Shown piece by piece: positions 1 to 34,449 of a DNA stretch of 34,449 nt. The notes below the pieces were generated by a model. The model was given only the letters and a program-made list of their open reading frames with translations, had not been told where the DNA came from and did not search any database. The stretch comes from Candidatus Falkowiibacteriota bacterium (GTDB lineage Bacteria > Patescibacteriota > Patescibacteriia > Patescibacteriales > Patescibacteriaceae). Both the position numbers and the translations under genes were made by a program. Position 1 is the stretch's first letter; each line of letters begins with the position of its first letter. The DNA lies in contig CAIUCZ010000025.1 of assembly GCA_903897785.1 (NCBI GenBank), positions 1 to 34,449 of the forward strand, written 5' to 3'.

Positions 1-533
1 GCTACAAAGTCCGTATTGCCGCAGGCCAAAGAATTGCCTTGACCGCAAATGGCCGCCGGACATTCGGTCGACCAAGCGTCGGCATAGCCGGCGATATTGC
101 CCGGCACAGCGCCGGATAAGCCGGCCGTTGCATTGCCGACAGCGCCGGACAAGCAATAATTAATCGTATAAGAATTTGTCGAAGTAACATAAAGATAACT
201 GTAATCGGAATTAACATTAGCACAAGCCCCCTCGTTCCACGGTTTGGCGTTAGACGGCATGGCGGCCATAATGACATTACCCGAGCCGGGATCGGTCAAA
301 ACTTGCCCGGGCGTCCAAGAGCCGGGATAAGTGCCAGCGCCGTTATAATAAATTTCCAACGCGGTCTGCATTTGTTTGACGTCGGTGATTCTTTTATCGT
401 CCCTGGCCTTTTGCCGAGCACCATTCAAAGATAAGACCGCCAAGGTCGCCAAAATACCGATGATAGCGATAACCACCAGCAGTTCGATGAGAGTGAAGCC
501 TGATTTTTTTAATAGCCGCAAGTCAGTAGTCAT
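1..533 (-). CDS. Type IV pilin-like protein, C-terminus cut by window edge
   Basis: The frame runs open from an ATG at 533 to the window edge, giving about 177 residues with no stop seen. The N-terminus has a short basic leader followed by a prepilin motif (KSGFTLIELLVVIAIIGILA). This is the class III signal peptide, cleaved by prepilin peptidase before F, with E at mature position 5, and it continues into the hydrophobic assembly helix. After it come the pilin/pseudopilin pattern ARQKARDDKRITDVKQMQTAL and a Tyr/Cys-rich globular part. It should be a subunit of a type IV pilus or pseudopilus in the cytoplasmic membrane. A second pilin-like gene and pilT lie near 30-31 kb. No clear ribosome binding site is visible. 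Major versus minor pilin cannot be decided. Confidence 0.88.
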   Translation of the reverse strand, partial: MTTDLRLLKKSGFTLIELLVVIAIIGILATLAVLSLNGARQKARDDKRITDVKQMQTALEIYYNGAGTYPGSWTPGQVLTDPGSGNVIMAAMPSNAKPWNEGACANVNSDYSYLYVTSTNSYTINYCLSGAVGNATAGLSGAVPGNIAGYADAWSTECPAAICGQGNSLACGNTDFV

Positions 534-606
534 AAGTCGTTAGTCAAGTTGCTAAGAGCTAGTCTTTTTTAAAAAGAATGGCTAACAACTTTCAACTCAC
601 GACTTA

Positions 607-636
607 ATTGTAACATTTATTGCCGCCACCGATCAA
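607..636 (-). promoter_or_regulatory. Putative promoter of the pilin-like gene
   Basis: On the minus strand TTGATC (631-636) and TACAAT (607-612) are 18 nt apart. They lie about 75 nt upstream of the pilin start at 533. This is a sequence match only. Confidence 0.35.
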
Positions 637-769
637 GAGAAGACAACAACACAGCTCTTGCCATCTTTACTATTCTTGAATATTGATCATATCGGCCCGC
701 TTCGCCATGGCTCCAGCGAGGCGAGCAAATGCCAGTGCCCATAGATTCACGAACAAGACACGCAAAGCC

Positions 770-795
770 GGATCCCGGCATCCGCCGGGATGACC
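770..795. repeat. Half-copy of GC-rich palindromic repeat (GTCATCCCGGC family)
   Basis: The segment reads ggatcccggcatccgccggg followed by atgacc. It has the same ends and core as one arm of the inverted repeat at 22768-22847 and as the segment inside pgk at 26119-26169. Only one arm is present here. Confidence 0.6.
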
Positions 796-813
796 ACTTT
801 TTTATGTTTGAGT

Positions 814-852
814 AAAAAAACATCGCCGTCTCTTTTTCAGAAACGACGACGT
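814..852 (-). terminator. Rho-independent terminator of rpsU
   Basis: On the minus strand a 14-bp stem with G-U pairs (852-839 with 833-820, loop of 5) is followed by seven T. It starts 32 nt after the rpsU stop codon. Confidence 0.75.
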
Positions 853-883
853 TCTAATTTGACTAACAGACTAACGACCTTTT

Positions 884-1117
884 CTACCACCGGCCGTTTT
901 CTTCTTTCAGTTTCCCTGTCTTTCTCAAGTATTCTTTCTTGGATTTCAATTCCAAACCAACCAAAGCGCTGATTTTTTTCTTGTTTTCGTTTTTATCTTT
1001 ATGGAAATAACGCTTTTTTCTGGCGGTCATCAATTTGCCGCTTTGTTGCAAGCGTTTGTTAAACCGCCGCAAAAAGCTTTCAAAGCTCTCGCCTTTCTTT
1101 CGTTTGAATTCTACCAT
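884..1117 (-). CDS. rpsU: 30S ribosomal protein bS21
   Basis: The 77-residue basic protein starts MVEFKRKKGESFESFLRRFN and contains TARKKRYFHK. This is the bS21 signature: an acidic-aromatic start, the ESFE...LRRF helix, then an Arg/Lys-rich helix. bS21 sits at the small-subunit platform near the anti-Shine-Dalgarno region and acts in initiation. The ATG at 1117 is supported by a good ribosome binding site, AGGCGG (1125-1130), with 7-nt spacing. That is unusual in this window, where many genes lack one. It lies 45 nt downstream of hisS on the same strand and ends in a strong terminator, so it closes the lepB-hisS-rpsU group. The length is normal for the family. Confidence 0.9.
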   Translation of the reverse strand: MVEFKRKKGESFESFLRRFNKRLQQSGKLMTARKKRYFHKDKNENKKKISALVGLELKSKKEYLRKTGKLKEENGRW

Positions 1118-1162
1118 GTGGGCACCGCCTTTCTAGACCGTTTTTACAACGACGAATAAATC

Positions 1163-2539
1163 TTACTGATTGTTTAATCTTTTGTCAATCTCGTGCAAAA
1201 TCTTCTTAAAATCCACCACTTCTTGAATCCCCGATTCCATATCGCGAATCAAAATTGTGCCGTCCATCAATTCTTTCTGGCCCAAAATCAAAGCATAACG
1301 CACCTTGGCCCGATCGGCATCTTCCAACTGGCTTTTTAAATTTTCTTTGGTAAAGGCTTCTTTGACTTTGATATTGGCCCGGCGCAATTCTTCAAACAAA
1401 GTCATCGCTTTTTGGCGTGAGGCTTCGCCCAGCTGGGCGACAAAAACATCATATTTTTCTTCGCATTCCATCGGGATCGCCATGTTGCGCACGCGCGAAA
1501 CGACGCGCTCGACGCCGATACCAAAACCGATCGCCGGCGTTGCTCGGCCGCCCATAAATTCCACCAAGTAATCATAACGGCCGCCGCCGCCCAAAGACAA
1601 CTGGCGCCGTTCTTCTTCGCCGGTCGGGGTAAATTCAAACACCGTGCGGTTGTAATAATCCAAACCGCGCACCAAGTGCGAGTTCAAATTGTAAGGCACG
1701 GCCAACAAATCCAAATATTCCAGCACGCGGACAAAATGATTTTTGCAATCCTCACACAGGCAATCAACTAATTGCGGCGCGTCGACCGCCAACTCAATAC
1801 ACGTTTCTTCCTTGCAATCAAGCAAGCGCAACGGATTCTTAATAAGACGTTTTTTGCAATCCACGCACAATTTGCTGCGTTTGCCGCGCGTTTGATAATA
1901 CTCGACCAATTGTTTGAGATAATTGGGGCGGCACAGCGGGCAGCCGATGCTGTTGATCTGCACTTGAATATCGATTTGCAATTCTTTGAAAAAGTTATAA
2001 GCCAACAAAATTAATTGCGCGTCGGCCATCGGTTTAGCTTCGCCAAAAACATCAAAGTTGATTTGATGGTGTTCGCGATAACGGCCGGATTGCGGCTTTT
2101 CATAGCGAAACAGCGAACCGTACCAAAAAGTTTTGATCGGCTGAGGCAAGGTAAACATGCCATGCTCGATATAAGCACGAACAATACTGGGCGTGCCTTC
2201 CGGCCGCAGGGCGATTTTGTCGCCGCCCTTGTCTAAAAAACTATACATTTCTTTAGTCACCAAGTCCGACCCGTTGCCGGATGAACGCTCATAAAGTTTG
2301 GCATTTTCCAAAATCGGCGTTTCCAAGCGGCGAAAGCTATAAGCCTTGGCCAGTTCGCCGGCTTTTTTCTTGACCAAAGAAAAATATTTCCAATCGTCAA
2401 ACAAAACATCTTTCATACCGCGCAAACGGTCGAAAGTTTCTTGCTTTTTTTGCGGCGGGATTTTGGCGGCGGCCGCCTTTTCCTGGCTGGCGCGGCTTTT
2501 GCTGATGTTGAACTTTTTGGTTTTATTGCCGTCGGTCAT
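1163..2539 (-). CDS. hisS: Histidyl-tRNA synthetase
   Basis: This 458-residue class II aminoacyl-tRNA synthetase charges tRNA-His. Motif 2 is seen in FRYEKPQSGRYREHHQINFD, the histidine-specific motif in LVRGLDYYNRTVFEF, the Gly-rich LGGGGRYDYLV, and motif 3 in GFGIGVERV. A C-terminal anticodon-binding domain follows (YDVFVAQLG...). Several Cys pairs (CPLC, CVDC, CEDC) lie in the insertion domain, as in many bacterial HisRS. The N-terminus carries about 35 extra Lys/Ala/Gln-rich residues before the usual RLRGMKD start. These may be a real extension or an over-long start; no Shine-Dalgarno is visible at either ATG. It is 10 nt downstream of lepB, so the two are very likely cotranscribed. Confidence 0.95.
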   Translation of the reverse strand: MTDGNKTKKFNISKSRASQEKAAAAKIPPQKKQETFDRLRGMKDVLFDDWKYFSLVKKKAGELAKAYSFRRLETPILENAKLYERSSGNGSDLVTKEMYSFLDKGGDKIALRPEGTPSIVRAYIEHGMFTLPQPIKTFWYGSLFRYEKPQSGRYREHHQINFDVFGEAKPMADAQLILLAYNFFKELQIDIQVQINSIGCPLCRPNYLKQLVEYYQTRGKRSKLCVDCKKRLIKNPLRLLDCKEETCIELAVDAPQLVDCLCEDCKNHFVRVLEYLDLLAVPYNLNSHLVRGLDYYNRTVFEFTPTGEEERRQLSLGGGGRYDYLVEFMGGRATPAIGFGIGVERVVSRVRNMAIPMECEEKYDVFVAQLGEASRQKAMTLFEELRRANIKVKEAFTKENLKSQLEDADRAKVRYALILGQKELMDGTILIRDMESGIQEVVDFKKILHEIDKRLNNQ

Positions 2540-2549
2540 AAATTAAAAA

Positions 2550-3170
2550 TTACTTGCCGGGAACAGTACTGGTGGCAGCGTTGATACCGGCATTTTCTGA
2601 ATAAGTATAAGACAAAGTTTTAAACACGGTCATCTTGTCAAACGGCCAGCCGCGAAACACCACTTGGCCGACAATAAAGCCGCGATTGAGCGGGCCAAAA
2701 CTGCGCGAGTCCAAAGACTCCAGACGATTGTCGCCCATGACAAAATAACTGTTGCTGTCCAAGGTGACAATTTGATCTTCCGAGCTGTCATGGGGCAGCG
2801 TCTCTGTCCCGGCGGCCAAATACGGCTCGTCGATTTTTTCCGTCGGCGCTTGGCCCGGCTTGCCGATATAAACATTGCCGTCCAAGCCGACGCGCACCGT
2901 TTCTCCGGGCAAACCGATGATTCGTTTGATAAAATACTGGGTCGGATCTTTGGGATAACGAAAAACAATGATGTCACCGCGCTGGGGAGAGGAAAAGCGA
3001 TAACCGATTTCGTTGACAATCAAGTATTCGTTGTCATGAAAATTCGGTTCCATAGACGCGCCTTTGACATAAAACGGCTGGATCAAGAAATAACGAATCG
3101 GGATGATGATGGCTAAGGCCAAAAGGAACATCTTAGCAAACTCCCAGACAGTTGAGAGAAACTTTTTCAT
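2550..3170 (-). CDS. lepB: Signal peptidase I
   Basis: The 206-residue membrane serine protease removes Sec signal peptides from exported proteins. One N-terminal TM segment (about residues 9-28) is followed by the catalytic Ser motif GASMEPNF. The catalytic Lys lies in QYFIKRIIGLPGE, and the GDNRLESLDSRSFGPL box is conserved. All catalytic residues are present and the length is normal. Likely substrates in the window are the M4 protease, the Cys-rich protein and the large surface protein, but not the pilins, which need prepilin peptidase. A possible promoter overlaps the end of ppsA. hisS follows 10 nt downstream. Confidence 0.95.
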   Translation of the reverse strand: MKKFLSTVWEFAKMFLLALAIIIPIRYFLIQPFYVKGASMEPNFHDNEYLIVNEIGYRFSSPQRGDIIVFRYPKDPTQYFIKRIIGLPGETVRVGLDGNVYIGKPGQAPTEKIDEPYLAAGTETLPHDSSEDQIVTLDSNSYFVMGDNRLESLDSRSFGPLNRGFIVGQVVFRGWPFDKMTVFKTLSYTYSENAGINAATSTVPGK

Positions 3171-3190
3171 AATTTATATTTTATAAATAA

Positions 3191-3258
3191 ATAGAATCTG
3201 GAATCTGGAATTTTGAATCTGGATTATTCTAAATTCCAAATTCCAGATTCTAGATTCC
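3191..3258. repeat. Word-family C inverted repeat (gaatctggaattt words)
   Basis: The sequence repeats gaatctg-gaatct-ggaattt words on the left and their complements (aaattccagattc) on the right, forming a long imperfect hairpin. It lies just 3' of ppsA and 5' of lepB. The same words recur at 29663-29745, 3' of pilT. Confidence 0.7.
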
Positions 3259-3261
3259 CTT

Positions 3262-3291
3262 GTTATAACACAAGATTGTTATAATAATCAA
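3262..3291 (-). promoter_or_regulatory. Putative promoter of lepB-hisS-rpsU
   Basis: On the minus strand TTGATT (3286-3291) and TATAAC (3262-3267) are 18 nt apart. The -35 box overlaps the ppsA stop codon. If real, the word-family C repeat would lie in the lepB 5' leader. Confidence 0.35.
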
Positions 3292-5717
3292 GTTTTAGAG
3301 ACTTTTCTTTTTTTTGCCCCAACTTTAGTCGTTTTCTTCTTGCCAACCGTTACTTTTTTGCCTGCTCCGGCCAAATACGCCGTGGTTTTGACCACCACGT
3401 CCGGGTTCAAAGAAATACTGTCAATCCCCTCATCCATCAAGAACTTGGCAAAATCAGGAAAATCACTGGGTGCTTGGCCGCAAATGCCGACCTTGGTGTG
3501 CGTTTTTTTGCCCACCTCGATCAAATACTTGATCAAAGTCTTGACCGCGTCATTTTTCTCGTTGGAGACGCCGGCGATATGCAAATTGCCGGCATCGCGA
3601 TCAATCCCCAAAGTCATCTGTGTCAAGTCATTGGAACCGATGGAAAAGCCGTCAAAAATCTCGGCAAAATCATCAGCCAAAATTATATTGGCCGGAATTT
3701 CCGCCATAACATACACTTCCAAACCGTTGACATGCTGCTTGAGGCCATATTTTTCCATGGTTTTGAGCACCAGCAAACCCTCTTCCGTCGTCCGACACAT
3801 TGGCAACATCACTTTGAGATTATGCAAACCCATGTCCTCGCGCACTTTTTTAATGGCCGCGCACTCCAAAGCAAAGCCGGCTTCATAGCGCGGATCATAA
3901 TAACGGCTGGCCCCGCGCCACCCGAGCATCGGATTATCTTCCACCGGTTCATACAAATGCCCGCCGATCAAGTTGGCGTATTCATTGGTCTTGAAATCGG
4001 AAAACCGTAAAATCACATCTTTGGGATAAAACGCCGCGGCAATCAGAGCAATGCCTTGCGCCATGCGATCGATAAAATAATCGGCTTTATTTTTATAGCC
4101 TTCGGTCAGGTTATCAATCTGGTTTTTTAATTTTTTATCTTTCAGCGTGGCAAAATTGAGCAGTGCCAGCGGATGAATTTTAATATAGTTGGCGGTGATA
4201 AACTCTTCGCGCGCCAAACCGACGCCGTCATTGGGGATAAACGACGACGCAAACGCCATTTCCGGCGACGCGATATTCATCATGATCTTGGTCTTCGGCC
4301 GTTTCAAATTGGTAATATCGGTTTTATGAATCTTGAACGGCAGCTTGCCCTGATAAACAAAGCCGTCATCGCCCTCGGCACAGCTGACCGTCACCTCCTG
4401 GCCGGTTTTGATTTTAATACTGCCGTTTTCCGTGCCAACAACGCACGGCACGCCCAGCTCGCGCGAGACAATCGCCGCATGGCAGGTCCGGCCGCCTTTG
4501 TCGGTGACAATAGCGCTGGCGATTTTCATAATCGGCTCCCAATCCGGATCGGTCATTTCCGTTACCAAAACTTCGCCCGGTTTGAATTTGGCGATTTCTT
4601 TGACACTCATGATCCGTTTGACAATACCTGAGCCAATTTTACTGCCGACCGACTTGCCACTGGCAATCACTTTGCCGCGCGCGCCCAAACTGTATTCCTC
4701 CACCACATTTTTGTTGCGCGAACTGATGACGGTTTCCGGCCGCGCTTGGACGATGTATAATTTTTTTTCTTTGCCGTCCATCGCCCACTCAATGTCCATC
4801 GGCCGTTTGTAATGCTCTTCGATAATCATGCCCCAATCGGCCAATTGCAAGACTTGCTTGTCGGTAATCGACGGCTCGGTTTGCAAATGAAAAGCCACCG
4901 GCACTTCGCGCACCGATTTTTTGCCCGGCCGGCCGTAAATTTCTTTGACTCGTTTACGGCTGGTGTGGCGCGAAATAATTTGCCGCGTCGGCTTGAAAAC
5001 CAAAAATTCATCCGGACTGACATTACCTTGAACAATATAATCGCCCAAGCCGTAAATCGAACTGACCAAGACCGTGTTGGCAAAACCGGATTCCGTATCA
5101 ATCGTAAACATAACGCCGGAACAGCCGAGGTCGGAACGCACCATTTTTTGCACGCCGACGGATAAAGCGATTTTAAAATGGTCAAAGCCTTTGTCGGCGC
5201 GATAAGAAATCGCCCGATTGGTAAACAGCGAAGCAATACACATTTTGACGGCTTTCAATAACGCTTTTTCCCCGGAAATATTGAGGTAACTTTCTTGCTG
5301 GCCGGCAAACGACGCGTCCGGCAAGTCTTCGGCCGTAGCCGAGGAACGCACCGCCACGTGCAGGTTGGTCGTTTTATAAAAGGCGGACAAATCGCGATAA
5401 GCGGCGATTAGTTGCTCGCGCAGATCATCGGGAAACTTGGCGGCCATAATCGCTCGGCGCACTTTTGAGCCGCGCACGCCGATATCAACCACGCTCTTGG
5501 TGTTTAAATTTTTTAAAATGTCTTTAATCTGTTTTTTGAGGCCACTTTCTTCCAAAAAATAATTATAAGCCGCGGCCGTCGTGGCAAAACCGTTGGGGAT
5601 GCGCACACCCTTTGCTGCCAGCTTGCGATACATTTCCCCGAGCGACGCGTTTTTGCCGCCAACTAAACCGACGTCCTTGATCGAGACGTCTTTAAAGAAT
5701 TTGATTAATGGTTTCAT
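3288..5717 (-). CDS. ppsA: Phosphoenolpyruvate synthase
   Basis: The 809-residue protein converts pyruvate and ATP to PEP, AMP and phosphate; in reduced genomes it may also run toward pyruvate. The ATP-grasp domain opens with VGGKNASLGEMYRKL and contains RSSATAEDLPDASFAGQQ. The phosphohistidine swivel domain has GGRTCHAAIVSRELGVP, with the catalytic His near residue 413. The C-terminal PEP/pyruvate barrel includes SIGSNDLTQMTLGIDRD and the catalytic Cys in GICGQAPSDFPDF. A Lys-rich tail of about 20 residues is added. AAGGAG six nt before the ATG supports the start. Unlike the other central-carbon proteins in this window, every catalytic motif is intact. Confidence 0.96.
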   Translation of the reverse strand: MKPLIKFFKDVSIKDVGLVGGKNASLGEMYRKLAAKGVRIPNGFATTAAAYNYFLEESGLKKQIKDILKNLNTKSVVDIGVRGSKVRRAIMAAKFPDDLREQLIAAYRDLSAFYKTTNLHVAVRSSATAEDLPDASFAGQQESYLNISGEKALLKAVKMCIASLFTNRAISYRADKGFDHFKIALSVGVQKMVRSDLGCSGVMFTIDTESGFANTVLVSSIYGLGDYIVQGNVSPDEFLVFKPTRQIISRHTSRKRVKEIYGRPGKKSVREVPVAFHLQTEPSITDKQVLQLADWGMIIEEHYKRPMDIEWAMDGKEKKLYIVQARPETVISSRNKNVVEEYSLGARGKVIASGKSVGSKIGSGIVKRIMSVKEIAKFKPGEVLVTEMTDPDWEPIMKIASAIVTDKGGRTCHAAIVSRELGVPCVVGTENGSIKIKTGQEVTVSCAEGDDGFVYQGKLPFKIHKTDITNLKRPKTKIMMNIASPEMAFASSFIPNDGVGLAREEFITANYIKIHPLALLNFATLKDKKLKNQIDNLTEGYKNKADYFIDRMAQGIALIAAAFYPKDVILRFSDFKTNEYANLIGGHLYEPVEDNPMLGWRGASRYYDPRYEAGFALECAAIKKVREDMGLHNLKVMLPMCRTTEEGLLVLKTMEKYGLKQHVNGLEVYVMAEIPANIILADDFAEIFDGFSIGSNDLTQMTLGIDRDAGNLHIAGVSNEKNDAVKTLIKYLIEVGKKTHTKVGICGQAPSDFPDFAKFLMDEGIDSISLNPDVVVKTTAYLAGAGKKVTVGKKKTTKVGAKKRKVSKT

Positions 5718-5789
5718 AAATTTCTCCTTGGATTTAAAAAATAAAGGTTAATACAACAATCGCAAAATCATTTTGCAATCATTATTGTC

Positions 5790-5819
5790 AGTATAGCACA
5801 AAACAAAAAACCCTGCCAA
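5790..5819 (-). promoter_or_regulatory. Putative ppsA promoter with leader hairpin
   Basis: On the minus strand TTGGCA (5814-5819) and TATACT (5790-5795) are 18 nt apart. The transcribed leader contains a small perfect hairpin (gcaaaa-tca-ttttgc, 5762-5776) of unknown role. Confidence 0.5.
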
Positions 5820-6025
5820 GAAAAAATCAAAGTAGGATTAAAATAATTGGTAAATAAAAAAGAGACGGTCAGGCGGGCCGGAAATGACTAGCAACTTTTT
5901 TATGAACTATTTTTGCCTAATATTAAAGCCAAAATAACCATATCATTGACAAAAAATGAATAAAGTGCTTGGATAAAACCAATTTATTAATTTTCCGTTC
6001 ATTCACAATTCAAAGGAATTACACC

Positions 6026-7306
6026 ATGAAAAAACTTCATTGGTTCGCTCTGGGCACTATCGTGACCGGTTTAATCTTATTGGGCGCCGTTCTTCTGTCT
6101 ATTTATTTCTGGGCGAGCCCTAGCCCCAAATCCATACCGCTCGCTGTCAACATTTTTGCCGGCTTGCTAGAAGTTATTCTAATCGCCGCCTTGCTGTTTG
6201 GCGTCGTCATGTTCGCGTCTGAAGTCAAAGACGAATGGCAGAAAAAAAATAATAGAAGACCGTCGGTGGAAATCGAACCGCTGATCGATTATCGCCGGCA
6301 AAAAGATACTTTGCGCCGTCTCTTGACCAATCAAGGCGAATACGCCACGCTTAATCAAGAATGCTCATGGTTCAAAGAAAAACTGGACAACTTTATCTTT
6401 AGCTTTCCCGATTCGCAGAAATTTATCGCCACGCCGGACGAAGAATTGGCCAAGCTCGAGATTTATCAAGACCTGGATAAGTACGCACAACTCCTAACTT
6501 CGCTTTACGACAAGCTTGATGGCATCAAACAAGCGCGAGAAAAGTTCAAACGCACGGCAAATGAATTTAAAGACGGCTTTGACAAGATCAAACAAAACAA
6601 AAAACAAATCAGCTATCCCTGCTTGGTAGAAGCCGTCAATCTTACCTTGGCGCAAGCTGATAAATTGCTGGCATTTTTTCAACCGACACCGGAAATAATG
6701 ACTTGGCACGACGAACGCTGGTTGGATTACGGCCAAACCGAACGCTGGGATTTGGAAAAAATACAAAGCAATCTAACTTGGGTGTTTAATGGATGGCCGA
6801 TTTGGCAAAGCAAAAAAGACGAGCTCAAGCAAAAATTGGAAACTTTTTTCGGCTGGCCGAGTTATCGCTGTTTATTCGCGCAAAAAATAATCGCTTCGGA
6901 AAAAGCCATGACCGCTTTTTTTACAAAATCGCCCGTCTTTAATGACGATTTCTGGTCGGAGCTGATAAGCCTGGCCAGACAACAACGAGAAGTTTTTTCC
7001 AAAATCAATTATTTAATGGAAATCTGCCATCAGCGAGAGAAAAAATTGTTGTCGTCGTGGCTGAGAATAAAAAACAAACGGCCGCAAAGCCAACAGGCTT
7101 ATGACGATTACACCGAAGGCTGGCTTAGAGACAACCCTCACAAGTTGGAAATTGATACCGTTTTTACTATCATTGATCAAACTTACCGCGATATCAACGG
7201 CAACCTTGTCAGCGAACAAACCAACTGGCAAGAAGTCGAATATTGCCTGGCCGGGATGAAAAAATTAATTCCGACCGACGAGCTTGACTATTTGGAAATT
7301 TCTTAA
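6026..7306 (+). CDS. Unknown two-TM protein with long helical cytoplasmic part
   Basis: I do not recognise a family. The 426-residue protein starts MKKLHWFALGTIVTGLILLG. It has two TM segments (about residues 6-28 and 40-62), then KDEWQKKNNRR and a roughly 360-residue soluble part. That part is rich in Lys, Glu, Trp and Phe and is predicted largely helical, with a heptad-like stretch around 'KLDGIKQAREKFKRTANEFK'. The ATG at 6026 is chosen over an upstream TTG (5969) because AAGGA lies 8 nt before it and the TM helix begins at once. It is one of few plus-strand genes, has its own terminator, and converges with the M4 protease gene. A membrane-anchored scaffold is possible, but no function is claimed. 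Confidence 0.75.
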   Translation: MKKLHWFALGTIVTGLILLGAVLLSIYFWASPSPKSIPLAVNIFAGLLEVILIAALLFGVVMFASEVKDEWQKKNNRRPSVEIEPLIDYRRQKDTLRRLLTNQGEYATLNQECSWFKEKLDNFIFSFPDSQKFIATPDEELAKLEIYQDLDKYAQLLTSLYDKLDGIKQAREKFKRTANEFKDGFDKIKQNKKQISYPCLVEAVNLTLAQADKLLAFFQPTPEIMTWHDERWLDYGQTERWDLEKIQSNLTWVFNGWPIWQSKKDELKQKLETFFGWPSYRCLFAQKIIASEKAMTAFFTKSPVFNDDFWSELISLARQQREVFSKINYLMEICHQREKKLLSSWLRIKNKRPQSQQAYDDYTEGWLRDNPHKLEIDTVFTIIDQTYRDINGNLVSEQTNWQEVEYCLAGMKKLIPTDELDYLEIS

Positions 7307-7312
7307 CAAACA

Positions 7313-7340
7313 AAACCCTCCGCCTGGCGCAGAGGGTTTT
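7313..7340 (+). terminator. Rho-independent terminator of the two-TM gene
   Basis: The stem aaaaccctc / gagggtttt has an inner cgcc-tgg-cgc part, followed by more T. It begins 7 nt after the stop at 7306. Confidence 0.85.
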
Positions 7341-7402
7341 TTATTTGCGACGCAATACGCAACACATGGCATGGAATACACAACAAGCAAGTTATAAAGT
7401 AA

Positions 7403-7451
7403 AAAGTTCTTAAAGTTATAAAGCAAGATGCTTTATAACTTTAAGAACTTT
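7403..7451. repeat. Word-family A perfect 23-bp inverted repeat
   Basis: Arms 7403-7425 and 7429-7451 are perfectly complementary with a 3-nt loop. They are built from repeated words aaagtt / cttaaag / ttataaag. The hairpin lies between the convergent 3' ends of the two-TM gene and the M4 protease gene and probably ends the latter's transcript. Related words occur at 12985-13058, 17583-17622 and 30861-30945. Confidence 0.85.
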
Positions 7452-7465
7452 ATGAACTTTCAACT

Positions 7466-9802
7466 CTAGAGTCCCAGCAACGACTGCAAAACATTTTCCA
7501 GCCAGCTTTTTTTCTGAATCTTCATGCCTTTAACCGCCGGCACTGACGAATCGCCTTGCACACTGTCGCCGGCGCCACTGTAATCGGTGGAAATATTAAA
7601 ATGCTGATTGCTGCTTTGGTAACAACTGTTATAGACCGAGACGGACAAATCAATCGGGCCTTTGCCTTTGGCCGGACCGCAAAAATAATCACCGTAAAAT
7701 TCATTACCTTTGACCGCCGGTTCGTCGACCTTGCCGTCGCAAGGCCGAATAATCACCGCTGCTCCGGAAATATCGGGCCGAGGGTCGGTACATTTTTGCG
7801 TTGTGCCATAAGAGACGATGTAGCCCTCGACAATCACTTCATTTTTCTTTTGCGTCACCAAAATTTTAACCTGCGGGCTGGACAGGCCGAACGGCAAGAC
7901 TGATTTGTTATCAAAAACTTTTTTGTCAGGCAATTTTTGATCAGGAATTTTTTGGTCGGGAATTTTTTGATCAGGCACCGGCTGCCAATCTTGTTTGATG
8001 TCATTATTATCCGTGTCTGATTTATCATCTTGATCCGGTTGCTGATTATCAGTCGAAGTGTTGGTGTCATTGACGATAATCGGCTGGTTGGGCAGATTGA
8101 TTTGCACATCCGGCCGCACATTTTGCCGAGTCAAATCCACCACCGAACAATCAGGCGCCGTTTCGGCCACGCCGCTGCAAGCACCGCCCTGATCCAGACG
8201 CACGGCGCGCATCGCTTTAGTCACATTCCAACAAGTATCGCCGTTAACGCCGTATAGTTCATTGCAAGCGCTGTTGACGGCGTCGAACAAATTATTAAAT
8301 GTGGCGTTGTTCGGCAGATAGCGGCTCAAGGCCAGATAAAAAATCTGTTGCACCTTGTCAAAACCGATCGCTCCGACAGTGCAGCTGTCAACCGTGCCGC
8401 CGATTGTCATCAGATAAGCGGCATGGCTGATGACCGTGCTGTTTTGATGCACGCCCTTGTTATCGGCGTTGCCGCAATAAAATTTGTTGCTGTAAAACGA
8501 ATCGGGATTATTGGTGTTGGCCGGTGTCGCCATATCGCGCCACGGCGCGTCACCGGCCGGACCGATCTGCCAAGTCGGCGGAATATTGCCATAATTCAAT
8601 AATCCCTGGCCAAAAATATCGGCATAAGCTTCGTTGATGGCGCCGGATTCGCCTTCATAAGGCAAGGTGGCCGGGCCTTGATATTGGACGATCGAATGAC
8701 CATATTCATGGCCGACAATCGGCAGATTGACGGTGTTCAAACAAAAAAGCGCGCCGTCCACGCCGTTCCATAAAGAATTAGGACAAGTATAACCCGAGGC
8801 GGCCGAAAAATTAAAATTGGCATAACCGTCGGTAAACTTTTTGGGATAAGTGCCGCCGCCGCCCGTGCCGCCGGCGTTGTTGGTGCCGTTCAAACCAAAA
8901 GCGTCTTTGATGTAGCTGTGAAACGAACCGATGGCGCTGTATAGACTGTCAATCTGGCCGTCGTTGCTGACCGCTTGGCCTTCGGCCCGGCCGTTGTTCG
9001 AACCGCTCGGCGCGCCGGACAAATAGCAGGTGCCGGAGACATTATTACAATCATAAACTCGGCGATTGAGTGTGCCGTCAGTCGGGCTGGCGTCCAATTG
9101 ATAAACCAAGGAGCCGTCCGCGGCATTGATAAACAAAGTTTTTAATTGCTGCGCGGCCGCGTTAAAAACATTAACCTGATAAACCAAATAATTTTTGTCT
9201 TCGTTGGCTTGGCTGATGGCCAGCTTGTTAAAAACATAAAGCTGGGGCGCGCCGATAACAGTAAGGCTGGCATTGTTAAAAATATTTTTTGCCAAAATAA
9301 TGGCTTGGGTTTTACTTTTAGCCGCCGATAATCTGGTTTTAGTATTGATGGTTAAGTTGGGCAGCAGATGGCCGGCCGCGGTTTGCACGTTATTGCCTTT
9401 GAGGTGGACTAGCAAGCCGGCGCCATAAACCGGCACGCCGTTGACTTGCTGTTGATAACGAATATGGGTGATGCCTTGATTGTCGGCTTGCACCGAAAAT
9501 TGCGCTAAATTTTTGCCATTTTTCTCCGCGCCAAAAAAAGCGGCGTACTCATTGAGAAATTGTTGGCCGACGGCTTTAGCGCCGCTGACACGCTTGGTCA
9601 AAACCAGCGGCTGGGTGGCCACTTGCAAAGATCGAACGGCGCCGGTGACATTGTCCAGCTGGTAATTGAGCTTTTTTTGCGTCAACGGCGTTAAATTCAA
9701 TTGTAATAACCCGTTGGCGCGAGCAATCGGTGCGGCCAGCCACAAGCCGGCAATTAAAACCAAAAACAAGCCCAAAAAGCCTTTTAGTTTTTTTGTATAC
9801 AT
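7466..9802 (-). CDS. Secreted M4-family (thermolysin-like) zinc metallopeptidase
   Basis: The roughly 778-residue protein starts MYTKKLKGFLGLFLVLIAGL, a signal peptide with an Ala-rich cleavage region near residue 30. The track-style TTG start at 9826 would bury the signal peptide, so the ATG at 9802 is preferred. An FTP/PepSY-type propeptide (about residues 35-230) precedes the catalytic domain. The zinc site is VGHEYGHSIV (HEYGH, about 364-368) and the third ligand is in the GAINEAYADIFG helix. After the M4 domain comes an Asp/Asn/Gln-rich linker with repeats of PDQKI, then a C-terminal domain of about 120 residues with four or more Cys and a basic-amphipathic tail (KKSWLENVLQSLLGL). It should be an extracellular protease activated by propeptide removal. 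It is transcribed divergently from the Cys-rich protein gene. Confidence 0.93.
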   Translation of the reverse strand: MYTKKLKGFLGLFLVLIAGLWLAAPIARANGLLQLNLTPLTQKKLNYQLDNVTGAVRSLQVATQPLVLTKRVSGAKAVGQQFLNEYAAFFGAEKNGKNLAQFSVQADNQGITHIRYQQQVNGVPVYGAGLLVHLKGNNVQTAAGHLLPNLTINTKTRLSAAKSKTQAIILAKNIFNNASLTVIGAPQLYVFNKLAISQANEDKNYLVYQVNVFNAAAQQLKTLFINAADGSLVYQLDASPTDGTLNRRVYDCNNVSGTCYLSGAPSGSNNGRAEGQAVSNDGQIDSLYSAIGSFHSYIKDAFGLNGTNNAGGTGGGGTYPKKFTDGYANFNFSAASGYTCPNSLWNGVDGALFCLNTVNLPIVGHEYGHSIVQYQGPATLPYEGESGAINEAYADIFGQGLLNYGNIPPTWQIGPAGDAPWRDMATPANTNNPDSFYSNKFYCGNADNKGVHQNSTVISHAAYLMTIGGTVDSCTVGAIGFDKVQQIFYLALSRYLPNNATFNNLFDAVNSACNELYGVNGDTCWNVTKAMRAVRLDQGGACSGVAETAPDCSVVDLTRQNVRPDVQINLPNQPIIVNDTNTSTDNQQPDQDDKSDTDNNDIKQDWQPVPDQKIPDQKIPDQKLPDKKVFDNKSVLPFGLSSPQVKILVTQKKNEVIVEGYIVSYGTTQKCTDPRPDISGAAVIIRPCDGKVDEPAVKGNEFYGDYFCGPAKGKGPIDLSVSVYNSCYQSSNQHFNISTDYSGAGDSVQGDSSVPAVKGMKIQKKSWLENVLQSLLGL
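7925..7978 (-). repeat. Short tandem repeat coding for the PDQKI linker
   Basis: Three to four copies of a 15-nt unit (core aattttttgatcagg on the plus strand) code for successive PDQK(I/L) units in the linker of the M4 protease. The copy number could vary by slippage. Confidence 0.7.
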
Positions 9803-9958
9803 ATCTTTTAATATTAATTCCGCCAAAGCGGCGGTAATTTTTATGTTAAAAAATCGGCCGGACGGTTGATATCCGCAGGAAAGAAATTGTTATGGTTAAA
9901 ATGATAACACTTTTTTTGATAAACAACAATCAATATAGCCAATTGATTCGGGATGTAG

Positions 9959-9964
9959 TATAAT
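9959..9964 (+). promoter_or_regulatory. Possible -10 box of the Cys-rich protein gene
   Basis: A consensus TATAAT lies 47 nt upstream of the ATG at 10012, inside the 209-nt divergent region shared with the M4 gene. No good -35 box stands at the right distance. A small GC hairpin (ccgcc..ggcgg, 9830-9844) lies on the M4 side. Confidence 0.35.
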
Positions 9965-10011
9965 ATAAAATTATAATAAGCATTGCTTACAATGCTGCAA
10001 CTTTAAAAAAT

Positions 10012-12393
10012 ATGCTTAAACAAAAAACTTGGTTATTTTTTGCCATGATTTTGGCAACCGTGTTTTTTTTCGCCGGCCGTTGCGTTCAAGCCGACACCTC
10101 GACGCCAAACGGCTGTACGGCCACTCCGGGCAACAATTGGTGCTCGCCCGGTTATTGCGCCATTCAAGCCGCTTGCCCGGCCGATGGCAACAACGGCAAT
10201 TGCAGTCCTCTGCCGTCCCTCGGCTGTTCTTTTGGCACGCAGATGATGAATGGCTGTTCGGTCTGCGTTTTGGATGCCAACGGTAATTACAATGTCAATC
10301 AATCGGCCGGCGCCACGCCGCCGAACAACAGTTGCAGTCCGGTTTCTAATTGCGCCTATGGCACGCAAATAGTTAACGGTTGCCCGACTTGCAATCCGGC
10401 GCCGACCAATCAACCGATCAACCCGACAAATAATCCGACACCGCCGGCCGGTGTCATTATTTTCCCCACCGATCAAACCGCTTGTCTGCATTACAAAGGC
10501 ACCTGGTGCGCCAATGCGACTGTGCCGGGCAGTAATATCAGCGGCACCTGTCTGATGGCCAACATGACTTGCCAAGCCACGCCGCCCAACACCTTTGCTT
10601 GTTGGAATGGCGCCACCCTGCCTGTCAGCGCCAGCGCCAGTTGCCCGATGATGCCGACAAATTCCGCCGCTTGCACTGCCGGCAACGGCCAATGGTGCGC
10701 CGCCAACAATAATCAACCAACCGGTTTCTGCATGAGCCGGTACCTGACTTGTCCGAACAATCTCACCCCGCCGGCCGGTCTGGGCACTTGTCCGGACGGT
10801 ACCAGCTTTGCCACCAGCTTGAGCGGTTGTCCGACTGCCAGTCAAACAATTCAACCGGTTATCCAGCCTCAACCGACACCGGCCACCACAACCATGCCGA
10901 CCACGCCGACAGTCAAACAATGCCCCGACGGTTCCATTGCGCCGATCAACGCCGCTTGCCTAAATCAATTAACTTATGTCGCCTGTCCGGACGGCCACTT
11001 TGTGACCGGCGGTCAAGCTTGCGCCAGCACTTCCAGCCCGATCACCGCTTGCACCAACGCCGGCGGAGTTTGGTGTCCCGGCAGTCAAACGCCCGGCCAG
11101 AATCTAAAAAACGGTTTTTGCAATTTTACCGGTGTCGCCTGCACGTCCGTCACTTTGAATCTCAATCCCGCGCCAACAACCGTTGCCGCGCCTTTGAGCG
11201 CCGGCGAGCAAAGCAAAGGCCGCAATAATTTAACTGCCGCCCAGAATTTACTCAACAATCTCAAGGCGACTTTTACCGCCAACAACGACCCTGCCAATCT
11301 GGCCAAAACCGTTGTTTTGCAAACTCAATTGTCAGCCATCACTTTGCCCCTGGACAGCACCAGTAATGCCAAACTGAATTTGATTTATAGCGAACTGTCC
11401 GTCTTGCAAACAGTCGCTCATAATCCCAAAGCTTCCGCCGCCAGCTTGGACGGCAAAGTGCAAACTCTGGCCATCGCCGATCTAAAAACTTTGGCCGTCC
11501 AATTCAACGATCAACTGATTAAAGCGCAAAAGCAAGCGGCCAGGCTGGTCGGCCAAGGTTTTGTTTTGCCCGCCGGCTTGCGCGCCGAGCTGGCTTCGGC
11601 CCAAACTCTGGCCGCCAGTTTAAAAACCGCCACCGCTTATGCCGCTGCCAAAATCTTGGTCGGGCAATTGCAAACCATGAAGGCTAATCTTGACGACGAC
11701 ATTATTTCATTAAATCAACTGACTCAAGCGGCCGGATTTTATGCCAAGCTGGGCAATGCTATTGCCAAAACCAAAACCGCTTTGACTAACGTGGCCGCGG
11801 CCGCCAAAAAAATCAAGCTTGGCACTGCCGGCGAAAAACAAAATTTGCAGACTGTGCAAACCGCTTATCAGAATCTAAAAACCAATCTTGCCGACGCGGC
11901 CGATCCGTTGGGAGATTTGCAAGCCACAGTGATCGATCCGTTGAATAAACTGAACTATCAAATTGCCGGCCTGGCCGCCATAACGCACTTGGCGTCATCG
12001 TATCAAGCTTATAACCGCCTGGAGCAAACCTATCTGACTTTGAACAACAAAAATCCGGAAGCAACCGTCACCACCCTGTTGTCGCAAGCCGCTGACGATC
12101 TGGCGCAAGTCAAACTTTATCTGCAAGATTCGACCAGTGCCGGCATGGCCGAAATTTTAACCGCTCTGACTGAAATAAATTCTCTTTTTAGCCAAGTCGA
12201 CCTCGCTTTACCAGGCCACGCTCCGGCTTCCGTGCCTCCCCAGTTGCAGCTGCCTACGCCAACCGCCGCTGATCAACTGCCCGCCCTGTCCGATCCGACT
12301 TCGGCCGGCGACAAAGCCGATCAAATCATGATATTCTTTCACTCCGCCAAACCGAGCGCAGTTTTGGGGATTAAGCTTTACCAAGCGCGCTAA
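10012..12393 (+). CDS. Large secreted Cys-rich protein with helical C-terminal half
   Basis: No family is recognised with confidence. The 793-residue protein has a signal peptide (about residues 1-27, ending CVQA). Residues about 28-390 are Cys-rich and modular. Two units have the form CSP-x-C-x-(F/Y)-GTQ-xx-NGC-xx-C. Three units have the form C-x-G-x-WC ... G-x-C ... C (GTWC, GQWC, GVWC). Three units begin CPDG. They are separated by Pro/Thr-rich linkers. The first type resembles antistasin-like spacing, a weak hint only. Residues about 395-760 are Ala/Leu/Lys-rich and helical, probably coiled coil. The protein should be exported and disulfide-bonded. It is divergent from the M4 protease and ends in a strong terminator. 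An adhesin or surface protein is the likeliest role. Confidence 0.85.
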   Translation: MLKQKTWLFFAMILATVFFFAGRCVQADTSTPNGCTATPGNNWCSPGYCAIQAACPADGNNGNCSPLPSLGCSFGTQMMNGCSVCVLDANGNYNVNQSAGATPPNNSCSPVSNCAYGTQIVNGCPTCNPAPTNQPINPTNNPTPPAGVIIFPTDQTACLHYKGTWCANATVPGSNISGTCLMANMTCQATPPNTFACWNGATLPVSASASCPMMPTNSAACTAGNGQWCAANNNQPTGFCMSRYLTCPNNLTPPAGLGTCPDGTSFATSLSGCPTASQTIQPVIQPQPTPATTTMPTTPTVKQCPDGSIAPINAACLNQLTYVACPDGHFVTGGQACASTSSPITACTNAGGVWCPGSQTPGQNLKNGFCNFTGVACTSVTLNLNPAPTTVAAPLSAGEQSKGRNNLTAAQNLLNNLKATFTANNDPANLAKTVVLQTQLSAITLPLDSTSNAKLNLIYSELSVLQTVAHNPKASAASLDGKVQTLAIADLKTLAVQFNDQLIKAQKQAARLVGQGFVLPAGLRAELASAQTLAASLKTATAYAAAKILVGQLQTMKANLDDDIISLNQLTQAAGFYAKLGNAIAKTKTALTNVAAAAKKIKLGTAGEKQNLQTVQTAYQNLKTNLADAADPLGDLQATVIDPLNKLNYQIAGLAAITHLASSYQAYNRLEQTYLTLNNKNPEATVTTLLSQAADDLAQVKLYLQDSTSAGMAEILTALTEINSLFSQVDLALPGHAPASVPPQLQLPTPTAADQLPALSDPTSAGDKADQIMIFFHSAKPSAVLGIKLYQAR

Positions 12394-12405
12394 TCAAACA
12401 AAAAC

Positions 12406-12438
12406 AAAAAGGCTGCGGTGCAACACCGCAGCCTTTTT
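12406..12438. terminator. Strong bidirectional terminator
   Basis: A perfect 15-bp stem (12406-12420 with 12424-12438) has a 3-nt loop, with A-rich and T-rich flanks. It serves the Cys-rich gene (+) and the convergent DUF805 gene (-), whose stop is at 12450. Confidence 0.92.
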
Positions 12439-12449
12439 TTGTTAACTTT

Positions 12450-12848
12450 TTATTTCGCGCCTTTGACGTTGGCGCCATATTTATTCTGTCCCGAGTTACT
12501 ATCGGTCGCCGCCAAAATGATAAACCAGATCCAGCCGATCAACGGCACAAAATTGATCAAAATCCACCAACCGCTCTTGCCGATATCATGCATTCTTCTG
12601 GCACCGACGGCCAAGCTGGGCAATAAAATCGCCAAAGAATAAAGCATGACCACGCCATACAGCACGGAAGAAGCGGGCGAAACGGTATTACTGCCGCCGG
12701 TCAGCGAAGAAACCAGGCTGGCACCCATCAAGGCTTCCAAAACAACAATAACGACGGTGTTGATTAAATAAAATATCCAAAACTCTTTTCTGGCCGACCG
12801 GCCGTTAAAGTCAACATATTTTTTAAAGCAAGTAACGTAATAATTCAT
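12450..12848 (-). CDS. DUF805 family membrane protein
   Basis: The 132-residue protein starts MNYYVTCFKKYVDFNGRSAR, followed by KEFWIFYLINTVV. This is the DUF805 pattern: an N-terminal (Y/F)xxFxGRaxRxEfW motif. Three to four TM segments follow, with the internal signature RRMHDIGKSGWW and a last part FVPLIGWIWFIILAATDS. DUF805 proteins are small inner-membrane proteins of unknown function. Length and motifs are normal. The upstream leader contains a stem-loop at 12882-12914. It shares a bidirectional terminator with the convergent Cys-rich gene. Confidence 0.9.
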   Translation of the reverse strand: MNYYVTCFKKYVDFNGRSARKEFWIFYLINTVVIVVLEALMGASLVSSLTGGSNTVSPASSVLYGVVMLYSLAILLPSLAVGARRMHDIGKSGWWILINFVPLIGWIWFIILAATDSNSGQNKYGANVKGAK

Positions 12849-12881
12849 AATTTTTTAACTTTAAATTATAAGTATGTAGAA

Positions 12882-12914
12882 AATCGCGTCGACCGCGCCT
12901 CAAGGCACGCGATT
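12882..12914 (-). other. Stem-loop in the DUF805 upstream region
   Basis: The 8-bp arms aatcgcgt / acgcgatt enclose a GC-rich inner stem (gcgcc-tcaa-ggc). No T-run follows on the minus strand, so it is probably not a simple terminator. The role is unknown. Confidence 0.4.
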
Positions 12915-12984
12915 ATAAAAGGTGAATTATTTTAAACTAATTGATTTATCTTTATTATACATCAAACGGAACACAACACAAAGC

Positions 12985-13058
12985 ACACAAACATAAAGTT
13001 CGTAAAGTGACTTTAAACTTTATAACTTTTAACTTTTAACCTTCAACTTTGAACTTTA
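12985..13058. repeat. Word-family A repeat 3' of dnaE
   Basis: Repeated words aaagttcgtaaag, aactttataactttt and aacttttaacc lie just after a fossil gene end (13056-13100). They match the repeats at 7403-7451 and 30861-30945. Confidence 0.65.
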
Positions 13059-13100
13059 CAGCCCCAGCCACTGCAAAATCTCTTGCCACCACGTCTTCTT
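13056..13100 (-). pseudogene. Fossil C-terminus resembling the M4 protease tail
   Basis: Between a stop and another stop the minus strand codes KKTWWQEILQWLGL*. The M4 protease ends KKSWLENVLQSLLGL*. Both are followed immediately by word-family A repeats. There is no start codon, so this is a remnant and not a gene. It could be chance, but tail, stop and following repeat all agree. Confidence 0.45.
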
Positions 13101-13117
13101 TCAACTTTCAACTTTTC

Positions 13118-16100
13118 TTACCCGCCGGCCACTGTCACCGCCGCGCCCAGCTGTTGCCGAATCTGCCCGACCAAGGCCGGTTGATAATTTACTTTAAACG
13201 CGGTCTCCACGATTTTTGCCTCCCCGCCTTGATTAATTTTAATATAAACCTTGGCCGAGCCGGGGTTGGCGGCAAAAATTTCTTTGAGCTGGCCCAACAC
13301 TTCGCCGGAAATGCCCTCGCCTTTGATAATCAATTTTAACGGTTCAATGGCTGACGCAGTTGCCGCGGCCGCGCGCACCACATTGTTAGCGTTGCTGTAA
13401 CCGCCGCCAGCATTACTACTGTAAGCTCCGCCACCGCCGCTTTGACCATAACCGCCGTTGCTGTCATCCTTTTTCTTCCACATTTTTCTCGTTTTAACTT
13501 CAATTTTTTTAAACCGATCAATATCCGCACCGACGCTGTCCACATTCAAAGCCACCGCCTTGTTAGCCAGTAATTTTATCTCCCCATCTTTGTCCGATAC
13601 CGTGCCGCCGACCAAGACGACTTTGCCGTCTTGCCAGACGTCCAATGTTTCTTTTAACGTGCCGGGGAAAACCAGCACTTCGGTTTTGCCGATGCCGTCT
13701 TCAATTTTAACAAACAGCATATTATCGTTGCTACGCGTCATAATTTTTTTGATGGCCACAATCACCCCGGCGACATTAACTTGATCGTCATTCAAATGCG
13801 ATTTCAAACCGCCCAAAGGTTTGACGTACGAGCCAAGCGCTTTTTTAAAATCGGCAAACGGATGTTCGGAAATATACAGTCCCAACAATTCTTTTTCCCA
13901 AGCTAATTTTTCTTGCCGCCCGACCGGCGGTGCCGCTTTTAAATTTAAATTGGTGGATGGATTGAAGACGCTGGTCTCACCAAACAGACTGCTTTGTTTA
14001 TTATTCTTGGATGCTTGCGCGTCTTTATGAAAAGCTAACAGCGTTTCTGAATTAGCCAGCAACATCCCCCGCTCGCCAAAACTTTCCAAGGCGCCGGCTT
14101 TGATCAAACTTTCCAAAGATTTTTTATTCAAATCTTTGTCTTCGATGCGCGTCAGCAAATCCGTCAAATCTTTGTATGGCCCATTGGCTTTTCGTTCGCT
14201 GATAATCAAATCGGCAATATGCTGGCCGACATTTTTAATGGCGCGCAAACCAAAGCGAATTACTTTGGAATCAAAATTGGCGTCGACTGCTTGATTAGAC
14301 ATTGTCGCTGGAGTGACGACTGTAAAACTGGAAAACGATTGATTGACATCCGGCGCCTTGACTTCGATGCCCATGTCGCGCGCTTCGTCAATTTCAATGG
14401 CGATGCGATCGCTGTCATTTTGATCGGCAGTCAGCAAGGCGGCCATAAACTCGGTCGGCCAATTGGCTTTGAGATAAGCCGTTTGGTAGGCCACCATGGC
14501 ATAACACGCGGCATGCGACCGATTAAAACCATAGCCGGCAAACGGTTCGATAAAGGAAAAAATCGTTTCCGCCAATTCTGAAGCAATGCCGTTTTGCACA
14601 CAGCCGTCGATAAATTTAATTTTTTGCTCGGAGAGCAACTTGGCAATTTTTTTACCCATGGCCTTGCGCAAGACGTCGGCTTGGCCCATGGTAAAGCCGG
14701 CCAAGGCCCGCGCCATCTGCATCACCTGCTCTTGATAAATCGCCACGCCATAAGTTTTTTCCAAAATCGGTTTTAACTTTTCGTGCAGATAAACCACTTT
14801 TTTGCGGCCATGTTTGCCGTTGATGTAATCGGGAATCCACTCCATCGGACCGGGACGATAAAGCGCGACCATGGCGATTAAATCTTCAAACTGGCTCGGT
14901 TTTAATTCTTTCAAATATCTTTTAATTCCCCCTGATTCAAACTGAAAGACACCGGTTGTCTCGCCCTTGCAAAACAGGTCATAAGATTTTTGGTCATCCA
15001 GCGGAATGTCATTAATATTGATCGTCAAGCCGCGCGTGTTTTTAATAATTTTTAAAGCCGCCTCGATAATCGTCAAATTTTTTAAGCCCAAAAAGTCCAT
15101 TTTCAACAAACCCAAATCCTCGACCGGATGCAAAGAATATTGCGAGACCAGACTTTTATCCGACGAGGAGACATACTGCACCGGCACGTATTCGGTCAGC
15201 GGATCTTTGGTAATCAAAATCCCGCAAGCATGCACCGACGCATGGCGAGCCACGCCTTCCAATTTTATCGCGTAGTTGGTAATCTTGGTGGCCGCCGGAT
15301 CATTGTCGTAAAGATTTTTAAAATCAGCCGACTTTTCAATCGCCTCTTTAATCTTCATGCCAAAAGGCAAAGCTTTGGACAGCTTGTCGCAAAAATCATA
15401 AGGATAATCCAGCACCCGGCCGACATCTTTCAAAGCCGCACGCGCGGCCATCGTCCCAAAAGTAATAATCTGGGCGACATGGTCATAGCCATATTTATCT
15501 TGGACGTATTTAATTACCTCGTCGCGGCGGGTGTCGGAAAAATCCGTATCAATATCCGGCATGCTGATGCGCTCCGGATTTAAAAATCTTTCAAACAGCA
15601 AGTCGTATTTAATCGGGCACAATTCGGTGATGCCGATCAAATAGCAGACAATTGACCCGGCGGCCGAACCGCGGCCCGGGCCGACAAAAATCCCCTGATC
15701 TTTTGACCAGTTGATAAAATCGGCGACAATCAAAAAATATGACGGCCAGCCCATCTTGGCGACGACCTCCAATTCAAAATCCAACCGTTCGCGATAAGCG
15801 GCATCCAGCTCGTCGTAAGTTTTGCCATAACGTTTGACGCACCCGGCCAAAGATAATTCACGCAAGTAGCTATTGCCGTCATGGCCATCGGGCACTTCGA
15901 AATGCGGCAACTGAATTTGTCCCAAGGGAATTTCCAGATTACACAGCTCGGCAATCTTGACGGTATTGGCCAACGCCTCCGGCTGGCCGGCAAACAGCTC
16001 TATCATTTCTCGGCCCGGCCGCAAGGAATAATTGCCGCCCATCATCGACATCCGGTTGGTCTCGCTTTTTTTGCGTTTGTTTTGCAAGCACAATAAAATA

Positions 16101-16762
16101 TCTTGCGCTTCGTCGTCGTCTTTGCGGTTGTAATGCGCGTCGTTGGTGGCGACCAGCGGCAAATTAAGTTCGTACGAAAAATCAATCAAAGCTTGATTGA
16201 CAATCGCCTGCTGGGGTAATTCTTCGTGATGCTGCAGCTCCAAATAATAATGCTCCGGCCCGAACAGTTCGGCGTATTGCAAAATTCTGGTTTTGGCTTT
16301 GGCCAGATTGCCGTTAATAATCAATTGCGGAATCTCGCCCCCGAGGCACGCGCTGCAGCAAATCAAACCGTCTTTATGGGCCACCAGCGTTTCCCAATCA
16401 ATACGCGGTTTATAATAAAAACCTTCCAGGTGGGCGATGGAAGTCAGTTTAATTAAATTTTTATAGCCGGCCAAATTTTTGGCCAGCAAAATTAAGTGAT
16501 GATAATTTTTTTCATCCGGCTTGATAGTCTTGTCCAAGCGCGAGCTCGGGCTGACATAAGCCTCAACCCCGACCAGCGGTTTGATCCCGGCTTTGACACA
16601 TTTTTGAAAAAATTCCACCGCCCCGTACATCACGCCGTGATCGGTCAAGGCAATAGCCGGCGCCCCGTCTTCTTTGGCAAAATTAACCAAGTCGTCAATC
16701 TTATTGACGCCGTCAAGCAAGGAATAATGACTATGCACGTGCAAGTTTACGAAGGAAGTCAT
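13118..16762 (-). CDS. dnaE: DNA polymerase III alpha subunit
   Basis: The 1214-residue replicative polymerase has an N-terminal PHP domain beginning VNLHVHSHYSLLDGV. The catalytic aspartates lie in PDIDTDF (about residues 400-404) and MDFLGL (about 555), matching the three acidic residues of the DnaE active site. GPGRGSAAGSIVCYLIGIT and the finger and thumb regions follow. An HhH region and an OB fold (VNVAGVIVAIKKIMTR) come near residues 990-1060. A Gly/Ser/Asn-rich linker of about 40 residues then leads to a C-terminal domain of about 85 residues (EPLKLIIKGEGISGEVLGQLKEI). The length is normal. It stands alone on the minus strand, followed by word repeats. Confidence 0.97.
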   Translation of the reverse strand: MTSFVNLHVHSHYSLLDGVNKIDDLVNFAKEDGAPAIALTDHGVMYGAVEFFQKCVKAGIKPLVGVEAYVSPSSRLDKTIKPDEKNYHHLILLAKNLAGYKNLIKLTSIAHLEGFYYKPRIDWETLVAHKDGLICCSACLGGEIPQLIINGNLAKAKTRILQYAELFGPEHYYLELQHHEELPQQAIVNQALIDFSYELNLPLVATNDAHYNRKDDDEAQDILLCLQNKRKKSETNRMSMMGGNYSLRPGREMIELFAGQPEALANTVKIAELCNLEIPLGQIQLPHFEVPDGHDGNSYLRELSLAGCVKRYGKTYDELDAAYRERLDFELEVVAKMGWPSYFLIVADFINWSKDQGIFVGPGRGSAAGSIVCYLIGITELCPIKYDLLFERFLNPERISMPDIDTDFSDTRRDEVIKYVQDKYGYDHVAQIITFGTMAARAALKDVGRVLDYPYDFCDKLSKALPFGMKIKEAIEKSADFKNLYDNDPAATKITNYAIKLEGVARHASVHACGILITKDPLTEYVPVQYVSSSDKSLVSQYSLHPVEDLGLLKMDFLGLKNLTIIEAALKIIKNTRGLTININDIPLDDQKSYDLFCKGETTGVFQFESGGIKRYLKELKPSQFEDLIAMVALYRPGPMEWIPDYINGKHGRKKVVYLHEKLKPILEKTYGVAIYQEQVMQMARALAGFTMGQADVLRKAMGKKIAKLLSEQKIKFIDGCVQNGIASELAETIFSFIEPFAGYGFNRSHAACYAMVAYQTAYLKANWPTEFMAALLTADQNDSDRIAIEIDEARDMGIEVKAPDVNQSFSSFTVVTPATMSNQAVDANFDSKVIRFGLRAIKNVGQHIADLIISERKANGPYKDLTDLLTRIEDKDLNKKSLESLIKAGALESFGERGMLLANSETLLAFHKDAQASKNNKQSSLFGETSVFNPSTNLNLKAAPPVGRQEKLAWEKELLGLYISEHPFADFKKALGSYVKPLGGLKSHLNDDQVNVAGVIVAIKKIMTRSNDNMLFVKIEDGIGKTEVLVFPGTLKETLDVWQDGKVVLVGGTVSDKDGEIKLLANKAVALNVDSVGADIDRFKKIEVKTRKMWKKKDDSNGGYGQSGGGGAYSSNAGGGYSNANNVVRAAAATASAIEPLKLIIKGEGISGEVLGQLKEIFAANPGSAKVYIKINQGGEAKIVETAFKVNYQPALVGQIRQQLGAAVTVAGG

Positions 16763-16827
16763 AGGCCATTATCATAACATTTTTAACCGAGCTTGCAAGC
16801 TTGTCAGGAAGAGAAAAAAATGTGGTC

Positions 16828-16896
16828 GTAGAGATGCATTGCATGCGTCTCGAATACAAAAAGAGACGTCCCGACACAATGTCGGGGCGTCTCTAC
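16828..16896. repeat. Nested palindromic repeat, probable terminator
   Basis: Outer ends gtagaga / tctctac enclose two inner hairpins, one around gcattgcatgc and one cccgaca..tgtcggg (16870-16886). This can fold as a three-way structure. It lies 17 nt after the stop of the coiled-coil gene (-) and upstream of dnaE. Confidence 0.65.
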
Positions 16897-16912
16897 CAAA
16901 AAACCCTAATAA

Positions 16913-17365
16913 TTACCCGACGCTCGGCGCAAACTTTAAATTTTTACTTTCCATTTTTTCCAATCTTTCTTCAAATCTGTAATGCGCGCCCAGATTGGCC
17001 GTTTGATCATCTTTGACGTCGCGGTAATTTTTGGTTAGCCCGTCAATGGCGGTCAAAATTTCCGATTTTACTTCCGCCAAATCATCTTTGGTGGCAAATC
17101 TTTTTAGATCTTCTTTGGTCGCAAAAATATTAAAAGATTTTTGAAAACGTTCATCAACCGTCTCAAAACGTTTATCGACTTTCTCAAATCGCTCATTCAT
17201 TTCTTGTCTTAGCTCGGCAATTTTCTTATCCGTATGCTGATTATTTTCATCAGACATCGCCTGCATTGCCGGCAATAAAACATCGTTGCCAAAAGAATTC
17301 AAAGCGGCAACCAGTCCGTCTTCGGTGATAAATTTATTATTGGTTTGTTCCGGCATTAAAGTCAT
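16913..17365 (-). CDS. Small coiled-coil protein of unknown function
   Basis: The 150-residue protein has an N-terminal part (MTLMPEQTNNKFITEDGLVA) and a middle heptad repeat of the form RFEKVDKRFETVDERFQKSF. The pair KEDLKRFATKDDLAEVKSEI follows, then a further helical tail. This layout is common in small CPR proteins and in proteins resembling DUF1640, but the assignment is weak. No TM segment is seen, so it is probably a soluble oligomer. Start codons at residue 1 or 4 are both possible. A palindromic repeat follows its stop. Confidence 0.75.
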   Translation of the reverse strand: MTLMPEQTNNKFITEDGLVAALNSFGNDVLLPAMQAMSDENNQHTDKKIAELRQEMNERFEKVDKRFETVDERFQKSFNIFATKEDLKRFATKDDLAEVKSEILTAIDGLTKNYRDVKDDQTANLGAHYRFEERLEKMESKNLKFAPSVG

Positions 17366-17435
17366 ATTTTTATTTATAAAAATATTATAACACTAACCGA
17401 TAAAAACTTAAATCGTGGCGTCGTCCTTGAAAATT

Positions 17436-17532
17436 CGTCATTCCCGCGCAGGCGGGAATCTAAATTTACTGCAAACGTCATGAGATTCCCGCTGGAGTTT
17501 ATCCCGTACTACGATACGGGACGGGAATGACG
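17436..17532. repeat. Composite GC-rich inverted repeat
   Basis: Perfect 11-nt ends cgtcattcccg / cgggaatgacg enclose smaller palindromes (cccgcgcaggcggg; cccgtactacgatacggg). It lies between parB and the coiled-coil gene. The inner palindromes look nested into a larger one. Confidence 0.75.
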
Positions 17533-17582
17533 TGCTATTTTTTGTTGTTGAAAAATTCCAATGCTTCTTGACTAACGACTAA

Positions 17583-17622
17583 CGACTTTCAACTTTATGG
17601 ACTTTATAAACTTTCAACTTTC
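17583..17622. repeat. Word-family A/E repeat 3' of parB
   Basis: The words gactaacgac and aactttataaac are repeated right up to the parB stop codon. No long perfect hairpin is present in this copy. Confidence 0.5.
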
Positions 17623-18470
17623 CGCGCCATTTCGTCCAGCTCTTCTTCGCTAAAAAATTCAATCACCATCCGTCCGGTGTTGTAGCGTTTGCGCTCCAGT
17701 TTGGCTTTGGTATTAAAAAATCTGGCAAATGCCGCTTCGTATTCGGCATCGTGTTTGCCCGCTTTGATCTGGGCCATTTTACTGCCGCCGACATGGCGCA
17801 CTTCTTGATCAATCTCTTTGTTGCCGCCGGTTTCGCCGCTTAATAATTTTTGAAATAATTTTTCGCGCTGCACCGGATCGGTCACGCCCAACAAAACTAG
17901 AGCCGAGCGCTGGTTGATTTTATTTTCCGTCACCGCCGCTTGAATTTCCGGCGGCAGAGACAACAAGCGCATCAGGTTGGTCACCGTCGCTCTGGTCTTG
18001 CCCAACTTTTTGCCCAAAGCTTCATGAGTTAAAGAAAAATCATCAACCAGCTGGCGATAAGCTTTGGCCAGCTCAATCGGATTTAAATTTTCGCGTTGGA
18101 TATTTTCAATCAAGGCCAGTTCGGCTTTATTTTGTTCATCAGCTTCACGAATAATCACCGGCACCGTGGCCAATCCGGCAATCTTGGCCGCCCGCAAGCG
18201 CCGCTCGCCGGCAATCAGTTCATAAACATTGCCTTGGCGCGTGACGACCAGCGGCTGCAAAATGCCATGCTCGCGAATCGAGTCCGCCAGCTCCGCCATC
18301 GCGCCGGCGTCAAAATCATGGCGCGGTTGATGCGGATTGGATTTGACTAAATTCGGATCGATTTGCAACACGCGCTCGCCCGACGGCGCGACAGAATTAT
18401 CGCCGCTCTGTTGCGGGGCGACTTTGTTGGGAATTAATGAGTTTAAACCTCGACCGAGACCTCCTACCAT
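17604..18470 (-). CDS. parB: Chromosome partitioning protein ParB
   Basis: The 288-residue protein starts MVGGLGRGLNSLIP, the usual ParB start that contacts ParA. The ParB/Srx domain contains NPHQPRHDF, GILQPLVV, the GERRLRAAK box (CTP binding) and ENIQRENLNPIE. The HTH follows (LTHEALGKKLGKTRATVTNLMRLL). The C-terminus IEFFSEEELDEMARKVE is the dimerisation end. It binds parS and works with ParA in chromosome segregation. No parS (TGTTTCACGTGAAACA-like) is seen here. parA lies 140 nt upstream on the same strand, separated by a long word-family repeat. Confidence 0.95.
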   Translation of the reverse strand: MVGGLGRGLNSLIPNKVAPQQSGDNSVAPSGERVLQIDPNLVKSNPHQPRHDFDAGAMAELADSIREHGILQPLVVTRQGNVYELIAGERRLRAAKIAGLATVPVIIREADEQNKAELALIENIQRENLNPIELAKAYRQLVDDFSLTHEALGKKLGKTRATVTNLMRLLSLPPEIQAAVTENKINQRSALVLLGVTDPVQREKLFQKLLSGETGGNKEIDQEVRHVGGSKMAQIKAGKHDAEYEAAFARFFNTKAKLERKRYNTGRMVIEFFSEEELDEMARKVESL

Positions 18471-18489
18471 ATGATTATTTAAAATTAAT

Positions 18490-18606
18490 ATTTAATACGA
18501 ATACTACGAACTCTACGAACGCTACAAATTTTATCAAAACTACAAATACTATTCGTTATGTTTGTAGCGTTCGTAGTATTCGGAGCTTAATTCGTAGTAT
18601 TCGTAT
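18490..18606. repeat. Word-family B inverted repeat between parA and parB
   Basis: The words tacgaatactacgaa and ctacgaacgctac on the left are mirrored by tagcgttcgtagtattcg and ttcgtagtattcg on the right. This gives a hairpin of over 100 nt directly after the parA stop (18611). The same words recur at 27046-27240 and 32341-32394. Confidence 0.8.
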
Positions 18607-18610
18607 TTAA

Positions 18611-19378
18611 CTATTTCTTTTCTAAATCAATTACCTCCCTTGCCAGCTTTTCATACGCTCTTCCTCCTCTGGATTTTGGATCATAATGCAAAATCGACCG
18701 GCCATAGCTGGGTGATTCGGCCAACCGGACGCTTCTCGGTATTATACTCCGAAAAATGCGATTGGGGAAATATTGGTATAACTCTTTCATCACCGAATCA
18801 GACAAGCGATTGCGCTTGTCAAACATCGTGATGACCGCGCCCATGATTTTTAATTCCGGCTTGATGTTAATTTGCACCAAATTAACCGTGTTTAACAATT
18901 GGCCCAAACCTTCCAGGGCGTAATATTCGCTTTGCACCGGAATCAAAACCTCGTCGGCCGCCACCAAAGAATTAATCGTCAGCAAGCCCAAAGACGGCGG
19001 ACCGTCAATAATAATATAGTCATATTCATCGCGCACGCTGTTTAACACGTTAGCCAGGCGAAACTCGCGCTCCGGCATATTGACCAGCTCGATGCCCGCC
19101 CCGGCCAAACTTTGCGTGGCCGGCGCCAAACGAAAGCGCGGTTGCAAGGTGCGTTTGATAATTTCATAAGGCTGTTTGGTTCCCAGCAAGGCTTCATAAA
19201 TGCCATGCTCCAGCTCGCGGTGGTCGATGCCGATGCCCGAGGTGGCATTGGCTTGCGGATCAATATCCACCAGCAAGACTTCTTTGCCCAGATACGCCAA
19301 ATAAGCCGTCAGATTGACGGCCGTGGTGGTTTTGCCCACCCCGCCTTTTTGATTAACTATGGCAATAATTTTACCCAT
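18611..19378 (-). CDS. parA: Chromosome partitioning ATPase ParA
   Basis: The 255-residue protein starts MGKIIAIVNQKGGVGKTTTA, the deviant Walker A motif KGGVGKTT (residues 11-18). DIDPQANATSGIG (A' motif) and IIIDGPPSLGLLT (Walker B) follow. This is the Soj/ParA family: ATP-dependent DNA-binding dimers that move ParB-parS complexes. The ATG at 19378 is preferred to the GTG two codons upstream because it places Walker A at the usual position. The promoter upstream shares its -35 hexamer with a divergent promoter that faces the tRNA-Leu genes. Confidence 0.96.
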   Translation of the reverse strand: MGKIIAIVNQKGGVGKTTTAVNLTAYLAYLGKEVLLVDIDPQANATSGIGIDHRELEHGIYEALLGTKQPYEIIKRTLQPRFRLAPATQSLAGAGIELVNMPEREFRLANVLNSVRDEYDYIIIDGPPSLGLLTINSLVAADEVLIPVQSEYYALEGLGQLLNTVNLVQINIKPELKIMGAVITMFDKRNRLSDSVMKELYQYFPNRIFRSIIPRSVRLAESPSYGRSILHYDPKSRGGRAYEKLAREVIDLEKK

Positions 19379-19435
19379 ATACACACTCTATCACAAAACA
19401 AAAGCAAAGCTCAATGCCCGATTATAATAGTCTTT

Positions 19436-19464
19436 ATTATACCCGATAAGCCGGGTTTTGACAA
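19436..19464 (-). promoter_or_regulatory. parA promoter
   Basis: On the minus strand TTGTCA (19459-19464) and TATAAT (19436-19441) are exactly 17 nt apart. The spacer holds a dyad ACCCG..CGGGT, a possible autorepressor site. A second TATAAT lies at 19421-19426. Confidence 0.7.
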
Positions 19465-19486
19465 TTTTAAAATCTTTGGTTATACT
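19458..19486 (+). promoter_or_regulatory. Promoter of the tRNA-Leu locus
   Basis: TTGACA (19458-19463) and TATACT (19481-19486) are 17 nt apart. Its -35 hexamer overlaps that of the parA promoter by five bases on the other strand, so the two promoters cannot bind polymerase at once. Confidence 0.7.
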
Positions 19487-19535
19487 AGCCAAATGAAATT
19501 AGTAATTCGTAATTTTTAATTTTTAATTGTTTTTT

Positions 19536-19612
19536 GCCGATGTAGCGGAACTGGCAGACCTGCCTGCCGACAGGCAGGCTCAAAATCGTGTTTTCGCAAG
19601 GAAGTGAGAGTT
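19536..19612 (+). pseudogene. Broken tRNA-Leu copy with inserted palindrome (5' part)
   Basis: It begins gccgatgtagcggaactgg like a tRNA-Leu. Part of the anticodon stem is replaced by a 20-nt palindrome (19559-19578), followed by ctcaaaatcgtg and the variable arm. It stops in the T-arm at gagagtt, where AT-rich sequence begins. The 3' acceptor strand (catcggc) is missing, so it cannot fold as a tRNA. Its sequence matches the copy at 19972-20075 and not the intact gene next to it. Confidence 0.8.
19559..19578. repeat. CCTGCCTG palindrome in a tRNA-Leu fragment
   Basis: An 8-bp perfect stem, cctgcctg / caggcagg, with loop ccga. It joins directly to the anticodon-loop sequence ctcaaaa, as does the palindrome at 19997-20023. 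Confidence 0.85.
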
Positions 19613-19631
19613 TAAAATTATATATTTATTA

Positions 19632-19715
19632 GCCCGAGTGGCGGAACTGGTAGACGCGCACGACTCAAAATCGTGTTCTGGCAACGGGGTGAGGGTTCGA
19701 CTCCCTCCTCGGGCA
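19632..19715 (+). tRNA. tRNA-Leu (anticodon CAA)
   Basis: The 84-nt gene has a perfect 7-bp acceptor stem gcccgag / ctcgggc, a D arm with actggtaga, the anticodon stem-loop cacga-ctcaaaa-tcgtg, a long class II variable arm, and the T arm gaggg-ttcgact-ccctc. The discriminator is A and CCA is not encoded. It reads UUG codons. Two broken leucine tRNA copies flank it. Confidence 0.96.
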
Positions 19716-19728
19716 CTAATTTTATTGT

Positions 19729-19971
19729 ATGTACTTTGTATATGCCATAAAAAGCATACAACATAATTATATTTACGTTGGCATTAGCGATAAACCGACA
19801 CGAAGAATAGAACAACACAACAAAGACTACAATAGAACAACCAAACCATACTCACCTTTTGAGACAATGCTAATAGAAGAATACCCGGATAGAATTACTG
19901 CGAGACTCAGAGAAAAATTTCTAAAAGGAGGCAGCGGAAAAAAATATTTAAAATCATTAGTTGATAAATAA
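19729..19971 (+). CDS. GIY-YIG domain nuclease, single-domain
   Basis: The 80-residue protein starts MYFVYAIKSIQHNYIYVGIS. The GIY-YIG pattern is (Y)FVYAI..YIYVGIS, with the conserved Arg in PTRRIEQHN and the Glu in ARLREKFLKGG. All usual catalytic positions are therefore filled. Such short proteins are frequent in Flavobacteria and CPR and are related to the nuclease domain of homing endonucleases and UvrC. It starts 13 nt after the intact tRNA-Leu, and its stop codon abuts the broken tRNA copy at 19972. It is visibly more A+T-rich than its neighbours. The context suggests an endonuclease tied to a tRNA target. No Shine-Dalgarno is seen. Confidence 0.85.
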   Translation: MYFVYAIKSIQHNYIYVGISDKPTRRIEQHNKDYNRTTKPYSPFETMLIEEYPDRITARLREKFLKGGSGKKYLKSLVDK

Positions 19972-20075
19972 GCCGTGGTCTGGTAGACGCGCACGACCTG
20001 CCTGCGTACCGCAGGTAGGCAGGCTCAAAATCGTGTTTTCGCAAGGAAGTGAGAGTTCGATTCTCTCCATCGGCA
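19972..20075 (+). pseudogene. Broken tRNA-Leu copy with inserted palindrome (3' part intact)
   Basis: It reads gccgtggtctggtagacgcg, so most of the D arm is deleted compared with the copy at 19536. A 27-nt palindrome (19997-20023) separates the anticodon stem base cacga from ctcaaaatcgtg. Variable arm, T arm (gagag-ttcgatt-ctctc) and acceptor 3' strand catcggca are intact. The acceptor can pair only with a bulge. With D arm and anticodon stem disturbed it is unlikely to work. It starts on the base after the GIY-YIG stop codon. Confidence 0.8.
19997..20023. repeat. CCTGCCTGCG palindrome in the second tRNA-Leu fragment
   Basis: A 27-nt imperfect palindrome with outer arms cctgcct / aggcagg. 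Its 3' junction with ctcaaaatcgtg is identical to that of the palindrome at 19559-19578. Confidence 0.85.
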
Positions 20076-20084
20076 CACAAAATA

Positions 20085-20115
20085 AATAATTCGGCAACAG
20101 CCGGATTATTTTTTT
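20085..20115 (+). terminator. Terminator after the broken tRNA-Leu copy
   Basis: The 11-bp stem aataattcggc / gccggattatt has loop aaca and is followed by T's. It closes the tRNA/GIY-YIG transcript. A similar hairpin follows the duplicated tRNA 3' end at 20295. Confidence 0.85.
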
Positions 20116-20268
20116 GTTTGACGATGAGCATGCCAACCGCTTGGCATGCGCGAGAGAATCGAAAGCCGGAGCGATATGCGACAAGCTTGCGAGGAGCATC
20201 GCGAGGCCGGGCTGGGGCGCTTGTTTTTAGCAAGCTTCAAGCGCAGCTAAAAACTTAGCGACCGTGGC
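20116..20268. other. Unexplained structured segment between two tRNA-Leu 3' ends
   Basis: It contains a perfect 9-bp hairpin gcatgccaa-ccgc-ttggcatgc (20128-20149) and an inverted 12-nt piece of the tRNA T arm (20152-20163). A GC-rich stem gcgat..atcgc (20171-20202) and a 9-bp stem gtttttagc / gctaaaaac (20223-20254) follow. No plausible ORF is seen; frames here are antisense-tRNA artefacts. It could be a remnant of an integrated element or a small structured RNA. Confidence 0.5.
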
Positions 20269-20288
20269 CGATTCTCTCCATCGGCACA
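20269..20288 (+). repeat. Duplicate of the tRNA-Leu 3' end
   Basis: The 20-nt sequence cgattctctccatcggcaca is identical to 20058-20077, the T-arm and acceptor end of the broken tRNA-Leu copy. The two direct repeats enclose about 190 bp, like the att sites left by tRNA-directed integration. Confidence 0.75.
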
Positions 20289-20294
20289 ATAAAA

Positions 20295-20326
20295 AATAAT
20301 CCCGATTTTCATCGGGATTATTTTTT
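20295..20326. terminator. Bidirectional terminator
   Basis: The 12-bp stem aataatcccgat / atcgggattatt has a 4-nt loop, with A-run and T-run on the two sides. It can end the tRNA locus (+) and hepT (-), whose stop is at 20332. Confidence 0.88.
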
Positions 20327-20331
20327 AATTT

Positions 20332-20664
20332 TTACTTTAGTAGCTTTTTAATATTCTTTTTCAGCTCCGGCAAATCATTTCTTACATATTTCCAAACTTC
20401 GTCGGCATCAACATCAAAATATTGATGAATCATAAAATTTCTGGTATCCACGATGTCCAGCCAAGGAATTTCCGTATGTTTGGCCCTGAAACTTTCCGGC
20501 AGTTGCTTGGCCGCTTCGCCGATAATTTCAAAGCGCCGCACGACCGCGTCAATCAGCCAAGGTGTCTTAACAAATAAAGCTTGATTAAATTTCTTTGAAT
20601 ATTTTTCAATGGCAATAATACTATCCAGAATATGTTCCAAATAAACGCGGCTAAGTTTAACCAT
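20332..20664 (-). CDS. hepT: HepT-like HEPN toxin (DUF86)
   Basis: The 110-residue helical protein has the HEPN RNase signature R-x4-H-x-Y in TRNFMIHQYFDVD, near residue 76. The conserved RRFEIIGEAAKQL helix stands in the middle. HepT proteins are toxins of the HepT/MntA (type VII) system and are inactivated by AMPylation of the Tyr in this motif. The gene overlaps the upstream mntA by 8 nt, the usual order of antitoxin then toxin. The active-site residues are all present, so the toxin is probably functional. Confidence 0.9.
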   Translation of the reverse strand: MVKLSRVYLEHILDSIIAIEKYSKKFNQALFVKTPWLIDAVVRRFEIIGEAAKQLPESFRAKHTEIPWLDIVDTRNFMIHQYFDVDADEVWKYVRNDLPELKKNIKKLLK

Positions 20665-20947
20665 AAATCTGGATTAAATCTTTTTGCACGTATTTTTTGA
20701 CTCGCTTGTTTAAACTTTTAAAAGTTCCCAGATCCACCGTTCTTTTGGTGATTGCCTCTAAATCTCTTTTTAATCTGACCATAACCAAAATGCCGCCCAT
20801 ATCTTTTTCAAATTCAATCAATAAATCAATATCGCTATTTTTATTATGGTCGCCGCGCGCGTAAGAACCAAAAACAGCAGATTTTTTAACTTGGTATCTG
20901 CTTAAAATCGGGGCACTGTCTTTTTTTAATTTTTCAATTCTGCTCAT
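20657..20947 (-). CDS. mntA: MntA-like minimal nucleotidyltransferase antitoxin
   Basis: The 96-residue protein belongs to the minimal nucleotidyltransferase (pol beta fold) family. Its signature G-S-x10-D-x-D appears as GSYARGDHNKNSDIDLL, and a third acidic position appears in KRTVDLGTF. MntA proteins AMPylate HepT and so neutralise it. It overlaps hepT by 8 nt. A hairpin (21003-21032) separates it from murJ. Confidence 0.9.
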   Translation of the reverse strand: MSRIEKLKKDSAPILSRYQVKKSAVFGSYARGDHNKNSDIDLLIEFEKDMGGILVMVRLKRDLEAITKRTVDLGTFKSLNKRVKKYVQKDLIQIYG

Positions 20948-21002
20948 GCAGATATAATAGCAAAATGGGCAAAAATAACAACCCTACAGTCAAAACAAAG
21001 AT

Positions 21003-21032
21003 TGCCGCAGTCCTCTACGAGAGACTGCGGCA
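21003..21032 (-). terminator. Hairpin downstream of murJ
   Basis: The 10-bp perfect stem tgccgcagtc / gactgcggca has a 10-nt loop. On the minus strand it is followed by atctttgtttt, so it is a weak terminator candidate for murJ. Confidence 0.5.
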
Positions 21033-21045
21033 GGGCGTAATTTAT

Positions 21046-21125
21046 TTTTTGGATTTTGAACTTTGGATTTTGCCTGCCTGCCGGCGAGGCAGGTTTGAGC
21101 TTTGAAATTTGGATTTTGGATTTTT
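21046..21125. repeat. Word-family D repeat with inserted CCTGCCTG palindrome
   Basis: The words ttggattttg and gagctttgaaatttggattt reach to the murJ stop. A GC-rich palindrome (21073-21093, arms cctgcct / aggcagg) interrupts the unit ttggatttt-gagctttg. The uninterrupted form is seen at 31552-31570. The palindrome resembles those in the tRNA-Leu copies. Confidence 0.75.
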
Positions 21126-22760
21126 TTATATTCCCCTCACTTCTCCCATATCCTCATTCAACGCCGTTTTTCTGCGGCCTAACCGGCAAGCCACAGCCGT
21201 CCACATCTGACCGACCTCTTCCACTCTGAGCAAATAACAAACCAAAACATAAACCAACACGCCGGTGATACCGGCCACTGCACCCTGCAAAAACACGCCA
21301 CTCACATGCGTCATCGCTTGCGGATCGCCAAACGGCTGTTTGGCTGCTTGCGCCACCAAACCGCCGATCACGGCCGCCACGGTAAACTTGAGCGCCGCTT
21401 TAATTAATTTGCCATCAGACAGCTTGCCCAAACGCCGACGCAAGAAAATCGTCATCGTGGCAAAATTAAATACATTGGCCAAAGAAAACGCCAAAGCCAA
21501 ACCAACCACGCCCATCGAGCGGGCTAAAACAATGGCTAAAATAATATTCAGGCCGTCGCCGAACAAACCGATCAAAAACGGCGTCTTGGTATCATGTTGA
21601 GCAAAAAACATCCGCGACAAGAGCGGGATGGCCGCTTGGGCAAAAAACGACAAGCAAAATAAACCCAAAGTATTAAACGTTAAAATTGTTTCATTCCAGC
21701 CGAAATTCCCACTGCCCAAAACAAAGCGCACCAGCTGAGCGCGCAAGACCAGGGTCAGGGCGGTAGCTGGCAAGATAAAAAACCAGACTTGGCGCAAGGT
21801 TTTGGTAAACGTCTTTTTTAATTCCGGATAATCATCGGCCTGCGCCGCCAAAGTGGGAAAAACCGCCACCGCAAAAGAAATACCAAACAAAGAGACGGCA
21901 AAAGCTTGCAAATTATTGGCCAGAGAAAAAATTGCCAGCGAACCGGAAACCAAAGTGGAGGCCATAATCGTCGTCACCAGCAAATTTAATTGTGTCGTCA
22001 ACAAATCCAAAGTCCGGCCGGACATCATGATCCAAATTTTCTTCATCAGTTTGTCGCGCCAGCCAAACACAAATTGGTAATTGAATTTTAGGCTGATGAC
22101 CGCCGGCAGCTGAATTAACAAATGGCAAGCCGAACCGATGACCACGCCCCAAGCCAACCCCCAAACGCCCCAGCGGTTAGTTAAATATAATGCCCCAAAA
22201 ATAATACCGAGATTATAAAAAATCGGCGGCAAAGAATAAGCGACAAACCGTTTATATGATTGCAAAATGCCGCCAAAGATACTGGAGACACAGAGTAAAA
22301 TCGGCGACAAAAACATAATGCGCGCCAAGCTGATCACTTGATCCATTTTGGCGCCGGAAAAACCGGGCGTAATCAAGCGCATTAGTTGCGGCGCAAAAAT
22401 CTCGCCGGCCAAGCCCAAGATTGCCACCACCAAAAGCAAGGTGTTAAGAATCCCCGACGCCAAACGCCAAGCTTGCTGATGGTCTTCGGCTCGATCGGTT
22501 TTAATGAGCGAAGTAAACAGCGGCACAAAACCGGCCGACAGCGCCCCGAGCACAATTAAATTAAAAATAAAATCCGGCACGCGAAAAGCGGCGTAATAAA
22601 CATCCAAGGTGTCGCCGGCACCGAACTTGCCGGCCAGAATATGATCGCGCACCACGCCCAGCAAACGGGAAAGCAAAGAAGACGTGGCGACTAAAAAAGC
22701 GGCCGCGGCGATGTTATCGATTTTTTTACAGAATAGCTTCTTCCACATAGCGGTGTTCAT
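21126..22760 (-). CDS. murJ: Lipid II flippase MurJ
   Basis: This 544-residue polytopic membrane protein has about 14 TM helices and belongs to the MOP superfamily (MviN/MurJ). Typical segments are SSLLSRLLGVVRDHILAGKF near the N-terminus, DVYYAAFRVPDFIFNLIVLG after it, and SRMFFAQHDTKTPFLIGL in the second half. It moves lipid-linked peptidoglycan precursor across the membrane. The length is normal. It starts about 100 nt downstream of the iPGM-like gene on the same strand, with a palindromic repeat between them. Confidence 0.94.
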   Translation of the reverse strand: MNTAMWKKLFCKKIDNIAAAAFLVATSSLLSRLLGVVRDHILAGKFGAGDTLDVYYAAFRVPDFIFNLIVLGALSAGFVPLFTSLIKTDRAEDHQQAWRLASGILNTLLLVVAILGLAGEIFAPQLMRLITPGFSGAKMDQVISLARIMFLSPILLCVSSIFGGILQSYKRFVAYSLPPIFYNLGIIFGALYLTNRWGVWGLAWGVVIGSACHLLIQLPAVISLKFNYQFVFGWRDKLMKKIWIMMSGRTLDLLTTQLNLLVTTIMASTLVSGSLAIFSLANNLQAFAVSLFGISFAVAVFPTLAAQADDYPELKKTFTKTLRQVWFFILPATALTLVLRAQLVRFVLGSGNFGWNETILTFNTLGLFCLSFFAQAAIPLLSRMFFAQHDTKTPFLIGLFGDGLNIILAIVLARSMGVVGLALAFSLANVFNFATMTIFLRRRLGKLSDGKLIKAALKFTVAAVIGGLVAQAAKQPFGDPQAMTHVSGVFLQGAVAGITGVLVYVLVCYLLRVEEVGQMWTAVACRLGRRKTALNEDMGEVRGI

Positions 22761-22767
22761 GAAAATT

Positions 22768-22847
22768 GGTCATCCCGGCGTATGCTGGGATCCAGTTTTA
22801 TCTGCACTAATTATTTTTTCTGGGTACCGGCATCCGCCGGTATGACC
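22768..22847. repeat. GC-rich palindromic repeat (GTCATCCCGGC family), full copy
   Basis: Two arms of about 28 nt (ggtcatcccggcgtatgctg... and ...catccgccggtatgacc) are imperfect inverted copies around an AT-rich centre. It lies between murJ and the iPGM-like gene. Half-copies occur at 770-795 and within pgk. Confidence 0.85.
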
Positions 22848-22865
22848 GTGCTAAATTTTTCTAAG

Positions 22866-23654
22866 CTAAACCAAACTTTTCCCACTTGCCGTTTCAATCC
22901 CTAAAATTTTTAACATCGTCGCTTCCACATCTCCCAAACTCCCTGCCGGCACCAAGGCCGACAAATCTCCGTCCGGCGCTTCCGGCTGGCCCAAGTTCTG
23001 GCCGACAAAGTTTTGCCCCACCAAAATCAACGGCAGCGGATTATTTGTCAGCTCTTTGACTACCATATCGGTACGCATATCCAACATTAATTCCGCTTTG
23101 CCGTGCCGGCCGACAACCAGTGCCACCCCATCAGCCTGCAAGACCGCTTTAATCATCCGACCTAAACAATCATCAATAAACTGCAAAGTTTTAACGGTCG
23201 CGGCCAAATCGCCGCTCTTGCCGACCACCTCCGCGTCAACCAAATCAATTTGCATCACGTCGTAATTCTCACTACCGATTGCCTTGATCGCCTCATCGGT
23301 AATTTCCGATAACGCCGCGTCGCTCAAATTTTCATCCGGCGACGTGGGAATAAGCTGGCGTTCTTCGGCCGGCCAAGTTTTGTCTTGGCCGTTGTTCAAC
23401 CAGGCAACAAAATTAACAAAACCGACGCTTTGAGCAATTTTGATTTGGCGCAAATTGTGTTCGGCCAGGGTCTGACTTAAATTTAGTAAATCATCGCTGG
23501 GCGATAAAACTAACGCCGGATAAGTCTGGCATAAATGCAAAAAATTAGGCAATTTTGCCTGCGTTAAAGCATTGCCCGGTCCGGCCGGAGCGATTCCCCA
23601 GCCATCCAAGACAATTAAAGCTACTAATTTTGGACGCGCATTATCATCAGCCAT
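22866..23654 (-). CDS. Degenerate, truncated iPGM-like protein
   Basis: The 262-residue protein resembles both ends of cofactor-independent phosphoglycerate mutase (usually about 510 residues). It starts with VALIVLDGWGIAPAGPGNAL, keeping the first metal Asp. The catalytic Ser motif (GNSEVGH) and the whole inserted transferase domain are absent. The rest follows the iPGM C-terminal pattern (LRQIKIAQSVGFVNFVAWLN, RQLIPTSPDENL, FIDDCLGRMI) with ligands changed. DMVGHTG has become EVVGKSG (His to Lys), ADHGNAE has become GRHGKAE (Asp to Arg), and the AHT His is gone. It is very unlikely to be a mutase. A structural, regulatory or new role, or slow decay, are possible. The reading frame is intact. 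Confidence 0.8.
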   Translation of the reverse strand: MADDNARPKLVALIVLDGWGIAPAGPGNALTQAKLPNFLHLCQTYPALVLSPSDDLLNLSQTLAEHNLRQIKIAQSVGFVNFVAWLNNGQDKTWPAEERQLIPTSPDENLSDAALSEITDEAIKAIGSENYDVMQIDLVDAEVVGKSGDLAATVKTLQFIDDCLGRMIKAVLQADGVALVVGRHGKAELMLDMRTDMVVKELTNNPLPLILVGQNFVGQNLGQPEAPDGDLSALVPAGSLGDVEATMLKILGIETASGKSLV

Positions 23655-23776
23655 ATTTTTTCTTTGTTATCGGCAAAAATAAACCTTGTCGGGTTTTCTG
23701 CCAACCAAAGACTAGCTTAGCACAAAAGCGGAAAAAAATTAAGCTCTGGGCAAAAAGCTTAATCTTTATGACAAAT

Positions 23777-24049
23777 TTACAAATTTTTATAGACATCGTG
23801 CCGACCGATGGAAAAAAATAAAATATCACCGTTGGTCTCACGCATAAAAACAATTCGGTAGCTGCTAGAAACGGAGATTGACCAAAAATTTTTCAGATCT
23901 CCATGCAAACGATGCAATCGCAAAGACGGATGAAGCGGGTTGGCTTTAAAAATTTTTTCTTTACTAGCGGCGGCTTCAACAATTTGCTTTGGTAAACTAT
24001 TTAGTTGTTTAACAAAGTCAGCCGCATATTTTATATTAGCGACGATCAT
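23777..24049 (-). CDS. RelE/ParE superfamily toxin
   Basis: The 90-residue protein has the RelE fold pattern. The N-terminal helix part is FVKQLNSLPKQIVEAA, then HPSLRLHRLHGDLKNFWSIS, and the last strands are SSYRIVFMRETNGDILFFSIGRHDVY. RelE toxins cleave mRNA on the ribosome, while ParE toxins poison gyrase; the sequence does not settle which. It overlaps the upstream antitoxin gene by 14 nt. The Arg in SYRIVF and the His/Tyr near the C-terminus (RHDVY) match RelE/YoeB positions. Confidence 0.87.
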   Translation of the reverse strand: MIVANIKYAADFVKQLNSLPKQIVEAAASKEKIFKANPLHPSLRLHRLHGDLKNFWSISVSSSYRIVFMRETNGDILFFSIGRHDVYKNL

Positions 24050-24275
24050 AAATCAAGTCAGCTAAAGAATTAGCCGTGATAGCTTTACCCGCCTTATATT
24101 CTCTTTGTGCTTTGCGAGCCATCGCCAATAGCTCTTTAGCGGAAATCAAGTCCTTGTCTTGCTCAATCAGCTCTCTGATGTAATCACTAACCGAGGCAAA
24201 ACCCCTTTCCTTGGATAGAGTTTTAATTTGAGCAACGGTTTGTGCCGGCAGGGATAAACTTACAATTTGACGCAT
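24036..24275 (-). CDS. Ribbon-helix-helix antitoxin
   Basis: The 79-residue protein has an N-terminal RHH DNA-binding domain: strand RQIVSLSLPAQTVAQIKTLS, then ERGFASVSDYIRELIEQD. A toxin-binding tail follows (SAKELLAMARKAQREYKAGK). It resembles ParD/CopG antitoxins and should repress its own operon. The palindrome TGTATTAC-AACT-GTAATACA in the promoter (24315-24334) is the likely operator. It overlaps the toxin gene by 14 nt. Confidence 0.87.
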   Translation of the reverse strand: MRQIVSLSLPAQTVAQIKTLSKERGFASVSDYIRELIEQDKDLISAKELLAMARKAQREYKAGKAITANSLADLIYDRR

Positions 24276-24312
24276 ATTTTTTGCTTAATTATTTATTGAG
24301 ATAATTAAACTT

Positions 24313-24342
24313 ATTGTATTACAACTGTAATACATTTGTCAA
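24313..24342 (-). promoter_or_regulatory. Toxin-antitoxin promoter and operator
   Basis: On the minus strand consensus TTGACA (24337-24342) and TACAAT (24313-24318) are 18 nt apart. A perfect 8-bp palindrome (24315-24334) lies over the spacer and -10 box. The -35 box overlaps the TGA stop codon of the enolase-like gene. Confidence 0.8.
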
Positions 24343-25595
24343 GCCTGGTTATCTATCGCCAACAGCCGATTATACTTGACCACTCGTTCCCCGCGCGACA
24401 ACGATCCGACTTTCAAATATTCCGCACCAATTGCTATTGCCAAATCAACAATAAAATCATCATTGGTCTCGCCATAATCTTGCGACAAGACCAATTCATA
24501 ACCGTGCTTGCGCGCCAAGATTAAATAATCCAGCAGCTGACTGACGGTCGCATTATGCGCCAAGCGCGCCACCGTCGCCGTGCCAATTTTTTTGTTCAAC
24601 CGCTCCCGCAACTTATTTTCTTTAGTCAAAAATAATTCATCACCGGCCAAAACCACCTTGCCGGCCAGCGCCTTAGTCATCGCCTGCCAACCATCGTCAT
24701 CGTCTTCGGCCAAACCGTCTTCCAGATAGCCGATGGGATATTTTTCCAGCCAAGCGTAATATAAGTCAGTCAATGTTTGCGCGGAAAAATAATTGCGATC
24801 CAGCGAAAAAACATAATGGCCCAGACTTTCATCGTAAAGCTGATTGGCGCCCAAGTCCAAACCGAGTTGATAATCGCGGCCCGAATAATAACCGGCCGCC
24901 AAAGCCGCGGCTTGGATTAATTCCAGAGCTTGCGCTGAAGAAACAATATCCGGCGCATAACCGCCTTCACTGCCCACATCCGTGTCAAACCCGGCAGCCG
25001 CTAAAATAATTCCCAGATGATGATAAACTTCCGTGCCCAGTTTGATTTGCTCGCTCAACTTTTTGACCGTCGGTAAAATTAGATATTCTTCAAAGTCTAA
25101 ATTAGTATCGCCATAACGTCCGCCGTTGAATAAGTTAATAATCAAACGCACTTCGACAGACTCAGTGCCTACGGCAACAGGCTCACCTATGGCCTTGCTT
25201 AAAAATTTATATAAAGGCTCATCGCCTGATGCCGCGCGCCAACCGGCTAAAGACAAAGGCAAAACGCTATTAGCCGCCGTTTCTAATTCGTGTTCGTTTT
25301 GCCAAGCCAATAATTTCTTGTCCAACTCTTGCGGCGTCATTTCTTTGTTTAAAATTTGCGGCACCAAATCCGAATTTAACAAAGCGGCACTGCGCGTCAT
25401 CAACGGCCGATTGGCCAAAGCAAAGGCGGTATGTTGCCGGCCGTCGCGTCCGGCAAAAGCTTGATGGTCGGCCAATTCATTCAATCCGGCACTGGCAGTC
25501 ACGCTTTTACCGCCGGCTAAAACAAAATCAGCGGCTAAAGTAAAATAGCCGTTACTGTCCAAAATCGGACGGACTAATATATTTTTAATAATCAT
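24339..25595 (-). CDS. Enolase-like protein with changed active site
   Basis: The 418-residue protein aligns along the enolase family (usual length about 420-430). It has ILDSNGYFT, NLFNGGRYGDTNLDFEEY, VGSEGGYAPD, GLDLGANQLYD, LEDGLAEDD, GDELFLT, SQDYGETND and LKVGSLSRGERVVKYNRLL. By yeast numbering the metal ligands D246, E295 and D320 are kept, as are E168, E211 and K396. The catalytic base K345 is Arg, H159 is Tyr, H373 is Gln, the phosphate ligands R374/S375 are Asp/Tyr, and the SGAST substrate loop is lost. About 12 codons (25151-25187) before the NGG motif are a DNA repeat also found in pgk. Enolase activity is doubtful. The fold is probably intact. Confidence 0.82.
   Translation of the reverse strand: MIIKNILVRPILDSNGYFTLAADFVLAGGKSVTASAGLNELADHQAFAGRDGRQHTAFALANRPLMTRSAALLNSDLVPQILNKEMTPQELDKKLLAWQNEHELETAANSVLPLSLAGWRAASGDEPLYKFLSKAIGEPVAVGTESVEVRLIINLFNGGRYGDTNLDFEEYLILPTVKKLSEQIKLGTEVYHHLGIILAAAGFDTDVGSEGGYAPDIVSSAQALELIQAAALAAGYYSGRDYQLGLDLGANQLYDESLGHYVFSLDRNYFSAQTLTDLYYAWLEKYPIGYLEDGLAEDDDDGWQAMTKALAGKVVLAGDELFLTKENKLRERLNKKIGTATVARLAHNATVSQLLDYLILARKHGYELVLSQDYGETNDDFIVDLAIAIGAEYLKVGSLSRGERVVKYNRLLAIDNQA
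25151..25187. repeat. Short repeat element inside the enolase-like gene
   Basis: The plus-strand segment cttcgacagactcagtgcct continues with acggcaacaggctcacc. It contains a hairpin gcct..aggc. The core at 25153-25175 matches 19 of 23 nt with the element in pgk (26809-26831), which lies in the other orientation. It is in frame. Confidence 0.75.
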
Positions 25596-25611
25596 AAATT
25601 TTAATTAACGC

Positions 25612-25768
25612 AAAAGATGCGAATTTATACACGAATACCGCAAATTACATAGCAAAAAATGCGAATTAAATACTAAAATTTAAATTTTTAATTAATACTG
25701 GTTAGCACGTTCGCATTTTTCGCGGTTTAAATTCGTGGTATTCGTGTATAAATTCGCATTTTTCGCAT
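25612..25768. repeat. Word-family B inverted repeat 3' of pgk
   Basis: The words gatgcgaatttatacacgaatacc on the left and their complements on the right (ggtattcgtgtataaattcg) form arms of about 60 nt around an AT-rich centre. It ends at the pgk stop codon and separates pgk from the enolase-like gene. Confidence 0.85.
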
Positions 25769-27039
25769 TAATGAATTCTCCAACTACACAGCCTCTTCAA
25801 ACCCGGCAGACTTTCTCCGCTCAAATAAGCCAGACTCGCTCCGCCGCCGGTCGACACCCAATCGATTTCTGTTTCAACCTGCGCCCTGTTTAAGGCTTGC
25901 ACCGTTTCGCCACCGCCGACCAAAGAATAATAATGATGCGCGTGCGGTTTTAGGGCGATGGCCCGGGCGATAAACAAAGTGCCTTGGGCAAAGCGCTTAT
26001 CTTCAAACCGACCCATCGGTCCGTTCCAGATTACTGTCGCCGAGTGTTTGATTATTTCATTAAAATGTCTCATTGTCTCGGGGCCGATATCTAAAATCAT
26101 ATCACGTGGTAAAATTTTGTCATCCCGGCGGATGCCGGCCTGCCCGTTCCGGTTCGGGCGGGGATCCACTCCTATATTTTTTACTTGCGGCCGCGCGCCG
26201 TCCAAATCCGCCAGCACCACAACATCGGCCGGTAAAATTATTTTTTTGCTAGTTAACTTTTTTGCCAAAGCCACACTTTCGTCATCAGCCAGCGAACGGC
26301 CGATATTTATTTTTTTCGCTTTGAAAAAGTTATTCGCCAGCGCCCCGCCGATTAAAATATGATCGGCCTTGGGCAAGAATTTTTTGACTAATTTTATTTT
26401 GGTGTTTAATTTGGCGCCGCCAATCACCATTGCCAGCGGTTTTTGCGGATTGGCCGCTTTGTCCAAATGTTCAATTTCGGCTTGCAGCTGCCAGCCGGCA
26501 AAACTCGGTAAAAACTTGGTGATAGCCGAGACCGAAGCGTGCGCCCGGTGGCAGACGGCGAAGGCTTCGTTAATATAAACATCGGCCAGGTCGGCCAGTT
26601 GGCGGGCAAAGACGACGCTGTTCTTTGTTTCACCCGGCCAAAAGCGCAAATTCTCCAGCATGACTAAATCGCCGGCCGCCAAATTATTAATCGTCGCCGC
26701 CGTTTTTTTAGAATTTAATTCGGTGGCTAAGTTTACTTTTTTCTTCAGTTGTTTGGCCAACCAATTAGCCAAAGGTTCGACGGAAAATTTGGCGCGATTC
26801 TTAACGCGGCCGCAGGCACCGAGCTTGTCGAGGTGACCGGAAGGCAAAATTTCCGGCTCGCCCAAATGTGTCGCCACAATCAACTTGGCGCCATGTTTTA
26901 ATAAAAACTTGATCAACGGCAACGCCGCTTTTAATTTAAAGTCTTCGGCGATCTTACCGCCAGCCAGCGGCACGTTAAAATCCACGCGCAAAAAAACTAT
27001 TTTGTTTTTAAAATTAATCTCCTTGGATTTAAACTTCAT
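25768..27039 (-). CDS. pgk: Phosphoglycerate kinase with two repeat-derived segments
   Basis: The 423-residue protein is longer than the usual 390-400. PGK converts 1,3-bisphosphoglycerate and ADP to 3-phosphoglycerate and ATP. Clear motifs are FLRVDFNVPL, VMLENLRFWPGE, CHRAHAS, VIGGAKLNTKIK, VIWNGPMGRFE, LVGGGETVQAL and STGGGASLAYL. The 3-PG-binding Arg38 is Lys (EDFKLKAALP) and Arg65 is Glu (THLGEPE). The Arg122 and Arg170 positions are kept. The extra length comes from two in-frame segments of repeat DNA: one codes GVDPRPNRNGQAGIRRDDK (26119-26169), the other GHLDKLGACGR (around 26809-26831). Activity is uncertain. The gene is bracketed by word-family B repeats. No Shine-Dalgarno is seen. 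Confidence 0.92.
   Translation of the reverse strand: MKFKSKEINFKNKIVFLRVDFNVPLAGGKIAEDFKLKAALPLIKFLLKHGAKLIVATHLGEPEILPSGHLDKLGACGRVKNRAKFSVEPLANWLAKQLKKKVNLATELNSKKTAATINNLAAGDLVMLENLRFWPGETKNSVVFARQLADLADVYINEAFAVCHRAHASVSAITKFLPSFAGWQLQAEIEHLDKAANPQKPLAMVIGGAKLNTKIKLVKKFLPKADHILIGGALANNFFKAKKINIGRSLADDESVALAKKLTSKKIILPADVVVLADLDGARPQVKNIGVDPRPNRNGQAGIRRDDKILPRDMILDIGPETMRHFNEIIKHSATVIWNGPMGRFEDKRFAQGTLFIARAIALKPHAHHYYSLVGGGETVQALNRAQVETEIDWVSTGGGASLAYLSGESLPGLKRLCSWRIH
26119..26169. repeat. GC-rich palindromic repeat inserted in frame in pgk
   Basis: The plus strand reads gtcatcccggcggatgccgg, then a nested palindrome (cctgcccg..cgggcgg), then ggatccac. Length is about 51 nt, 17 codons. 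The same repeat is intergenic at 770-795 and 22768-22847. The coded peptide lies in a surface linker before the LDIGPETM motif. Confidence 0.85.
26809..26831. repeat. Short repeat element in pgk shared with the enolase-like gene
   Basis: On the minus strand it reads tcgacaagctcggtgcctgc then ggc, 19 of 23 identical to 25153-25175. It codes for part of LDKLGACGR, an extra segment after THLGEPE. Confidence 0.75.
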
Positions 27040-27045
27040 ATGTTT

Positions 27046-27240
27046 AATTAATGCGAAAGATGAGAATTGTCCTGGAATGTAATGCGAATGCTACGAATTA
27101 ACATGCGAATCTACGAATGACATAGCGAAAGATGCGGATAAAATACCAAAGTTCAAAGTTTTAACCAACGTTGCCGCTATATTCGCATCTTTCGCGGTTT
27201 ACATTCGCGGTATTCGAATATTATCCGTAGATTCGCATTA
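27046..27240. repeat. Word-family B repeat 3' of the HtrA-like gene
   Basis: The words atgcgaatgctacgaat, gcgaatctacgaatg and atagcgaaagatgcgg are mirrored by attcgcatctttcgcgg and cgtagattcgcatta. The repeat fills nearly the whole gap between the HtrA-like gene and pgk. It also covers the region where a pgk promoter would lie. Confidence 0.82.
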
Positions 27241-27242
27241 TG

Positions 27243-28298
27243 TTATTTCAATTTCGTTAGCACCAACTCAACTTGCAAATTTTTCCCGCCTCGCTTATAG
27301 CCAATCAACATTTTATCACCAATCCGATAATCAACCAACAGCCCGGCCAAATCATTGGCGCCGGACAATTCCACATTGTCGGCCGTCAATAAAATATCAC
27401 CCACGCGCAAACCGCCCGCGGCCGCCGGACCGTTCGACGTCACGCCGACCACCCGTAAGCCAACTTGGCCGTAAGTGCTGACCACACTATCGAGCGGCAC
27501 ATAACTGACACCGACGCTCACGCGATTAATGGTTTGGTGCGCCAGCAAATCCGGCAAAAGAACGGTCAACTGATCAGCCGGAGTCAATTGGCTTTTATTA
27601 TTAAACAAACCGACCACATTACCGCTAAAATCAACCAAGGTTAAATAATTGGCGGCCGACACATTGGCCGACAATAAAATATTATTATTATAAACATCGC
27701 TCGAACGCACGCCGTCCGCGGTTTGGTTGAGCTGATTAATGTGCACAGGCAAAGCCCGGCCGGGCCAGCCATAAGCCAGCAATGATTGGCCGAGCGTCAA
27801 TTGATTTACTTTGCTTAATTTCTTAACCGACAAATTATTAGCCCCGGTCAAATGCAAAAAAGTCAAGCCGCTGACCGAATCATAAATCGCTTGACCGACC
27901 GGCAAAACCTGATGATCAACGGTCACCGCCACTTCATCCAGCCAATTGCCTTTGACCGGCGCGTTGCTCACCAGCCAGCCGTCGCTGGTCAAAATCAAAG
28001 CTTGGCTGTCAGCTTGGTTAAACACATAATAACCGCCGGCTTTGGTTTTAAATAAACCGACCAAGCCCGAACGCAAATCTTGCGCCACCTGCGCCGTACG
28101 ATCATCTTGATTAACCGTCACTTGATTGGCCGTCCGGACAATCACATTGCTTTGTTTATTAAGGTTGTCTTGGCTGATGGTCGGCAGAGCGGCCAGCTTG
28201 GCGGAAAAATTATAATTCAACCAAACGCCGCCGCCGGCGACAATCACAATCATCAACACGAGCAATAGCCAATTATTTTTTAGCTGTCCGATGGTCAT
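27243..28298 (-). CDS. HtrA-like protein with PDZ domain and no catalytic triad
   Basis: The 351-residue protein has one N-terminal TM anchor (about residues 10-28). A trypsin-like domain follows (ALILTSDGWLVSNAPV, LGQSLLAYGWPG, FSGNVVGLFNN), then a PDZ domain (GPAAAGGLRVGDILLTADNVELSG). The layout matches membrane-anchored HtrA/DegS/DegP. By alignment the His motif TNxHV is SNAPV, the Asp motif DLAVLK is GLTFLHL, and the Ser motif GNSGG is ANYLT. The triad therefore appears lost. It may be a PDZ scaffold or peptide sensor outside the membrane. It is the first of a run of genes ahead of pgk, from which it is separated by a long repeat. Confidence 0.8.
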   Translation of the reverse strand: MTIGQLKNNWLLLVLMIVIVAGGGVWLNYNFSAKLAALPTISQDNLNKQSNVIVRTANQVTVNQDDRTAQVAQDLRSGLVGLFKTKAGGYYVFNQADSQALILTSDGWLVSNAPVKGNWLDEVAVTVDHQVLPVGQAIYDSVSGLTFLHLTGANNLSVKKLSKVNQLTLGQSLLAYGWPGRALPVHINQLNQTADGVRSSDVYNNNILLSANVSAANYLTLVDFSGNVVGLFNNKSQLTPADQLTVLLPDLLAHQTINRVSVGVSYVPLDSVVSTYGQVGLRVVGVTSNGPAAAGGLRVGDILLTADNVELSGANDLAGLLVDYRIGDKMLIGYKRGGKNLQVELVLTKLK

Positions 28299-28320
28299 AA
28301 ATTTAAAATTCTTTATAAAA

Positions 28321-29139
28321 CTAAATCCAGCGTGCCGACAGCAAAACCGCCAGCCACGACAGAACGGTTAAAATTAAATAGAGTCTGATTTTACTTTTGT
28401 CCAGTTTGCCCGCCAGTTTGTCGCTAATCAAACCGACGATAACGTAATAAGCCGAGGCCCACAAAAAGGCCAACAAATAATAAGCCAACGGCAAATACGA
28501 CAAGACCACAAACCACTCCAAAAGTAAGGCCGCCGCCACGGCAAAATAAGGCCAAGCGTTTTTAATCGCCACCTTGCCCGACCAGAAAAATTGATACAAA
28601 ATCAAGCCCAAACCCAAAGCCACACCCAAAGAAGGCACGCCCACCAACGGGCTGGCTGAAATAATCATACCCGGCAGGATCAATGAAGGAATCGATTGGC
28701 CCAAAAAATCATGCCAGCCGTAGGCCGTGCCGGCCAGTAAAAAAGTTAAGAAAAAATTGACATAAAACGATAGGCTGTCCAAAGAAAAAGCGGTGTAGCG
28801 CGCCGGCAAATAAAGATAAAAATAAACCCAGCGCCAATAAAGATAAGTCGCGATTAAAGCCGCGGCCATAATCGTTTGCACCAGCCAAATTTGATTTTGC
28901 GGCACAATCGTCAAATAACCCAAAACAATCAGTGACGAAGCCAAAGGCAAAGGCAAAAAGTTCAGCCAACCGTGGCGATAAGCCAACAGCCAAGCCGTTA
29001 AAATATTCAAAACTATCAAGGCGCCTGCCCAACACCAAATCAGCGGCGACTGATACAAAGACAGTTGCAGCAAAAGCCACATTAGAATCGAAGCGCCAAA
29101 CGGCAAAAATTGTGTCAACATAAAAGTTATTTTAACCAA
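28321..29139 (-). CDS. Polytopic membrane protein of unknown function
   Basis: The 272-residue protein is almost wholly hydrophobic, with about 8-9 TM segments (for example QFLPFGASILMWLLLQLSLY, ASSLIVLGYLTIV, LILTVLSWLAVLLSARW). I see no motif that identifies a family. It overlaps the end of the upstream gene by 13 nt, so the two are translationally coupled and probably act together in the membrane. The HtrA-like gene follows 22 nt downstream, extending the operon. Confidence 0.75.
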   Translation of the reverse strand: MVKITFMLTQFLPFGASILMWLLLQLSLYQSPLIWCWAGALIVLNILTAWLLAYRHGWLNFLPLPLASSLIVLGYLTIVPQNQIWLVQTIMAAALIATYLYWRWVYFYLYLPARYTAFSLDSLSFYVNFFLTFLLAGTAYGWHDFLGQSIPSLILPGMIISASPLVGVPSLGVALGLGLILYQFFWSGKVAIKNAWPYFAVAAALLLEWFVVLSYLPLAYYLLAFLWASAYYVIVGLISDKLAGKLDKSKIRLYLILTVLSWLAVLLSARWI

Positions 29140-29657
29140 CCGTATGTCTGTTGCAGGCTGCCCAATAAACGATTACTCAAAGCCGCGTAAGCCTGGTTGC
29201 CCGTTTGCAAATATTCTTCCCGCGCCACCACCGCCCGGTAGAGCAAAGTTTGCCCGACCGATAATTCCTGCGGCACGGCCGCCAACAACAGGCGATCCTT
29301 CACATTGTCAAGGGCGTTTAATTCGGCGGCTGTTTGGCCATTATCTTTGATGGCGCTAAAATTGTCAAACAAGAGCAACAGGTTGGTCCGGCTCAAGTTT
29401 AATCGCGCCGCTTGGGCCTGTGGATTATTCAGCCACTCGCCTGCCAAAACGGCATTGCTGCCGGGCAAGGAAAGCAAAATTGTTTGCTCAACGGCATAAA
29501 GCAAAACTATACCCAAGAGTAAAAAAATCGCGCCGCTGGCAATCATAAACAAAAAGCCATGATCGTGCTGTCTGGCTAAAAAACCATGATGCGCTTTTTT
29601 GGCAACGGCCACCGATTTGCGTTTTGTTGGACGTTTGCGGCTGGTTATTTTTTTCAT
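29127..29657 (-). CDS. Single-TM protein of unknown function
   Basis: The 176-residue protein has a basic N-terminus (MKKITSRKRPTKRKSVAVAKK), one TM segment (about residues 34-58, FLFMIASGAIFLLLGIVLLY) and an outside helical domain of about 115 residues. That domain contains LNLSRTNLLLLFDNF and LLAAVPQELSVGQTLLYRAV. No family is recognised. It overlaps the polytopic protein gene by 13 nt and is probably its partner. A word-family C repeat lies upstream, between it and pilT. Confidence 0.72.
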   Translation of the reverse strand: MKKITSRKRPTKRKSVAVAKKAHHGFLARQHDHGFLFMIASGAIFLLLGIVLLYAVEQTILLSLPGSNAVLAGEWLNNPQAQAARLNLSRTNLLLLFDNFSAIKDNGQTAAELNALDNVKDRLLLAAVPQELSVGQTLLYRAVVAREEYLQTGNQAYAALSNRLLGSLQQTYGWLK

Positions 29658-29662
29658 AAAAG

Positions 29663-29745
29663 ATAACGGGAATTTAGAATCTGGAATTTGGAATTTGGAA
29701 CAATGCGAATCAACCTCTCTCCAAATTCTAAATTCCAGATTCCAC
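29663..29745. repeat. Word-family C inverted repeat 3' of pilT
   Basis: Left gaatttagaatctggaattt words, right ccaaattctaaattccagatt; the two halves pair over most of their length. The same words occur at 3191-3258. Confidence 0.75.
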
Positions 29746-29746
29746 T

Positions 29747-30793
29747 TTAGTAATACACGTTTTTAGTATCCAAATCCATCTTCCGATTCTCGCCGGTCTT
29801 GAAATCGATGATATTGCGCGCCACCAGCTGATCGATCGCGTTATTCATGGTGGTCATCCCCTGCTTGACCGAGGTTTGAATAATATTGCTGATTTGGCTG
29901 ATCTGGTTGCGCCGAATCAGGTTGGCCACGCCTTGGTTGTTAATCAAAATCTCCCGCGCTACGCACAAACCGCCATTGACGCGCGGAAAAATCTGCTGGG
30001 CCACCACGGCGCGCAAAGACAAAGACAACTGGGTCAAAACTTGATTTTGCTGATGCGCCGGAAAAGCGTCGATAACGCGCGAGATACTGTCGGCCGCGCT
30101 CATGGTGTGCAAAGTCGACAAGACCAAATGGCCGGTTTCCGCCGCCGTCAGCGCGGCGTTAATCGTTTCCAAATCGCGCATTTCGCCGACCATAATTACA
30201 TTCGGATCTTGACGCAAGGCCGAACGCAAAGCCACGGCAAAACTGACCGTGTCCTGGCCGATCTCCCGCTGTTCGACAATGCTTTGCGCGTCGGTAAACA
30301 CATATTCAATCGGGTCTTCAATTGTTATAATATGACTGCGCCGCTCGTGATTCATGATGTCGATCATAGTTGCCAGCGTGGTGGACTTGCCGGACCCCGA
30401 CGGACCGGTAATCAAAACCAAGCCGTCGCGCAAACGCGTCAGGTTGTATAGCACCTCGCTAAAATCCACCTGCTCCGGCGTCGGCACGACAAAAGGAATC
30501 AAGCGTGCGTTCAACACCAGTTGGCCGCGTTGATAATGCAAATTGATGCGAAAGTTAAAATCCAACACTTGGCGCGAAATATCTTTGTCCTTGGTTTGCA
30601 CAAAAGCGGCAAAAGCTTGTTCGCCCAGCAAAGCGCCGACCGCCCGTTCCAATTCGGCCGATTCGATTTTCGGTTCATCCAATTTAACCAATTCCGTATC
30701 AATGCGCAGGGCCGGCTGCGCGCCGGACACTAAATGTACGTCGGACGCCTTGCGCTCGATTGCTTGTTTCAAATAGGCTTCGATTTCCATCAT
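29747..30793 (-). CDS. pilT: Type IV pilus retraction ATPase PilT
   Basis: The 348-residue hexameric secretion-type ATPase has an N-terminal domain with ASDVHLVSGAQPALRID. Walker A is LITGPSGSGKSTTL (about residues 130-139), the Asp box is IITIEDPIEYVF, Walker B is NVIMVGEMRDLETINAAL, and the His box is TGHLVLSTLHT. The C-terminal NLIRRNQ element corresponds to the AIRNLIRE motif of PilT, which favours PilT over PilB. It drives pilus retraction at the inner membrane. The start may be either of two adjacent ATG codons (30793 or 30790). The pilin-like gene upstream fits a pilus role. Confidence 0.95.
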   Translation of the reverse strand: MMEIEAYLKQAIERKASDVHLVSGAQPALRIDTELVKLDEPKIESAELERAVGALLGEQAFAAFVQTKDKDISRQVLDFNFRINLHYQRGQLVLNARLIPFVVPTPEQVDFSEVLYNLTRLRDGLVLITGPSGSGKSTTLATMIDIMNHERRSHIITIEDPIEYVFTDAQSIVEQREIGQDTVSFAVALRSALRQDPNVIMVGEMRDLETINAALTAAETGHLVLSTLHTMSAADSISRVIDAFPAHQQNQVLTQLSLSLRAVVAQQIFPRVNGGLCVAREILINNQGVANLIRRNQISQISNIIQTSVKQGMTTMNNAIDQLVARNIIDFKTGENRKMDLDTKNVYY

Positions 30794-30860
30794 AGGGGTT
30801 TGATTTTAGATTTTAGATTTTAGATTTTTTAGCCTGAATTAAGTTTAGCATAATACTGAC

Positions 30861-30945
30861 AGTTCATAAAGTTCTTAAAGTTATAAAGTTCATAAAGATT
30901 CGTGCTTTATAAACTTTATGAACTTTATAACCTTATAAACTCAAC
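30861..30945. repeat. Word-family A inverted repeat 3' of the pilin-like gene
   Basis: Left ttaaagttataaagttcata, right ctttatgaactttataacct, with a short loop around gattcgtg. It overlaps the pilin stop codon (30925) by about 20 nt. A short tag of gattttaga words follows at 30808-30833 before pilT. Confidence 0.78.
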
Positions 30946-31392
30946 CGGCAATGCGGAAGTACTCGTCACGTATTTCGGCGTCGCCACATTCGGCCCGGCT
31001 TTGTACGGATCGGAATCGCGGCCCAGACAAAAGACCAGATGGTAAGATGCGCCGCCGTTGTCTTGGCTGTAAAGATAATCATAACCGGCCGTACCCGGAC
31101 AGGCACCGTCGGTTTTCGGCGAAGGATTGGTCGGAACAACCGTCATATAGACAGTGGAAGCATCGGAAATCACTCCGCCCGCCACCACCGCTGCCGTCAA
31201 CGGATAGGTGTTATTTTTGTTATAGTAGGACTCCAAGGCGGACATAATCCGCCCCACATCGGAAACGCGTTGCGCGTCGCGCGCTTTAACTTTGGTGGAA
31301 TTATAAGAAACAGTCGCCATGGTTGTCAGAATGGCGATAATCGCAATCACCACCAAGAGTTCGACAATAGTAAAGCCGGTTTGTTTGTGCAT
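30925..31392 (-). CDS. Type IV pilin-like protein
   Basis: The 155-residue protein begins MHKQTGFTIVELLVVIAIIA, a prepilin leader of five residues, then mature F with E at position 5 and the hydrophobic helix. RDAQRVSDVGRIMSALESYY follows, the usual pilin/pseudopilin second part, then a small globular domain with Cys in GACPGTAGYDYLYSQ and VFCLGRDSD, probably a disulfide loop. It resembles the pilin at 1-533. Its C-terminus overlaps the word-family A repeat, so the last residues may be repeat-derived. pilT lies about 130 nt downstream on the same strand. Confidence 0.92.
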   Translation of the reverse strand: MHKQTGFTIVELLVVIAIIAILTTMATVSYNSTKVKARDAQRVSDVGRIMSALESYYNKNNTYPLTAAVVAGGVISDASTVYMTVVPTNPSPKTDGACPGTAGYDYLYSQDNGGASYHLVFCLGRDSDPYKAGPNVATPKYVTSTSALPVEFIRL

Positions 31393-31656
31393 ATTGGAGG
31401 TTTATGAATAACATTTTAATTATACTGTTTATTTTGGGTATTGGCAACAACCAAAAACCCAAAATCCAAATTTCAAAGCTCAAACAAAAATCCGCCCGCC
31501 CGAACGCTGAACGTTCAGTCGGGCGGGAAATCTAAAGCTCAAAAATTAAATTTTGGATTTTGAGCTTTGTTTGGATTTTGACCCGCCTGCAACGCTATGT
31601 GTTTTTGCATTGCGGGCAGGATTTTGAATTTTGGATTTTTTTGGATTTTTCCGGAA
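31393..31656. other. Gene-free region of words and nested palindromes
   Basis: Word-family D repeats (caaagctcaaa, ttggattttgagctttg) are interrupted by GC-rich palindromes. One is at 31495-31527 (arms cccgcccga / tcgggcggg around the perfect palindrome ctgaacgttcag). Another, imperfect, is at 31582-31620 (cctgc...gcagg). A 44-codon frame at 31403 (+) is not called a gene, as it runs through the repeats. Confidence 0.65.
31495..31527. repeat. GC-rich palindrome in word-family D DNA
   Basis: Outer arms cccgcccga / tcgggcggg of 9 bp; inner palindrome ctgaacgttcag (31507-31518). It sits between aaagctcaaac and aaatctaaagctc, so a D-type unit appears interrupted. Confidence 0.8.
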
Positions 31657-31685
31657 TTGACCTTTTCCGTCTAATCGGGCATAAT
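31657..31685 (+). promoter_or_regulatory. Promoter of the CPVC membrane protein gene
   Basis: TTGACC (31657-31662) and CATAAT (31680-31685) are exactly 17 nt apart. The start site would be near 31692. Confidence 0.65.
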
Positions 31686-31734
31686 AAAAACATAAAAAAT
31701 GCTCCCTCACTTTTTATTTTTAACTTTAGTGCTT

Positions 31735-32247
31735 ATGTTATTCAAAAGAACCAAAATATTTTCCCTGTCCGCCGCTTTATTACTCCTTCTGGCCAAACAA
31801 ACCCTGGCCTTTTGCCCGGTTTGTGCCGTAGCTGTCGGCGTCGGCTTGGGCTTATCGCGCTGGCTTGGGGTTGACGACAGCGTCTCCGGTTTGTGGATCG
31901 GCGGCGTGACTATCGCCTTGATCGGTTGGACTATCAACTGGCTGAAACAAAAACACAAAACCTGGCCGGCACGCGATTTGACGATTTGGCTCGGTTGGCT
32001 TATCTTGATTTTAGCGCCGCTTTACTGGATCCCCGGCGTATGGCATCCGCTCAACACCCTGTGGGGCGTTAACAAATTATTACTCGGCATCGTTCTCGGC
32101 GGCGGTGTTTTTTGGTTGATGGAATGGTGGTATTTAATTTTAAAAAATCATCACGACAATCACGCCTATTTCCCTTATCAAAAAGTGGTTATGCCGATCG
32201 GCGCGACAATTATCTTGAGCGCGGTGTTTTACTTTATAACCAAGTAA
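31735..32247 (+). CDS. Membrane protein with CPVC motif, unknown function
   Basis: The protein has about 170 residues from the ATG at 31735 (MLFKRTKIFSLSAALLLLLA); a start at 31699 would give 182. Neither has a Shine-Dalgarno. The later start gives a normal signal or first TM segment and leaves a leader of about 40 nt after the promoter. Directly after it comes FCPVCAVAVGVGLGLSRWLG, a C-x2-C pair at the outer face, like redox or metal-binding motifs. About four more TM segments follow, with WYLILKNHHDNHAYF between the last ones; the His/Asp cluster could also bind metal. I do not know a family name. A redox or thiol role is a guess. Confidence 0.75.
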   Translation: MLFKRTKIFSLSAALLLLLAKQTLAFCPVCAVAVGVGLGLSRWLGVDDSVSGLWIGGVTIALIGWTINWLKQKHKTWPARDLTIWLGWLILILAPLYWIPGVWHPLNTLWGVNKLLLGIVLGGGVFWLMEWWYLILKNHHDNHAYFPYQKVVMPIGATIILSAVFYFITK

Positions 32248-32271
32248 TTCAAATGCTACAAATGAGAATTT

Positions 32272-32318
32272 CCCGCTTCAGCGGGATCCCGCCCTCAGAG
32301 AGTATTATAAAGGCGGGG
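32272..32318 (+). terminator. Tandem GC hairpins after the CPVC gene
   Basis: The hairpins cccgc-ttca-gcggg (32272-32285) and cccgcc..ggcggg (32288-32317) lie about 25 nt after the stop at 32247. No T-run follows, so they may be palindromic repeats instead of a terminator. Confidence 0.45.
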
Positions 32319-32340
32319 CAAATCTACAAATGATAAACAA

Positions 32341-32394
32341 AGATTCGTAGCGTTCGTAGCATTCGTATTCTAATTCGTAGTATTCGTATTAAAT
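32341..32394. repeat. Word-family B repeat
   Basis: Tandem words attcgtagcgttcgtagcat and ttcgtagtattcgtatt, the same as in the parA-parB gap (18490-18606). Here only one arm is present. Confidence 0.75.
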
Positions 32395-32408
32395 TAAATC
32401 TTAAATAT

Positions 32409-32942
32409 ATGAACGAACTCGATACAAAAAAGATTCAAGCCTTCATCGATAAAGTCGACAGCCTGAAAAAAGACAACAAGCTGGATTTATCGTCCGACCA
32501 AGATTTGTCCATCGCCATCATGAATTTGATTAGCATTGAAGAGCACTTTTTCTTCACCGGCGCCAAGCTCGACAAGCCGGAATATTACGACCTGATTAAA
32601 GACGTGCGCGAAATGCGCAAAGAATTGCTGCAAAAAATTATCAAACAATACGAAGGCGAAGTCTGGTGCATTTCCAAACATTTGCTCGCCGCGTCGATGC
32701 GTTTGATGGAGGTCGGCACCAAGGCTTTAGGCCGCGATCAAAAAACAGAGGCTTACGACCTGTTCGGCAAGGCTTATAATTTATATTCACTGTTCTGGGG
32801 ACTGAACATGAAATTAATTGATCCGGGTGAAATCAAAAAAATTGATGATGGCGCGCTGAACAAAAATGACAAAGAAAAAAACGGCGTCATGGGCAAGCTG
32901 GGCGCGGTAGTCAAAAAAGCGGTTAACTGCTGTTTGGAATAG
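32409..32942 (+). CDS. Helical protein of unknown function, common type in CPR
   Basis: The 177-residue soluble protein is predicted almost all helical. Notable parts are SIAIMNLISIEEHFFFTGAK, VREMRKELLQKIIKQYEGEV, WCISKHLLAASMRLMEVGTK and AYDLFGKAYNLYSLFWGLN. The tail is Lys-rich and ends with KAVNCCLE. From memory, close relatives are frequent in Parcubacteria, but I know of no function. Charged and aromatic helices suggest a TPR- or four-helix-bundle-like fold. The start at 32409 follows a word-family B repeat; no Shine-Dalgarno is clear. A hairpin terminator follows at 33008. Confidence 0.82.
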   Translation: MNELDTKKIQAFIDKVDSLKKDNKLDLSSDQDLSIAIMNLISIEEHFFFTGAKLDKPEYYDLIKDVREMRKELLQKIIKQYEGEVWCISKHLLAASMRLMEVGTKALGRDQKTEAYDLFGKAYNLYSLFWGLNMKLIDPGEIKKIDDGALNKNDKEKNGVMGKLGAVVKKAVNCCLE

Positions 32943-33007
32943 TTAAACAATCCAAAGCTCAAAGTCCAAACAGAGCGCTAAATTAAAAATTCTCCCGACT
33001 TTCGTCT

Positions 33008-33040
33008 CGCCGTCCCGACATTGCTTCGGGGCGGCGTTTT
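33008..33040 (+). terminator. Hairpin terminator between convergent genes
   Basis: The stem cgccgtcccga / tcggggcggcg (33008-33018 with 33026-33036) is followed by TTTT. It lies between the convergent 177-aa gene (+) and surface protein gene (-, stop at 33051). Confidence 0.6.
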
Positions 33041-33050
33041 GCGACAAAAA

Positions 33051-34449
33051 TTATTTTTTATTAATAAAATCTCTGGTCTTTTTGTTCAACCAGCCGTTTG
33101 CCGGCTTAAGCTTGTGCACTGTTTGAAATCTCATTAGCGCTCGATAAGTGCCGCTGCCAAATTTATTAGTTTCCCGGCCTTTACTGCCGAGTCCGAATTT
33201 GGCAACCGGATAACCGTGGCTGTTCAAAAACTTTTGCAGTTCTTTGACGTCGTTATTAATCATGTTCGGCTTCAAATCTTTGCTAAAAATAAACTTGCCC
33301 GGCTTGGCCGCGATTACGGGCTCGGCTTCGCTTAACGGTTTAATTAAAACCAAAGGCCGGACCGTATCCGCGGCCGGTTGGACCGGCGTGGTTTGCGCGA
33401 CAACGGCCGCGTTCATTAAAGATCTGACGGTAATTTCCGCCCGATTGACATAAACATTGGCAAAAGTAAATTGCACGTCATTAATCTTGTCGCCGTCCAA
33501 ATCAACCGCCTTGGTCTCCCCTTTTCGCAAAACAATCGTTTGCCTATCTGAAGAAATAGTAATACCGGTAACGTTGCTCGATAAATCCAAGCCGGCCAAA
33601 ACAAAACTGTGCTGGCCCATTTGCCAATGGCGACTCGACTCCGGCGCTAGAAAATTATTTTGATCAGTAACATAAGTCAAAACATTCACCCCGTCGCTTG
33701 TTACTTGTCCGACTTCAACCTGGCCGCCGATGGAGTTGTCGGCCGACGAAACATCGCGCGCGCCGCTACCCGTGCCTTTGGGCAAAATCAAAGCCGAACC
33801 GCCGCCGGTAGTCGTGCTCGACGTTGTCGTCGTTGACTCCGTATAAACAACGTAGGTCGTAAAATGCCTGGTCCAAATCACCAAATCACTGCCGGAGTTG
33901 AAATAGCACTCGGCATTATTTGCCAAGGCGTTGCCGACGGCTTGGGTATCGGTCGCGCATTGACTGCTGATTAAAGTAAAAGCACCGGCGCGAGAATACC
34001 CGGCTTTCTTGCCGGCCGCACCCGGAAAAAAAATGCGCACACCTTTAGTAAAAGTTAAAGCCGTATCGCCCAAGCCCATTTCAATGGCAGAAAAAACATT
34101 GGCCGTCATGCCGGACGAAGCGGTGATCGTCGGACTGCCGTTAAGCCGCGGCAAATCAATAATACCGTCCCAATTGCTGCCGCCGGAATTCAACGTGACA
34201 TTGGCCGGAAGACCGACCACTACATCGCCGATAGTCGTTGCCCTGGTAATGGTCAACGCTTGTGGCAAAAGCAAATCGGCGCCGGATTTAAAATAAGAAA
34301 TATCCAAAGTCGGCGCGTCAATGGTTTGCGGAATAAAAATATCAGTTTTGGTCGTGGTATTAATCGTCGATTTGGCCGTGCCGGGCGCCAAAACTTCCAC
34401 GGTTCTGGTTATCGGCGTGGCTGCGCCGTAATCAGTGCTGGCATTATAA
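33051..34449 (-). CDS. Large surface protein with C-terminal peptidoglycan-binding domain, N-terminus outside the window
   Basis: The frame is open from the window edge at 34449 to the stop at 33051, 466 residues or more. The first possible start inside the window (GTG at 34400) lies in the middle of a domain and is preceded by sense codons, so the gene surely begins outside. The visible part has beta-rich repeats (TDIFIPQTIDAPTLDISYFK, LTITRATTIGDVVVGLPANV), a Thr/Ser/Gly linker (ESTTTTSSTTTGGG) and another beta domain with DLDGDKINDVQF. The last 75 residues are a PG_binding_1 domain (NNDVKELQKFLNSHGYPVAK ... YRALMRFQTVHKLKPANGWL). It should be exported and attached to the cell wall. Confidence 0.85.
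   Translation of the reverse strand, partial: YNASTDYGAATPITRTVEVLAPGTAKSTINTTTKTDIFIPQTIDAPTLDISYFKSGADLLLPQALTITRATTIGDVVVGLPANVTLNSGGSNWDGIIDLPRLNGSPTITASSGMTANVFSAIEMGLGDTALTFTKGVRIFFPGAAGKKAGYSRAGAFTLISSQCATDTQAVGNALANNAECYFNSGSDLVIWTRHFTTYVVYTESTTTTSSTTTGGGSALILPKGTGSGARDVSSADNSIGGQVEVGQVTSDGVNVLTYVTDQNNFLAPESSRHWQMGQHSFVLAGLDLSSNVTGITISSDRQTIVLRKGETKAVDLDGDKINDVQFTFANVYVNRAEITVRSLMNAAVVAQTTPVQPAADTVRPLVLIKPLSEAEPVIAAKPGKFIFSKDLKPNMINNDVKELQKFLNSHGYPVAKFGLGSKGRETNKFGSGTYRALMRFQTVHKLKPANGWLNKKTRDFINKK

What the first reader, a model, noticed from the sequence alone, without database searches (positions are those of the whole stretch)
22866..27039. A cluster of lower-glycolysis homologues with altered active sites
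The iPGM-like, enolase-like and PGK genes cover three consecutive glycolytic steps on one strand. The iPGM-like protein lacks its transferase domain and most metal ligands, the enolase-like protein lacks the catalytic Lys and substrate ligands, and PGK has changes at two 3-PG arginines. All frames are intact. Either the lineage carries decayed duplicates next to true copies elsewhere, or it has lost the pathway and kept the proteins for another role. ppsA in the same window is intact. The residue losses are seen; the shared history is inference.
Basis: partly seen in the sequence, partly recalled or inferred. Interest (0 to 1): 0.75.

Follow-up and report, generated by a model that had tools for sequence, protein, structure and literature searches.

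The report
Retained dead copies of glycolysis enzymes
In this group of tiny bacteria, two enzymes of sugar breakdown have been replaced by working copies elsewhere in the genome, yet the old copies, now without the parts needed for catalysis, are kept in place and protected by natural selection in dozens of related species, which suggests that they do another, still unknown job.

Summary
Window 22866-27039 (-) carries pgk, an enolase homologue with 6 of 12 catalytic or ligand residues changed (catalytic Lys to Arg; metal triad kept), and a 262-aa iPGM homologue without transferase domain that keeps 2 of 7 metal/nucleophile positions. The PGK part is ordinary: R36K and a variable R62 are common across the order, and it is the only PGK. 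The genome (869 kb, 96% complete; relatives Candidatus Falkowbacteria/Parcubacteria) has an intact enolase and an intact dPGM elsewhere, so the pathway is not lost. The cluster is the remnant of an order-wide pgk-eno-gpmI-gpmI operon. Across 47 genomes, the operon enolase is altered only where a second, fully intact enolase exists (27 of 31 versus 0 of 16). The iPGM-like protein belongs to the second gpmI paralogue; 44 genomes hold a transferase-less form, and 40 of these have another complete PGM. In relatives the altered genes stay open and evolve with dN/dS about 0.04-0.17, like their neighbours. Best reading: resident enzymes displaced by unlinked isozymes, then kept as pseudoenzymes. What the retained proteins do is not shown. 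The window's own lineage is a long branch with no close relative, so selection there is inferred.

The parts
22866..23654 (-). iPGM-like pseudoenzyme (gpmI_b lineage): phosphatase-domain remnant, 262 aa, transferase domain absent, metal site degenerate
   Evidence: Pfam Metalloenzyme 2.4e-26; residues; groups with the gpmI_b clade; Foldseek best hits are iPGM structures, model pLDDT only 61
23777..24049 (-). RelE/YafQ/HigB-like toxin-family ORF between the two genes; low GC (0.37); absent at this place in the relatives whose loci were laid out; no partner antitoxin ORF of 80 aa or more seen
   Evidence: Pfam, E-values 3.7e-5 to 7.7e-4, all below gathering cut-offs; GC; relatives' loci
24339..25595 (-). 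Enolase-like pseudoenzyme (operon copy): S42E, H159Y, K342R, H370Q, R371D, S372Y; metal triad, E168, E209, K393 kept
   Evidence: AF2 pLDDT 80, E. coli enolase TM 0.86
25768..27039 (-). Phosphoglycerate kinase, the only one in the genome; R36K and R62E are common order-level variation
21126..22760 (-). murJ (lipid II flippase), conserved downstream neighbour in the family
   Evidence: TIGR01695 315 bits, above cut-off; synteny
27243..28298 (-). PDZ-domain protein, conserved upstream neighbour
   Evidence: PF13180 1.1e-11; synteny
28321..29139 (-). Conserved upstream protein without Pfam match (272 aa)
29747..30793 (-). PilT-type secretion/twitching ATPase, conserved upstream neighbour
   Evidence: T2SSE 1e-46; synteny
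3288..5717 (-). ppsA, intact PEP synthase
   Evidence: NF005057 1140.7 bits, cut-off 598

Best explanation
The window holds the remnant of an ancestral pgk-eno-gpmI_a-gpmI_b operon. Shown by comparison: in the two families concerned, enolase and PGM catalysis is available from unlinked canonical enzymes (a second enolase; GpmA, or a full iPGM elsewhere), and the resident operon copies have lost catalytic residues (eno) or the whole transferase domain plus metal ligands (gpmI_b) while keeping open frames, fold-level conservation, position and purifying selection in relatives. Inferred: the resident proteins are kept for a non-catalytic role that they already had as enzymes, most likely as structural or regulatory partners of PGK or of the replacement enzymes, so that displacement of catalysis let the active sites go while the scaffold stayed. 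Not shown: which partner, and lack of activity in vitro.
For: A second canonical enolase (12/12 residues) is present in all 27 genomes with an altered operon enolase, and none of 16 single-enolase genomes is altered. Of 44 genomes with a transferase-less gpmI_b, 40 have a dPGM or another full iPGM. dN/dS of altered enolases and truncated gpmI_b in close pairs is 0.04-0.17, like PGK, PDZ and EnoA. Active-site positions are lost in excess of other conserved positions in most altered enolases (G096 0.61 vs 0.93 kept; G075 0.50 vs 0.84; window 0.50 vs 0.67). Window frames keep the coding GC pattern; the chance of no stop at neutral saturation is 3.5e-11 (eno) and 3.5e-7 (iPGM-like). Gene order is conserved.
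Against: Altered enolases evolve faster relative to PGK (ratio 0.98 vs 0.62), so constraint is partly relaxed. Genus g4 has no operon enolase at all, so the role is dispensable somewhere. The enolase correlation rests on few independent events (2-3 changes on the gene tree). The window's two proteins sit on long branches (1.76 and 1.38) and have no close relative, so selection in this lineage is not measured. No partner is identified. Four genomes have no other PGM found (incomplete MAGs of 84-95%).
Confidence: 0.6

Rival explanations
1. Slow decay: after displacement the operon copies are only losing function, and intact frames persist because little time has passed or because the frames keep translational coupling between pgk and murJ.
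For: Faster evolution of altered enolases; g4 lost the operon enolase entirely; the window iPGM-like protein is shorter than any complete sister form (262 aa) and keeps only 35% of conserved non-active positions.
Against: dN/dS of 0.04-0.17 in altered copies; the truncated gpmI_b is intact in 44 genomes of several families; normal codon-position GC and no stops in the window.
Confidence: 0.25
2. Neofunctionalised enzyme: the enolase-like protein acts on a new, probably non-phosphorylated substrate, using the kept metal and carboxylate half of the site.
For: E168, E290 and K393 are kept in 27/27 altered copies, D246 in 25, D317 in 23, while S42, S372 and H370 are kept in only 3, 8 and 10. The enolase superfamily is known for diverse chemistry on the same metal site (general knowledge).
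Against: Some copies lose metal ligands (G002, G075, G076, G096). Replacement residues differ between lineages (14 states at position 42), unlike a new conserved active site. The truncated gpmI_b next door shows no conserved new site.
Confidence: 0.12
3. Artefact: misassembly, contamination or frame errors created the fragment and the odd residues.
For: The genome is a 78-contig draft.
Against: Same genes in the same order in independent genomes; intact frames; same transferase-less architecture in 43 other genomes; contamination 0.17%.
Confidence: 0.02

Closest known systems
Enolase / phosphopyruvate hydratase (TIGR01060, PF00113)
   Same: Full-length homologue, same fold (TM 0.86 to E. coli enolase), metal triad kept
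   Different: Catalytic Lys342, loop Ser42, His159, and the His370-Arg371-Ser372 phosphate site are lost; below the TIGR01060 cut-off
2,3-BPG-independent phosphoglycerate mutase (GpmI, TIGR01307)
   Same: Phosphatase (alkaline-phosphatase-fold) half is homologous; encoded next to pgk and eno as in relatives
   Different: No transferase domain, no Ser nucleophile, metal ligands mostly replaced
Pseudoenzymes in general (inactive enzyme homologues kept for other roles)
   Same: Loss of catalytic residues with retention under selection in relatives
   Different: No function or partner known; two consecutive glycolytic steps in one operon affected together, alongside unlinked isozymes
Non-orthologous or isozyme gene displacement in CPR glycolysis (patchy eno and PGM reported in PMC7304191)
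   Same: Patchy and mixed histories of enolase and PGM in CPR bacteria
   Different: That paper (passages searched) does not describe retained inactive operon copies; it suggests that some PGMs were missed as too divergent

Membership tests
Active enolase | Catalytic base Lys342 (E. coli numbering) | tested here: not met
   K342R in the window; the equivalent residue in M. tuberculosis enolase is Lys335, the catalytic lysine (PMC10619443)
Active enolase | Loop Ser42 and phosphate ligands His159, His370, Arg371, Ser372 | tested here: not met
   E, Y, Q, D, Y in the window
Active enolase | Mg ligands Asp246, Glu290, Asp317 | tested here: met
Active enolase | Enolase fold | tested here: met
   AF2 pLDDT 80; TM 0.86-0.88 to solved enolases
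Active enolase | NCBI equivalog cut-off TIGR01060 (300 bits) | tested here: not met
   271.3 bits; 23 of 27 altered copies (relatives' copies) do pass it
iPGM (GpmI) | Transferase domain (iPGM_N, PF06415) | tested here: not met
   absent from the protein and from the whole genome
iPGM (GpmI) | Ser nucleophile and two-metal site | tested here: not met
   Ser absent; only D14 and H445 kept
Phosphoglycerate kinase | Full-length PGK with nucleotide and 3-PG site | tested here: met
   PF00162 7e-117; R113, R146, K197 kept; R36K and R62E are common in the order
Pseudoenzyme retained for another role | Catalytic residues lost while the gene stays under purifying selection | tested here: inconclusive
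   met in relatives; for the window only indirect evidence, no close relative held
Pseudoenzyme retained for another role | No catalytic activity, and a demonstrated other function | not testable with these tools
   needs purified protein or genetics

The most novel reading that the evidence does not exclude
The retained enolase barrel has kept the metal and carboxylate half of its active site and given up the phosphate half, and together with the transferase-less iPGM forms a glycolysis-linked sensor, scaffold or new enzyme specific to this branch of Parcubacteria, arising after unlinked isozymes took over catalysis.
Probability: 0.15. Interest if true: 0.8.

Novelty: new variant of a known kind. 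Interest (0 to 1): 0.6.

Why it matters
It gives a comparative series (intact single enolase, second enolase with a lightly altered operon copy, strongly altered copy, lost copy) for turning a central metabolic enzyme into a pseudoenzyme. It can therefore test directly whether glycolytic enzymes in minimal genomes carry non-catalytic duties that outlive their chemistry. It also warns that annotation is misleading here: 23 of 27 catalytically altered enolases pass the curated cut-off for active enolase, and the truncated gpmI_b is easily counted as a PGM, so pathway maps of CPR bacteria can credit the wrong gene.

Tried and rejected
Lost pathway: rejected, since intact enolase and dPGM are present. 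PGK decay: rejected, since the changes are order-wide. Misassembly: rejected. Residues at shifted positions: not seen in alignments with intact relatives. A first column choice for iPGM metal ligands was wrong by a few positions and was replaced by motif-based columns. A first impression that both tandem iPGMs lack the catalytic His (Bst H123) came from using the second His of VHSH; at the right column it is kept in 94 of 102. The ~252-aa ORF between pgk and eno was guessed to be tpiA; it is SIMPL/DUF541. Number of independent transferase-domain deletions: the tree asks for 2 but does not exclude 1; unresolved. The phylogenetically independent test of the enolase correlation has too few pairs to be significant. 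YN00 dN/dS failed for many pairs, so NG86 values were used there; saturated pairs were not interpreted. Literature searches for pseudoenzymes in Patescibacteria, inactive enolase paralogues and Falkowbacteria glycolysis found nothing relevant.

Full report
WHAT IS THERE. On the minus strand of the window, in transcription order, lie a PilT-type ATPase (29747-30793), a protein without Pfam match (28321-29139), a PDZ protein (27243-28298), PGK (25768-27039), an enolase homologue (24339-25595), a small RelE/YafQ-like ORF (23777-24049), an iPGM homologue (22866-23654) and murJ (21126-22760). The genome is a draft of 869 kb in 78 contigs, 96% complete. Named relatives of the same order are Candidatus Falkowbacteria (Parcubacteria group): locus L062 carries that title and is the contig of genome G094.

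RESIDUES. The enolase homologue has S42E, H159Y, K342R, H370Q, R371D, S372Y against E. coli enolase. It keeps E168, E209, the three metal ligands and K393. The iPGM homologue lacks the transferase domain and keeps D14 and H445 out of seven metal/nucleophile positions. iPGM catalysis needs both domains to close on the substrate (PMC5382265), so mutase activity is not expected (inference). PGK has R36K and R62E, but in the order 56 of 71 aligned PGK rows have Lys at 36, and position 62 varies widely; this is the genome's only PGK. I therefore treat PGK as a normal enzyme of this lineage.

TRUE COPIES ELSEWHERE. The genome has a second enolase, 429 aa, all 12 residues intact, 603.6 bits to TIGR01060 (cut-off 300). 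It also has a GpmA-type dPGM of 230 aa with the catalytic residues in place, 329 bits to NF010713 (cut-off 305). No iPGM_N domain is found anywhere in it, and ppsA in the window is intact. So lower glycolysis is present; the operon copies are not the catalytic ones.

THE OPERON IS ANCESTRAL. In 111 genomes of the order the usual arrangement is U272-PDZ-pgk-(SIMPL)-eno-gpmI_a-gpmI_b, in some families followed by acetate kinase and murJ. gpmI_a and gpmI_b are tandem full-length paralogues with complete catalytic sets: 94 of 102 full-length rows (which include iPGMs outside the operon) have all eight checked positions. The window's iPGM-like protein belongs to the gpmI_b clade. In family f15 all operon gpmI_b genes seen are transferase-less (about 280-365 aa) and gpmI_a is gone. 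The same form occurs in f19 and in one f14 genome beside an intact gpmI_a, and in genera g1 (window) and g5 of the window's own family. Genera g2-g4 of that family have full-length copies, degenerate in g2 and g4 and nearly canonical in g3. Whether the domain was lost once or more often is not resolved.

DISPLACEMENT AND ALTERATION GO TOGETHER. For 47 genomes with a readable operon enolase and a genome-wide enolase search, 27 of 31 with a second enolase have altered operon copies, and none of 16 with a single enolase does. The four unaltered ones with a second enolase have changes in the loop around S42. All second enolases are intact at all positions. The Fisher value (3e-9) overstates the case, because the trait is clustered on the tree (2-3 changes). 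In genus g4 the operon enolase is gone altogether. For PGM, 27 of 44 genomes with a transferase-less gpmI_b have a dPGM, 13 have another full iPGM, and 4 incomplete MAGs have neither found.

SELECTION. Close pairs give dN/dS of 0.04-0.17 for altered enolases and truncated gpmI_b, against 0.05-0.19 for PGK and PDZ, and 0.03-0.12 for the second enolase (saturated values left out). Altered enolases nevertheless evolve faster relative to PGK (median ratio 0.98) than intact operon enolases do (0.62). In most altered copies, active-site positions are lost in excess of other conserved positions. E168, E290 and K393 are kept in all 27, the metal Asp residues in 25 and 23, but S42 in only 3, S372 in 8 and H370 in 10. 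The window itself has no close relative in the collections. Its copies sit on long branches, yet have normal codon-position GC and no stops where neutral saturation would give one almost surely. The predicted enolase-like structure is a good enolase fold (pLDDT 80, TM 0.86-0.88). The iPGM-like model is weak (pLDDT 61) but its best matches are iPGM phosphatase domains.

MECHANISM. Shown: homology, residue losses, replacement genes, order-wide operon, purifying selection in relatives. Inferred: the resident proteins had a second, non-catalytic duty that outlived their chemistry, plausibly contact with PGK, with the replacement enzymes, or with each other; this is my preferred reading at 0.6. Ongoing decay (0.25) is the main rival and may be furthest along in the window's lineage. 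A new enzyme activity (0.12) is favoured by the kept metal/carboxylate half of the site, and opposed by the scatter of replacement residues between lineages.

NOVELTY. Pseudoenzymes and isozyme displacement are both known. CPR enolase and PGM are known to be patchy (PMC7304191). I found no paper in the open library that describes retained inactive enolase or transferase-less iPGM in this group; subscription papers were not searched. An annotation consequence is concrete: 23 of 27 altered enolases exceed the curated cut-off and would be named enolase.

Noticed in passing
window 23777-24049: RelE/YafQ/HigB-like toxin-family ORF of low GC inserted between the enolase-like and iPGM-like genes, with 289 bases upstream to the enolase-like gene; no antitoxin partner of 80 aa or more seen.
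   Followed up: partly
window 20332-20947: HepT-like ribonuclease next to a MNT-type nucleotidyltransferase, a typical HepT/MNT toxin-antitoxin pair.
   Followed up: no
window 3-533 and 30925-31392: Two paralogous type IV pilin-like proteins with N-methylation motifs (41% identical), the second near the PilT-type ATPase gene.
   Followed up: partly
window 7466-9826: Thermolysin-type M4 peptidase with propeptide motif, probably secreted.
   Followed up: no
order-wide loci, e.g. L113 6798-10083: Tandem full-length gpmI_a and gpmI_b, both with complete catalytic sets, in many families of the order; why two iPGMs are kept side by side is unexplained.
   Followed up: partly
L047, L048, L049 (G009-G011): Genus g5 of the window's family has an intact operon enolase and a truncated gpmI_b that group with family f15 rather than with its own family, possibly operon transfer or long-branch attraction.
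   Followed up: no
window 10012-12393: 793-aa ORF on the plus strand without any Pfam match.
   Followed up: no
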